Below the pieces are notes generated by a model that saw only the letters and a program-made list of their open reading frames with translations, did not search any database and was not told the origin of the DNA. Both the position numbers and the translations under genes were made by a program. A stretch of 64,000 nucleotides of DNA from Cantharellus purpuraceus (Eukaryota > Basidiomycota > Agaricomycetes > Cantharellales > Hydnaceae): assembly GCA_025174535.1 (NCBI GenBank), contig JALBUN010000012.1, positions 1 through 64,000 of the forward strand, given 5' to 3'. Of the stretch, positions 1 to 64,000 are shown one piece after another; position 1 is the stretch's first letter, and every line of letters starts with the position of its first letter.

Positions 1-3000
1 TATGTGACCTGCTCCTTGCATCTCTAGTTAGCTTTCACTCAAACTCAGAATTCAGACTACGGCACATTCTTTCAGCCTGGATTCGACTCCAACGATTATG
101 CCAATGCGGTTCTCGCCGGTGAAATATACTCTACGCAACAGGCTAAGAAACCAGCAAAACCATATAAGTCTGTGACAGGCGAACCAGCAAAAGAAGACAT
201 TTCTCTTGTCCTTACAAAGCTAAATATCGGAATTGATGACGTCGCAAAGCAGCTTAGGACTGTTGTATGTGGTTTCTACCAGCTATCTGTCTTAGAGAAT
301 CGCTCATTGACAGGTGGTTACCTTGTGAATCTGTTAGGTAACGATCCATCACGAAGCGTTGCTAGTGCAAGCTGCGGGCGCTGGAGAACTCGAGGAGTCG
401 CTAGTTACTGTTCGTCGAGGCTTAACCGAGGTGACGCAGTCTCTTGACAAGTACGTGGCCTTCGCCTGTGCTACTCTGGGGACTTGTATTTAGATCGTAC
501 CATTCCTAGACTTCGTCAGAAAATACGACGCCCATATCAAACCCTTGAAGGTCACGTCTCCCGTTTACAGCGTCTGCAACTAGCGTCCGATGTCATAAGG
601 CGTACAGCACGCTTCGTAATTGTGGCGCGGAGGCTCGAGTTTCAGATGTCAGAAATGAACAAGGTTTCTGGTTCTGGTTTTGGTTCAGCTGGGGGCAAGA
701 TCAATGTGAACGGGAAAGAACTCGTTGGTACCAGCGAAGATGGACATGAAGGCGAGAAAGAGCGTAATCTTGCCAAGGCCGCGTTGAGTATCGCTGAGCT
801 AGGTGGATAAACAACTTCTTTTGTATTTGTATCATAGCAAGACTAACCGTCGCATCAGCATCACTATTAGACGAGTCTACACCTAGACTAGATTCGCCGA
901 CGAATTCCGTTTATTCCGCTCATGCGTCTGATCAATTAGTATCAGACGAGCAAGCCATTCCATTACGTTCCGTCAATGCTGTTACGGCATATTTGCCTGC
1001 CATTGATGCCGCACGCATTCAAGTGACCACAGAGATGGAGAACATGGTCGTGTCCGGGCTTGCTACAATGGTGGATTCTTTGGCCATCAATTTATGACAT
1101 TCATGCTGAGTCCATGTCATTAGAATCAGTCTTTGTTGGCTTCTTCTCTTCAAACAGCGTATAACCTTCGCCAATTACCCGAGCTCGTGCGAAATCTGGT
1201 TGCTGACCTCACGGAGACGGTGCAAACGCGGATTCAATCCACATTTGATGTATCACGCATCTCAAATGAGGCCAATTCTAAAGGTTCGTGTTATCGTCAT
1301 GGGTATACCCAGACCTTACCGAAGCCATTTGTGCGAAGACACATCCACATCTCCAAGCCTTATGTATAGGTCTCGAGTGCGGACAGAACCGACAACTGTG
1401 ACAGCGCCTCAATGGGCGACAGCCATGTGGACGCGCCTTGAGAGTCTCATTGAGGATCTTGCAATCTGTTGCACGAAAGTGTGTAATCGTCTTGTTCGCT
1501 TATGGGCCAGATTGAAAACCTCTCTTCAGGTCTATACCCTTGAAAAAGTTCTTAATATGAAAAGGGACCCAGTCTCACAGACGCCTTTCATGGATGAGGC
1601 AATGAAGGTGTGATGTTCTGATATTTCGCGTCTGACCGAGTCTCTGAGGTAATTCCTAGCTGTTAGAAAATAAACCGAGCTCCATGTTCTGGACAACACT
1701 CTCACGCTCTCTGGAAAGCAGCTCCCGAGATGCCGCTAAGGGTACGAATAATAGTTGTATACTTGGAAGTGAGCCACTGAGTATCCTTAGGTTCATCTTT
1801 TCTTCAGCAAACTCTAGGAACAGGTTACCCACGATTATTGCGGCTTTTCCATGATTTTTTTGCAAAGATCGCCGTTCAAACTGATACATTGTACTCGCAG
1901 AGTCATCAGAGGCGGGTCAAAGTGGCTTGGCATACTGCAAGTCTTTGACTGATGTGGTGTCTATTTTCAGTCCCGAAACAGTGCTTGTACTGCGGGCCGT
2001 CTCTCAATTTGAGGCATTTTACCTCTCACGTTCCCTGAACCGTCTTAACGAATCCGTTGGTCAGGCGATGTCGGGTGGTTCACGCGCGCCACCTGGTGCA
2101 GCAGAGGGCATTGGTATAGCTCGTACGGTAGCAAATGAGCTCGATTCAGCAAAGTTCGACCCCCTGCTCGTGACGGCTGTGGCTAAGAACGTGAGCGTCG
2201 CGCTAGAGGGATTAGTCGGGAGAATGGATAGCTTGGTAAGTCATAACTATGACGTATTTGTGCCATGAAACACGCCAGATACAATGACATGGTTTGTATA
2301 GATTGTACGAGATCGTTCTGCAATATCGATGTTGGGTCCAACGGCTTCGCCTCAATTGGCGTTGAATGCTCAGTTGATGACTGCCTTGCACCATTGCTGG
2401 ACTCGGCTCACGAAATTGAGTGACGAATATACTTCGAGCGTGTACGGAGCATTCGAACCAGCCATTCGCGTAATGGCTCTTTCTTACCTTGACTCTTCGG
2501 CTTACTGACATTGCATTAGAACATTCAACATACTTGCGAGCGCACATATGAGCCACTTCTCGTGGCGATACGACGCGAAGTTAGCTCGATTATTGCCCGC
2601 CTCCATCGAGTAGATTTTGGGAAGACCCTGGATGATCTTCCACCAAGTATGGGCGGAGCAAGCGCTTATATGAAAGAGCTTGTTGACAAGTTGTCATTCA
2701 TCCGTAAAGAAGTGCTAAGCAGATACAGCATTGGGGACATCACTCAGGAGTGGTCAGTGCTTAAGCACGTTCTGGTCCTTTTCAGCACTCACCCGTAGTT
2801 CGGCTTTTATTACAGGATGACCTCCATTGTCAAGTACGTACTCCGGACATTTGTCACCCACGTGTCGATTGCAAAGCCACTAGGCGAGAGCGGCAAGTTG
2901 CAACTCACCAGCGACATGACTGAACTTGAGTTTGCCTTGAATGCATTCATGGCCGAACGCGGACAGAATGCCGCTAAACTCGACGTCATTGGCGATGACT

Positions 3001-3385
3001 ACCGCGCTTTGCGTTCCTTAAGGTGAATCGAACGCTACCTGAAATCCTGAACTCGCTACTGATGCCCTACGGGGGCAGACCCCTTCTGTTCTTAGATAAC
3101 GCACATTTGGCATCGCCAGATTCCACCCTTGGACTTCCACCCCTGGTTGTTTTGCATCATATCTTAGTACGCTCTCCAATACCACTGCCACACACCCTGC
3201 ACGGATGGCATGAAGCTGAATATGTGCGTTGGGTGGATGAACACTCGGAAGAGGAATCATGGACTTTAATTGAAGGTGGACTTATTCATTGGGAGAAGGT
3301 GCACGAGGGAGATGATGGGGAGTGCGCGGATGAATATGTACGTTTAGCTAGAGCAGTGCTGCAACACGCTAAACGCGTCGCGTAG
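1..3385 (+). CDS. COG5: Conserved oligomeric Golgi complex subunit 5, 5' end cut by window
   Basis: COG5 is a subunit of the eight-member COG tethering complex, which captures retrograde vesicles at the Golgi. The spliced reading shows the family N-terminus (FDSNDYANAVLAGE near 80-125), a coiled-coil block (AGELEESLVTVRRGLTEV, then LRQKIRRPYQTLEGHVSRLQ) and the conserved C-terminus (RPLLFLDNAHLASP, HGWHEAEYVRWVDEHSEEE). Introns I could place exactly by phase are 265-337, 451-509 and 3023-3078; more lie in between (for example around 810-840, 1280-1360, 1615-1660, 2240-2300 and 2780-2820). Reading goes through all of these to the stop at 3383-3385. The first in-frame codons after a stop at 25-27 contain no ATG, so the start is probably in an upstream exon. 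ILV6 starts only 98 bp downstream on the same strand. Identity is firm; internal exon edges not listed are approximate. Confidence 0.9.
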
Positions 3386-3483
3386 ACTGATCACGTGCCG
3401 GTCGGCCCTTTTTTTGAAGTGACTCGTCCATACAGCGTCAGGGTCTTCCAAAGTGCAACGACGTTGGCTTGTCTTCCATATCC

Positions 3484-4708
3484 ATGCTGTCTCTACGGAG
3501 AGCACCATGGTCTCGTATCTGTTCGCGGCCTTTTGGCGTCTCAGCGAGGCGGTCACAGGAGCCCCAGATACCAAGGCCGCCACCAGGCATCGATGACTCG
3601 ACTTCAGCTCTTGACTACAAAATCTCGCAGAGAACGCGTCCGCCTCCTTTACCTGTCTTCGATTTACCCAGAGAGCGCAGCGCAGAAGAAGCTGTCACTA
3701 ACATATTATACAATACTCCGCCACCGAACATGCAACCCTATAAAAGGTGAAGTTTAGTGTGTATGCCCGTCTGTGTTGTTAAATGCCGTCTCAGGCATAT
3801 TCTGAATTGTCTTGTGCAAAATGAGCCAGGAGTGCTCTCCCGTGTTGCTGGTATATTAGCTGGCCGTGGTTTTAATATTGACTCTCTCGTCGTATGTCAA
3901 ACCGAGATCAAGGACCTCAGTCGTATGTGTATTGCACTTCGCGGCCAGGACGGTGTTGTGGAACAGGCAAGAAGACAGCTCGAGGACCTTGTATGTGTAA
4001 TTGTCCTTTAAGTGTTCAGCATATTACTTAGTCAATATGTGCACTAAGGTTCCCGTCTGGGCTGTATTGGACTACACGGACACACGCCTGATTCTCCGGG
4101 AACTCCTCTTAGTCAAAGTTTCTATTCTGGGTCCAGAGTATCTCGAGGAACAGCTCGTTGGCGGACCCTCGCATTCCCCTCGTAGAGAGCGATGGTACGA
4201 TGCTTCACATCATACCCATTTGACAACCAAGCACAGCGAGCATCAATCGACGGTTGACAGCGAGCACAAATCTAAGCTCGAGCGCGAGATCGCACTGGCT
4301 CAATCATTTGAGCATTCTGGACAACCCATACACCGCATGCCGGCCCTTGATCCACCTGCTATTACCCCCTCAGAGGCTCTACGTCATAAGCACCAACATC
4401 TCCAGTCTATCTCAACGCTGGCATCTCAATTCGGCGCAAAGATTGTCGATGTCAGCGAAAACAGCGTCATCGTAGAGATGACAGGAAAATCGAGCAGGGT
4501 TGAGGCATTTTTGAGTCTTGTGAAGCCATTTGGCGTACTCGAAAGCGCAAGAACAGGTGAGCCCCCGCCCAAAGCGTGGCTTATGCTGCACTGACTATTG
4601 GCGACTTCAGGTCTTATGGTCATGCCGCGGACGCCTATAGCATCGGATACTGAAGAAAACACGGCTGAGACAGAGGCTGTAGATGCTAGCTTGCTGCCTC
4701 CAGGGTAA
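3484..4708 (+). CDS. ILV6: Acetolactate synthase regulatory (small) subunit, mitochondrial
   Basis: This is the regulatory subunit of acetohydroxyacid synthase, the first step of valine, leucine and isoleucine synthesis; in fungi it is mitochondrial and confers valine feedback. The ATG at 3484 gives an Arg/Ser-rich presequence (MLSLRRAPWSRICSRPFG) as expected for import. After introns 3747-3794, 3991-4048 and 4557-4610 (all phase-consistent), the protein contains the ACT domain (HILNCLVQNEPGVLSRVAG, GRGFNIDSLVV), the second half (VSILGPEYLEEQL), a fungal-type linker, and the C-terminal ALS_SS_C domain (LASQFGAKIVDVSENSVIVE). It ends with an acidic tail at 4706-4708. It is convergent with PDK1, 305 bp away. 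Confidence 0.93.
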
Positions 4709-5013
4709 AAGTCCGAGAGACAATTGTTCTTCACTAAAAATAATACGCGTTTGTTTTCGACGAGAAAGCACAAGCCCGTAGAAGTCATCTACACCGGAAA
4801 CGGACTGTAATTATGGATTATGGTTGTATGGGTACAGCGCGTCAGGTAGGTATCAACAGCAAATGTCAGGGGTGAATGCACGATTAGACCGGAGATTTGA
4901 ATGTGCAAATACGACAGGAAGTGAACCATAATGCTTATTGCGTGGAATAATATGAATGCGTGACCGTGGATACCTCAAAGTAAGAACTGAACGAAAGTGC
5001 CAATCACACAGAA

Positions 5014-7408
5014 TTAAGACAGTTGTATCCTTTCGGTTACAATGGGTTGCAACTCCGGGTTTGGTGCTGGAGTGGGAGGTAGTGCCTCTCTGATCTCTTT
5101 CGCCCATCGAGCTGCGAGTGCGGGGTCATCAGTGACATAGGTATACGACTTGGTGATCTGCGTTGGAAATATCAGTCAGAAGTGTGATGTGACAGATACA
5201 GACGATTGATAAATTTACTGTTTGTACCACAAACGTTTGATCCCCTTTCTCCACCCCCATCACGACACCGATGCCACCGCCCTGGCCACCAATTAGCATC
5301 TCTTTCTTCACCACCAGTTCTCCGTCACGATCTTTGATGCACAACAACCGTGTTTTCGTCAGAACTAGTAAGCGCGCTTTACTTCCCTGCGCGCCCAGCC
5401 CCTTCTTCGCGCTCACAGTCAGGGGAAGCAATTGTCGCGGGAAAGCTCGCCTAGTCGCTTTGTGTACGCACGACGTGAACACAGGAGTCTCTGAGGGGCG
5501 GAGAAGCGGCATCCAGCGCGCCGGATCAGACAGGGTTGTCGAAACTGATGTAGTTGATGGGCGCCGGCTGCGACTCGAGAGAGTCAGTGACTCCAAGATG
5601 CCGCCTAGTCTCCCCGTGGGGCCTTCGCTAGGGCTCCAGTCATCGTGAGAAGAAATGGTTTCACGAACATCCAAGACTGTAGGCGACGGAGACCGTAGAA
5701 AATCGGACGGTTCCTGCTCCGGTCCCGCTACGTCTGAGTCAGCAGAGCTACCGTCTTCAGGCATCCCTATGCTTGCAGCGCTGTTGATGCTGGAGTCTAT
5801 ACCCTCGTGTCCTTGCGCATCATCACTTTCATTCAGTTCTTCATCAGTCGCATGCTGTTGCTCCTTCTCCACGTTGGATGCAGCATCAGCGCTGATGGAG
5901 TGAACCGCATTTCTGAACATTCCTGCCCCAATAGGGGGCACTGAATCTGTCCATAAAGTTTCCCACAACAAACATTCGAAAAAGGGATGTGCTCGCAATG
6001 CCGACAAGTCGTTGGGAGACCCTGGTCCACCTGCGCCCAGACGTGCAGCAGGGTCAAGGACCTATCCACGACACATGTAAACTTGGTGGACTTTGAAATA
6101 AAAGAAGACGGACAAGAAGTCTAGTCACCAGGTCTCGTGCAATATCATCGAACTGAAGCGGAAAAGTATAATTGAGGGTTTTGACCTTGTCCCACATGAG
6201 ATAAGTGGAAGGCCCCTGGAATGGAAATGAACCGGATATCATCTGGTAGAGGATGCAACCTATAGCCCATAGATCGGAGCTATGGAAGTTTACGATTGAT
6301 TAGTTGTCAAGCTATCATCCGATTATCCGATATAAAAATCTTACCTCTTGCACATGGTATTGTTGAAAAGGAGCTCTGGGGGTACATACTGAGGAGTTCC
6401 AACCCATGAGTTTGAGCTGTCCTCTATAGCAAAACTTAGTTACTAGAAGAGCATTCGCCGGTGAGGTCACACACCATCTTTTCCGGCTTCAAATATCATC
6501 GCACTCCCAAAATCGGTAATCTTTATTCGCATGTTACCATCCAGCAGAATGTTTTCTGGTTTCAGATCACGATGGACAACGCCCCTCGAGTGCATCCAGG
6601 CCGTAGTATCAATTATCTGAGCAGCATACCAACGAGAACAAGGGAGACATATAGACCCTAGGCGGGCTATCTGCTTCTGTAACTCGCCACACGGAACAAG
6701 ATCAAGCACGAAGTCTGGCAAGTGAGAATAACTTAATCCCGCGTTCCATGAGGTTTATAAAGACTTACACCAGCTCCATTCATCCTGGAATGCCCAATTC
6801 AACTGCACAATTCCCGGGTGGCCACTAAGCTTAAGAAGTACATTTCTTTCAACATTGGCGATCTTGACTACATTCTTGCGCGCAAGAGGTCCCTTGTCAA
6901 TAATCTTGATGGCATAAGCCTTCCGATTTGGTGGATACATCGCCACCATGACCTACGCCCGAGTCAGCAGCTAAACCATGATCCTTCTCTTGACAATACA
7001 AACTGTTGAATATGACCCCTCGCCCAGAACATCCCCGAACTCGAAATCATCGGGACCCAACCTGCCAGCATTAGAGTTGCTTCGGGATTTGTTTGCCATT
7101 TTCCGTGAGTTAACATCGTTGGTTTTCTCGCCGAGTAGTTCCCTTGAGAGATACAGTGGGGCGCGTGTTCTAGTGGGTGTGGATGATCCACCAGACGGAC
7201 TCCTATTACGAGGAGAAGAGAAGGCGCGGAGGGGCCCAGGACGAGGAGTATTTAGAAGTAATGAAGAGGAAGAGCTACTGCTGGAAGATGAAGAAATGAC
7301 CGAGGCGTTCCGGCTGAGAGCAGCGAGAGCAGCAGCAGAGCCAGGAGCTGGCAGGCTTGAGGGAGTGGATGAGAGAAGCGAAGGCGTCTCTACCTCGAGG
7401 TGGAGCAT
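5014..7408 (-). CDS. PDK1/Pkh-type AGC protein kinase with C-terminal PH domain
   Basis: This is a 3-phosphoinositide-dependent kinase-1 homologue (yeast Pkh1/2, fission yeast Ksg1), which phosphorylates the activation loop of other AGC kinases downstream of membrane lipids. The ATG at 7408 opens a Ser-rich, probably disordered N-terminus. The kinase domain follows over several exons: Gly loop (GEGSYSTV), ATP lysine (AYAIKIIDK), catalytic loop ([14 protein letters not shown]), DFG (KITDFGSA), and the C-lobe ([19 protein letters not shown], then [12 protein letters not shown]). A long acidic/Ser linker precedes a PH-like region ([20 protein letters not shown] and [19 protein letters not shown]), with the stop at 5014-5016. 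Introns lie near 5160-5225, 6060-6105, 6280-6345, 6400-6470, 6722-6770 and 6950-7010. All kinase motifs are intact. It converges with ILV6. Confidence 0.9.
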
Positions 7409-8480
7409 TGTATGGAAGAGTCTAAGAGCCTAAACATGAACGCTATAAGAAGAGTTTGCAAACATCTCAGACTGGATCGAGACACTGGGGCTGTTCAGGC
7501 TCCGACTGCTGACTTCCTCACTGAGTCCATTTGTATTTCTGCTCACAGAAGCTGACTCGCTGCAGTGCTCAGCGCCAGTGCGACGGCACCTTACAACTCT
7601 CACACTCTCTGTGCCTGTCTCGTGATAGCTTTCTTATATTGCGAGGCTGTGACCTGGGCGTCAACCGCCAACCCCCCCAGCCTCTCGCTGCCATTGTCTC
7701 TCGAGCAGTTGCACCTTTGTGTGGGTTTCTGGCCAGTTTCTACAACGTGGTTGACATTCTGCGCCCATTGGGAGTGTACAATAACGATCATAACCGTTGT
7801 TTGGCTCAACCTGCAGTTTGCTCGTCCATAGAGGCGCGTTGGACCCCACACGCTAACATGATTAGCCATGCAATTGTTCTGAATTCAGCATCCCTGCCAT
7901 AGTCTGTCAATCTGTCTTCCGCTTGGAGGACTAGGTCAATTCATATGACAGAAGGCCCGAGAGACATCTCTAGCCAGCCCTAGCACTTGCACGTTTCCGA
8001 CCCGACACAGGGACATACAATAGTCAGACCATCCCTATATTCTGGGTGATGCAAATGGTGTGTACCTGTGTTGACGTCTGATCATTTAATACATACACCT
8101 CCATCGGAATGTTCACTTCAGTATAATCCGGCCATGTTCATGACTCGTTCACTGCTTGTGGTTGGTTCCTTGATGTTCTGGTATCATCACTCCATGTATT
8201 TCGCAGCACTGATGCTCTTGTAGGTAGGCTGGATATCCATGCCTCATTGTGAATGTTTGCAGAACTCAGACATTGTTAATCCACACACTGACGCCGTGTG
8301 TCCAGAGTGATACCCCATGATGTGAATGAAATTTAAGGAGAACAAGTCTGTTTTATTAGTAACCTCTATTTATATATGCCATTCCATTGCATGATGCATG
8401 TCTAATGATGACTATACCCTTTCAAATTCTTTCCTTTGTACCCACACCTAACATGCCTGCATAAAAAGGTCTGTGGTACT
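7409..8480. other. Gene-free upstream region of PDK1
   Basis: About 1.07 kb with no supportable coding region. Short open frames on both strands lack fungal protein motifs and splice continuity. It probably contains the PDK1 promoter and marks the border between unique DNA and the retrotransposon complex that starts near 8480. Confidence 0.5.
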
Positions 8481-8499
8481 TGTTAAGGGCTGGAAAACT

Positions 8500-8760
8500 C
8501 AGGGTTCAAATGGAATAACCAGAGTTTGGCTGCTAGTGAAGAAGGGGAGGAGACTTTACTGTTCCAGTTCAACTGGAGACAGAATGGGACAATAACTATT
8601 GAGTTGAATTGAGTGGACTTGGCTTCAACTTGTGTATTGCACCCCCTCAGATCGTCAGTCCAATATTTCAGAGTTTGGAGCATGGAGTTGGATCAAGGAT
8701 CCAGAGTTTGACTTGTCAAGAAAGTACTTGTCAAGAAAGTACTTGTCAAGAAGCTAGCAA
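8500..8760. repeat. Strongly decayed LTR-G2-related repeat plus 15-bp tandem repeat
   Basis: Positions 8505-8590 resemble 10503-10584 (shared ttactgtt..agttcaac..gagacag). Positions 8605-8700 resemble the LTR-G2 interior (shared ggacttggcttca and a following tgca-ccctc block), but nearly every CpG is lost. At 8711-8756 a 15-bp unit, acttgtcaagaaagt, occurs about three times. This looks like the oldest repeat layer. From 8760 to 9150 I see only low-complexity, CpG-poor repeat-like sequence and no gene. Confidence 0.5.
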
Positions 8761-9159
8761 CCAAGAAGTTGATGGGGCAAATCTTAGTCGATATATGAAC
8801 TACTGTAATAGACAGAGAGTAGCCTGTATAAGTATGTGGAGATTGATGAAACTAAAAGCAATAAGACAATAAGATGGATATGGAGTACAACATGGAAAGG
8901 GGTTTGGAGTTTGGACCCAAGTCTGAACTAAACTAAGCAATATAAAAGAAGAAGGTTTGTTGTAACCCATAAGAAGAAACTACTTATAAGGAGAATAATA
9001 ATGGAGTTCAGGGTTAATGGAGGTGGATTTGACAGAGAATGGAGATCTGGAGATGGAGATCCAGAGATTGGACTTGGTGTTACAGGATGTAACAGTACTC
9101 CTCCTCTGCATACTGTGTCTCCAAGGCCCCAATATCTGCCAGCCTCTGTGTGTTATGAC

Positions 9160-9461
9160 TGTGAGGGCGACGCTGATGACGAGGCCACAACAACAAGATA
9201 CTCAATAAGTGAGAGCCGATAAGAAATAATGCCAGCTGGTACAGCGGATATCCTCAGAGATCAAGCTGAGGGGATCACACTGCACCAAGGCAAGTCTTTA
9301 TACTAAATGATGGAGACGGATAGGAGAACCAAGATAGGGGAGGAAAGATAGGGGAAGTGATAGGGGCAATGAAATAGGGGAGACGCACCCTGACAGGCTG
9401 CGCTGATAGGGGTGTCAAGAGAAATACTAAAAATAGAATATGACTTATTTGAACCCTGACA
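9160..9461 (-). mobile_element. Solo LTR-G1 with TSD ATGAC
   Basis: This is the reverse-complement of the Gypsy-1 LTR: it starts tgtgagggcg and ends aaccctgaca. It is flanked by ATGAC (9155-9159 and 9462-9466); removing it restores tgttatgactatattc of LTR-G2. It is 302 bp against 360-361 bp for the Gypsy-1 LTRs because it has only one copy of the gaggatatccgctgtacca segment, so the Gypsy-1 lineage has gained a 59-bp internal duplication or this copy has lost it. Confidence 0.87.
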
Positions 9462-9756
9462 ATGACTATATTCATTAACGTCCAGATCCCCATCCGATCC
9501 ACTCAGATCCCCGTGCATATGAAATCTATACTCCATTTGGAAACCGCCGTCTCCATCTCCCTGTCCGATCGTCACCGCCAATTCCACCCATCCGTCTCCG
9601 GTTCCAATTGATGCATCAGCATCACCATAGGAACCCAGACATCCGTCCCCATCGGACTCAGACATACTCATGCAAGGCCGTTGGCCTCAGAGACCCATCA
9701 CCAGAGTAATTATTATTAGATTTCAAAATATGTATTTAAGTTGCCCAACTGGGGAC

Positions 9757-9939
9757 TGTAGATGGAGCTTTGAGACCTTGAAGAAGGCCTTTACTTCCAC
9801 TCTGATACTGACTCATTGGGTTCCAGACGTTCCTATCCTATTAGAGACCAATGCCTCCGACTATGCACTTGCCGCGATCCTGTCCATCATCTCTCCAGAC
9901 AACGGACAAGTCCATCCGATAGCTTTTCACTCGCGTACA
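9757..9939 (+). pseudogene. Captured Gypsy-2 pol (RT/RNase H) fragment inside an LTR
   Basis: The + strand encodes SFETLKKAFTSTLILTHWVP and SDYALAAILSI, matching Gypsy-2 pol around 29040-29225 (minus strand). It sits between LTR segments ending ggggact and starting gtattagtgaggg. In intact LTR-G2 those are separated by about 107 bp holding the predicted transcription start. So about 180 bp of pol has replaced the R-start region of this LTR. Confidence 0.8.
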
Positions 9940-10082
9940 GTATTAGTGAGGGCGCAGCACATAAGCTGAAGCCAAGTCCATCCCGACCATGACATGCTCC
10001 GACTCCAACCCAACCTCCAACCCAAACTCTGACCCAAACTCCAACCCAAACTCCAACCCCCAATCGGACCTAGTGTGTAACA

Positions 10083-10584
10083 CTGTGGAAGCTGAGCATT
10101 GGAGGCAATTGGAGGTGGTGGCCCAGGGGGTTGGCAAGCAAGTAAGAGCATACATGCATACTGGGTCCATTGGGGGGTCAAATCTTCAGGGTTGGAGTTG
10201 GAGTCAGAGGTGTGGTGGTGGTTGGAACAGACTTGGCTTCAGCTTATGTGCTGCACCCTCACTAATACCTGTGTCCAAGATTTTGGAGATGGAATATGAC
10301 TTAAGTAGGTAGGATCAGACTTAGGACCTAGACATGATTTGATATTTGAACTGGGGAATGAAAGTCCCCAGTAGTATGACTTAAATACATATGTGAAACC
10401 TAAGAATAATTACTCCAGTGATGGATCTCTAAGGCCAATGGCCTTATGTGAGTATGTCCAAGTCCAACAGGGGCAGATATCTAGGTGTTAAGTACTGACA
10501 TGGAATTCAAAGGAGTAACTGGAGTTTGGATGCTAGACATGTATGGGGAGGGACTTTACTGTTCTAGTTCAACCAGAGACAGAG
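10083..10584. repeat. Decayed LTR-G2-family fragment
   Basis: Positions 10160-10500 follow the antisense-orientation LTR-G2 order (cagacttggcttcagcttatg, gattttggagatgga, gatatttgaactgggg, a block like gtatgtccaagtccaac) with many CpG-to-TpG/CpA changes and indels. The ends are not resolvable. Positions 10503-10584 match 8505-8590. No coding content was recognised. Confidence 0.5.
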
Positions 10585-10960
10585 TGTTATGCACTAGGTC
10601 CGATTGGGGGTTGGAGATTGTGTTGGAGATTGGGTTGGAGTGACAGTTGGAGTCAGAGCAGAGTCCCCAGTCGGGCAACTTGAATACATATTTGAAATCT
10701 AATAATAATTACTCCAGTGATGGGTCTCTGAGGCCAACAGCCTTATGTGGATATGTCCAAGTCCAATGGGGATGGATGTCTGTTCCTATGGTGATGCTGA
10801 TGCATCAATCGGAACCGGAGGCAGATGAGTGAAATCAGCAGTGACAATCAGACAGATAAATGGAGATGTGATGGTTTCCAAATGGAGTATAGATTTCATG
10901 TGCACAGGGATCTGAGTGGATCCGATGGGGATCTGGGTGTTAATGAATATAGTCATAACA
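10585..10960 (-). mobile_element. Decayed LTR-G2 (3' LTR of a relic Gypsy-2-family element)
   Basis: This copy starts tgttatgcactaggtccg and ends gaatatagtcataaca, and is followed by the same internal sequence (gtatctctccatttaagg) that follows the Gypsy-2 3' LTR at 14512. Compared with 14103-14511, almost every difference is CpG changed to TpG or CpA. It retains the roughly 100-bp segment (10768-10880) deleted from Gypsy-2's own LTRs. No partner LTR or TSD is left, because Copia-1 interrupts the relic at 12135. Confidence 0.75.
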
Positions 10961-11101
10961 GTATCTCTCCATTTAAGGCTGAGCCCCTGAGGCCTCATGT
11001 CTGTGGACTGAATAGGTGAGATGGTTGGGCACAGTCAGAGTTATACTGGGGGTCTGGAGACATATAAAAGGAGGGGCATGTTTGAGGTCTTATCCTCAAC
11101 A

Positions 11102-12135
11102 ATGTCGTACCCCTTAGCAAACATGAGTGTGGCTGAGCTTGAGCAGCTGCTCCTGGCCTGATGGAAGGAGGAGGAGGAGGAGCAGAGATGGAAGGAGGAG
11201 GCTGAGGTGGAATGGAGACGGAAGGAGGAGGAGGAGGAGGAGTGGAGATGGAAGGAGGAGGAGGAGTGGAGACAGAAGGAGGGGGCTGAGGTGGAATGGA
11301 GACGGAAGGAGGAGCAGCAGCAGCAGAGATGGAAGGAGGAGGAGGAGCAGAGACAGAAGGAGGACGAGCATAGACAGAAGGAGGAGGAGCAGAGACAGAA
11401 GGAGGAGGAGCAGAGACAGAAGGAGGAGGAGCAGAGACAGAAGGAGGAGGAGCAGAGACAGGAGGAGGAGGAGCAGAGACAGGAGGAGGAGGAGCAGAGA
11501 CAGAAGGAGGAGGAGGAGCGGAGATGGAAGGAGGAGGTGGAGGAGCGGAGATGGAAGGAGGAGGTGGAGGCAGAACAGAGATGGAAGGAGGAAGAAGCAA
11601 AGGCTGAGCGAGCATGCAGGGTCAAGGAGCTGGTGGCCACGATGGAGGCCACGAGGCTGAAGGAAGTGGAAGAGCAGGTGCATGAGCTAGAAGCCACCAT
11701 GGAGGTAGAGGAGGAGGTGACCGGGGCAGGGGTGACTAGTCACCCAGGGAGTCCGAGTGTGCCAATACGGATGAGGTCGCCATTATCTCAATCACATGGA
11801 TGGAGTCAACCTGTCTGACAACTGTCCCTCCAGTAGACTTGCCGTTGCGTCTGCAACCATGGCTGTTATTTGTGGTGGGTGTGGCTGAAGAGGATGATGC
11901 GGCAGAGGCAGAGAGGGTGGAAGTGGAGGCAGATCCTGATGCCAACATGGAGCTTGATGCAAATGCAGAGCCTGAGGCGGGTGTGGATGTTGGGATGGAT
12001 ATGGAGCTGGATCCTACCTCAAATTGTTACAAGGGGGTGGCTTGGGTAGCTGCAGTTGAAGCTCGCAAAAGGGCGGAGCTATATGCTGCTACTACCAAGA
12101 AGAACCTTGAGGTCACGGTCTTTTCAAGTGCTGAT
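11102..12135 (+). pseudogene. Relic of the antisense coiled-coil gene of a Gypsy-2-family element
   Basis: It parallels the Gypsy-2 antisense gene at 14653: TATA at about 11064, ATG at 11102, MSxxLANMSVAELEQLLLA, a Glu/Arg/Lys-rich coiled coil (units of about seven residues such as EEEQRQK at 11380-11520), then MEVEEEVTGAG, a linker and an acidic Asp/Glu/Ala stretch, and finally RKRAELYAATTKKNLEV. It is broken by TGA at 11159-11161 where the intact copy has CGA, by a frameshift near 11760-11800, and by truncation at the Copia-1 border. The Cys cluster is missing. Unlike the interrupted Gypsy-2 copy, it shows VEEEVTGAG uninterrupted and so documents the LTR-Z empty site. Confidence 0.75.
11380..11520. 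repeat. 21-bp coding tandem repeat, Glu/Gln/Arg/Lys-rich
   Basis: A unit close to gagcagagacagaaggagga is repeated about seven times head to tail, inside the relic antisense gene. It is purine-rich on the + strand. The corresponding region of the younger copy (14740-14860) uses cggaacggagacggaag, so the caga units here are CpG-decayed versions. Confidence 0.75.
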
Positions 12136-12290
12136 TGTAGAGCTCAAAAGCGAAGATGTGTGTTATCAGATAAGCCAGGCTACAAACCCAGCAAAAAACA
12201 AAATTGTAACACATAAAATACTCATATCTCCTCATAGAATAATCCAATTTATACCAATCTTTCTAGGGACCTTCAGTGCATTCCAACACA
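12136..12290 (-). mobile_element. Copia-1 3' LTR
   Basis: On the minus strand it reads TGTGTTGGAATGC ... CTCTACA, 155 bp, matching 37640-37795. It is immediately preceded (minus sense) by a purine tract (attgaggggg, 12291-12300) that fits a polypurine tract. The left flank is the relic antisense gene; the expected TSD (ctgat) is not found at the other end, so one end has been rearranged. Confidence 0.8.
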
Positions 12291-12295
12291 CCCCC

Positions 12296-14097
12296 TCAAT
12301 GAAGTGTCCCTTCAATCCTACCAATCCCTAATCCATCTCTGAACTTCACATGCTTGGCACCCACCAGACTCTTGGTTAGCACATCAGCTACCATCTCATT
12401 AGTCGGCACAAACTGGAGTTTCAGCAATCTCCTTTCCACCTTTTTCCTCAACCAGTGATACATAACATCAATGTCCTTCATCCTGGAGTGGTGTTCAGGG
12501 TTCTTGGATACCCCAATGGCAGGTTGGCTGTCACAATAAAGCATGACTGGAGGAAGGTGGTAACCAAGTTCAGTTAGCAACTGTTTCAACCACATGGCTT
12601 CATGTCCTGCAAAGTTAGCTGACATGTATTCAGCATCAGATGAGGATGTTGCCACTGTGGGTTGCCGTTTGCTGCTCCAACTGACTGCTGCTCCACCAAT
12701 GACAAAGGCATATCCAGTTGTTGACTGTCTCCTGTCCTCATCTCCTGCATAGTTGGCATTGCAGTAGACCTGGAGCATTGCCTGGGAGCCAGAGTCTGGA
12801 GGTCCATACGTCATCCCCAGTTCAGCAGTCCCTTTGAGATATTTGAGCACATGCTGAACCACCTTTCAATAACCCAAACCAGGATTTGAGTTGAATTGGC
12901 AAAGTTCACCAACTGCATGTGCAATGTCTGGTCTGGTTCCAATTGCAAGGTAATTCAGGCTCCCAATGGTGGCAAGGTATGGAACACCTCTCATGGCCTC
13001 AATGTCCTCCTTTGACTGTGGACAGAGATCCTTGGAGAGATGACAGCCTGGATCAAGAGGAGTCGACACTGGCTTGCAATTCTCCATGTTGAATCACTTC
13101 AAAACATCCAGTGCATACTTGTGCTGATTAATGTGCAATGTCCTCTTTCTCCTGTCTCTGTGGATTTCCAGACCGACAATGTACCTGGCAGGTCCCATGT
13201 CCTTCATTTTGAAGTGTTGCAACAGCTCAAGTTTTACTTTGTCAAGATGGGTGCAACTGTTGCATGCTATAAGCTGATCATCAACATAGACAGGGACGTA
13301 GACTTTGACGGGTCCTTGGATGTAGAGGTAAAGGAGGCTGTCCACCTTGGATCTGGTGAATCCCATGTCATGGAAAGCTTGGTCCAGTTTGGCATGCCAC
13401 CTGTTTCACCCTTGCCTGGTTCCATAGATGGCCTTGTTTAGTCTCCCAACCTTGTCTCCTTGCCTGTGTCCATCTGGAAGTTCCATGTAGACCTCCTCTT
13501 CAATATTGCCATTCAAATAGGCAGATTTGAAATCAACTTGGTCCAATTCCAGATCCTCAAGGGCGGCAAGGGCTAGGAGCACTCTGAGCATGTTGAATCT
13601 CACAACAGGGGCAAATGTTTCCATGCCTTCTGTGTGTATCCTTTGCAACCACTCTAGATCTGAAGCGCTCAATGGATCCATCAGGGTTCTTCTTAAGTTT
13701 GAATACCCATTTGGAGCCCACAGCCTTCTTGCCTGCAGGGAGATTCACCACTGTCCAAACATTGTTGTCCATAAGTGACTGATATTCTTCATTGCAGGAC
13801 TCTCTCCACCATGGTGCATCAACTCTAGACATGGCCTCCTGATAAGTGGATGGTTCAGGGAGGTCAGGAGCATTGCTGAGGTTGACAAGTTCCTCAAGTA
13901 GATGTTAGACAGATGGTATGGCAGATTCAGCCTGTTCCACCCCCTCATTCTGGACATCATCCACCCCCTCAGTTGGATCATCTCTCCTGTGACTCAGGTG
14001 GAGGATTCCTGTACTGGGCAGCATTTGGGACAAGCCACCATGGTTGGGGGGGGATGCACATGCATGCTGAATGCCTTGGAGGAGGGTCAGGTGGTAG
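12296..14097 (-). pseudogene. Copia-1 pol, reverse transcriptase and RNase H part
   Basis: The minus strand encodes RT, starting near 13832 (AVGSKWVFKLKKNPDGSIER; DLELDQVDFKSAYLNG; catalytic YVPVYVDDQLIACNS near 13270). RNase H follows (NANYAGDEDRRQSTTGYAF, SSSDAEYMSANFAGHEAMWL, MLYCDSQPAIGVSKNPEHHS, ADVLTKSL), and the protein ends at 12296. The YVDD motif is intact. At least four frame breaks separate the open segments (near 13600, 13410, 13090 and 12865), so it cannot make a full product. Positions 13850-14097 hold the linker between integrase and RT. Confidence 0.85.
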
Positions 14098-14102
14098 AGG
14101 TG

Positions 14103-14511
14103 TGTTACGCACTAGGTCCGATTGGGGTCGGAGATTGGGTCGGAGTCGGAGCACGTCGTGGGGTCAGAACGGACTTGGCTTCAGCTTATGTGCTGCGCCC
14201 TCACTAATACCGGTGTCCGAGATTTTGGAGATGGAGTATGACTTACAGAGTTAGGATCGGACTTAGGAGCTAGGTGTGATTCAATATTCGAACTGGGGAA
14301 TGGAGTCCCCAGTCGGCAACTTAAATACATATTTGAAATCTAATAATAATTACTCCGGTGATGGGTCTCCGAGGCCGACGGCCTTACATGAGTATGTCCA
14401 AGTCCAACGGGGACGGATGTCCGGGTTCCCAAATGGAGTATAGATTTCATATGCGTGGGGATCTGAGGGGATCGGACGGGGATCTGGGCGTTAATGAATA
14501 TAGTCATAACA
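14103..14511 (-). mobile_element. Gypsy-2 3' LTR
   Basis: The + strand reads tgttacgcactagg ... tagtcataaca; sense is on the minus strand. Next to it, 14512-14530 (gtatctctccatttaagg) is in minus sense a purine-rich tract fitting the polypurine primer. It is rich in TCGGA/TCCGA words. Confidence 0.85.
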
Positions 14512-14613
14512 GTATCTCTCCATTTAAGGCCGAGCCCCTGAGGCCTCATGTCCATGGATTGAATAGGTGAGACGATTGGGTGTGGTCGGAGTTATACTGG
14601 GGGTCTGGAGACA

Positions 14614-14620
14614 TATAAAA
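14614..14620 (+). promoter_or_regulatory. TATA box of the Gypsy-2 antisense gene
   Basis: TATAAAA lies inside the element, about 100 bp past the 3' LTR, 39 bp before the ATG at 14653. The same box and spacing occur in the relic copy (about 11064 against ATG 11102), so it is conserved between copies. A start about 30 bp downstream leaves a leader of only a few bases before the first ATG; the second ATG (14674) could be used instead. Confidence 0.6.
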
Positions 14621-15016
14621 GGAGGGGCATGATTGAGGTCTTATCCTCAACGATGTCAAACCCTTTGGCAAGCATGAGCGTGGCCGAGCTGGAGCAGTTG
14701 CTCTTGGCCCGACGGAAGGAAGAGGAAGAGGTGCAGAAACGGAAAGAGGAGGAGGAAGCAGAATGGAGATGGAAGGAGGAGGAGGAGGCAGAACGGAAAC
14801 GGAAGGAGGAGGAGGAGGCGGAACGGAGACGGAAGGAGGAGGAGGAGGAACAACGGAAAGAAGCGGTGAAAACGGAATGGAGAAGGAAAGAGGAGGAAGC
14901 GAAGGCAGAGAGGGCCTGCAAGGTGAAGGAACTTGCGGCAGCGATGGAGGCCGCGAGACTGAAGGAAGTGGAGGAGCAGGCGCATGAGTTAGAGGCGGCC
15001 ATGGAGGTAGAGGAGG

Positions 15017-16446
15017 TGTATGGGAACCACCTTTTCCCTATCAAATTCCATTTATGCAGCACCAATGTGCTATTCTTTGCTTTTCCATTCCTAAATATCC
15101 GCATATATTTGATGCTTGTACCTGGAATGGACTTATTCAAATATTCTCTATTTTTCCATATTTTTTTGGGAATATTCCATGCAGAACTCAGCTCAGAATC
15201 ATTTATTTCTGCTGTGCTACAGTTGTGGACCCATAGGCACCCACAAACCTTCGCGCAGCCGGCTCTCCCCTTTTGGACCAGGCATTTGGCCTCAATTCAA
15301 GCTCAGATGTCTCTGATCAATAAATATTCTGTAACTTAACAACCACAGCCTCTCAGGGCACTATTTTCCATGGAGATCATCACCTGAGATGTGGCTATCC
15401 ATGGCTGTCCAAACCAGTGCAGAAAACAGGGTGGACACCCTTCTTTTGCCTGATCAGTGCCTAGTTCATGGATCAGATCAGCTGATGGGTGATCAAATCA
15501 GGTGATTGCCTTGGAATATTCTACCCTTTCCATAACATTCTAGCTGTTTCCCTCTATTATTAGATAGAACTTTCCAGAACCATTATTCAGCTCCTGATCA
15601 GTGTTAGTGCTGTGACCAGATCCTGTGATTGGCTGGGAATATTCTACCCCTTTCTTCCACCTTCCACAACCTTCCAGTAGTTTCCATCTATTAATAGGTA
15701 GAATATTCCAGAACCATTAGTCAGCCCCTGTAAATACAATATATAAGGAGGCCATTCTGCCTCTGAAGAAGAACATATCATCATATTCTACCCATCTTCT
15801 GCACACCAGTGTGACTAGAGTGACATACAGTGTCATCCTCTATCTCAGTAACTGTTGATTACCAGTTCAAGGATCTTTTACAGTTGTGTAACTGTACTTG
15901 ATTGCACTCGAAGTAGTGATATTCCTGCTTTGGGCGTGAGTGTAGTATCTGCCTCACGTGACTACGAATCTACAGGGTGAGATTGTCTGTCGATAGTCCT
16001 GCCATTAGTGCTCTTGTTTAAGTTACTAGTGTGTACTGCCTTTGCAGAGCATTAGAAGTTTGAACTCGTGTGAAGCAGTTGCTAGACTACTTCACACATT
16101 GCTGTTACCCGCTTCTGAGTGCCACTGGTTGGACGGTTTGATTCATCCACCTACTTCCTTTAGCCTCTAAGTGCATTCCCCCCTTTTTGGAATATCTGGA
16201 CCCCTAAGCGTCCGTGAACTCTAGACTCTGGAAGTCTTATTCATTTCTTGCTGCTAAGAAACGTATTACCTTTCTGCGTATAGTCTGCATTGACCAATAC
16301 AAAGGATTGTAACCAAAGTACAAACGTTAAATTGTTTCTGGAGTTGTGCTGCAGCAGGGTTTGATATTCTTCTCAGCTGTTCATTCACGGAATTGTGGTG
16401 ATTTAGAGTTTGCCCTAACACCATAATTTTGCAGGTTCCAAAACAG
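15017..16446 (+). mobile_element. Solo LTR-Z, copy 1, TSD GGAGG
   Basis: 1430 bp, starting tgtatgggaaccacc and ending ggttccaaaaca, with GGAGG at 15012-15016 and 16447-16451. Removing it restores the reading gtagaggaggaggtgacc seen in the relic copy at 11705-11725. It has a TATA-like tatataagg near 15741. No ORF of note. The family is not assignable because no internal region is present. Confidence 0.88.
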
Positions 16447-17022
16447 GAGGAGGTGACCGGGGCAGGGAAGACCAGCCACCCAGGAAGTCCGAGCGTGCCC
16501 ATATGGCCAGGGACCCCGGAAGTCGCCATCATCTCCATTACACGGATGGAGGCGACTCGTTCAAGGATGGTCACTGCGGAGCACTCGCCATTACGTCCGC
16601 AGGCACGGCCCTTATTTGAGTCGGGGGCAGCTGAGGAAGACGATGCGGTGGAGGCGGAGAGGGCGGAGGTGGAAGCGGATCCCGATGCCAATATGGAGCT
16701 CGACGCAAATGCGGAGCCCGACGCGAGCGTGGATGTTGGGATGGATGCGGAGCCGGATCCTACTTTGAATTCCTACGAGGAGATGGCTTGGGTAGCTGCG
16801 GTCGAGGCTCGCAAAAGAGCAGAGCTCTATGCTGCTACCACCAAGAAGAACCTCGACGTCGCGATCTTTTCACTGAAGGCCTACCCGAGTGCTGATACGG
16901 AGAAGCGGGAGGCAGACCGGAGGGTCATATGGTGCAAGGTGGAGAGTCGCGTGTTGGCGACCCGTAAGAAGGAGCTGCGTGTCGTGAGGTTGGCAATCCA
17001 GCTTCGCAAGCACGAGATGGAG

Positions 17023-18453
17023 TGTTTTGGAACCCGCAAAATTATGGTGTTAGGGCAAACTCTAAATCACCACAATTCCGTGAATGAACAGCTGAGAAGA
17101 ATATCAAACCCTGCTGCAGCACAACTCCAGAAACAATTTAACGTTTGTACTTTGGTTACAATCCTTTGTATTGGTCAATGCAGACTATACGCAGAAAGGT
17201 AATACGCTTCTTAGCAGCAAGAAATGAATAAGACTTCCAGAGTCTAGAGTTCACGGACGCTTAGGGGTCCAGATATTCCAAAAAGAGGGGAATGCACTTA
17301 GAGGCTAAAGGAAGTAGGTGGATGAATCCAACCGCCCAACCAGTGGCACTCAGAAGCTGGTAACAGCAATGTGTGAAGTAGTCTAGCAACTGCTTCACAC
17401 GAGTTCAAGCTTCTAATGCTCTGCAAAGGCAGTACACACTAGTAACTTAAACAAGAGCACTAATGGCAGGACTATCGACAGACAATCTCACCCTGTAGAT
17501 TCGTAGTCACGTGAGGCAGATACTACACTCACGCCCAAAGCAGGAATATCACTACTTCGAGTGCAATCAAGTACAGTTACACAACTGTAAAAGATCCTTG
17601 AACTGGTAATCAACAGTTACTGAGATAGAGGATGACACTGTATGTCACTCTAGTCACACTGGTGTGCAGAAGATGGGTAGAATATGATGATATGTTCTTC
17701 TTCAGAGGCAGAATGGCCTCCTTATATATTGTATTTACAGGGGCTGACTAATGGTTCTGGAATATTCTACCTATTAATAGATGGAAACTACTGGAAGGTT
17801 GTGGAAGGTGGAAGAAAGGGGTAGAATATTCCCAGCCAATCACAGGATCTGGTCACAGCACTAACACTGATCAGGAGCTGAATAATGGTTCTGGAAAGTT
17901 CTATCTAATAATAGAGGGAAACAGCTAGAATGTTATGGAAAGGGGTAGAATATTCCAAGGCAATCACCTGATTTGATCACCCATCAGCTGATCTGATCCC
18001 TGAACTAGGCACTGATCAGGCAAAAAGAAGGGTGTCCACCCTGTTTTCTGCACTGGTTTGGACAGCCATGGATAGCCACATCTCAGGTGATGATCTCCAT
18101 GGAAAATAGTGCCCTGAGAGGCTGTGGTTGTTAAGTTACAGAATATTTATTGATCAGAGACATCTGAGCTTGAATTGAGGCCAAATGCCTGGTCCAAAAG
18201 GGGGGAGCCGGCTGTGTGAAGGTTTGTGGGTGCCTATGGGTCCACAACTGTAGCACAGCAGAAATAAATGATTCTGAGCTGAGTTCTGCATGGAATATTC
18301 CCAAAAAAAATATGGAAAATAGAGAATATTTGAATAAGTCCATTCCAGGTACAAGCATCAAATATATGCGGATATTTAGGAATGGAAAAGCAAAGAATAG
18401 CACATTGGTGCTGCATAAATGGAATTTGATAGGGAAAAGGTGGTTCCCATACA
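17023..18453 (-). mobile_element. Solo LTR-Z, copy 2, opposite orientation, TSD TGGAG
   Basis: 1431 bp, the near-identical reverse complement of 15017-16446, flanked by TGGAG at 17018-17022 and 18454-18458. The two copies differ by only a few changes (for example one T in a T-run and a t/g near 18000). Together they make a 1.43-kb inverted repeat with a spacer of about 576 bp. Confidence 0.88.
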
Positions 18454-19169
18454 TGGAGAAGGCGGCAGCAGAACAGCAGGACAAGGAGGAGGAGAGGGAA
18501 CGCTTGGAGGCCGCAGCAAGGAGGGGCGGACCACCCAAGGCTCTGGCTGCAATGGAGCCATTTGGCAGACCCAGCGTAACTTGCGACTTATGTCGTGATG
18601 CGGGTGTGGAGTGCGTGTGGCCTACCGGCCCAACTCACCGCCTTCGGTCCTGCGATCATTGTCAGGGTCGGAAAGGAGGGTGTAGGATCGATGGAAAGTT
18701 TGATCCCCAGAGTCGGAGCGTCAAGCCCCGACTAGTGGTACAGGAGGGGCAAAGAAGGAATCGGAGGGTCGTCTGACCAAAAAGAGGCAGACTGAGACGG
18801 GTGCTGTAGCAGCCGGGGGTAGCGGCGTCAGATCGGAAGGGGCAACAACCAGTGCAGGTATGGGGCGCGTCTCTGCGCCCAATAGCACTGTGGGCCAGCT
18901 TATCAGGCTGGTTAACCTGCAGTCGGAGCACCTTTGGCGGACAGAGGGGTTGTTAGTAGACTTGGTGAGGACGATGAAACAGAAGGAGGTTCTGGAGGGT
19001 CGTTGGACAGCCAAGTTACGTCAGTTGTGGAAGTTCATGGCCCCGTTGGATGAGGATTCAGACATGGGAGATGAGAAGGATTGGGTGTCGGATGTAGAGA
19101 GTGATGAGGAGTTGGAGACAGAGCCTGAGGTAGATAAGGAAAAGGGGAAAAGGAAACGCGATGTATAAG

Positions 19170-19337
19170 ATAAGGATGAAAATGATTATAAATTTCAGAA
19201 CGGAGAAAGAATAAGGCGGAGTGATATTCCTTCGGAGTTTTTTTTTTTTTTTTTTTTTTTTTGAGGAGCTGGTAATTTCCCTTGACTTGTAATAGAGTGG
19301 TGATGCGAAATAATAGAATTAGCATTAGTAATTGAAC
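19170..19337. other. Gap between convergent Gypsy-2 genes, with T-run
   Basis: Between the antisense gene stop (19168) and the pol stop (19338, minus). It contains an uninterrupted run of about 23 T (19240-19262). It may hold the 3' ends of both transcripts. Confidence 0.4.
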
Positions 19338-20129
19338 TTAAAGATTCATAAGAGGGCCAGGTTTGTCTGGATAAGCGGAGTGAAAATTGGAGATGGATTC
19401 GGATGCGTGATTGAGTTCAGATGCAGAGATCCATGAAGACTCTTCATCAGTGCCTTCGTATCCAGTCCATTTGACTAAGTACTGGAGCTTGCACTTGTAT
19501 TGACAGTCGATCTTTGAGTCCAGGATCTCCAAGATCTCATATTCATTGTCTCCTTCAATGATAATTGGGGGAGGTGGGGGTTGCATGCACCCGGAGATCT
19601 CATTTGTAGTAGCGGGTTCAAGCATTGATATATGGAAGACCGGATGAACTGCTCAGAAGTGGTCAGGGAGGCGGAGGGTGAAAGACCTGCTGCCCGCGCA
19701 AGCAATGACCTCATAAGGACCTAAGTATTTCTCGGAGAGTTTCTTTGATGGACGGGTGGTCCGGAAGTGTTTGGCCTTAACGAATACTTTGTCTCCAATT
19801 TGCAGGTCCGGAGCCGGAATGCGGCGTCGGTCTGCGGAGACTTGATATTGTTTCTGAGCATCGGAGATGGTTTCTCAGAGATGTTGGTGTAGTTGATCGA
19901 GGTTGGTTACAAATTGGCGGGCTTTGGTGGAGGCAAGTTCCTTCTCGGGGTGGACGGAGATGTTTGGATGGTAGCCTTTATTAGCAAAGAATGGAGAGAT
20001 GCTGGTAGTTGCATTTGGAGCGTTGTTGTAGGCAAACTCTGCGATCGGAAGTAGATCAGCCCAGTTGTCTTGTTGACAGTTACAATAGATTCGGAGATAT
20101 TGTTCCAGGGACTGATTCATTCGTTCTGT
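19338..20129 (-). pseudogene. Gypsy-2 pol C-terminus: integrase end and chromodomain
   Basis: This continues the integrase interrupted at 27961-27964. It reads TERMNQSLEQYLRIY (with the E of the DDE triad), NWADLLPIAEFAYNNAPNAT, the SH3-like region (PAPDLQIGDKVFVKAKHFRT, KKLSEKYLGPYEVI), then a chromodomain (YEILEILDSKIDCQYKCKLQ, YLVKWTGYEGTDEESSW), ending at 19338. Two in-frame TGA codons stand where CGA (Arg) is expected (near 19873 and 19650), consistent with CpG deamination. A chromodomain places the element among chromoviruses, whose integrases can read histone marks. Confidence 0.85.
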
Positions 20130-20335
20130 TGATGAGCCAGGACGCATCGAGGACGCATATCGAACTACTCTGACAGTCCAACTCCGCCAGCGTCTTTTCA
20201 TATCAACTTTTAAATAGCGCTGCAACTCCCTATCCACCTCAGTCTCTAATTCGAGCCATCGATTGTCACTCGTGTTTCATCGCCATCGATCATTATCAGC
20301 CTTCTATTCACACCGATCCTTTCATCATCATTCAC

Positions 20336-20770
20336 ATGGTTTCCCATTCTATTCCCCTCTCCAACATCACTTCTAATAATACGTCACACTGGTCTCTGGA
20401 CACAGAGGACTATCAAAAATATGCCGAGCTCCATGGGCATGTTAAGCCACCTCCACGTGTCAAAATACTTCCAAAACTCTTTCAACGTCCAAGATCCCCA
20501 CCATGTCTCTCTTATGCCATTGGCGATCCCATATTCTTTCACAATTCCGTTGAACCATATACATTCCTCGACATTTCACCTCTATATCATAACACGGATA
20601 GAAGAGTCGAACGTGAGGTAGAATTTCAGTCGCCATTGCCGACCTATCCTCCCACTTCAATCCGACTCAGGTTACATCGTGTCAGGCAAAGGGACCGAAT
20701 ACTCTTGGAACGGGATACCATATGGAGACGGATCACTAAGACAATAAGGAGTATTTGTTGTGGATGCTGA
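20336..20770 (+). CDS. ORF inside LTR-X (U3), related to Gypsy-1 ORF3
   Basis: 144 codons from the ATG at 20336, preceded by a TATA-like ttttaaata at about 20207-20216. Motif order: W-S-x-D (about residue 19), PPPxV (38-42), YxIGxPxF (59-66), N-x(3)-PYxF (69-76), IxLxL near 108, WRRI near 130, and a Cys-rich end. It has no signal peptide or membrane segment. The second copy (33352) has the same length; of about 11 coding differences 9 change the amino acid, so it is not under selection since these copies separated. The function is unknown; an accessory retroelement protein is an inference. Confidence 0.6.
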   Translation: MVSHSIPLSNITSNNTSHWSLDTEDYQKYAELHGHVKPPPRVKILPKLFQRPRSPPCLSYAIGDPIFFHNSVEPYTFLDISPLYHNTDRRVEREVEFQSPLPTYPPTSIRLRLHRVRQRDRILLERDTIWRRITKTIRSICCGC

Positions 20771-21108
20771 CGGAAGTCCTCATGTGACTCAGGGTCAATT
20801 AACCTTCGGAGCCGTAGGGAAGATGGTATTGGTGGACATTTCTATTGTTCTTTTATATGACTCACCCCTGTTTCATCTTTTAATTCATTCATACACGACT
20901 TACTCATCCTTGTTCTATTTTTGGTTCTTTTTATTACTCATCACCCCTATTCTTACAAAGATTACCCCTATCTGTCGTTTCATTTCTCCATGATTACCCC
21001 CTTTAGTAGTTCAACTTCACACGCTTCGTCAGCTGGCTTGATCAGCATTTCTTGCATCATATTGCATCATTTGCTCCTCATATTGTGTCAGTGTGCCCTG
21101 GGGATTTG

Positions 21109-21116
21109 TATATAAA
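21109..21116 (+). promoter_or_regulatory. TATA box of LTR-X
   Basis: TATATAAA, also present in copy 2 (34124-34130). It lies downstream of the ORF, so the ORF falls in the U3 part and the element's own transcript would begin near 21140. Confidence 0.55.
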
Positions 21117-21422
21117 GGGCGCTAGTTTTTGCCTTTGGAATCAATCAACAAGTTTTCAGCCAACGCTCTAAAGTCAAAGTCCACGCTCTAAGTATACACT
21201 CTACATCACAATCCATCATCTCTACACTGAGGTAAAACACCTTGGTTCAACGATCAGATTTCCCTCCGCCACCGAGAGGTTGATTCTCCTGAAACCAGCT
21301 TTCACGTACCTCCCAACCGGGCTTCGCATTGTCATCCAGTCACAGAGCATGATCAGCCATCGGGACCGACCTTTGCTCCCATCCTCATCCAACCACAGAG
21401 CACTATCCCACTTCCCTGTTAC

Positions 21423-21783
21423 TGTCAGGGTTCAAATAAGTCATATTCTATTTTTAGTATTTTCTTCTGACACCCCTATCAGCGCAGCCTGTCAGGGTGC
21501 GTCTCGCCTATTTCATTGCCCCTATCACTTCCCCTATCTTTCCTCCCCTATCTTGGTTCTCCTATCCGCCTCCATCATTTAGTATAAAGACTCGCCTTGG
21601 TGCAGTGTGATCCCTCAGCTTGATCTCTGAGGATATCCGCTGTACCAGGTAAGTCCCATGTATTTATCAGAAACAGCTGTATAGACTGAGGATATCCGCT
21701 GTACCAGCTGGCATTATTTCTTATCAGCTCTCACTTATTGAGTATCTTGTTGTTGTGGCCTCGCCATCAGCGCCGACCTCACA
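21423..21783 (+). mobile_element. Gypsy-1 5' LTR
   Basis: 361 bp. TATAAA lies at 21583-21588 and the predicted RNA start at about 21617. The start region forms a perfect 6-bp inverted repeat, cctcag..ctgagg (21613-21632), around the primer sequence. A duplicated gaggatatccgctgtacca block (21628 and about 21687) distinguishes it from the solo LTR at 9160. Confidence 0.9.
21583..21626 (+). promoter_or_regulatory. TATA box and predicted start/self-primer of Gypsy-1
   Basis: TATAAA at 21583 and, 34 bp on, agcttgatct at 21617-21626. This 10-mer is the exact reverse complement of agatcaagct at 21786-21795, just inside the LTR. The position fits a Tf1-like mechanism in which the 5' end of the mRNA primes its own reverse transcription. 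Confidence 0.7.
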
Positions 21784-21785
21784 GA

Positions 21786-21795
21786 AGATCAAGCT
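21786..21795 (+). other. Predicted primer binding site of Gypsy-1 (self-priming)
   Basis: agatcaagct starts 2 nt after the LTR end (21783), the standard PBS position. It does not look like a tRNA 3' end complement (no leading TGG) but pairs with the predicted RNA 5' end. Confidence 0.7.
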
Positions 21796-21851
21796 CATAA
21801 GACGACCCCACACCTCATAACACTTTCCCTATTAACTACTTCACCGATACC

Positions 21852-22994
21852 ATGACCGATCAGCTCCCTGAAGCCTATTGGGACACTCTAGGTGAAAGTG
21901 GTGGCTTTCTGCGAGCGTTGTTCAACACCCAGGCGCAGCAGCTCCAGCAGCTGCAACTCCAGAACCAGCACCTCCAAAGCCAGTTCGCCAATGTCCAGAA
22001 CAACCTAGCAGATGCTGCCACTGCTGCCGCCATTGCTGCAGCACAGACCATCTCTCAGACCACCTCATTTCCCACACCTTCTCCTACATCGTCATCCGTT
22101 CGCCCAATAAGGGCAGCCGAACCAGCCAAATTCAATGGAGATCGTGCAGAGACGGAAGGTTTCATTCGCTCTATCAGGCTTGCCATTGCAGTCCAGCCTA
22201 CATCTTTCCCAGATGAGCGGACCAAGATCCTCTATGCCCTCTCTTTTATGACAGGAGGTTCTGCTGAAGTATGGGCGCACAATGAGACACAGGCAGTCAT
22301 TGACAGGACCTCACCACTCTCCACCTTGGAGGAATTCATTAAGCAAGTGGAGAACGCTTTTGGGGACCCTGACCGCTCTCGAACAGCACGAACAAAGCTA
22401 CACGATCTTAGGATGACACCTGGCATGTCAGCGGATGAATACACGGCACAGTTTGAGATACTAGCAGGAAGGACTGGGTTTAATGATGCAGCACTGGAAG
22501 ATGCCTATGCCCGAGGGCTCCCTGCAATGATTCTTGACAAGATCCATGCACAGCCATCCCTCCCGTCCGATCTCAAGGCATGGAAGGAAGCGGCCTGTCA
22601 AATTGACCGCAACCACCGTCGTCTTCTAGAAGTGAGACGTGCTCAGACTTCCATCACTCCTGCCCGCTCTACCCCATCCCGCCCTCACAGCACTCCGGTC
22701 ATCTCTGTACCAACTACCTTGGCAACCTCTAATGGTGCTGCACCTATGGATATTGACTCCAACCGCCATCGCATTGAGACTCGGACATGCTACAACTGTG
22801 GAAAGCGTGGCCATATATCCCCAGCATGCCCTGAACCACGCAAGGAACGGATCCGAGCTGATCTCACACAAACAGCAATTGCAGGCATGATATCAGAGTC
22901 AGTAGCAGCTGCACTGAAGGCCAAGGAAGAAGCGCAGAAGGCAGTAATTCCAAAGCAAGAGGAGAAGCAGGATTTTCAGGCCAGTCAGCAGTGA
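21852..22994 (+). CDS. Gypsy-1 Gag with CCHC zinc knuckle
   Basis: 380 residues from the ATG at 21852. A Gln-rich coiled coil lies at residues 25-60 (QQLQQLQLQNQHLQ). A Ty3-type capsid follows (PAKFNGDRAETEGFIRSI, ALSFMTGGSAEVWAHN, FGDPDRSRTARTKLHDLRM, YTAQFEILAGRTGF). A CX2CX4HX4C zinc knuckle (CYNCGKRGHISPAC) is near residue 315 and a Glu/Lys tail closes the protein. The frame is intact. It assembles the virus-like particle and packages RNA. Pol overlaps the Gag stop in the -1 frame. Confidence 0.9.
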   Translation: MTDQLPEAYWDTLGESGGFLRALFNTQAQQLQQLQLQNQHLQSQFANVQNNLADAATAAAIAAAQTISQTTSFPTPSPTSSSVRPIRAAEPAKFNGDRAETEGFIRSIRLAIAVQPTSFPDERTKILYALSFMTGGSAEVWAHNETQAVIDRTSPLSTLEEFIKQVENAFGDPDRSRTARTKLHDLRMTPGMSADEYTAQFEILAGRTGFNDAALEDAYARGLPAMILDKIHAQPSLPSDLKAWKEAACQIDRNHRRLLEVRRAQTSITPARSTPSRPHSTPVISVPTTLATSNGAAPMDIDSNRHRIETRTCYNCGKRGHISPACPEPRKERIRADLTQTAIAGMISESVAAALKAKEEAQKAVIPKQEEKQDFQASQQ

Positions 22995-25900
22995 AGAGCA
23001 TGCCCTGCCTGACAAACCGGTTTTCAGTTCTTGAATCATGTACTGTAGGGCTCACAAGCGATATGTTACACGCACACTCCCTTGTCCATCAGACTGAAAC
23101 CAAAACAGCCATGCCTGAAACCCCTTCTCAACTTCCAGCTAAACATGATGACCCTCCTCATCTCTACCTTCGATCTGCAGACATCCGTCGATGTACAAGA
23201 ATTCCCATGAAAATCCATTCGGTAGACACTGGATACCCTCTAGCCGTGGATGCACTCCTCGATAGTGGTGCTACAGGAATGTTCATTGATGCAGAATATG
23301 TCAAAGCAGAGAAACTTCGAACACGACCTCTACCACGTGCCATACCTGTTTATAACATTGATGGGACCCCAAATGAAGCAGGTTCAATCAAGGAAGAAGT
23401 CGATCTCATCTGCACATATGGGACCCATACCGAACGTGCCACATTTTCAGTCACAAGCCTGGGAACCTTTGGCATAATTGTTGGGCACACCTGGCTTGTG
23501 AGGCACAACCCAGAGGTAGACTGGCGTACAGGAAAGGTACAGATGACTCGCTGCCCTGATTCATGTGGAGAAGTACCAGAACACAAAGAGCATTCGCTTG
23601 GTACAACTCCTTCAAATGGCAAGAACTCACACGGGCAACCCCAATACGAGGGAGACCGAACATTTGTTATCTTTGTAGAAGACTTGGAGAATATCTATGC
23701 TGGTTCAACAGTTTCTCAACAGCTCGCACAGAAGGCTGCAGAATCTACTCCAGTCAAAACCTTTGAGGAGATTGTCCCAAAGGCGTACTGGGGATTTAAG
23801 GATGTTTTTGCAAAGGAGTCCTTTGACCAACTTCCACCTCAAAACTGTGGGACCACGCTATTGAACTCACTCCAGGAGCGCAACCCTTCAGCACAAAGGT
23901 CTATCCAATGTCCCCAAATGAGCAGAAGGAGTTGGACGCATTCCTTGAGGAGAACCTACGGAATCATCGATACGCCCTTCCAAGTCACCCATGGCATCCC
24001 CTGTCTTTTTTTGTGAAGAAGAAGGACGGTAATCTTCGTTTTGTGCAAGACTACCGCAAGCTGAATGATATCACAATCAAGAACGCCTACCCACTACCCC
24101 TGGTACCAGACATCATGAATAAAATTGCCGCAGCCAATGCCAAGTACTTTACCAAGCTTGACATCCGATGGGGATATAACAATGTGCGTATTAAAGAGGG
24201 CGATGAGTGGAAGGCAGCCTTTCGAACCAATCGTGGTCTATTTGAACCCCTGGTCATGTTCTTTGGTCTCACAAACAGCCCAGCAACCTTTCAGACGATG
24301 ATGAATGGCATTTTCAAGGAGCTCATTGATGATGGCACTATGGTAGTGTTCATGGACTACATCCTCATTTTCACTGAATCCCTAGAACAACACCACACGA
24401 TCGAGCAATCTGTCCTTGAAATTCTTCAGGCCAACCACCTGTACCTCAAACCAGAGAAATGCCTTTTCTCGCAACAGAAGGTAGATTATCTTGGATTGAT
24501 TCTCTCACAGGGACAGGTAGCTATGGACCCAGTTAAGGTGGCCGGAGTCAGGGACTGGCCCACACCACGCAATGTGACAGAAGTCAAATCCTTCCTGGGT
24601 TTCATCAATTTCTATCGTCGCTTCATTGAGGACTTCTCACATATCGCAAAGCCTCTGAATCTGTTAACAAAGGCAGATACACAGTGGTCTTGGATACCTG
24701 ATGGCCCAGAACAAGAAGCCTTTGATAAACTCAAGCAGCTTGTCACGTCAACTCCAATCCTTGTCCTCCCAGATCAAACCAAGCATTTTCGACTAGAGAC
24801 AGATGCTTCAGCATATGCAACAGGTGCTGTTCTATCTCAACTCTGTGACGATGAGAAATGGAGGCCGGTAGGTTTTGTATCCAAGAGCCTTTCAGATGCA
24901 GAGCGCAACTATGCCATCCATGATAAGGAATTGCTCTCAGTCATCCGTGGACTAGAAGAATGGCGCCACATCTTTGAAGGGACCAAATACAAGATTGAAA
25001 TCCTTAACGATCATCAAAACCTCACATATTTCTGTACAGCTCAGAATCTCAATCGTCGACAAGCTCGCTGGTCACTATACCTTCTCGCTTTGATTTTGAA
25101 CTGATCCATCGTCCTGGACGACATTCAGCCAAACCTGATGCCCTCTCACGACGTGTAGATCATAAGCGGGGGAGGAAGATAACCAGAACCAGGTTCTTCT
25201 TGGCCCTGAGCTGTTCCACATCGATGCGACATCCACCTATCCAGGGCCAGAAGCTCAAATGATCACAGGAGAAGGAGACATATTCCTGGAACGTGTGCGG
25301 AACTGCACCAACAGAGATGAAAAGGTTGTAAAGGCTCTTAAGGAACTTGGTCCCTCTCGGAATTTACGAGGACAGGAATGGACCGAGGAGAATGGACTTG
25401 TCCTCTATCGTGGCAAGGTATATGTCCCTCTTGACCCAAAATTGCGCCATGACATTGTAAGGGCACACCACGATACTCACATTACAGGTCACCCTGGTCG
25501 CTGGAGAACAACAGAACTTGTATCCCGCAGCTACTGGTGGCCTGGATTTGGACGATACATTGCCAAATATGTCAAGGGATGTGACCTCTGCAATCGGACA
25601 AAAACTTTCCCTGCTCCTCCTATGGGTAAACTCCTGCCTAATCGTGTCCCAGATCGGAGGTGGCAAGTGATATCTGTTGACCTTATTGTAGAACTACCCA
25701 TCAGCCATGGCTATGATGCACTCCTTGTCGTTGTGGACCGTCTTTCCAAACGAGCACATGTTATCCCTACCACCTCTGACATCAACTCCATAGGAGTTGC
25801 ACGACTTTTCCGAGACCATGTGTGGAAACACCATGGCCTTCCTGAGGAGATCATCAGTGACCGTGGCACCCAGTTTGTCTCTCAATTTATGCGCGAGCTC

Positions 25901-26884
25901 AATAAGCTTTTGGGGATCAAGGTTGCAGCATCCACAGCATATCATCCACAAACCGATGGTCAGACGGAAAGGGTAAATCAAGAAATTGAACAATACTTGA
26001 GGCTTTTCGTCAATCAGCGCCAGGATGACTGGATTGAGTGGGTTCCTCTTGCAGAATTCACATACAACAACCGCATCCACTCCTCCACGCAATCAACCCC
26101 CTTCATGCTTGATACAGGCCAACACCCAAGGCTTGGGCTAGAGCCAATCCGAGAGACACGACTTGAAGCACTGGAAGAATTCACTGAGCGTATGGAGACA
26201 GCCACCACTGAGGCTCGCTCTGCCCTGGAAAAGGCAGCAGATGATATGGCACGATTCTATGATGCCCATCGGCAAGCAGCCCCAGTATACAAACTTGGTG
26301 ACAAGGTCTGGCTCAATGCACAAAATATCACCACCACCCGCCCAACCAAGAAACTTGATCACAAATGGTTAGGACCGTATGTGATTAATAAGGTGGTCTC
26401 ACGAAATGCCTATGGCCTACGACTTCCCCCAATCTTTGGCCGCACTCATCCAGTGTTCTCTGTTGTCTTACTCCGCCCTTATGAAAAGGATCCCATCCCT
26501 GAACGCCAGTCATCTCCTCCACCACCTCCAGTCATTCAAGATGGAGTACAGGAATACGTAGTTGAGAAGATCCTTGACAGCAGAGTTTTCCGAGGAAGAC
26601 TGGAATATCTGGTGCGCTGGAAGGGCTATGGAGCTGCTGACGACCTCTTGATCCCAGCTAAGGATGCCAGTGGGGCTAGAAGGCGCATTGCAGACTTCCA
26701 TCAGGAAAATCCTGAAGCCCCAAGGCGTATTTCGTCAGCCACCTATGCGGCTCTTCCCTTCAGACGCTTTGAGAACTTCACAGAACCTCCCAAACAGGTC
26801 CTCTTTGATTGGACAGCTGGCAGGAACCCAACACGTGGTACTGGACACATTTCAGAGCCGCAGAATAGGCACAATGAAGCTTAG
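22991..26884 (+). pseudogene. Gypsy-1 Pol (PR-RT-RNase H-IN-chromodomain), three frameshifts and altered RT motif
   Basis: Protease (AVDALLDSGATGMFID, near 23250); RT (LRFVQDYRKLNDITIKNAYP, FGLTNSPATFQTMMNG); RNase H (LETDASAYATGAVLSQL, SDAERNYAIHDKELLSVI); integrase with HHCC (HHDTHITGHPGRWR ... CDLCNRTK) and the DDE residues (SVDLIVEL, ISDRGTQFVSQF, HPQTDGQTERVNQEIEQYLR); and a chromodomain (EYVVEKILDSRVFRGRLEYL, VRWKGYG). Frames change near 23845 (A-run), 25080 (T-run) and 25157 (G-run), each explained by one missing base. The RT catalytic box reads VFMDYILIF, so the second Asp of xxDD is Tyr. It begins in the -1 frame at the Gag stop. Confidence 0.88.
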
Positions 26885-26923
26885 CGCTCACCAAATTCAT
26901 CCATGCCGAAATTCCACTAACTG

Positions 26924-26930
26924 TATATAA
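26924..26930 (+). promoter_or_regulatory. Internal TATA box before Gypsy-1 ORF3
   Basis: TATATAA lies 61 bp before the ORF3 start codon and 40 bp after the Pol stop. It suggests ORF3 is made from its own subgenomic transcript rather than by readthrough of Pol. Confidence 0.5.
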
Positions 26931-26990
26931 GCCAGTGAATCCACTTCCCCTTCCTCAGTAAAACCATCATCGTTCACTACCCAACCCACC

Positions 26991-27428
26991 ATGCCTTACC
27001 AGTCTGAATCCACCACTCTACGCTCACTCCGTTCCTACCCCTCAATCACTTGGTCAGTTGACTCAAGGGATACTGCACGTGCTGTAGAGGATTATAACCT
27101 CCCATCTCCACCTCCACAAGTTCATTTCCCCTTCTGGCATCGTAATCCATCCAGACGCCAGACATACTACATCGGGTACCCTCTATTCATCGGCAACTAT
27201 GACATACCATATGCCTTCCAAGGGCTCGCTGGTAAAGTCACCTATGAGGGAGGGGAGATGATACTTGGGGCAGTTTTCAGCACTAACAATCCCATATCCC
27301 CTGGAGAGTTCACCATCCCACTTTACCCCAAGGCAGAGAAGAGTCACCATCAACACTCGTCATGGGCTCTACTTTGGCAGAGAGTGAGAAGGGACCTTGC
27401 AGAGTGCTTCAGGGTGTGTCTCTCTTGA
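26991..27428 (+). CDS. Gypsy-1 ORF3, uncharacterised accessory protein downstream of Pol
   Basis: 145 residues from the ATG at 26991 to 27428, intact although Pol is broken. Motif order: W-S-x-D (about residue 21), PPPxV (39-43), FWH, YYIGYPLFIGN and IPYAF (60-75), IPL near 110, then LLWQRVRRDL and a Cys near the end. The spacing closely follows the LTR-X ORF (144 residues), suggesting homology. There is no signal peptide, membrane segment or zinc motif, so it does not look like a retroviral envelope. It lies 107 bp after Pol and 53 bp before the 3' LTR. Function unknown. Confidence 0.65.
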   Translation: MPYQSESTTLRSLRSYPSITWSVDSRDTARAVEDYNLPSPPPQVHFPFWHRNPSRRQTYYIGYPLFIGNYDIPYAFQGLAGKVTYEGGEMILGAVFSTNNPISPGEFTIPLYPKAEKSHHQHSSWALLWQRVRRDLAECFRVCLS

Positions 27429-27468
27429 GATGGATGGGACGATAGTGCATATCGAGACGACATGCATT

Positions 27469-27481
27469 AAGAGGGAGGTGA
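27469..27481 (+). other. Polypurine tract of Gypsy-1
   Basis: aagagggaggtga abuts the 3' LTR at 27482, the standard position for plus-strand priming. Confidence 0.7.
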
Positions 27482-27841
27482 TGTCAGGGTTCAAATAAGT
27501 CATATTCTATTTTTAGTATTTTCTTCTGACACCCCTATCAGCGCAGCCTGTCAGGGTGCGCCTCCCTATTTCATTGCCCCTATCACTTCCCTATCTTTCC
27601 TCCCCTATCTTGGTTCTCCTATCCGTCTCCATCATTTAGTATAAAGACTCGCCTTTGTGCAGTGTGATCCCCTCAGCTTGATCTCTGAGGATATCCGCTG
27701 TACCAGGTAAGTCCCATGTATTTATCAGAAACAGCTGTATAGACTGAGGATATCCGCTGTACCAGCTGGCATTATTTCTTATCAGCTCTCACTTATTGAG
27801 TATCTTGTTGTTGTGGCCTCGTCATCAGCGTCGCCCTCACA
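27482..27841 (+). mobile_element. Gypsy-1 3' LTR
   Basis: 360 bp, nearly identical to the 5' LTR. Several of the few differences are one-base length changes in C-runs (near 27565, 27590 and 27670), the rest mostly C/T changes. Confidence 0.9.
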
Positions 27842-27964
27842 GTTACGTACCCCTCGCCCTGATTGATCTTTGGAGTGCTGAACAACTGTGTTACACACCG
27901 TCTGCTTGCTAGGACCGTTGCGCACAGGCTTATAGGATCTATTCCTTAAGCGAACCGACACCAT

Positions 27965-30900
27965 TTGTCCGTCTCCTTCAGGGTGGTATCCGGAGGTAAA
28001 ATGGAGCTTCATGTCGAGAGCCTTTCCTAATGTGCAGAAGAAGGAGGACATGAACTCCAAGCCCCGATCAGACGTGACATGTGATGGGACTCTGTGTTTA
28101 GAGAATATGTGGAGAACGAACAATTTAGCTAGTGAGGCGGAGGTGATGGTGTCATGTGTTGGAATGAATAGGGACTGTTTAGTGAACCTGTCAACAACCA
28201 CGAGTATGGTGTCATATCCGAGCGATGGGGGGAGCTTCTCTATGAAATCCATGGAGATGGAGTTCCATGGTTGCTCTGGGATCGGAAGTTGTTTGAGCGT
28301 TCCATAGGGTTTGTGCCTTTGCGATTTTGAGCGCATGCACGTGGTGCAGGAGTTACAGTAGTGTTGAATGTATCCCCACATTTTTGGCCATATGTAGTCT
28401 CGTCGGATTAATCCTTGTGTGTGATTTTGCCTGAAGTGGCCGGAGATCAGGTGATCATGATAATACTGCAAAACTTGGAGTTGGAGGCCGTTGGCATCGG
28501 GGACGTATATCCGGTCATTGTGTCAGAGGTGTCCTTTGGGGTCAAGTGACCATTTCGGATCGGAAGGGTTGTCCAAGTGTTTAACTGCAACAGGATCAGA
28601 TCGGAGTGATGAGCGGATGTCGGAGCGGAGTTGGTTGATGTCCATAATGGTGACAGCTCGGAGGGTGGGAGTCATGAGGGTGGATGCTCGTAGGGACGAT
28701 GCCAGCTGCTCGTTAGTAAACACAGGACGAAAGTTGTGGGGGTTTACAGTGGCATAGTCGCTATTCCCCTCTTTAGGGTAGACGTCCCAGTGTCTAGTTA
28801 ATGTGTCGGGCTTTGCTCCGAGTCGACCAGGACGGAAACAGATAATGAGGTTGAACTGAGATAGGTACCCAGACCATCGGACCTGTCTCCGGGTGAGCAG
28901 TTTCGTTGTGGAGAAGTATTCCAAGTTCTTGTGGTCCGTTATGACGTCTACCAGACCGGAGGGACCCTCAAGGTAGTGTCTCCATATCCGGAAGGCTTCA
29001 TATATGGCAAGGAGCTCTTTGTCATGGACGTCATAGTTCAGTTTGGGGGGCGTGAATGTACGCGAGTGAAAAGCGATTGGGTGGACTTGTCCGTCGTCCG
29101 GGGAGATGATGGACAGGATTGCGGCAAGTGCATAGTCGGAGGCATCGGTCTCTAATAGGATGGGAACGTCTGGAACCCAATGAGTCAGTATCGGAGCGGA
29201 AGTAAAGGCCTTTTTCAAGGTCTCAAAACTCTGTCTACATTCGTCAGTGAAATTCCATTGGATACCCTTCCTAGTGAGTCGGGTGAGCAGAACAGTGATA
29301 TCGGAGTAGCCGTGAATAAAGCAGCGGTAGAAGTTGGTGAACCCGAGGAAGGACTGTACATCCTTGACTTTCCGAGGTTCTGGCCATTCCTGTATGGCTC
29401 TGATTTTGTCATCGGACATTGTTAACCCTGCCGGGGAGAGGATATAGCCTAGGTATTCAACCGAATCGGAGTGAAATTCGCATTTGTCAGTGCGGGCGAA
29501 GAGGCCATGCTTTCGGAGACATAGGAGTACCTCTCGGACATGTGTCCGATGTTCTTCTTCATTCCGAATATACCAGAATGTCGTCTAAGTAAACTAGGAC
29601 AGTCACATCGAGAAGGTCGGCGAAGGTATCATTCATGAACCTCTGGAAAGCGGCCGGAGCATTGGTTAGACCGAAGGGCATGACGCACCACTCGAAAGAT
29701 CCATATCATGCGGAAGGTCGTTTTCCATTCGTCGCCTTCTCGGATACGGACTAGATGGTAGGCATGTCGGAGATCTATTTTGGAATAGATCTTAGCTTTT
29801 TGAGGACTCTCGAGTAGGTCCACGGTGCGGGGTATCGGGTATCGGTCTTTCTTGGTGATTTTGTTGAGTCCACGGAAGTCGACACATAGACAGAGTGATC
29901 CGCCCTTTTTGTGGACAAATAGGACCGGAGCTCCATGAGGAGATAGGGATGGGTGGATGAAGCCTGTGGCCAAGTTCTCGTCTATGAATGTTCGGAGGGC
30001 CAATAGTTCTTTTTGTGATAGTGAGTAGATAGGGCCAAGCGGAGGGGTGGAGTTGTCATCCAGTTCGATCTTGAGATCGTATGGTCGGTGTTCTGCTGGG
30101 GAGTCGGCTTTAGACTTGCTGAACACGTCGGCGAACTCATGATACTCCTTGGGAACCATAGAGAGGTCCGGTGGAGTGGATCGGGCGGAACGAGCAGTGA
30201 GGAATATCGGATCGGAGAGGTGAACCTGGAATGTGTGAGAACCGTCCAGTTTGCTTAGTCTGGCGAAGACCATAGCATCCACCATCGATATGAACGGAGG
30301 GGTAGACGGAGTATCTATTGGAGCGGAGTCAGCGGAGGCAGAAGATAATTTCGCACCTAAAGTTGCTGGTGACGTCGGGGATGACACAGCCTGTACTGGA
30401 GAATGGAATGTGATATGGCCCAATGCCCAGTCAATCAACGGATTGTAGCGGGTGAGCCAGTTATGTCCGAGGACCACAGAACAGCTGGAGTCAAGCGGAG
30501 TAACATAGAATGTAAGGTTCTGGATTTCTCCGACAGAAAAACGGATAGACAAATCTATAGCTCATGAAATAACAGCATTAGTAGTGCCATCAAATAATCA
30601 GAGTGGTATCGGAGTTATGGTGTATGACGCTTGTTCGGAATCATGTCAGTATACAATATTCTGATGTATAGGAGATATACATCAGGATTTCAATGATACA
30701 TAAAGCCAGGGAGTTACAATTTGGATATCTTAAAAGATTTCGGATGTGTGAAATTTTCATAAATATAAACATATATTCTATATTTTAATAAACTTTAAAA
30801 GATGAGATATTTGGTTGAGATGAACATAATCATTTACATGGATATAATAGGAATGTCTGTATTAATATAATTGGTATTATATAGGGTATTTAGATATACA

Positions 30901-31260
30901 AATACCAGGTGGGGATTAAAGATAGTTCAAATTATGTTACAAGTATTGTATAAGAAAGAATCAATGATATTTGGATGTTCCCTCAAGAGAGTTGCCACCA
31001 CTAAATGGGAAAAAACAATTATTTTTGAGAATTATGCCAAAATATCACAATATGTTTTAATCTAGTATATTGTGTAAAATTTGAGAATCATGTTGAAATA
31101 TGAAAATAAGTTTGAATTGAAGTGTATTGTATAAAATTTGAGGAAAATAGGTTGTATATACGTATTTGTTGTATTTCTGAACAAGTGTCTATGTATGGAG
31201 TTTATGTAAATTGGAAAAAGAGGAATTGAGGAAACAATGAGTAGACCCAGAGTCAATTAA
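27965..31260 (-). pseudogene. Gypsy-2 Pol: protease, RT, RNase H and first part of integrase
   Basis: Minus-strand order: protease active site (AIQALIDSGSTHCF, 31246-31254 for DSG), cut by an AT-rich block (about 30600-31225); a second protease part (VVLGHNWLTRYNPLIDW); RT (APVLFVHKKGGSLCLCVDFR, GLNKITKKDRYPIP, intact YLDDILVY near 29590); RNase H (LETDASDYALAAILSI, NYDVHDKELLAIYEAFRIW); and integrase zinc and core motifs (HDHLISGHFRQNHTQGLI, CNSCTTCMRSKSQ, SMDFIEKLPPS, VTSDRGLEFMSSFF, GYHPEGDGQ), where LTR-X enters. Damage: indels near 29690 and 29560, and a TGA at 28523-28525 in place of an expected CGA. It continues at 20129-19338. Confidence 0.87.
30600..31225. other. AT-rich block inserted in Gypsy-2 protease region, with hairpin
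   Basis: About 600 bp of very AT-rich sequence unlike the CpG-rich flanks. It separates the DSG motif (31246-31254) from the downstream LFDGTTNAVIS region, which are adjacent in related proteases. It contains a perfect 10-bp hairpin, ctgatgtata-ggaga-tatacatcag (30660-30684). I see no coding motif, no clear TSD and no clean ends. It could be a small mobile element or organellar DNA; origin unknown. Confidence 0.5.
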
Positions 31261-31415
31261 TGCTTGAATAGCGGTATCGGGAATGGAGTCGGAGTGGACG
31301 AGGAGGGTAAGGGAGTCGGAGTGGGAAAGAGCGGATGCGTTCAGGCGGACCTCGTTTGCCGTACGGGGAGTACCAACGCAGCCCTCAGCCCATACGGAGG
31401 CTATAGGACTGCTTA

Positions 31416-32555
31416 CTATTTTTTTTGGTCTGTTGCTTTAGCATCGGACTTGTCCGTCGTGGCGTTGGCGGCACGGCCCTTTGCCTTTGCTGCAGACGAG
31501 GTTGCCTTGTTGCAATCCTTGGCTTGGTGACCGGGCTTTCCGCAGAACAGACAGAGGTTGTTGTCCATGCGGCGCTGGTGTTCTTGCTGGGTAAGTTTTC
31601 CATCCTTTCCCAGCTTGGTGGAGAGGTCTGGAGTACTCTTGCGAGCTCTGGAGTTATTGCTGGTGCTGGGGTTGTTCTGACCGGAACTGGAAGCAGCAGC
31701 GTTACCAGTGTTTGATTTCTGGCCCAAATTGGCGGTAGCCCGCTTATCGGACCCCTTGTTGGACTTTGGGGTCTTGTCCGATGATTTGTCCGATTTGTTG
31801 TTGGCTGGATTTTCGCGGGAGACCTCGGATTGACGTTCCCAATAACGGGCGTCGATGGCTTGGGTGAGCTTGCGGAGGGTAGCCAAAGTATCCGGGTTAC
31901 CGATGCGTGATATCTCGTCCTTGATACGGGATGGGAGTCCAATGTAAAATTGGCATCGGAGTGCGGCGTTGCCCCATTGGACTTTCGGAGCTAGCTGCTG
32001 GAAACTCACAATGTATTTTGCGATTTTGTGATTTTCCTTCATCCAAAGTCGATTGAGTTCATTCTCGGCATCGGCCTCAGGGTTGTACGGACCGAAATTG
32101 GTCTGAAGTTCGGAGATGAAGTCGGAGTAGTCCTCTGACCATATCGGATCATCGGAGTCGTCCATGAGTGCTGGCTCGTAGTCCAGTGCGGTGCCCTTGA
32201 GATAGGACATGGCGAAGGTCACCTTTGCCCGATCGGATGTGAATGCATCGGGGTGATCGCGGAAATTCAACCGGCATTGCACCAAGAACAGCTGGAGTTT
32301 GCACAGATCAGAGCCATCGAATGGGTCGGGTTCTCAGACCTTGGTCTGGGACTTAGGGGCTTGTGGGTTACGGATGCTGCTAGCGAGCAGGGAGATGGCT
32401 TGCGCCAGATTTGGAGAGGGCGGGGTGTCATCTTCTTCATTGATGGCCTCTATGTGGTCCGTCGGTTCTTCGACGACCTTGGGGATGGTGTCGATGCTGG
32501 GGGCGGGTCCCTCGACGATTCGTGCGCGTTCAGAATTGGCGGTGGATCGTGGCAT
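31416..32555 (-). pseudogene. Gypsy-2 Gag, one premature stop
   Basis: The ATG at 32555 gives MPRSTANSERARIVEGPA. The frame continues through PFDGSD and a Ty3-type capsid (FLVQCRLNFRDHPDAF, YLKGTALDYEPAL, FGPYNPEADAENELNRL, GLPSRIKDEI) to a low-complexity Asn/Ser/Lys region and a zinc knuckle (CLFCGKPGHQAKDC), ending at 31416. The only break is TGA at 32334-32336 in KV*EPDPFDG, where CGA (Arg) is expected. The Gag start lies only about 35 bp from the LTR, leaving a very short leader. Confidence 0.85.
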
Positions 32556-32573
32556 TGGTAGGAGTGAGTATGG

Positions 32574-32585
32574 CAGTTCGAATAT
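32574..32585 (-). other. Predicted primer binding site of Gypsy-2 (self-priming)
   Basis: On the minus strand atattcgaactg begins 2 nt after the 5' LTR. It is the exact reverse complement of 12 nt inside that LTR (minus-sense cagttcgaatat, 32780 down to 32769), which lies about 32 nt after a TATA-like tatttaa (32806-32812 on the other strand). Confidence 0.7.
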
Positions 32586-32587
32586 AC

Positions 32588-32996
32588 TGTTACGCACTAG
32601 GTCCAATTGGGGTCGGAGATTGGGTCGGAGTCGGAGCACATCGTGGGGTCAGAACGGACTTGGCTTCAGCTTATGTGCTGCGCCCTCACTAATACCGGTG
32701 TCCGAGATTTTGGAGATGGAGTATGACTTACAGAGTTAGGATCGGACTTAGGAGCTAGGTGTGATTCAATATTCGAACTGGGGAATGGAGTCCCCAGTCG
32801 GCAACTTAAATACATATTTGAAATCTAATAATAATTACTCCGGTGATGGGTCTCTGAGGCCGACGGCCTTACATGAGTATGTCCAAGTCCAACGGGGACG
32901 GATGTCCAGGTTCCCAAATGGAGTATAGATTTCATATGCGCGGGGATCTGAGGGGATCGGGCAGGGATCTGGGCGTTAATGAATATAGTCATAACA
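32588..32996 (-). mobile_element. Gypsy-2 5' LTR
   Basis: 409 bp, paired with 14103-14511. The minus-sense TATA-like tatttaa is at 32812-32806 and the predicted RNA start near 32780, giving U3 of about 216 bp and R-U5 of about 193 bp. AGGTG follows at 32997-33001. Confidence 0.87.
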
Positions 32997-33055
32997 AGGT
33001 GAAGATGGGGATGGTGGAGGGGATGCTGTTGCAGCATCTGGCAATGGTGGTAAAG
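32997..33055 (-). pseudogene. Copia-1 fragment between two insertions
   Basis: AGGTG (TSD of Gypsy-2), 49 bp of copia integrase-RT linker, then TAAAG (TSD of the solo LTR-G2). It shows that two Gypsy-2-family insertions landed about 54 bp apart in opposite orientation. Confidence 0.7.
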
Positions 33056-33146
33056 TGTTATGACTATATTCATTAATGCCCAGATCCCCATCTGATCCAC
33101 TCAGATCCCCACACACATGAAATCTATACTCCATTTGGAAACCGCT

Positions 33147-34560
33147 GACGAGCCAGGACGCATCGAGGACGCATATCGAACTACTCTGACAGTCCAACTC
33201 CGCCAGTGTCTTTTCGTATCAACTTTTAAATAGCACCGCAACTCCCTCTCCACCTCAGTCCCTAATTCTAGCCATCGATTGTCACTTGTGTTTCATCACC
33301 ATTGATCATTATCAGCCTTCTATTCACACCGATCCTTTCATCATCATTCACATGGCTTCCCATTCTATTCCCCTCTCCAACATCACTTCTAATAATACGT
33401 CACACTGGTCTCTGGACACAGAGGACTATCAAAAATACACCGAGCTCCACGGGCATGTTAAGCCACCTCCACGTGTCAAAATACTTCCAAAACTCTTTCA
33501 ACATCCAAGATCCCCACCATGTCTCTCTTATTCCATTGGCGATCCCATATTCTTTCACAATTCCGTTGAACCATATACATTCCTCGACATTTCACCTCTA
33601 TATCGTAACATGGATAGAAGAGTCGAACGTGAGGTAGAATTTCAGTCGCCATCGCTGACCTATCCTCCCACTTCAATCCGACTCAGGTTACATCATGTCA
33701 GGCAAAGGGACCGAATACTCTTGGAACGGGATACCATATGGAGACGGATCACTAAGACAATAAGGAGTATTTGTTGTGGATGCTGACTGAAGTCCTCATG
33801 TGACTCAGGGTCAATTAACCTTCGGAGCCATAGGGAAGATGGTATTGGTGGACGTTTCTATTGTTCTTTTATATGACTCACCCCTGTTTCATCTCTTAAT
33901 TCATTCATACATGACTTACTCATCCTTGTTCTATTTTTGGTTCTTTTATTACTCATCACCCCCTATTCTTACAAAGATTACCCCTATCTGTCATTTCATT
34001 TCTCCATGATTTCCCCATTAGTAGTTCAACTTCACACGCTTTGTCAGCTGGCTTGATCAGCATTTCTTGCATCATATCGCATCATTTGCTCCTCATATTG
34101 TGTTGTTGTGCCCTGGGGATTTGTATATAAAAGGGCGCTAGTTTTTGCCTTTGGAATCAATCAACAAGTTTTCAGCCAACACTCTAAAGTCCAAGTCCAC
34201 ACTCTAAGTCTATGCTCTACGCTCTACATCACAATCCATCATCTCTACACTGAGGTAAAACACCTTGGTTCAACAATCAGATTTCCCTCCACCACCGAGA
34301 GGTTGCTTCTCTTGAAACCAGCTTTCGCGTACCTCCCAACCGGGCTCCGCATTGTCATCCAGTCACAGAGCACGATCAGCCATCAGGACCGACCTTTAGC
34401 TCCCATCCCCATCCAACCACAGAGCACTATCCCACTTCCCTGTTACTTACCCCTCGCCCTGATTGATCTTTGGAGTGCTGAACAACTGCGTTACACACCA
34501 TCTGTTTGCTAGGACCGTTGCGCGCAGGCTTATAGGATCTATTCCTTAAGCAAACCGACA
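33147..34560 (+). mobile_element. Solo LTR-X, copy 2, uninterrupted
   Basis: 1414 bp with the same ends as copy 1. It is flanked by CCGC (33143-33146) and CTGC (34561-34564), a 4-bp TSD with one CpG change. It preserves the empty Gypsy-1 site near 34437-34450. It contains the 144-codon ORF and TATA box. Confidence 0.8.
33352..33786 (+). CDS. ORF inside LTR-X copy 2
   Basis: Same protein as at 20336 with about nine substitutions, including R/H and T/M changes expected from CpG decay. Full length and open. It has the same W-S-x-D, PPPxV, YxIGxPxF and PYxF motifs that link it to Gypsy-1 ORF3. The TATA-like ttttaaata is about 120 bp upstream. Confidence 0.55.
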   Translation: MASHSIPLSNITSNNTSHWSLDTEDYQKYTELHGHVKPPPRVKILPKLFQHPRSPPCLSYSIGDPIFFHNSVEPYTFLDISPLYRNMDRRVEREVEFQSPSLTYPPTSIRLRLHHVRQRDRILLERDTIWRRITKTIRSICCGC

Positions 34561-35015
34561 CTGCCACATCTCCATCTACCTGTCCAATTGTCACCGCCGA
34601 TTCCACCCATCCATCTCCAGTTCCAATTGATGCATCAGCATCACCATAGGAACCTGGACATCCATCCCCATCGGACTCGGACATACTCATGTAAGGCCGT
34701 CAGCCTCGGAGACCCATCACTGGAGTAATTATTATTAGACTTCAAATATGTATTTAAGTTGCCTGACTGGGGACTTCAGTTCAAATATTGAATCACACCT
34801 AGTTCCTAAGTCCGATCCTAAGTTGTACTCCGTCTCTGAAATCTCGGACACCGGTAGTAGTGAGGGCGCAGCACATAAGCTGAAGCCAAGTCCATTCTGA
34901 CCCCCACGATGTAACCGACTCCTTCTCCGACTCCGAGCAAACCTCTGAGCAAACCTCTGAGCAAACCTCCGACCCAATCTCTGCCCCCCAATTGGACCTA
35001 GTGCATAACATAAAG

Positions 35016-37330
35016 GGGGAGTAGCTGGAGGAATAGCTGGAGGGAAAGTAGAGGTCTGGTGAATGGGCACATCATCAGGAAGTTGTACAAGTTGTTGTGG
35101 TGGATTGTGTGTGGTGGGTGTGTGTGAGTGGCCAGATTCATCAAAAATGACATCCCTGCTGATCAATACCCTCCTTTTAGCTGGGTCCCACAGTTGCCAT
35201 GCCTTAGTCCCATGTTCATATCCAATCATGACACACTTGGTAGAGTGTGATTCAAGGTGGCACCTTTTGGATTTAGGGACATGGACAAATGCAGTGGAAC
35301 CAAATACCCTGAAATGTTCAACAGACAGCTTGTGGCCATGCCAGGCTTCATATGGAGTCCCATGGGATAGCGCAGATGTGGGAGAGCAGTTGTGGAGAAG
35401 AGTGAATGCTAATGCTGCTTCTCCTCAGAGAGAAGGACCTAGTTGGGCATCATGTAACATGGAGATAATGCCTTCTTCCAGTGTCCTGTTGTAGCACTCC
35501 GCAACTCTATTCTGCTGTGGTGTTCCTGGTGTAGCGCTCTGCAACTCCACTCTGCTGTGGTGTTTCTGGTGTAGTCTTTTGCCTGAAGATCCCAGAGGGT
35601 GTGGTCAGGAAAGAGAATTGGTGCAATGAGTACTCTCCTCCTTTATCATCTCTCAGGGTTTTGATCTGTTTGCCAGTCTGATTCTCCACCAGTGCTTTGA
35701 ACTGCTTCAATGCGTCTAATGCCCCAGTCCTTGATCTTGATCAAGTACAGGCTCACAAAATGAGATTTGTCATCAATAAATGTGATCCAGTACCTAATCC
35801 TTGTCCGGTAGGCACCTTCAATGGACCATGAACATCAGAATGGATGAGTTGGAGGATGTCAGTGGCCCTGAAAGAGGCTTTCTTGGGGAATGAATCACGG
35901 TGCTGTTTACCATGAATGCATGCTTCACAGATTTTGGGGAATGGATTGTCTGATGTGATGTCCATCCCCTACACCATATTCTGCGTGATCAGCTGTTTGA
36001 CAGCATCAATCCCCAGGTGCCCAAAGCGACAGTGCCAGAGTTGTAGATCCAGTGACTTGGACACAGCAATGTGTGCAGTGTGAGAGAGAGTGTTTCCAGG
36101 TATGCCAGTCTCTCCTTGACCGTTGCAGTACATATCAGTTTGCCCAACTTGTAGAATTTCACAACTGCTCCTATGATTTCCACATGAATCTGATGGTGCA
36201 TGGTCAGGAAGAGGATGGAGAGAAGGCTGTTTGCAAGTTTGGGAACGTATAGTACATTGCTGAACAGTATAGGGTTCAAGTTTGGGTCATTTGGGCAAAA
36301 CATCACTGTGCCAATCCCTTCAGAGTACACAACACTATTGTCTGCTAATTCAATGGGAGCTCTATGAGGTTTGAGTTCCTTAAACCAATGGCGATGTGGA
36401 GTCATATATGTAATGAAGCCCCTGAATCAGTGTACCAAAGGGAACTGGTATCAGAGACAAGGTGTGCATGATGAGGAGAGGGAATGCTTGTGGTGGTAAA
36501 TGCTGATCCTGCAACTTCAACAACAGAGGAGGTAGATTCATCCGCCTGTTTTGCCTTCTGCTTCTGCTTCTTCTCCTGCTTAGTTGTCTGTCTGTGCTCC
36601 AGATTTGCCTTCTTGGCATTGGCTAGAGCAAAGCAAACATTGATGTCATGAGTGGATGCTTGGCAGAAGTTGCACCATTTAGAGGATGTTGAAGTAGGTG
36701 GTTTGTTGGACAGCATGGCTGATTGAACAGAACAATGCAGACAGTTGTTCTCCTCCGTGATAAAGGCTTCAATAACTTTGGCCTTGTTAATGTCCTTTTG
36801 AAGCAGTTATGCAGATGTGAAGCTGTCAAACTCTTCAGGAAGAGCTCTAATGAGTGTCATGATCACTAGTTCTTCGTCCTGTCTGGCCAGGGTATATGAG
36901 CCATCAGATGGACAAAGATTCTGGCAGAGCCGACACAACCAATCAGTGACTGGAGTGTCTCATCAGGAGCCTTCCATATATTGAAGAGTGCATCATAGGC
37001 ATTGAAACGAGTGCCTGCCTGCTTCTGAACATGGACCTTGTGCAGAGCCTCCCACATTTTCATCAGATCATCCTCTAATCCCTGAACATGAACTTGCTGC
37101 CCTTGTTCCAAGGTTGATGCAATGAGTCCAGCTGCTACCTCCTGATCCATTTCCCATTTCTCCATGGCTGCAGGTTCAGTGGGGCACTTCTTCTTGCCAT
37201 TGACAAGCATCCACAAGCCCTTTGAACACAACCTTGCAGTCATGTTGAATGCCCAGTCATGATAATTTGAATCTGAGAGGATGGGGAACTTAGGAGAGGG
37301 AGTGTCGTCATTGGAGGTGGTTGTAGACAT
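35016..37330 (-). pseudogene. Copia-1 Gag, protease and integrase
   Basis: The ATG at 37330 opens Gag (FPILSDSNYHDWAFNMTARL). Then come a zinc knuckle CX2CX4HX4C (CNFCQASTHDINVC, near 36690), protease (LWYTDSGASLHI, near 36430), the GAG-pre-integrase region (LFSNVLYVPKLANSLLSI), the integrase zinc end (CEACIHGKQHRDSFP), integrase core (IKTLRDDKGGEY) and its C-terminal GYEHGTKAWQLWDPAKRRV. Several frame breaks occur (near 36870, 36620, 36400, 35970 and 35500). At 35495-35580 a segment of about 45 bp (gcaactc..tctgctgtggtgtt) is tandemly duplicated. Confidence 0.83.
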
Positions 37331-37624
37331 GGTTTATAGATATGTGCAGCGAGGGATAGGTATGACTAGACAAGTTGGGTGAGATACAAGTATATTTTGG
37401 ATAAGTGTATACAAGTTCAAATGCAGTTTTTGATGATTGCAGGTGAAGAGATGACTGCTGGGAGAAACTGAGGGGAAAGGGGAGGATGTAATGGGTCCAA
37501 AAGTGAAGTGTGATTGAGGTTGAAGTTGTTGTTTAATGGGGAATGAGAGGGTTGGAAAAGGTGGATGGGAATGAGAGGATTTTGATGATATAAGTGTGTT
37601 TGAGCAACTGTTTAGAGCTGGAGG

Positions 37625-37639
37625 CTGAGGCCCATAACC
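37625..37639 (-). other. Copia-1 primer binding site (initiator tRNA-Met half-molecule type)
   Basis: Minus sense ggttatgggcctcag directly follows the 5' LTR. It closely resembles the copia-type PBS that pairs with the anticodon region of initiator tRNA-Met, so Copia-1 uses a tRNA fragment whereas the two Gypsy elements do not. Confidence 0.7.
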
Positions 37640-37795
37640 TGTAGAACTCAAAAGGGAAGATGTGTGTTATTAGATAAGCCAAACCACAAACTCAGCAAAA
37701 AAGCAAAATTGTAACACATAAAACACTCATATCTCCTCATAGAATAATCCAATCCATACCAGTCTTTTTAGGGACCTCCAGTGCATTCCAACACA
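37640..37795 (-). mobile_element. Copia-1 5' LTR
   Basis: 156 bp, matching 12136-12290 with about ten differences. It is followed outside by agcct..., which does not match the left-hand flank, so no TSD can be shown. Confidence 0.8.
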
Positions 37796-38368
37796 AGCCT
37801 TGCTTGTGTTGACTGTTGTGTCTGTGGATTCAGCATTGGTAGAGACTGAGAGGTAGATTATAAGGAGCTGCTGTTAAGATGAACTTTTTTTGTGGGTCAT
37901 CTGCTATGAACTGAGCTGGTGAGACCATGGGAAAAAGGTAATGAATGGTTGTGGTAAAGGATAAAGCATGCTCCCACACCCAGCAGATGGTCCTGAGTTT
38001 GGGGGGCAGTAGCAACACTTGATAGACCAAGCTAAGACTTTTCAGCATTGACATGTCTCATCAACTAACAACAGGAAATTGTCCGCCTGTGATAACCCAA
38101 GAACGTAACAAGACCGTCATGCATCTCTCGCCTCCTCCAGACTCTGTATTAGATTCTAGTTCTTTGCATCTCTAAGTGCATCCGAAAACATGAGAAGGCC
38201 ACACGCCATTGCAAATTGCGATCTCTTCCCCTCACTCCATAACCAAAATAAATGACTGTCCCCTCGTGTGCCCAGATGGCAGGATCGTAGAACAACAAGT
38301 GGGTAAAGAAATGAAAATCGGAAGCCACCTTCTCACTCTTCCTATGTTGGCTTAACCCGCTACAAGCC
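37796..38368. other. Border region between retrotransposon nest and gene island
   Basis: About 570 bp. An open frame on the minus strand (37830-38054) has no recognisable motif. I see no gene, tRNA or repeat match to the other elements. Confidence 0.4.
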
Positions 38369-39790
38369 TCATCCTGTTTTTTCTCTGCTATCGCAGCCAG
38401 TCTCATTTGTGAGCTGGCTCATTTCATCTTCAAGATACGGGGCATAAAATATACTCCTATCGACGACTCGTATAAGTGTCGGTATGGCGAGGACAGACCA
38501 GACAAGGAGGACGGCCGCCCCGTATATCGATCCGAGGACACGAAATAAAGTTGCGTCAAGCGCTACGGCTAGTTGAATAGTAAGGAGGGCTTGCACACCC
38601 TAATGAGGAGGAAGTGTCAGTATCACATGATCTGAACTTATTGACAGGAGAAAACAAAACATACGTTTGGAAAAACGAGCCCCCAGAAGGCCAACTTGAA
38701 CGGGATTGTGCGCCCTCGGAAAAGTACATCCCCAATAGCGATGAATGCCATGAAGAGCCACCACACGCCCAAGCACCACAACAAGAACGCGGCGAAGAGG
38801 CAACACACGTTGAGGATCCTGCCCGAGAGGTCATCCCCAAGCACGTTACCCGTACCCCACGGCAGCATGTCTTTGAAATTCTGTCCCGCGATGAGGAGAG
38901 AGTATCCTGCCTGGCCGCACGGGCCAAGAGGAAGGAAGGAAGAGATGATCATGTCAAGGTCCGGAAGGCCCTCTATGAGTATGCGGCGCATGTATATTGT
39001 TAAGATCATCAAGGCAAGGGATATACCGATGCAGACCATGACAATGGATACACCCATAGTCAGAAATGCATGGGGCAAGTGGATTGGAATGAGGGTTTGG
39101 GCGAGAAGTTGACCTGTTGAAGAGCATACAATGAGCGTGACGATAGGAAGCAGCCACACCGGTGTTAGGGTGGACATGGACTGGTCATGGCGTGTAGCCC
39201 TATATGGACGTGAAAACGATGAAAACATAAGGTGAGCGGATGCGAGACATACATGACATAGACAAGACCAAAACAGCATAGGAAGGATAGAATGCCGTCC
39301 AACCACCAGAAACCCCATAGTACGTACACGAATGTATTTCCTCCGAAACCCCAATACTTAAAAACAACGGCGAGACCCACAGTGATGAGTGTATCTGCCC
39401 CCATAGGAAAGCAGCCTAAATACAGGCTCTGGACGGGGTGGTGCAGCATGGAGTGCCAGGTGCGAGGGAACATGACAAAGGATGCTACTGACAAGGCGAG
39501 GAAGATGATGAAGAGGATGATGTTTAAGAAGAAGAACGCTAGAGCAAACCCGTTCATAACTTTCGAGCCGCCCCCGTATGGAAAGTTGTGAAATAAGGAG
39601 CTGATCACGCCGGTCCCCATATTGACAGCGAACCACGCAGGGGAAAAATGTCTTGCGCATACAAATTCAAGAATGAGTAAATGGTGCAGAAAAAAAAAAA
39701 AAAAAAAACAAAGAGGCGTACCGTATGACATCCCGGAATGACTTTTGGGACAATAATGGGTTCAATGTATGCGAAGTTGAATAATTTATC
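38369..39790 (-). CDS. Ssu1-type sulfite exporter (TDT / SLAC1-TehA family)
   Basis: A plasma-membrane transporter of the tellurite-resistance/dicarboxylate family; the fungal members export sulfite. The spliced minus-strand protein has HFSPAWFAVNMGTGVISS followed by HNFPYGG, the family signature, then about ten hydrophobic helices (ALAFFFLNIILFIIFLALS, LLPIVTLIVCSSTGQLLA, MVCIGISLALMILTIYM, LWCLGVWWLFMAFIAIGDV, VLGSIYGAAVLLVWSVLAI). It ends at 38369. Placed introns: 38600-38664, one near 39194-39249, and one near 39643-39722 that contains an A/T homopolymer of about 19. The first exon (LSQKSFRDVIR, 39723-39780) has no ATG in frame; the start is probably in another short exon just upstream. 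Confidence 0.85.
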
Positions 39791-40788
39791 TACAAGTCGG
39801 TGTAGTAAGCTTTAGTGAAGAAACCATCAATACTGCTCACCATCGCTCGTTGGACCTTAGCGGGGAAGAAAGGGTGTGCAACCCATCAGATCAGTCTTTA
39901 TAACCGGTCTCGGAGGTAGTGTCAGGGAGAAAGGCTTAGTGTCGCCGAAGCTCGGATTTGGCTCTGGAAGCGGCTTATATTTGACGGCTGCCAAGCCGAG
40001 CCGTCAACAAAATAGGTGAATATACGCTATATCACATTCAGAGGATACTTTACGGTTTATTACTGTTTAGACACCAGCCTTTGAAGTCTCAAGCCCTCTC
40101 CTGACTCGATTCTTGGAAGCCCGTAGCAATGTACGGGGGGGCTCGGTGGTCACCGCCGGGAACGCCCGTGACATTCCGGGAACTTATGTAATAGTAAAGA
40201 ACGCGTCCACTCCAACCCACAACACGACGTGTCTCGGCTCACATGGCTGCCATCCCGCCTATGTTGTTCTACAGCTCCTCTACCCTTCCACCACACATCC
40301 CCTTCTTTTACTGTCACCTGACCAGACACTTACAAATACAATGCGTGCACTTGGCACATCTACCCCGGCTCACCTCTCACCCTCAGCACACCTTACCCCC
40401 AGCTCACCTCTCTCTCACCGCCTCAGTTACCACAATCAGCCTCCCTTCCGTTCAAAAACCTTCATGCAAGCCGCGTGAGGATAGCTTCTATATCATGTTC
40501 CTGTCACCTGTGAGAAACATTAGTGACATTGGCGCTCATATTATCAAAATATATCAGCCATCCTAATAATTATTGGTAGCATACACTCTCTAGTACGACT
40601 GTATGGACTTTATGAGTGTAATATACGCTCACCTCAGTTGTAGATTGAACGACTGAGGCAAAAATTGCTAGCGCTGACAGCGCTTACTGTAACAATACAG
40701 CTGGGACTGTCTGTAGTCTGTGGGTGTGCATGTACTACTCGTTAGGACGGATTCCAATACACCTTATCATCTATATACCAACAACAGC
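39791..40788. other. Divergent intergenic region SSU1 / sirtuin
   Basis: About 1 kb between two divergently transcribed genes; it should hold both promoters. No coding signal that I can support. Confidence 0.4.
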
Positions 40789-41909
40789 ATGAGTCCTTCT
40801 TCCGATATGCAAGATTTCCGTGAGGTCCTTTCTTCTGCGAAGCAGGTCGTCATACTTGCAGGCGCTGGGCTCTCTGCTGGATCAGGTGCGTGATGCAGTT
40901 CACGCAAAGAGGCCTATAATGCGAAATGCGATGACGCAGGTATATCAACGTATAGAGGGCCTGGTGGATTGTGGATGAAGCAGGTATATGCCTCTTGAGA
41001 AATCATTACTAATTCATCATACCACACCCAGGACCCACAAAAACTGGCAACGCCAGAGGCATTCAAGCAAAACCCCAGTCTAGTCTGGCAGTTCTACCAC
41101 TATCGACGCGATATGCGAGTCATCTTTCTTTTTGTTCCTTCTTCAATCCTGATGTTTGAGTGTCAGATGCCTCCAAGCAACACCAAACGCAGCGCACCAT
41201 GCGCTTGCATCCCTTTCGCTCCCATCAACGCGCGCACGCCTACTTCCCTCTTTATCGGACCCGTGCCAGCCACCCCTCTTTATAACTCAGAACTTCGACT
41301 CACTCTCCCCGCGTGCCCTTGATGCCCTCGCCAATCAGCTCTCAAGTGAAGAGATGAAAGTTGCCCGGTCGCGCTTAATCGAAATGCATGGGTCGGCTTT
41401 CCGGACCACCTGTTTACAGTGCAAACATGTCAATTTCACGTACGACACACCGCTTGCTCCTGCGCTGAAGGGTCTTTCAGTAGACAATTACATGGACAAG
41501 GTCATACCAACCGATGAGCTGCCAAGGTGTGGGGGTCAGTTTTGGAATGGGTCGAATAGATTCGGCAAATGTGGCGGGCTTTTGAGACCTGGAGTGATAT
41601 GGTTTGGAGAGGTGCCTGAGGGGATGGGAGAGATCGCCAGGGTGTTGAACTGGACGGATGTCTTGATCGTGGTGGGATCTTCTTCGTTGGTGAGAGGAGA
41701 TAGATCTCAGTCCATGTCTGTCCTAATCTTATGGCACTCGTGATCATCGTTTTAAGGTTTACCCTGCAGCCGGGTTTGCCAAAACTGTCCAGCAACGAGG
41801 AGGCAAGGTCGCAGTGTTTAACGTCGAGAACTCCAAAGGAGATGATGAGGTTGACTTTCTGTTCTTGGGAGCCTGTGAGGAGACTATACCGAAGCTGTTC
41901 GATATCTAA
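40789..41909 (+). CDS. SIRT5-like NAD-dependent protein deacylase (sirtuin)
   Basis: Class III sirtuin, which removes acyl groups from lysines using NAD. The ATG at 40789 gives [14 protein letters not shown], then the NAD site [14 protein letters not shown] and [11 protein letters not shown]. The [33 protein letters not shown] and catalytic-His EMHGSAF motifs follow. Two zinc CX2C-type pairs are visible ([14 protein letters not shown] ... [16 protein letters not shown]), then VVGSSSL and [18 protein letters not shown]. It ends PKLFDI at 41907-41909. Introns lie near 40888-40940, 40982-41031, 41112-41166 and 41692-41757. The [15 protein letters not shown] start of the small domain and the RR before it are as in SIRT5-type enzymes. 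Subcellular site not evident. Confidence 0.87.
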
Positions 41910-42213
41910 AGACGGCAAAATGTTAAAGGCCCACAGCTCATACATGACATGGAGTGCCTATCGATATAAGATGCTGCCATAGCGTTGCATGCTTGTAGTT
42001 TAACATTTCGGCACCACGTTTATAGATAAGTTCTCAGCAATCGAGGCATTGGGTTTTGATAATATTTTTCGTGATCCTGTATTACAGTACAGTAATCACT
42101 GTACAAGAAAGGTATTGTACGTGTAACAGTACCGATGGCCACTGTAGTCACCCGAGTGATTACAAGAACGAAGCAAGCTAGCGGGGATCCAGACCGATCA
42201 CCTGTGCTGGTGT

Positions 42214-43300
42214 TCACTCCTCCCCCATGCCATAGTTGTCTAGAGCAAGGCTAATGTGCCACAAAAATTTGTGCTTGGATTTATGCCTGCCTGTGATAAA
42301 AGGTGCCATCCACAGCCACATGCGGGGTATATCTTCTTTTTCAGCGTATGCCACCATTCCAGAGTACTCAAACCACTCTGGGTAAACACCGGAAAAGCCC
42401 CAGTCAATAAGCCAGACTGTTCCATCACGCCCAAGGCGAACATTACCAAGGCTAATATCACCATGTGTTAGAACTAGAGGCATAGAGTTGTCGAAGGAAA
42501 GTGCTCTCTTGACATATGCTTCGCTTCTATGTGGAGCCCTTTGGCGCAACAGCAATGCGGTAATGCGAGATTTACTGGCAAACCAAGATGTCATTTGGCT
42601 GTATGATGCAAACGGACCGGCACCAAGGTCAGTGAAGTAATGACCCTGGCACACTAAAGGATGTCCAGAGCCATCGATTGGTCCAGGGATGTGGCCATTG
42701 GCAAGTCTGACGCGACGAAGCTGACGGACATATCCACGAAGGATCCATGCCACCCAAAGCTTGTTCCAAAGACTAAGGAATGGCCACGCTTTCTTTAGGT
42801 CATTTCCAGGAATGTACTCCATGAATATCCATAAGCAGCTACGCCAGTAGACATATCGCCGCACTCTGGGGACAGGAATGGATGTTTGAGACGCGACCAT
42901 GGCCATTGTGTACGGTTCGTGACTCGTATGTGTAGTGTCACTCTTTATCACGGTGTCCGGTGTGAAATGGTAAATTGGAGATCGAAGGAAAAAACAACCG
43001 CCAGGCGGTGGGTCGACCTCATTGGCCTTGAAATCAAACGCCTCCAGACGGGCAATCAACTCTTCGTCTGAGAGGCTATCAAAAATGGGATCAGGCTTCT
43101 TGGGGAACATCAATGTTGCACCTTCAATCAAGATAAGATGACATACAGGTTCTCGTTTCCTCGATCCACAATGCGGGATCCACCACCCCTTCCAAACTAA
43201 AAATCCATCAGTTGAAAATCTGCAAGTATCTCGGAGCGTTAAAGTCCGTCAAGGGACATGGGAATCGAGATGTCGCTTACGTCGAGAAAGTGGATCCCAT
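42214..43300 (-). CDS. APH/choline-kinase-fold phosphotransferase, uncharacterised
   Basis: Fungal member of the aminoglycoside phosphotransferase-like kinase fold; such proteins are common in basidiomycetes and their substrates are mostly unknown. Visible: MAMVASQTSIPVPRVRRY, WIFMEYIPGNDLKKAW (hinge), Brenner motif LTHGDISLGNVRLGRDG (catalytic Asp and Asn) and WLIDWGFSGVYPEWFEY (DxG-like metal site), ending GMGEE. The main exon runs from about 43121 to 42214. Upstream a short exon 43281-43300 (ATG, MGSTFST) with intron 43197-43280 reads into DPALWIEETRT, but joining that to the main exon would need an intron of only about 25 nt. The start is therefore uncertain (43300, or an internal ATG near 43108). 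Confidence 0.75.
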
Positions 43301-43878
43301 GAGAACCAAGTGACAATATGACTTGGGTAGTGAGGCGAGCAAGCAAAAGTATAAGTAGGTATCTCAAAATGATCTGCTTATAATTAGAGACAGATAGGCC
43401 TCATATCTCTTTATCCACGTGTTGGATCAACATGGACCCATAGCCTTAAGCTGGAAGACGCTTGACTACACAGGTACGTCGCTTACCTAGTTTGTGTAAA
43501 CGATACAATATGCTTAAGGCTTATCTTCTTATCAGACCAAGGGCTAGCCGAATAACAAAGAACTGTCGACATAAAATGGGCAGACATAAGCCAGGCCATG
43601 AACAACAGGTGAGGGAAAGGTGAGGCTGGAGATAGCATAATGCTGGTCAAATCGTTCACCGCAGTGTGCTTACAAGTTGAAAGGCCTCGGGCCGGCTGAT
43701 GCTCAGACAATACAATACCAGCCCTTCCTTTCAATCCTGGCTTTCTTGAGGAAGCGTTTTCGTGTGAATGCTTTGGGCACCCCGGTGCTCAACTGGTGTA
43801 TAAAATCAGAGCTGGAATCAACATAAATCCCAGAGACGTACCAACCACTCTCTGCAACATAGTCTCATACATATCACG
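43301..43878. other. Divergent intergenic region
   Basis: Between the APH-fold gene (-) and the DUF7770-like gene (+). A TATA-like gtataaaatc at 43797-43806 lies about 75 bp before the start at 43879. Confidence 0.4.
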
Positions 43879-44559
43879 ATGCATCCACCGTCTTTGCAGG
43901 AAATGCAACACGTCTTTTCCCAGCTGCACTCGGCTGCAAGTGCCACACAACAACGCTATGCTGCTAACCCAGAGAGCAGTATGTTTCAAAGATTACATCT
44001 CACCATGAGTGACCTAGCTGACATTGGGCTGTGGCCACGTTCTGCAGGGGAAACAGTTCAAATCACTCGCCTAACAGATGCTCTACGCAATACAAATGTT
44101 ACCACAGTCTGGTTTCATGGCAGTAAAACTGGGAGGGGAGATGTTAAAGCTCTCCACTGGCGCCTTTTCTTCGAGCTTGAAGGTGGCACTCACTCGGTAG
44201 AATTCAACTCTCAGCAAGTGATGATGGATGGGACCGCTAAACTCTTCGTCACATACCGTCGCTACCTGGTATCCAACAATGCACTAGTTCGTGGCTGTTG
44301 GTCCGTTCCAATGACAACTGGAATAACTGCCAGTATGGTCCTGGCATTGCTTCTCCAGAAAGGGAGGGATCGTTATAGATTCAACAATCTTGGGAGTGGG
44401 TGCCGGTTCTGGTGTAAGACCGTGCTCATGGACCTTGAAAGCTCCAATTATATCACCTCAGGAGCTGGAGACTATATAGAATCCAAACTGAAGGAGCTAC
44501 ACGAGCAGATTGGGAACCAATGGGTTCCATATCCCTTGGTACAAGGCGCATTTTACTAA
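43879..44559 (+). CDS. DUF7770-like protein, unknown function
   Basis: A single-exon gene of 226 residues from the ATG at 43879. The middle (ALHWRLFFELEGGTHSVEFN) and the C-terminal block (LLLQKGRDRYRFNNLGSGCR followed by FWCKTVLMDLE) resemble fungal proteins of the DUF7770 type as I remember them, which share H-W-x-L, GRDRYxFxxxGxGCRFW and DLE elements. There is no signal peptide or membrane helix. Function not known. The family call rests on remembered motifs and should be confirmed by profile search. Confidence 0.6.
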   Translation: MHPPSLQEMQHVFSQLHSAASATQQRYAANPESSMFQRLHLTMSDLADIGLWPRSAGETVQITRLTDALRNTNVTTVWFHGSKTGRGDVKALHWRLFFELEGGTHSVEFNSQQVMMDGTAKLFVTYRRYLVSNNALVRGCWSVPMTTGITASMVLALLLQKGRDRYRFNNLGSGCRFWCKTVLMDLESSNYITSGAGDYIESKLKELHEQIGNQWVPYPLVQGAFY

Positions 44560-45091
44560 GCATGCTCAGATCCTGCAGCTGTGCAGATCCAACTATCACT
44601 CACACATACACATCCGCGTTGTTGTCTTTCATTTTGTATAGATCGTACCGGGCCACCAGTCGGATAATTCTATTCAGAAACCCACTGTAAAAGTTCCTTG
44701 TTAGCCTGCAACGCAATTAGACCTTTGTTGACCCCCCTGGGCTTCCTAAGTTGTTCGAAATTCTGATCGCCTTACGTCAAGTCACTCAGTTCCTTAGTTA
44801 TGCACTCTTCTTTTGTTGCAGAAGCAACGCAACCATCCTGGTTGCTTCCATGTACGTGGACGTGGACTTTGTTGCGTTAGCAGCATCTGTCCATTGGGAA
44901 GCAGGAAGGACAATAAAAGCTCGGCTTTTCTTTGATTGGGCGGTACGATGAGAATAATGATAGTGTTACTATGGCAATTGTGCCACAGATGTCTAATGTA
45001 TGAGAAAATGCAATTCCAAGTCGACAGCGCCTGCAAGCTGGTCGATGAATTTATCGGAAGGTGGAGCGGGAAATGGCCGAATAGGACATGT
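44560..45091. other. No supportable gene
   Basis: About 530 bp after the DUF7770-like gene. Open frames on both strands are short and unconserved. The end abuts the inverted duplicate at 45092. Confidence 0.35.
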
Positions 45092-45497
45092 ATTAATCGA
45101 CAATTACCTCTCTCGTTCCATTTCACAAGCCATTGATTGATTATTTGGTAGTCTGCAGATCTTGCGAGGTTTTGGCCCGCATTTCCACTTCAGCGTCCAA
45201 AAATGATGCTGTACAATTTCGAATGCTCCTCGTCGCAGTGGGGTGGTGGAGAAGTTAACAGCGTTAAAGGTAGCGCGCAAGAAGAGACGATACGTAGACG
45301 CGAGCTGAGAAAACGGATGGGAGACTTGGTAGACATGTTCTATGTTAATTGCTCCCCAAAGAAATTTAAAGGTTCAGCCTCATTGGTCTAGGAGTATGTT
45401 TTTTTCTAGGAGTCAGTCGAGGGCTCCGAGAGTGTGGTCGGAGTGCCGTAACCAGCGCCTACTAGGTCGCTCCAGGGAATCTCCCCTGCAATTAATG
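45092..45497 (-). pseudogene. Inverted partial duplicate of the LYR-protein gene (5' end)
   Basis: The reverse complement of 45092-45497 matches 53694-54108: upstream region, ATG (45336, MSTKSPIR), first exon and the first about 20 bp of the intron (gtaattgtcgattaatac). After that the two diverge. The copy has a short deletion soon after KSPIR that shifts the frame, plus a further indel after CCCAC, so it cannot encode the protein (KLYSIIFGR survives in frame fragments). It is a non-processed partial duplication, because intron sequence is included. Confidence 0.8.
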
Positions 45498-45651
45498 TCA
45501 TCATTTCACTCCGCCCGACTGTAAGCCTCTTTTGCCTTCACCACATCTCGCAGTACCGCCTTCAGCCCTTCCAACGTCACCCTATATACAACATAGAAGA
45601 CAAGCTGTTTGATATCACTCAGGCTCATTCGCCTGGTTCTCTCAATCAAGG

Positions 45652-48321
45652 ATGGCAACTCGTTCACCCACAGCAGGGACCAAATCTTTGCGCGACAGGA
45701 TCGCCAAATTTGAAACAATCGATGTCACTGCACCGAAATCTCCCGTGTCACCCCGCTTGAAGACAACTATCACCAGTAGATTTGCCGCTACTACTGCCGG
45801 ACGGGCATCAAACGGGTCTACTGTGTCTTCACAGCAGGAGACCTCTGGGCCGCAGACGCCAACCATTCGCTCAAATGCAAAAACCTTTGGAAATGACTTG
45901 AAAGCGGTGGAGACGTCAGGCAAAACGGAGAATACTACTATTTCAGAAAAGACCCCTGCAGCACAACCCACTCCCTCTTCTGCCACCACTGCAGCGTCTT
46001 CTGTGTCACCTGCGATGTCTTCTGTGTCACCTGCGATACAGCCTCTGGCAGCGTCTGTCGAAGAATCGTCAAGTATGCAGACTATGTCATCTGGATCCTC
46101 CTCCTTAGATGCATTACTATCTCCTGTGGCATCAGAGTCGCAGGAAGTCTATACACGGGACGTTATGCATGATTCTACGCGCGAGGACGAGGACAATGAT
46201 GTTAGATTCTCCACCATTCCTCTTTCTGGGAAGTCATTCGACAATGATGGGAAATGCCAGCCCTCCTTTGCTTCTTTCTCTTCTGGTACCCCATCCATTG
46301 ATGAGTCTATCCCCATAGAGCAGGACTCTAGCCAGCCGGCGGAAGATGATACCACTAGAACCATGGACCTCAAGAAAGCCGTCAACGGTGAAAAGAAGGA
46401 TTCTGTCTCCTCTATGACTAGTGTCCCGTTCCTTATGAATCGCATCGACAAGCAGGAGGAAGAATTGAATGATTTGAGCTTGGGATCTAATCGTCAGCTT
46501 CAAGAGGAGTTTACGAGAATACAAAACCAGAAGGCCAATGCGGCTACAGAAGCGGAAGCCCAGCATATTGATTGGGGTCAGTATGTGTTTTCAGGTGAAC
46601 GTGCTCGGTTTCTGATAGTCTCATGTAGATTTTTGGGGAGCAGTGATGGCAGGTATGGTTGCTAGTCGTAATAACAGATTGACCTGTTGGCTTAGCACGG
46701 TGTCAGATTACCATCAGTTTGCCAGGGAAAATCCCGACGAATTGGCGCGTGCCATCGAGAGTGGAATACCCAACTCACTACGAGGAATGATGTGGCAATT
46801 AATGTGAGCAGCTTGGACACTCTACCGTGAATGGGATGTTTCACGTTTCAATCAGGTCTGCCTCTAAGGACCTTGGACTGGAGGCAGAGTATGCAAGACT
46901 TTTGAAGGAAACAAGCATACACGAAAAGGCGATTATGCGCGACTTGGGCAGGTGAGCATTTACCCCAGTGTGTGATGTATCACTGACTGGTCTCAATATA
47001 CAGAACGTTTCCCCATCACGACTTTTTCATGGACGGGCAAGGGATCGGGCAAGAGAATCTATTCAATGTCCTTAAGGCGTATTCGTTGTGAGCGACCCCA
47101 GTCGTCCTCGCTGTTATGCCATCTAATGTTTGTCCTGTCATGAAGATATGATCCCGACGTGGGCTACTGTCAAGGCCTACCCTTTATTGTTGCTATACTC
47201 CTTTTAAATGTGCGGGAAGCCTATTGTTACATTTTCCATGGTGCTCACTTTCAATTCTAGATGCCCGATGAGGAAGCCTTTTGCCTGTTAGTTAGGCTCA
47301 TGGCGACATATGGGTTACGCAGTCACTTTTTACCTGAAATGCCGGGGCTGCAACTTCGATTATTCCAATTCGACAGACTAGTGGAAGAGTTATTGCCTGT
47401 GTTACACATACACTTCCTGCGTCAAGGCGTGAAGTCAAGTATGTTCTGCTCGCAATGGTTTCTGACCATGTTCAGTTACAGGCATGATGTCGGTTCTTCC
47501 TTCCGTGCATTGCCTTACTTTCTGCATGCGTAGATTCCCCCTGGATGTCGTATTCCGAATATTTGACAATGTCCTTGCAACAGGTGTTGAGGCTATCTTT
47601 GGGTTCAGCCTGGCGTTACTTCAGAAGAATGAGGAATCACTCCTCGCACTTAAATTTGACGATATTCTAGACTTCCTTAGAAACAAGTTATTCGATGCAT
47701 ACAAGGTACCCGATGTTCGTTCACATGAATAGTTGCGATGTTTTAACGATTGATGCATGACGTAGATTGAGAGCAGACAAGACGACCCGGAATACCTCGT
47801 TGATGTGTTTGTGCGCGATGCAAGTCTTGTCAGGATCACTCCTTTCATGTTAGATGCCTATGCCCACGAATATCAAGATTCTGTGCGAGAGCGCGAAGCA
47901 CATGCTGTCGAGATGGACGCTCTTCGCAACACCAACCGTGGCCTCGCCGCACAAGTGTCAGTTATCTCTGGTTCCTCCCACCACTAAATGGTATTAACAC
48001 ATGCGAGCAGTAAATCTCTGGAGGACAGCTTAGCACAGTTGAATACGGAGCACTGCGACATCGTGGTGGGTGGATTGCTCATTCCTGAGTGCAAACTTGA
48101 GTTGATTCGTGTGCTACTTCAGAAACAACTTGTAATGGCGCGGTTAGAACACGAGGAGACGGAGGGCGAGCTTGTCAGATACAAACTGCTGTGAGTATTG
48201 ACGTAAGACCCCATGATTATTTCTTGTTTCTGACCAATATTTCAGCTACGCTGACTTGATGCACAAAAGTGAGGACGCTGGGAGCTCTCATCGACTAAGC
48301 AGTCGGAGCATGAGCAAGTGA
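45652..48321 (+). CDS. TBC-domain Rab GTPase-activating protein (Gyp5/EVI5-like)
   Basis: Accelerates GTP hydrolysis by Rab GTPases in vesicle traffic. The ATG at 45652 opens about 300 residues rich in Ser/Thr/Pro. The TBC domain follows across several exons: WGAVMADYHQFARENPDELA, IESGIPNSLRGMMWQLM, the arginine finger motif IMRDLGRTFPHHDFF (IxxDxxR), the glutamine finger DVGYCQGLPFIVA (YCQG), FPLDVVFRIFDNVLATGVE, LLALKFDDILDFLRNKL. A C-terminal coiled coil (YAHEYQDSVREREAHAVEMD, SLEDSLAQLN, LEHEETEGELVRYKLLYADL) ends at 48319-48321. Both catalytic fingers are present. Introns lie near 46576-46620, 46650-46710, 46803-46854, 46952-47003, 47087-47146, 47208-47262, 47484-47530, 47706-47765, 47960-48010 and 48190-48245. 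The coiled-coil tail is typical of the Gyp5/EVI5 group. Confidence 0.88.
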
Positions 48322-48488
48322 TAACGACTCAGTGACTCAACGTATACCGCTTGCATAGACGCTTTCTTCACTCATTTGCACCACCATCTTTACATTTTCC
48401 TGGTCATTTTGTATCTTAACTCATTCGCACTGCACGTCATTTGTACCTCTACTACAGTTCTTCAAACATTCATAAAGGCGCCTGAAGT

Positions 48489-50993
48489 TTAGGGTTTCTG
48501 AAAGAAATCCTCGTCTCCTATGTCAGTGATATCGTGTCTAGGGTGTTTTGGTTAAGGCACGTTGAAAAGTAGACAGCCAGTAGTACGTACTTTGATTTGA
48601 CATGCGATCGTAATCCGTCAAACGAGAACTGTCTTGCACTTTGGCAATGCCGACATCCAAATACTTTCCCATAGCGATCCTTGATTCCCCTCTTTGAGAA
48701 GCCCATCAATTTCGCAGTCAATCCATGCTGCAAAGGCATGCGTAAGGTATCACGCGCTTGTTCTGAAGTGAGGAGCTCTAAAGTCATGCTTTCATGTCGT
48801 CTGCTGTGGCCAATCTAGGAAAATTTGCTTGAGTAATAGATAATGAACCCACCAAGCAAAACGATTGCTTACAGCGGAAAGAGCGTCCAATACAATGGGC
48901 TCCTTGCAAGCTTTACAAAGAAATTTATAACCAAGATTTAAAAGCGTCACGGGGCTGGTGCGGCGTTCGTCCAAGTTGCAGACCCGGAGCAGCTCTCTTG
49001 CTACAGCAATCGCCTGGGCCAACATGAATACTTCATTCAACAGAGTCTTCCAAGACAGATTCAACATACCTGTTGATCGGATTCAAACCACTTTACATTC
49101 CAAGCACCTTTTGATCTTTCCCTTTTGGTTCGTCCAGGACACATGTGTGTACAGACACCGTCATAATTAAGGAGTCTGTCTTCCCCATGCTTCCTGTCTA
49201 CACTGTCGCACCGCGTGCACCTGAACCATGCAGTGATCCTACTTATAGGAGGTTTATAGGCAATCTCTTTAGCCAGCGAATGATCGTCATATCCAAGCAC
49301 TTCAGAAAGTGTAGCCTTTGTGCCTCGCGTCCAAGCGCTGACTTGCTGGTCTAGATGCTCGCGTGTCGTCTCGTTAGTCATCAGCTCCTCACGCACACTC
49401 TCTTGTAATATCGGGAGTTCGCCTATGTTCTTTCTGACGAGGGTCCTGGCCATGTCAAGGCGGCAGAACTCGGAGTATGGGAGACTGATTTTCGCGTCTG
49501 TCTTGAGCATGTGCCAGTAGTTCCATAGATCTCTGCGATTGACTCTGCCGGTATTCTCCACAGTACGACGCATACGCACTCTGTAACATTCTGCCACTTG
49601 ACCTGCAATCTCGTCTCTGAGCGACTTGAATTCTGTCCCTTGTCAGATTAAGCAGTGCGACATGTTGAAAATTCTGACCTTCTTCAGTGATTTTCTCAAC
49701 AAGTTTATCCTTCATCTTCCTATAGCTCGTGTAAAAAGGAGTGTTGAGGAAGTCTTGAAGCAGCCAGTTTTCCTCATGGGCCTTGAATTCCGCACTGTGA
49801 ATCAATGAGTCTGGTAGTTCAGAACGAGCCTGAACATGGTTCTTACACGATCCTGTTATAGGAGCGAACACCGTTTCGCCACTTCTCAGTTGTACGACCC
49901 CATTGGCTTAACACACTAGCATACTGTCAGTCCCATGTCGTTTAAGCATGTCAGAGTTTGATAGGAGCGTATCGTTAAACCTCACCTGCATGATATGAGG
50001 TCGGAGCAATGCCTTCTTCGCGAATTCCTGGGGTACATATAATCTAAGGTGTTCCAATAGGTACAAAGTAATACACACCTGCTGGACTTGAGAGTATGCG
50101 TTGGGATCCCGAAGGCTGTCTCTGTGCCGCAGAATAGCTGCTGCCCAGTCTTCTGGTCTGTAAACTACGATGAAAAATTATTGGCTTGGTCAAGAAGTCG
50201 CATCACCAGTAGATACGCACAGCTTTCACCAGCGAGTTCTTCTCTGTCTAGTAAGCGAGAGAACACATAAGCAGCTGGCTCAGGAAGCAATCAAAAGAGA
50301 AGAAAATTACCTTCGAGATACGGAAGCCACGACTGCACTGCGACCACGTGTGGGAGGTCCTCTTGAGATGTAGATGCGTTGGGTATTATACGTGTGAGGT
50401 GGCTAGGATGGCAGATAAGAACACATGATCTGATCAGTGTCCTTATCTGACTCACGTCAACCATGTCTTGTGACAGTTCCTCTGCATCACCTCTTGAGCG
50501 AATCATGAAGCAAAACTGCTTGTGATGACGCTTACCGAGTCGCAGAGACGAGCACGCAACGCATAAGAGAAGGGGGTTCGCCTAGTTAGCCTCTTGCAGA
50601 CCTACACGTATGTCGAGCTTCATAGGAATTACTAATACCGATGAAACAAACCTCGCATGCAGCTGTGTCGAATATGAATGCGATGTAGGCGCTCTCGGTC
50701 CAGTTCGGTGAAGGATCTGGGATAGGTGCTGGATGGAAGCGATGCCTTGCAGCTTTCCATATGAATTGGGATGCAGGATTGGTTACCAAAGTTGTACAGA
50801 AGAAGTGACTGGTGCGAGCAAGTGAAAGTATATCTAGCGGGGAAGAATACGATAGAACTTCTGCAAGCATCTCCAGGGGAAGCCGGGCAATATAATTCCT
50901 ACTATTAGACAAAGAGGTCTCTGTTTCGCCTGCGACACGAACATCCGCTTGTGTACGACGTCTCTTGGATGAAGGAGCAGTAGTCGTGTGCAT
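48489..50993 (-). CDS. F-box protein with zinc-binding Cys pairs, unknown substrate
   Basis: The ATG at 50993 gives a short basic lead, then a classic F-box (IARLPLEMLAEVLSYSSPLD, ILSLARTSHFFCTTL), which should bind Skp1 in an SCF ubiquitin ligase. It is followed by the basidiomycete-type CEVCKRLTRRTPFSYALRAR (spliced at 50640). Then come a helical region (HEENWLLQDFLNTPFYTSYR, MKDKLVEKITEEGQNFQHV), WFRCTRCDSVDRKHGED and KFLCKACKEPI (further Cys pairs), and GCRHCQSARQFSFDGLRSHV. The end is ITDIGDEDFFQKP at 48489. There are many short introns (for example 50602-50641, 50455-50534, 49598-49632). It starts only 68 bp from the ABC1-family gene on the opposite strand. Confidence 0.8.
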
Positions 50994-51061
50994 GGTGGTC
51001 TAGTGGGGGCCCTTAGACGTTATCTAATAGAGCGTGAGAATTCGGGACCTGCACTTGTCAG
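50994..51061. promoter_or_regulatory. Very short divergent promoter region F-box / ABC1 kinase
   Basis: Only 68 bp separate the two start codons, so a shared bidirectional promoter and very short or overlapping leaders are likely, unless one gene starts at a later ATG or in another exon. It contains no TATA box. Confidence 0.5.
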
Positions 51062-53552
51062 ATGCTTGTATGTGCTCACTGGTGGCGAGCGTCCCGATTT
51101 CCATGGCAGTCCCGCCTTCCTGTAAAGAGTCGACCGTTTCGTCGTGCGACGTTTTCATCCCTATCGCCCAAGCATCCTGTCTGGACGCGTCCAGCATGGC
51201 AAAAATATTCGTTGACCCTGGCTCTTTCTCTGGCGGTGGGATACGGCGGTCAGTACGACGTAAGCCACCTTGGAAATGTATACCACATTGAGTACCCTGT
51301 ACAACAGCATACGAAACATGGGCCCCCTTCCGGTATACAGTTATTGCCTCAAAGAGGTGCTCGATACTTGGGCGTGCTGTGGTTCTAGACGCAATTGACT
51401 ACAAAATGTTTGTACTATGGTCCAAGCAGCCCCAATCTATCTGATGAAACTGGAAGCTTAGGACTCTATCAAAAGTCTATAGCACACAGGCGGAACAGCT
51501 GAAGGCATATTCAGATTGTCACTTACGGAGCGCACAAAGGATATTATGGGCACTACTTGCCAATGGGGGTATCTTTGTGAAACTTGGACAACATGTCTCG
51601 TCACTGTCAGTACCATCATAATTTATCGTGATGAGTAGTATTAACGCAAACTTTGTATAGCGCCGTTCTTCCTATCGAGTGGACCCACACCATGCGACCG
51701 CTGCAAGACCAATGTCATGCAACGCCATTTGAAGATATGGATGATATGTTCAAATCAGATACTGGCAGACCGGTGTCTGAGTGGTTTGATGACTTTGAGC
51801 AGGAACCTATAGGTGTTGCCAGTCTTGCACAAGTCCACGTAGCTCAGGATCGAAAGACTGGCAAAAAAGTAGCAGTAAAACTTCAGCATCCCTCCCTTGC
51901 GGATTTTTGTGATGTGGATATGGCTATGGTAGAATTTTGCTTAGGCAAGTGTGCCCAACAATTTGTCTGCATCGTGTCTTCACGGCTGATTTTACTTCTC
52001 CCTGAACTAGCATGTGTGAAGAAAGTCTTTCCAGAGTTTGAGTTTACGTGGCTGGGGGAGGAGATGCGTGAAAATCTGCCCAAGGAACTTAATTTTGTTC
52101 ACGAAGCTTCGAACGCCGAACATCTAGCCTCAGACTTTGGCAGCATTAAGACGTCCTTGTATGTCCCAAAGGTGCTATTCGCATCAAAACGGGTAAGTAG
52201 GAGTCTCTAGCTATCCTTTATGATACTTGACATGGCAGCGCCATCTGTTAGCTCCTGGTTATGGAGTACATTGAAGGAGGAAGAGTAGACGACAAGGAAT
52301 ACCTCGCAGAGCACCACATCGATCGTAACAAGGTTGCGTTGGAACTCTCTCGCATATTTTCTCGTATGGTTCACCTCAATGGCTGGTTTCATGCTGTAAG
52401 TGACATGTTGCGTCAACCAAGTGGCTGTCTATTCACACAGAACGCTTTCAGGATCCCCATCTAGGTGAATTGGCTTCATGATGTTGATATTAGTCGTTCA
52501 TGATTTCATAGGCAATCTCTTGATCCGACCCTCCCCCAAGACTTCCAAGTCCCCATACAATTTCGAGATTGTGATGTTGGACCACGGCCTGCATTTTGAC
52601 ATAGATCATGACTTGCGCATTAATTACAGCAAATTGTGGCTGTCCTTCATTTCGCGCACGACCTCCAAAACGTCAGCAGACCGCCGCAAGTATGCAGAAC
52701 TCGTTGGGAATATCGGTCCAGATCTTGTGAGTGTACTTATCAATGTCCTGCATTCCAGTTTGCATTGGGACCAAAGACAAGCTATATAGTACCCGATTTT
52801 CCAAACTGTCATCACAGGTCGTGTGGGTCTTGACGATATTAGCCATGACGCTGATATGTCACGTCCTGCGAGCATGATCGATATGCTCCCGCAGACTACA
52901 GAAGAACTTGAGATGATACGGAATGCAGTTTTGCAGCGAGAGGGAGTGCTTCAGTCTGTTTTCGACGTCCTTAGGAGAGTTCCGCGGCGGGTGCTCATGC
53001 TGTTGAAGCTGAACGATCTGACTCGGTGAGTGCAAGGGGGCTTGTGAAATCGCTTTTCCTGATCAGATGGACTTTGCTTGGTTTATCAGATCGCTTGACC
53101 ACGCACTCGCCACCACGCACTCGAGCGTGAGCATTTTCGACCATTGTGCAGACTCACTGAGTATGCTGACGCTTGGTTTTAGGTTCGCGTGTTCTTGATT
53201 ACGGCGCGGTTCTGCAGCCTTGCAGTCTGGCTGGATGATCGTCACCGTCTCCTTACTAGATTACGCGAAGAGGGCTTGTTTTCACCTAAAATTTTATACG
53301 AGTACTTCCGACGATGGTGGTGAGCACTGCATATATGACTGGTAAGATTGAACTAGGGAATGACTACGAGTGCATAGGTCGTTCCAGTGCGTATACCAAC
53401 GCATCCACCTTGTAGAGCTGTATATGGACACGGAAGCTCGACTTGTGCTCTCGGCAGCGTGGGTCAGAGGGTTGTTGACGAGAGGCTTTGAGGGGGCGCG
53501 CCGAGCCAAGGCCGGCTTAGATATCAATGTCGATGCTCATAAAAGCATATGA
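51062..53552 (+). CDS. ABC1/ADCK-family atypical kinase (ADCK1 / yeast Mcp2-like), mitochondrial
   Basis: UbiB-family protein of the mitochondrion linked to lipid/coenzyme Q balance. The ATG at 51062 begins a basic presequence (SRFPWQSRLPVKSRPFRRAT), then a hydrophobic helix (LTLALSLAVGYG). UbiB motifs follow: KxGQ (GGIFVKLGQHVSS), the Ala-rich loop variant PIGVASLAQVHVAQ, VAVKLQHPSL (lysine), VMEYIEGGRVDD, a spliced DPHLGNLLIRP (exon join at about 52463/52512) and LDHG in place of DFG (EIVMLDHGLHF). The C-terminus (VYQRIHLVELYMDTEARLVL) ends at 53550-53552. Introns of about 45-70 bp lie near 51260, 51420-51530, 51605-51659, 51948-52015, 52194-52250, 52396-52455, 52464-52511, 52728-52790, 53028-53086, 53125-53180 and 53320-53380. 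The exact 5' exons are less sure. Confidence 0.85.
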
Positions 53553-53851
53553 TTATCTTGTAAATTATGACGCGGTGGTGCATGATGCATGAGATGTTGC
53601 AACTGAGCAAAGGCGAGACAGTAATACACAGCATAGTGATACACAGACGAGGTCTTCATAATGATAAATTAGAGCATCAACTAATTGCAAGGGTGATTCC
53701 CCCCCTAAAGCGATCCAAAGTAGGCGCTGGTTACAGCACTCCGACCACAAACTCGGAGCCCTCGACCGACTCCTAGAACATACTCCTAGACCAATGATGC
53801 TGAACCTTTAAAGTGTCCTTGGGGAAGAGCAGGCAATTAACGCCATAGAAA

Positions 53852-54490
53852 ATGACTACCAAGTCTCCCATCCGCCTGTCTTCTCAGCTCGCGTCTACGT
53901 ATCGTCTCTTCTTGCGCGCTACCTCTGCCGCTGTTCTCCACCACCCCACCGCGACGAGGAACCTTCGGAAACTGTACCGCCCCATTTTCGATGAGGCCGC
54001 CGAAGTGGAAATGCGGGTTAAAACCACGCAAGATCCGCAGACTACCAAAGCACTCGATCAATGGCTAGTGAAATGGAACGAGAGAGGTAATTGTCGATTA
54101 ATACGTGTTATATACGGGTCGCTTAAATCTCCGCCCCCCCCCCCCCCTCCGCCCAAAGTGGATAACACGTTGGAGCTACTTTATAATTCTGCGACCACTC
54201 AAGGCTTGTCGCATCGTCTCACGAGAAACATCGGCTTCTTGACCCATGCATATCTGACGTCTCGTAAACGGAAGGGCAAGCCGTGGGATCCCCAGCTGCC
54301 CGTTTCCTCCCCGCTCTACTCTGTTCAGCCACCAAAGGTTCCCACGGCCAAGGAAAAGAAGCGGCAAGAGAGAGCCGCATTTGACGCGGCAGCGTTTCAA
54401 TCTCTAGGTGAAGTGGTCAGACTTGCAGAAGGGCACAGCAATGTGTCTCTTGGTCGATTACCGGCGGTCTCCCGCTCCGTTTTTAGATAA
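53852..54490 (+). CDS. LYR-motif (Complex1_LYR-like) protein
   Basis: The ATG at 53852 gives MTTKSPIRLSSQLASTYRLF then LRATSAAV and TRNLRKLYRPIFDEAAE. The tyrosine-arginine motif with following LFLR and spaced Arg/Phe matches the LYR family, small mitochondrial proteins that bind acyl-ACP and help Fe-S or respiratory-complex assembly. An intron from 54087 to about 54157 (phase 1) contains a run of about 14 C; after it the protein reads VDNTLELLYNSATTQGLSHR and RNIGFLTHAYL, and ends at 54488-54490. Which LYR protein it is cannot be told. Its 5' part is duplicated in inverted orientation at 45092-45497. Confidence 0.7.
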   Translation: MTTKSPIRLSSQLASTYRLFLRATSAAVLHHPTATRNLRKLYRPIFDEAAEVEMRVKTTQDPQTTKALDQWLVKWNERGNCRLIRVIYGSLKSPPPPPPPPKVDNTLELLYNSATTQGLSHRLTRNIGFLTHAYLTSRKRKGKPWDPQLPVSSPLYSVQPPKVPTAKEKKRQERAAFDAAAFQSLGEVVRLAEGHSNVSLGRLPAVSRSVFR

Positions 54491-56438
54491 AGCGCTGTCG
54501 CCAAGTGAGCATCGCGGGGCCGGGTGGGACGGTTCAAGCCGGAGTCTGTAGGGGTTTACCGTTTAGCTGTGTGAGATGAGACTTGTATCGTTTTACATGG
54601 TGTGTCTGCCGTTGCGGGCGGGATAAAGCAAAGGCGTCATTCGGTGATGATGATTGCATCTACAATGGGGGCTGTGTAGATGGGACTCGATAGGAATAAC
54701 GCAGTTATATTTTTGTCTCTGGAGTTGGGATTCAATGGCAAAAAAGGTCACGAGGCGCCCTGCACGCCATGTCCGAGTGTTTACGATGGAAGTATCTCGA
54801 GAATGATTTCCATGGAGACTAGACAGAGAAGAAAGGATAAGGATAAGGATAAGGATGGCGTGACCGTAAATCATATCCTGATTCCCCAGGTGCAGTGTAG
54901 CAACCGATGACAATGATATAGATAATTGGCTGCCGGGCTGCCGAGGTGCGTACCCGCCCATGTCCTGGGATTTGGTGGACATGGGGTGACGCCAGTCTCC
55001 GGGGCACGTTACAATGCACGGCATACCGCACAACTAGCATACCACGTGTCGCGTTGCCAGTAGGCAGGGTCATGGGATCCAGTATCTACGCGGATAGCGA
55101 TCTAAATCATGGGCGTCGCATTCGGGTATGGGCTGTTAGTGCGATCGGGGAGGGGAGAAGGGGTCAGCTGCGGTAAGTCAGTGGTAGGCTAAGGGCATGG
55201 AGCCGTGTTTGCGATAGGGTGATAGCAGATGATGATCGGATGAGAGGAATGGTATCCGAGTGGGCTAACCTGGTGACCGGTGATTTAAAAGGCCGTGCAA
55301 TGGTGTTTATTGTTCGTGTTGGGCCTGTGGGTATAAGGTAGCCAGGTGCGATGCAGATGTCAAAGGAGGAAGGGAAAGGAACGGTCATGGCACCGATGAC
55401 GGTCGCTACGGAGATGATGGGGGTGTAAATCCATCTATTGTATTTCGGACCGTATATGGACGTTGATGCATGTCAAAGCACTGCTGCGCGTAGCAGACAC
55501 GCTAGTGCTGCACCATCGGCACCGAGGGCCCATCCCCTGCGGCGGAGCCAGCGACATGGCGCAATCACGACGTGGTCCCCGGTTCCGGGCGCGAGGCACA
55601 AAGCCCCCACACATATATGAGTACCCCGCGTGCATGCGCTATATAGACATCGGGGGCCGGACATCCGACATACCTAGGCCTACGCACGTGCATGCAACAC
55701 GGATGTTCGTGCGCGGGCCCTCAGGCAGCCACTGGGATCACACCATCGAAATGCTCCCATCACTGGCCTTGGAGGTCGGCACCCCACGGGGACCTGATCC
55801 GAACACAGATGACACCACGGTGTCCGAGCCCCTCCTCCGACGGGAGCGTGACAGCAGGGTGTCACGCACCCTGTCAGGGCCACGGCAAACCAGGTCCGGT
55901 TACCATCTGGAACGGTATCAGCATCGTCATGTAAATCACGGTGGGCGTTGCCAGCCAGTAGGGGCGAGTGGCGGCATGTTCGTCCGTCGTGCCGGTGGCG
56001 TGCAGAGTCAATATTGGAGCGTCCACACCGCCCGCGTCTGACCTGCCGGGTGTGCCGGATATGGGAATCGCGCTTATCGATTGCGGCAAGGTACCAATTG
56101 GGATGGATGTGGAGGTGCGCGAGAGATTGAGGGGTATGGGGGGTGGCCAAGAACACTGCCTTGAGTGAATAAATATAATATTGCGCTGCAGCGACTATGA
56201 TAAATAAGGGGCGCGTTGGGAGACGCTGGTGACGGTACATGGAGGGCACGAACAATGGGTAAACAAGTAGCTAAGATAGAACACACGCAAGGGGGGGGGG
56301 GGCGGATACACAAGAATGACGGTGACGGAGCAAACACGAGTATATCAACGAGCAAGTTCGATAGAGCGCGGTGGAACAACAGCAGGTGCAGAGCGCGACG
56401 TGGCGGGGCATATTGGGGGGACGGATGACGCGGGTGGT
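54491..56438. other. No supportable gene
   Basis: About 1.9 kb of mixed composition. Contains a short hexamer repeat aaggat (54835-54856, about four units). Open frames at 55463-56041 (+) and 55680-56255 (-) overlap each other, have no recognisable motifs and look like chance frames in GC-richer DNA. A G-run (10 G, 56292-56301) lies downstream of the small Cys-rich gene. Confidence 0.4.
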
Positions 56439-56891
56439 CTACCGGCGGTTGCGGCGCGCAGTCTCTCCGTACCATGGCTCGCAGAGGTGGCACCAGTTGT
56501 CGCTGGGGGGCCGGTCGGTCAGCATACACGCACAGCATGGCTGGCGACACGTTCTCACCTATATGCGGTGATTTTCTCCTGGTCCGGGTAGAAATGCTGC
56601 GGACAGGGAGACAGGTCAGTGCGACGGGGGAGGATGGCTGGCGGGGCGGGGACAGACCTGCTCGCATTGTTCGCAAGTGGTGCAATTGGGGGGATGGAGG
56701 TCGCTCTTGACGCAGCGGCGGGAATTGCAGTCAATCTTGGCAACCCACTTTGTCTGGATGTAGTGCTAGAAGAGAGGGAGGGTGGGTGTGTGGAGGAGAG
56801 AGAGAGACGCGGATGGGGGGAGACGTACACCGCATTTAGTGTAGGAAGTGCCTTCGCTGGAGGGCACGGTGAGCGAGGGGTGGGGGAACAT
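56439..56891 (-). CDS. Small Cys-rich protein gene, four exons, unknown function
   Basis: Reconstructed from splice signals: exons 56829-56891, 56658-56753, 56559-56596 and 56439-56502, all introns GT..AG and phase-consistent, about 86 residues. The protein runs MFPHPSLTVPSSEGTSYTKC, then KIDCNSRRCVKSDLHPPNCT, TCEQCEQHFYPDQEKITAY, DNWCHLCEPWYGE, ending RRNRR. Cys appear as CX4-5C, CX2C and CX2C pairs with a conserved HPP between, suggesting a small zinc-binding fold. I recall similar short fungal hypothetical proteins with a Cys/His-Pro-Cys pattern but know no function. No signal peptide. It lies 230 bp from TLG2, divergent. Confidence 0.6.
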
Positions 56892-57121
56892 GAGTGGGAG
56901 TGGGGACACGCACCTTTTCATGCGACACATGCTGGGAGGTGGTGGAGAGGGAGGAGGAGCGAGTGGCTATTTAAGCGAATTCGACGCCGCACAACAGTAC
57001 AAAATAGGACGCGCACAGCCCCCCCGGTGTGCGTCACGGGGACATGGCGTGCGTCGTCACGACAAGACACCCCCTTTCAATCCCCGCCAGGTCACGTGCC
57101 GCTGCTCTCCTCCCCACATTA

Positions 57122-59056
57122 ATGTCGCGCCCGTCCGCCGCGGCCGCCGCCTCCTCCTCCTCGTCGCCGGCGTCGGTGACCACGCGTTCACGCACGCTGC
57201 TCTTCTTCTCCTTTCGCGACTCTTCCGCCCGTCCCCGCCGGACGCGTGCCCGCGCCCCCATCCCGTACGGCCCCCGCGAAGACGTGCTCGACGAAGAACG
57301 CCAGGGACTGCTGCCCCCATCTCCGCCACGCGCCACCTTTCCGCACCAGCCCCCTTCTCTTCCCCCCAAATGGTCAGTCCTCCCTCCCCACACGCCTTGC
57401 TGCCCTCCCCTTGCTGACCTGCCGAATGTGTCTTTTTTTGATCTGGATTTGGCTGATTTACCCTGTAACTGCCTCATGTGCGTATCGGACACGTGTATTC
57501 CTGGACGTGTGTCTCTCTCAATGGCACATCAAACTGACACGCAAAATGGGCATCTTTTTTGCCAATGGCGCGCCGTTTGCCTGGCCATCTATCTCTATTT
57601 CAATCGATCGATCGATTGGCGACGGGCGTCTCAGGGTCGAACTGTCCGCCGAGGTCGAGTCGGTTATCGCAGCCGTGCACGCGAAGAGTGAGTCGCTTCC
57701 CCCTCCCCCTCCCCTCTCCCGGCACCCATTGACGCCTGCTTCCCCCGTGTGTTGCTTCTCTTCTTCCCATCGGACACATCGTACTCCATCACCCATCGGC
57801 ACCTGCCGTTTCCATCCACGGTCCATCCCACGTAATTCACCGGCCCCTCCCCTGCCCTTCCCACCACGCCTCCACCACGCTCCCCCTCCTAGCCCAGGCC
57901 CTCGACAAACTCCACGCGAAGCATGTCCTGCCAGGGTTCACCGACCGTTCCGCGGAGGAACGCGAAATACAATCTGTCACTGTGGACATCACGCGGGTGC
58001 GTGTTCTGTGTTCTGTGGTGCCCGCTTCCCCCCCTTCTCGCCCTTCATTGACACATGGTAGGACTTTCGACATTGTCACAAGCTGATCCAGCAAATGGTC
58101 CCCGATGAGGAGGCGGCCTCCCCGGCACATGTCTTTCCCCCGGGAGCTGCGCGCACAATGCCCTCGCGGCACGCCGTGCTGGCGGCGCAGAACGTGCAGC
58201 GCGCGTTGGCGGCAAAGGTGCAAGACTTGAGTGGGACCTTTCGGCGCAAGCAGAGGGTGTACATGGAGAGTGCGTGGTGGTTTATTGTCTTGTGTTTGTG
58301 AGGTGGGTCCTTGATGCCAGGTGCAGAATTGCAGGGACACGCCGTGAAGAATCAGGATCTCTTGACGGGCAGTCAGAGGGGTCAGGAGGGCCTGTCTGCG
58401 CTTGAGGAAGATGTCAAGGCGGTGCGTGGCTACTCTCACTCCAGGTGCTACATTGCATCTCACGTCCCTGGCCAGTCGCAACAAATCCCCCTCGATATGG
58501 CCTCTCAATCAACGGCGACACTGGTGGCACACCAAGACGTAGAGCTACAAGGACGCACGACCGAGCTGAGTGAGATTGCGCGGTCCATTGCGGCGCTGGC
58601 GGAGTTGTTCCGCGATTTGAACATGTTGGTGATTGATCAGGGGACGATTTTGGATAGTGTCGAGTATAATGTGGAGATGGCGGCGGTGAGTGTAGGGGAG
58701 GCGGTCATGGAATTGGGGGAGGCTACGAGGTGGGTGATGCAATGTGTTTGGGATCCGGGAGGGGTGACCCTCTCCCCCCTTTGTTTTTATTTTTTTTCTG
58801 ATGATGGGGTTGCCGACTGTTTCTTTCACGCCTCACATTACTTATTTGACTCGCTCATAGGTACCAGAAAAACACGAGCCGGCGACAATGTATATTCCTC
58901 CTGGTGCTGATCATCCTGGGACTGGTGTTAGTGCTGATATTCAAGCCGCGGCGGCATGCCGCTGCCGAGTCCGGGTCAGACGGCGGTGCGCCGTCGACGG
59001 GTATGAGCATGACCGTCCCTGGGTTCGGTGGGGGTGTGCGTGCAGCAGGGGCATGA
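57122..59056 (+). CDS. TLG2: t-SNARE Tlg2 / syntaxin-16
   Basis: Qa-SNARE for endosome-to-trans-Golgi fusion. The ATG at 57122 gives an Ala/Ser-rich start, then SRTLLFFSFRDSSARP, the short N-terminal motif position known in Tlg2/Stx16 for Vps45 binding. The Habc region follows: VELSAEVESVIAAVHAK, ALDKLHAKHVLPGFTDRSAE, CHKLIQQMVPDEE, NVQRALAAKVQDLSGTFRRK. The SNARE helix runs from VELQGRTTELSEIARSIAAL to LNMLVIDQGTILDSVEYNVE, with the zero-layer Gln in IDQG. A single C-terminal membrane anchor (CIFLLVLIILGLVLVLIF) and a short Gly/Ala tail end at 59054-59056. Introns lie near 57373-57630, 57689-57892, 57990-58067, 58268-58323, 58420-58480 and 58730-58860; the first may be two introns. Confidence 0.88.
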
Positions 59057-62000
59057 CGGAAGAGCGTTGGACGGATGGGGACAATGGGAGGTGCCATCTA
59101 GATGATGTGTGGGAATCCACATGCGCATGTGATTCATGAGGGCGCGACGAGCGAGCTCTTCGTGGGTGTCCACTTGGGCAGAACGACGGTGACGATGGCC
59201 GGGGGAAAATCAGGCCGTCGAGGACTTTCAGGCTTCAGACTTGACGTCACCCGGGGGGGCTTGATGATAATATTATGGGGCTCCGTGTTAGTTTACGCAA
59301 GGTGTTTGTCATGGGATTAATGTGATTTGCAGGGATGAGGAGTGGGTGGACCCATGCATGCATAGCTCATACATATGGAGTAGCGGAACAGCGGGCGGGG
59401 CGCCGAGCGACGAACTCGGAATGATATCCACCCACCACGTTGAAATAGGAAAGTCTCATCCCAGAATAACGCGCATCTGCCATCACAATATAAATACACC
59501 CCCAAAAGAAGAGAATAAATATCACATCAACCAAATAAACACAAATTAATGAAGCCTAGTGTATCACCGCACATCAAAGAATTGAGCCATGATACACCCC
59601 CCAAAACAAGTCTGGCACCAATCTAGTGTGCTTCTTCCGCCGATCGCGCCTCTCCCAAGCGCCGCAGCTGCCTGTTTATGACATCATTCTCACACCACAA
59701 GAGTCTCGTGCGTGGCTGCTGTGAGCACTTCCCTCGGATTTGGGTACGAAGGGGCTACTTTGAAGCGCGCCAGCGCTGGTGCTTGGCGCGCGCACTGCAC
59801 ATGTCAGCTTGCTGTAATCCGGCGAACAGCCTGAGGCGGTGATTTAAGGGTGAGGGGCTCAACACGTTTTAGGCCATTGGGGTATGTTAGATGCCGATGA
59901 TAGCGTAGCAAGGTCTTCGTTTTCGGGAAGTATGTAAGTGCTACTGAAGTGCAGGACCCTGCGGGAGCAGGAGCAAACAGGAGCAGGGAGCAGCAACAAG
60001 ACATTGCGGCAAGTGCAGGGATGGCTCAACGAGATACGTGGCAACATGAGTAGCCGGGGGCGAGGCTGGAGGTCAGGGGGTGGCGTCTGGAGGGGGGATA
60101 TGGTGGTCCATGTGGACATGGGTGGGACGGCCTGCCAATGGTTTTCTGACTGGCTGGCACACGTGCGCTATTTGTGTTCAGAAATTTATGTTTGACTGAA
60201 GACTTTGATGTTGATCTGGTTGTTTTCTTCGGCAGCGTACTTAGTTGACACCGTGCGTGGCTTTCTGTGCAATTGGCGTGCCTTTTCCGGTGATCAGAGC
60301 GAGTGACGCAATTAGTGGATAAGGCGTCTTGCTTGCCATTGCATACGCCCCGGCTGGCGGCAGCCTCGAAGAGCCTTGTCGGTATCTTGGCACGTGGTCC
60401 TTGGCGTGCTTGGCTCTTGGTACCTCTCTTGGCCCGTAGCGTCTTGGTCGCGTTAAATTGCGGACACCGACTGACTTGCAGCCCGGGGAGGGGCAGGGGG
60501 AGGGCCGAAATCCCACCAACGAGAAGACGAACGCGTCTTCTATTAGCCCCCACGATTGTCAATCCACAATCACAATTCCATTCCTACCTAGTATACCCGT
60601 GCATAGAAACCCTCGCATGAACATGGAATGAAATTGAGTTTGTGACGGGGAGTGAGTGCCAGGCGTCGACTAGCAGTGGGTGTGTCACTGGAAATAAACG
60701 TATGATTGGGATGCAGCGGAGGGGAAGCATAAGCGGGCGACTTGCACATGTCGAAAATGACGGCAAGGCGGTTCTCTATGTGCACATGTCGAGGGAAAGT
60801 CATGCGTGAGAGGGAGGAGAGCGAGTGCATACACGCGAGAGAACGAAATGTGCACATGCATACTTGTTGAAAAGAATAAGTTTGACGCAACGCACCTCAC
60901 GCCTCATGGCATGTTACAACAACAAATCATGCTCTCAGCGACCAATGAATCACTCGCTTCGCCCTCCCAATTACCACATTCTCCCTCCCACCACTTGGAC
61001 CACTGACTCACCACCCGGAGCCTTTCTTTTCCGATACTCAACGGGGAGTGCAGCAGGGGCCTTAACTATGCCTTACGGTAGTGCCTTGCGTACCTTACAT
61101 TTTTCCACAGCTTCCGGTGTTGGAATGTACACGGGCCGTGATGCAATAGGTGTAGAAAATGTGACACCGCCGGTCATTGAAATGGCATGCCGTTTTCATT
61201 TGAATGCTAGAGCGCAAGCACGCACGCCTGCTCCTGCTCAGAGTCATCAAATCTACGATACGGGTTTGATCACCGTTATCTCCGCGTAGATATGTTTCTA
61301 ACGCCCTGATGTCCGCCTATGTCCGTATTGTCCCTGCTGCTCCAAGCTGCTCCGTCGCATCCATGGTAACAGCTTTGGCGTGTATGTATATCCTAACTCC
61401 TTGGAGTTTTTTTACCATTGAAATCGACGAGGAATGCTAGAAAAATTTCTGCGTCTGTGAGAAGTTGTGTGGCTGCGGCTATCATTGTGTGGTTCCGCTG
61501 CGATCCTGTGCCGCGCAGTTTACCGTTTAAGAGTGATTTCGGTGTCATGTCGTGCACACTAGCACCGAGAGCAATGATGTCGAGTGCCACTACCAGTACC
61601 GCCACTGCTAGTGTTCGCTGTGGTCTCGTATACGACAAGCGGTATGAAGCACACGGGGACTCACATAGGTTGGCCATGCGCGACGAAGACTTTGCTATGG
61701 AACGATTCGCCCTCAACGTGGACTCGTGTGGGTGCACAGTTCGGCGGGGTACTGTGTTTTTGGCGCTTACTGGTCACGCTCTTTCCGCTGAACTAAACGT
61801 AATAGTAGGGCGTATACCCTTAAGCTGAAAACCCAGCTTTCTGATGCTCCACCATAGTCTTAGCTAAAGTGGAGCAACGGCCTGGACCGGCAGCTTGTCA
61901 GACCGCCGAGCAGGCCATTCACTGTCTGGGAAACATTAAGATTCCCCCAGTGCACATTTTAAACGTCTATATGCTCGATTTATTGCATGGTGTGCTGCTA

Positions 62001-62998
62001 GCGATCCTGCCATGGCATTTGATCCTCTCTCATACCAGGGCATCATAACCGCTGTGAGCCTGGAGTCTGAATAATAAAGAGTTGGTCTGTATTTAGTGTA
62101 TGGGACCATGACGGTTACCCGAATGATAAAGAGTAAGCGACCAAGACGTGAGCGATCAAGTATAAGGCGTACGTTCTGAATGTTCAGCCTGATGGGTGAA
62201 CATTCACCCAAGGATGATATACGTCTGGGGCGGTGGATTGAAGCATGGCATAGCATCGTAAGTGTGACTTGCGATGGAATTGGCCGCATGCTCCTGGCTA
62301 CTACTGCTGTGCCTCCCGAACCACCTCCCCAGTTGTCAGAATCTTCTGCTCTGTGCCTGGGTCTCCATTTGGAAGTTGCGAAGAATCACACGAGGTTGTT
62401 CAAGGCATCAGGGTTATCAATCCTTTTGTCGTCCATGGTAGCTTCGCATCGGCGTGGTAGTGAGGCTTGAAGTTTGACACTCTTTTTGAACGGAGCTTCA
62501 AAGCGGCATGTGTGGAACTGTGGAGCTCCACCGGAGCTTTGCGAACGCTCCACTGTAGCTGTTCCCAAGGCTATCATAGCTAGCGAAACTCGGCTGGAGT
62601 TGGTTGGTTTCATATGCGCCCTAGTATTATAGTGTGAAACTATCGGAGTGGCGGAGTCGGGAATATATCACTCAACGAAAGTCATACACTGGACGCATTG
62701 ACAACTTGGGCAGGCAAAGTATGGGATCGGGGGTTCTTGCAGCACGTGTTGCATACAGGTTGCTACCTGCTGCTCAGCACGGTGAGCTCGCCATCCCAAG
62801 CGAGCGCTACTACTGCTTAGTCAATCTAAATGCTTGAGCTCGGGTATAAAGGTCTCCGGGAGTGACCGTGCACTAGCACTTGACGCAACTGCTAGTTTTC
62901 TACTCGGCGTTATAGTGTCGAGCTGTGGTCGCTGTGACTGTCGCTGCAACGCCGGCCTTTATCATTATTACTAATATTGTCTGTCGGCAGCAACCACT
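59057..62998. other. Long gene-poor stretch
   Basis: About 3.9 kb with no gene I can support firmly. I looked for spliced fungal motifs, tRNA-like folds and repeats matching the nest and found none. One weak candidate is listed separately (61393-61677). Lineage-specific or non-coding genes may be missed. Confidence 0.4.
61393..61677 (-). CDS. Possible small membrane protein, doubtful
   Basis: ATG at 61677, 94 residues. One hydrophobic helix (LAVAVLVVALDIIALGASV) follows a short polar N-terminus, and a second weak one (AEIFLAFLVDF) lies near the end. A GT donor right after FNG (about 61415) would allow further exons downstream, which I could not follow. No family recognised; it may be a chance frame. 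Confidence 0.22.
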   Translation of the reverse strand: MANLCESPCASYRLSYTRPQRTLAVAVLVVALDIIALGASVHDMTPKSLLNGKLRGTGSQRNHTMIAAATQLLTDAEIFLAFLVDFNGKKTPRS

Positions 62999-64000
62999 AT
63001 GAGAGGTTGGCAAATCACGAAGCATGTTCACCCTTCCAAGCTTTCCATCACGTCCGACGTTCCAGAGCCCATCCCAGGCCCTAACGACGTCATTGTCGAC
63101 ATCCACTACGCTGCACTCAATTTCTTCGAGTAAGTTCCATCACACACCTCACCTGATCCTAGGCCGAACGGACCCTCGCAGCATCCTCCAAGCACAGGGC
63201 AAACACCAAACCCAGCCCCCCCTCCCCTTCGTCCTCGGCGCCGAACTCGCGGGCCGTATCGCACCCAACTCCCCAATTCCCCCCAACTGCCCCTACCGCC
63301 CCGGCGACCGTGTATTCGGCAGCAGCAGCGGCGCATTCGCCGAACGTGCCGCCGTAGACCCCGCGCGTCTCCTGCCCGTCCCTCGCGGTCTCACTCTCGC
63401 GCAGGCGGCGGGGCTGCACGTGACGTATCCCACAAGCTACGTGGCATTGGCGCAGCGGGCGGAGTTGAAGAAGGGAGAATGGGTGCTGGTGCATGCAGCG
63501 GCAGGCGGTGTAGGGCTCGCGGCGGTGCAGATCGCAAAGGCACTGGGGGGAAAGGTTATTGCTACTGCAGGAGGGCCGGAGAAGATGGGTGTGGCGAAGC
63601 GTCTAGGAGGCGCTGACGCGGTCCTGGATTATAGGATACCAGGTGAGTTGTTTTTGGCAAGTGTTTTTGATTTGGTTGGCTGGTGCTTAGAGCGTGGACT
63701 TTGTGCGATAGGGTGGCAGAAGGAGGTTATGCGGATCACGGGAGGCAAGGGTGCAGGTACGATATTGCCGTGGTATACCTTGCAGAACATGTGCATATCC
63801 TCATCTCAGACGTGATATATGACCCTGTTGGGCTCATCCGAGGTACAGTCCTACCACACAACGCGTATGCACGCTCTCTTTGACGCGCTCGCCAGACTCT
63901 CTCAAATGCATTGCGTGGAAGGGCCGCGCCGTCGTTGTCGGCTTCGCAGCCGGAGCAATCGAGAAGGTGTGGTGCCCCCTGTGCCCCCGCCTACGTATAC
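62999..64000 (+). CDS. Zinc-independent MDR quinone oxidoreductase, 3' end beyond window
   Basis: NADPH:quinone oxidoreductase-like member of the medium-chain dehydrogenase/reductase family. The ATG at 62999 gives MRGWQITKHVHPSKLSITSD and PIPGPNDVIVDIHYAALNFF. An intron at about 63130-63179 joins to DILQAQGKHQTQPPLPFVLG. Then come GAELAGRI, PGDRVFGSSSGAFAERAAVD, and the nucleotide site GEWVLVHAAAGGVGLAAVQI (GGVG motif), GADAVLDYR. Later exons read DVIYDPVGLI and SLKCIAWKGRAVVVGFAAGA. No zinc-ligand cysteines are seen in the catalytic part. Further introns lie near 63641-63710, 63755-63810 and 63842-63896. Confidence 0.87.

Follow-up and report, generated by a model that had tools for sequence, protein, structure and literature searches.

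Purifying selection at the protein level has acted on a gene that the retrotransposon Gypsy-2 of Cantharellus purpuraceus carries antisense to its own gag-pol. This selection, which is strongest from a six-cysteine block to the C-terminal helix of the encoded protein, is the new and decisive finding of our analysis, which covered a contig stretch of 64,000 nucleotides (the window) and copies of the gene in the 40-Mb genome. The gene is not a chance reading frame: its six-cysteine piece has at least 150 scored matching places, from 549 first-look candidates, and the selection on it is frame-specific and purifying.

An antisense gene inside a chromovirus

Gypsy-2 is a Ty3/gypsy chromovirus that lies on the minus strand of the window. 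A Pfam scan revealed the order gag, RT, RNase H, integrase, and chromodomain between LTRs with a TSD. Gag, RT, RNase H, the integrase zinc-binding domain, and the chromodomain all scored over their cutoffs; the integrase core fell just below (28.7 bits; cutoff 32.6). The two LTRs agree at 402 of their 409 positions, and the TSD AGGTG flanks both sides. CGG/CCG occurs 21 times in the LTR (15.2 expected, p = 0.092), an enrichment that is not significant and was dropped as a candidate signal.

The antisense gene runs on the plus strand, opposite to gag-pol, from an ATG at 14653 to a stop codon that ends at 19168. Its coordinates, together with the LTRs, the TSD, and the Pfam domains, confirm the initial annotation, which had placed the gene in Gypsy-2 between pol and the 3' LTR. 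The window copy is interrupted by two solo LTRs that are 98–99% alike and mutually opposite in orientation, and it carries one frameshift after the cysteine block. The features are as follows:

10865–12126, plus strand: relic with the same LTR edge, TATA-bearing leader, coil, and middle part, without a match to the cysteine part
14103–14511, minus strand: 3' LTR of Gypsy-2, 409 bp, TG..CA, recognized by identity to the other LTR and TSD AGGTG
14512–14652, plus strand: leader from LTR edge to ATG, with TATAAAA at 14614–14620
14653–15016, plus strand: first part of the antisense gene, with its start and a charged repeat that looks coiled-coil-like by eye; the repeat number differs among copies
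15017–16445, plus strand: solo LTR of another element inside the antisense gene, opposite to the next solo LTR; inverted-repeat arm, TSD GGAGG
16446–17022, plus strand: antisense gene, middle part, helical by structure prediction
17023–18453, minus strand: another solo LTR of this kind, oppositely oriented, TSD TGGAG
18454–19168, plus strand: antisense gene, last part, with cysteine block, basic stretch, C-terminal helix, and acidic tail; frame slip after the cysteine block
18582–18683, plus strand: six-cysteine block, C-X2-C-X6-C-X12-C-X2-C-X6-C
18776–18787, plus strand: basic TKKR stretch, NLS-like (a by-eye label), from residue conservation among 45 rows
19341–19649, minus strand: terminal chromodomain of Gypsy-2 pol, oriented toward the antisense gene (PF00385, 33.3 bits; cutoff 25.1)
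27785–32333, minus strand: remaining Gypsy-2 gag-pol (integrase, RNase H, RT, gag) with its frames broken, from Pfam and ORFs
32588–32996, minus strand: 5' LTR of Gypsy-2, paired with 14103–14511

The TATA box attributed to the gene is present in the leader, and TATAAAA stands 38–39 nt upstream of the ATG in 28 of the 31 copies examined; all 31 have a purine at position -3 of the ATG. The TATA box that had been noted in the relic is present there, at 11063; the gene's cysteine part has no match in the relic stretch 9001–13000.

One layout recurs across the family: an antisense accessory gene between pol and the 3' LTR, whose leader carries a TATA box and lies directly inward of the LTR. Among the matches listed, pol and the antisense gene converge at all 70 gene places that have a chromodomain within 3 kb and in a further 22 of 22 linked pairs; a convergent pol end was also found in 19 of 20 ten-kb regions, a set selected for the length of its open frames. 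Seen from the chromodomain side, a scored antisense-gene place lies within 3 kb of at least 69 of the 150 chromodomains listed, and at least 22 of the 150 are linked to one of 52 further gene places. The initial annotation had tied its proposal to the existence of intact copies in related genomes; within this genome some copies, such as L016 and L020, have a reading frame that is open over its full length, ATG to stop.

For LTR retrotransposons, antisense accessory genes have been described, in passages of PMC7264820 and PMC11963269, mainly from plants and with unknown functions. The plant Ty3/gypsy examples treated there, which lie between pol and the 3' LTR, are gene23 of Grande, RIRE2, and Retand with TRP28 (PF04195). 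The fungal gene fits the same aORF-3R position, antisense to gag-pol, and shares with the plant ORFs its many copies; in the same passages, gene23 has an upstream promoter and roughly half the Retand elements examined contain tandem repeats. In Gypsy-2 the tandem repeat is in the LTR. TRP28, which these passages present as a predicted DNA-binding protein, is a candidate parallel for the antisense protein; a Pfam scan with E up to 10 gave no match to PF04195 for copy L004 or the window piece. Unlike the plant ORFs, the gene belongs to a fungal chromovirus and encodes a six-cysteine block. PMC2864245 reports extra ORFs of unknown function in fungal chromodomain gypsy elements; the likeness is that of an additional ORF in such elements, and the section on them states neither an orientation nor a cysteine block or selection. 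Among the openly licensed papers listed in our searches, none described a fungal ORF that is antisense and encodes a zinc cluster.

Purifying selection on the antisense protein

We compared variants common to at least three of 45 copies with singletons, excluding CpG-prone sites. Ratios of nonsynonymous to synonymous changes in the antisense gene were 16:49 for shared variants and 74:50 for singletons (p = 4.05e-6). The contrast was also observed in 25 copies that had not been selected for openness (11:32 vs 56:39, p = 4.1e-4) and in the region from the cysteine block to the C-terminal helix (1:16 vs 21:20, p = 0.001). The pol control gave a stronger contrast than the antisense gene (0:23 vs 36:18), and the LTR control gave no selection signal in the same comparison. 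The contrast in the antisense gene and these controls therefore indicate that propagating elements needed the antisense protein. Shared stop variants numbered 1 in the real frame, versus 9–14 in the other five frames.

Two further lines of evidence were set aside. CpG changes seldom create stops in the real frame, and open frames in old copies, which the initial annotation had valued more highly, are thus weaker evidence and were dropped as proof of selection. Indel lengths were dropped as a sign of frame keeping: multiples of three account for 10 of 30 distinct events, which is no excess, though the two most frequent indels (3 and 12 nt) do preserve the frame. In the post-coil alignment, where 20 of 46 rows had been chosen for long open frames, in-frame stops occur in 10 rows, frameshift indels in 17, and neither in 22.

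Selection on the cysteines had been named as a test of the gene. Taken alone, the cysteine residues offer little statistical power, and the query that retrieved the genome copies included the block, which biases them toward intact cysteines. What holds is that the region spanning the block through the C-terminal helix is under selection and that a distant homologue conserves all six cysteines. This homologue, P0003 from a metagenome, is 45% identical to the antisense protein and has identical cysteine spacing. It was found only with an alignment query; protein searches with single copies gave no match, and viral contigs contained no relative. Among the 150 scored places in the genome, from 549 candidates, which are 40–47% identical to P0003, no family closer to it was found.

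These results bear on two readings in which the protein does nothing for the element. The gene might be a passenger captured from the host, with selection reflecting its host function, and parts of PMC7264820 discuss host-gene transduction by retroelements; this is very improbable, as the selection shows up in comparisons between element lineages, many chromodomains have the gene behind them, and no Pfam host family scores over cutoff. Alternatively, the antisense RNA alone might matter, for instance by pairing with genomic RNA, and the ORF would be incidental. The sense transcript does have the complement of the gene at its 3' end, and for plant elements a role of antisense RNA has been proposed (in passages of PMC7264820). 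The test nevertheless revealed selection that is frame-specific and at the protein level, and P0003 is conserved as a protein, which makes this the least probable of the readings considered.

A block with the spacing of a zinc cluster

Zn(2)-Cys(6) clusters (PF00172, Zn_clus) have the pattern C-X2-C-X6-C-X(variable)-C-X2-C-X6-C. The spacing originally reported for the antisense protein was borne out, with all six cysteine codons present in 45 of 45 rows. The proposed GAL4-type membership is unsupported, because Zn_clus stayed below its cutoff wherever it matched and its halves align in swapped order. Six block-containing pieces scored 7.2–17.1 bits in the Pfam scan, never reaching the cutoff of 21 bits; four short pieces with isolated triads gave no Zn_clus match at the thresholds used, and P0003 matched no Pfam family at E 0.01. 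Profile positions 17–32 or 20–37 align with the first triad (window, L034, L037, L039) and positions 1–13 with the second (L004, L018), all with weak scores, so that the order of the halves is reversed relative to the profile. The antisense protein thus resembles Zn(2)-Cys(6) proteins in its six compatibly spaced cysteines, weak profile matches, and a coil downstream of the block, and differs from them in its subthreshold scores, its swapped halves, and the long coils that also precede the block. Six-cysteine ORFs outside this gene family were absent from the window and from 50 loci.

AlphaFold predicted long helices in the antisense protein, in agreement with the long charged coiled coil noted earlier, and in the long model they lie on both sides of the six-cysteine block. 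The pLDDT over the block was ~33 in the long model and averaged 50.7 in a model of the block, so that both models are poor guides to its fold; searches of solved structures gave best E values of 0.64 and 3.5. In the basic stretch, T-K-K shows zero substitutions across the 45 rows, of which 1, 3, and 1, respectively, are gapped at these residues, and the two following arginines are present in 34 and 24 of the 45 rows.

A candidate regulator of its own element

We give a probability of about one half to the reading that the gene, expressed antisense from a promoter of its own, encodes a nuclear, dimerizing zinc-cluster protein that regulates the element carrying it, as a fungal counterpart of the plant antisense ORFs. 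Transcription would start from the TATA-containing leader beside the 3' LTR, a putative promoter. The protein may dimerize through its helices, enter the nucleus by means of the basic stretch, and bind DNA through a Zn2Cys6-like cluster with swapped halves. The likeliest target would be the element's own LTR or leader, with sense transcription tuned or timed much as by HBZ of HTLV-1. Support for self-regulation comes from the frame-specific selection, the convergent arrangement, the conserved TATA box, the cysteine spacing kept at 45% identity, the weak Zn_clus matches on both triads, and the flanking predicted helices.

HBZ, the product of an antisense gene located at the 3' LTR, regulates sense transcription; it is a bZIP protein and is not known to have a zinc block. 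Both are antisense coding genes at the 3' end whose products form coils, by prediction in the fungal case, and the fungal protein is likewise a candidate nuclear regulator. The HBZ promoter lies in the 3' LTR (passages of PMC7264820 and PMC11963269), whereas the TATA box of the fungal gene is inside the element beside the LTR; the comparison is one of analogy, with no homology claimed. It is tempting to speculate that a dimeric regulator with a swapped-half Zn2Cys6-like cluster, of a type missed by Zn_clus, reads a CGG-bearing tandem repeat in its own LTRs as a functional counterpart of HBZ, although we regard this specific version as unlikely.

The same selection data and the NLS-like stretch would also suit a nucleoprotein or import factor that holds the element's RNA or cDNA with its zinc block and basic stretch, contacts Gag or host import factors through its coils, and so aids nuclear entry of the cDNA; sections of PMC7264820 discuss nuclear entry and the nuclear localization of proteins from plant antisense ORFs. 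Such a role would require a separate antisense transcript to yield the protein in large amounts, gag of Gypsy-2 already has a zinc-knuckle match in Pfam, and the cysteine spacing and weak profile matches point toward a DNA-reading cluster. We consider it possible, if somewhat doubtful. Element copies show CpG decay, which suggests strong genome defense, and the element has a chromodomain; the coils might accordingly bind host chromatin or silencing machinery, shielding the element or steering integration together with the chromodomain. In the Pfam scan the antisense protein resembled no silencing or chromatin family, and we judge this role distinctly unlikely.

A swapped cluster would, if real, widen what counts as a binuclear zinc cluster. 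This fungal antisense retrotransposon gene has well over a hundred copies, measurable protein-level selection, and a candidate metal-binding block that is small and discrete, and it brings the function of an antisense retrotransposon protein within reach of tests on a single domain and a single LTR.

The antisense gene and its host element

The genome searched comprises 40.15 Mb in 50 contigs, and the window covers bases 1-64000 of contig 12. The 19 Zn_clus matches listed, each scoring over the Pfam cutoff, agree with a fungal origin. Gypsy-2 is classed as a chromovirus because Pfam matches its gag, RT, RNase H and integrase domains together with a chromodomain; gag, RT, RNase H, the integrase zinc-binding domain and the chromodomain score over the cutoff, and the integrase core slightly below it.

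14103-32996, minus strand: Gypsy-2, with two 409-bp LTRs (402 identical sites), TG..CA ends and the target duplication AGGTG
14653-19168, plus strand: antisense gene, starting just inward of the 3' LTR, whose end is 14511
Between the near-identical repeats 21423-21784 and 27482-27842: a second repeat element within Gypsy-2, with long plus-strand ORFs

The window copy of the gene is interrupted by two solo LTRs of one family in opposite orientation (15017-16445 and 17023-18453), separated by only 577 nt, and has a single frame shift after the six-cysteine block. Other copies, such as L016 and L020, have an uninterrupted frame between ATG and stop codon. Inspected by eye, the open-copy protein begins at its N-terminus with a charged repeat that varies in length; a helical middle and the six-cysteine block follow, then a basic stretch resembling TKKRR, a C-terminal helix and finally an acidic tail. 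In a 320-aa piece, helices are predicted at residues 2-106 and 228-283 (model mean pLDDT 49.7). The N-terminal repeat has a unit of ~30 nt (10 residues), whose number differs among copies (L022, L034, L035, L036, L039).

The head of contig 12 recurs near the end of contig 22, where the gene place duplicates the window locus. Window 5200-6000 is identical to contig 22:389851-390651 at 801 of 801 bases, and 16953-20210 matches 401591-404848 at 99.2% over ~3.26 kb. The likeliest explanations are a contig overlap that the assembly did not merge, a second haplotype and a recent large duplication; the contig-22 place was left out of the gene statistics and kept in the pol and LTR controls. The second solo LTR on contig 22 is 99.6% identical to the first in the window and 99.2% identical to the stretch containing the second, a slight difference that hints at exchange between the two.

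Linkage to pol and a conserved leader

An 86-aa query that includes the cysteine block found at least 150 scored places at 78-100% identity (549 first-look candidates), and a chromodomain query likewise at least 150 (774 candidates). Among the matches listed, a chromodomain stands within 3 kb of at least 70 of the 150 gene places, on the opposite strand in all 70; in 63 of these pairs the starts are 859-945 bp apart. A second query added at least 52 gene places, matched to 22 of the 150 chromodomains, again all on the opposite strand (22/22). These fractions are lower bounds. Of 20 ten-kb regions picked for long open frames, all 20 have LTR-region matches upstream of the gene (with other sequence between in L027 and L036), and 19 have a convergent pol end downstream.

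The TATA box proposed for the gene recurs among copies: 28 of 31 carry TATAAAA 38-39 nt upstream of the ATG, and position -3 is a purine in all 31. Non-CpG sites with variants in at least three copies number 0 of 47 between TATA and ATG and 15 of 239 in the LTR. By eye, the outer end of the LTR (L021-L040; window 14103-14170) holds a ~12-bp tandem repeat of varying copy number, whose unit includes TCGGAG or CpG-decayed forms. This array would be a natural candidate target for a CGG-reading protein; CGG plus CCG showed no clear enrichment over the LTR (21 versus 15.2 expected, p = 0.092). At window 14424-14430, within the LTR, most ten-kb copies have ~85 bases more than the window LTR. In the latter, the matches on either side of this point share a few bases, which looks like the loss of a short stretch between small repeats.

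Selection on the antisense protein

In the gene region of L001-L050, most differences between copies fall at CpG-prone sites, a pattern that suggests that repeats in this fungus undergo cytosine methylation or CpG-directed mutation. These sites behave neutrally (nonsynonymous, synonymous and stop: 158, 88 and 1 for variants in at least three copies; 9, 5 and 1 for singletons). The selection test was therefore confined to sites that lie in no CpG of any copy, and covered, in 45 copies, the 433 codons that follow the coil. Singletons were taken as mostly post-insertion mutations, and variants in at least three copies as mostly inherited from source elements.

Nonsynonymous to synonymous counts were 74:50 for singletons (one of the 74 a stop) and 16:49 for shared variants (odds ratio 4.5, p = 4.05e-6), and the shared variants fell 12/6/47 on codon positions 1/2/3. 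The signal was stable at sharing thresholds of 2, 3, 4, 6 and 8 and recurred in the 25 copies not picked for openness (56:39 versus 11:32, p = 4.1e-4). Of the five other frames, one on the minus strand showed the same tendency more weakly (odds ratio 2.5, p = 0.003), which was to be expected since its third positions fall on those of the real frame; the remaining four ran in the opposite direction. The end of pol, a positive control with 29 rows, gave 36:18 versus 0:23 (p = 1.5e-8), and the LTR, a negative control with 35 rows, gave no signal in six frames (p 0.46 to 1). From these ratios and controls we conclude that propagating elements required the antisense protein, less stringently than they required pol. 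From the cysteine block through the C-terminal helix, a region whose borders were set after the protein had been inspected, the counts were 21:20 versus 1:16 (p = 0.001); the middle part was looser (41:24 versus 10:26), and the block alone (4:6 versus 0:3) has too few sites.

The cysteine block and possible functions

The six codons encode cysteine in 270 of 270 cases over 45 rows, a result of little power: losing a cysteine takes non-CpG mutations, which are rarer, and the query that fetched the copies itself contained the block. Better evidence comes from the metagenome homologue P0003. This 182-aa piece, encoded on a JGI contig of 1244 bases and recovered with the alignment query (E = 1.3e-34), is 45% identical over 160 residues and has the six cysteines at identical spacing.

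The block at 18582-18683 had been likened to a GAL4-type cluster. Its spacing is compatible with that of the canonical Zn_clus domain, but the profile score falls short: six whole-block pieces match at 7.2 to 17.1 bits, and none reaches the Pfam cutoff of 21 bits. In the best-matching stretches the halves align in swapped order: the first cysteine triad takes the second half of the profile in the window piece, L034, L037 and L039, and the second triad takes the profile's first half in L004 and L018. By eye, that second triad has the basic pattern C-x-x-C-x-G-R-K seen at the opening of canonical clusters. Four pieces with isolated triads and P0003 had no Zn_clus match at the thresholds used, sequence search found no solved relative, and the structure model of the block was uninformative (mean pLDDT 50.7). 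With scores this weak, the block may be read as a binuclear cluster with its halves swapped or as a convergent look-alike.

HBZ, the product of the HTLV-1 antisense gene, is the retroviral parallel. In PMC7264820 and PMC11963269, which also mention HBZ, the antisense aORF of the plant element Grande has an upstream promoter and a nuclear product, and the TRP28 domain of Retand is predicted to bind DNA. Antisense aORFs are mentioned in general terms in a passage of PMC8220671, and a figure legend of PMC2864245 mentions a fungal additional ORF of unknown function; a term search of PMC3248453 and PMC10799480 found nothing on antisense ORFs. Searches of openly licensed papers turned up no similar fungal case.

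Antisense arrangement, a conserved promoter-like leader and protein-level selection characterize this gene. A role in nucleoprotein formation or import is a less favored explanation, and one in anti-silencing or targeting is unlikely; passenger-gene and RNA-only ideas jointly take the small share that is left. To regulation of its own element by the antisense protein we assign a probability of about one half. The protein would dimerize, enter the nucleus and bind zinc and DNA, and may thereby regulate the chromovirus that carries it.
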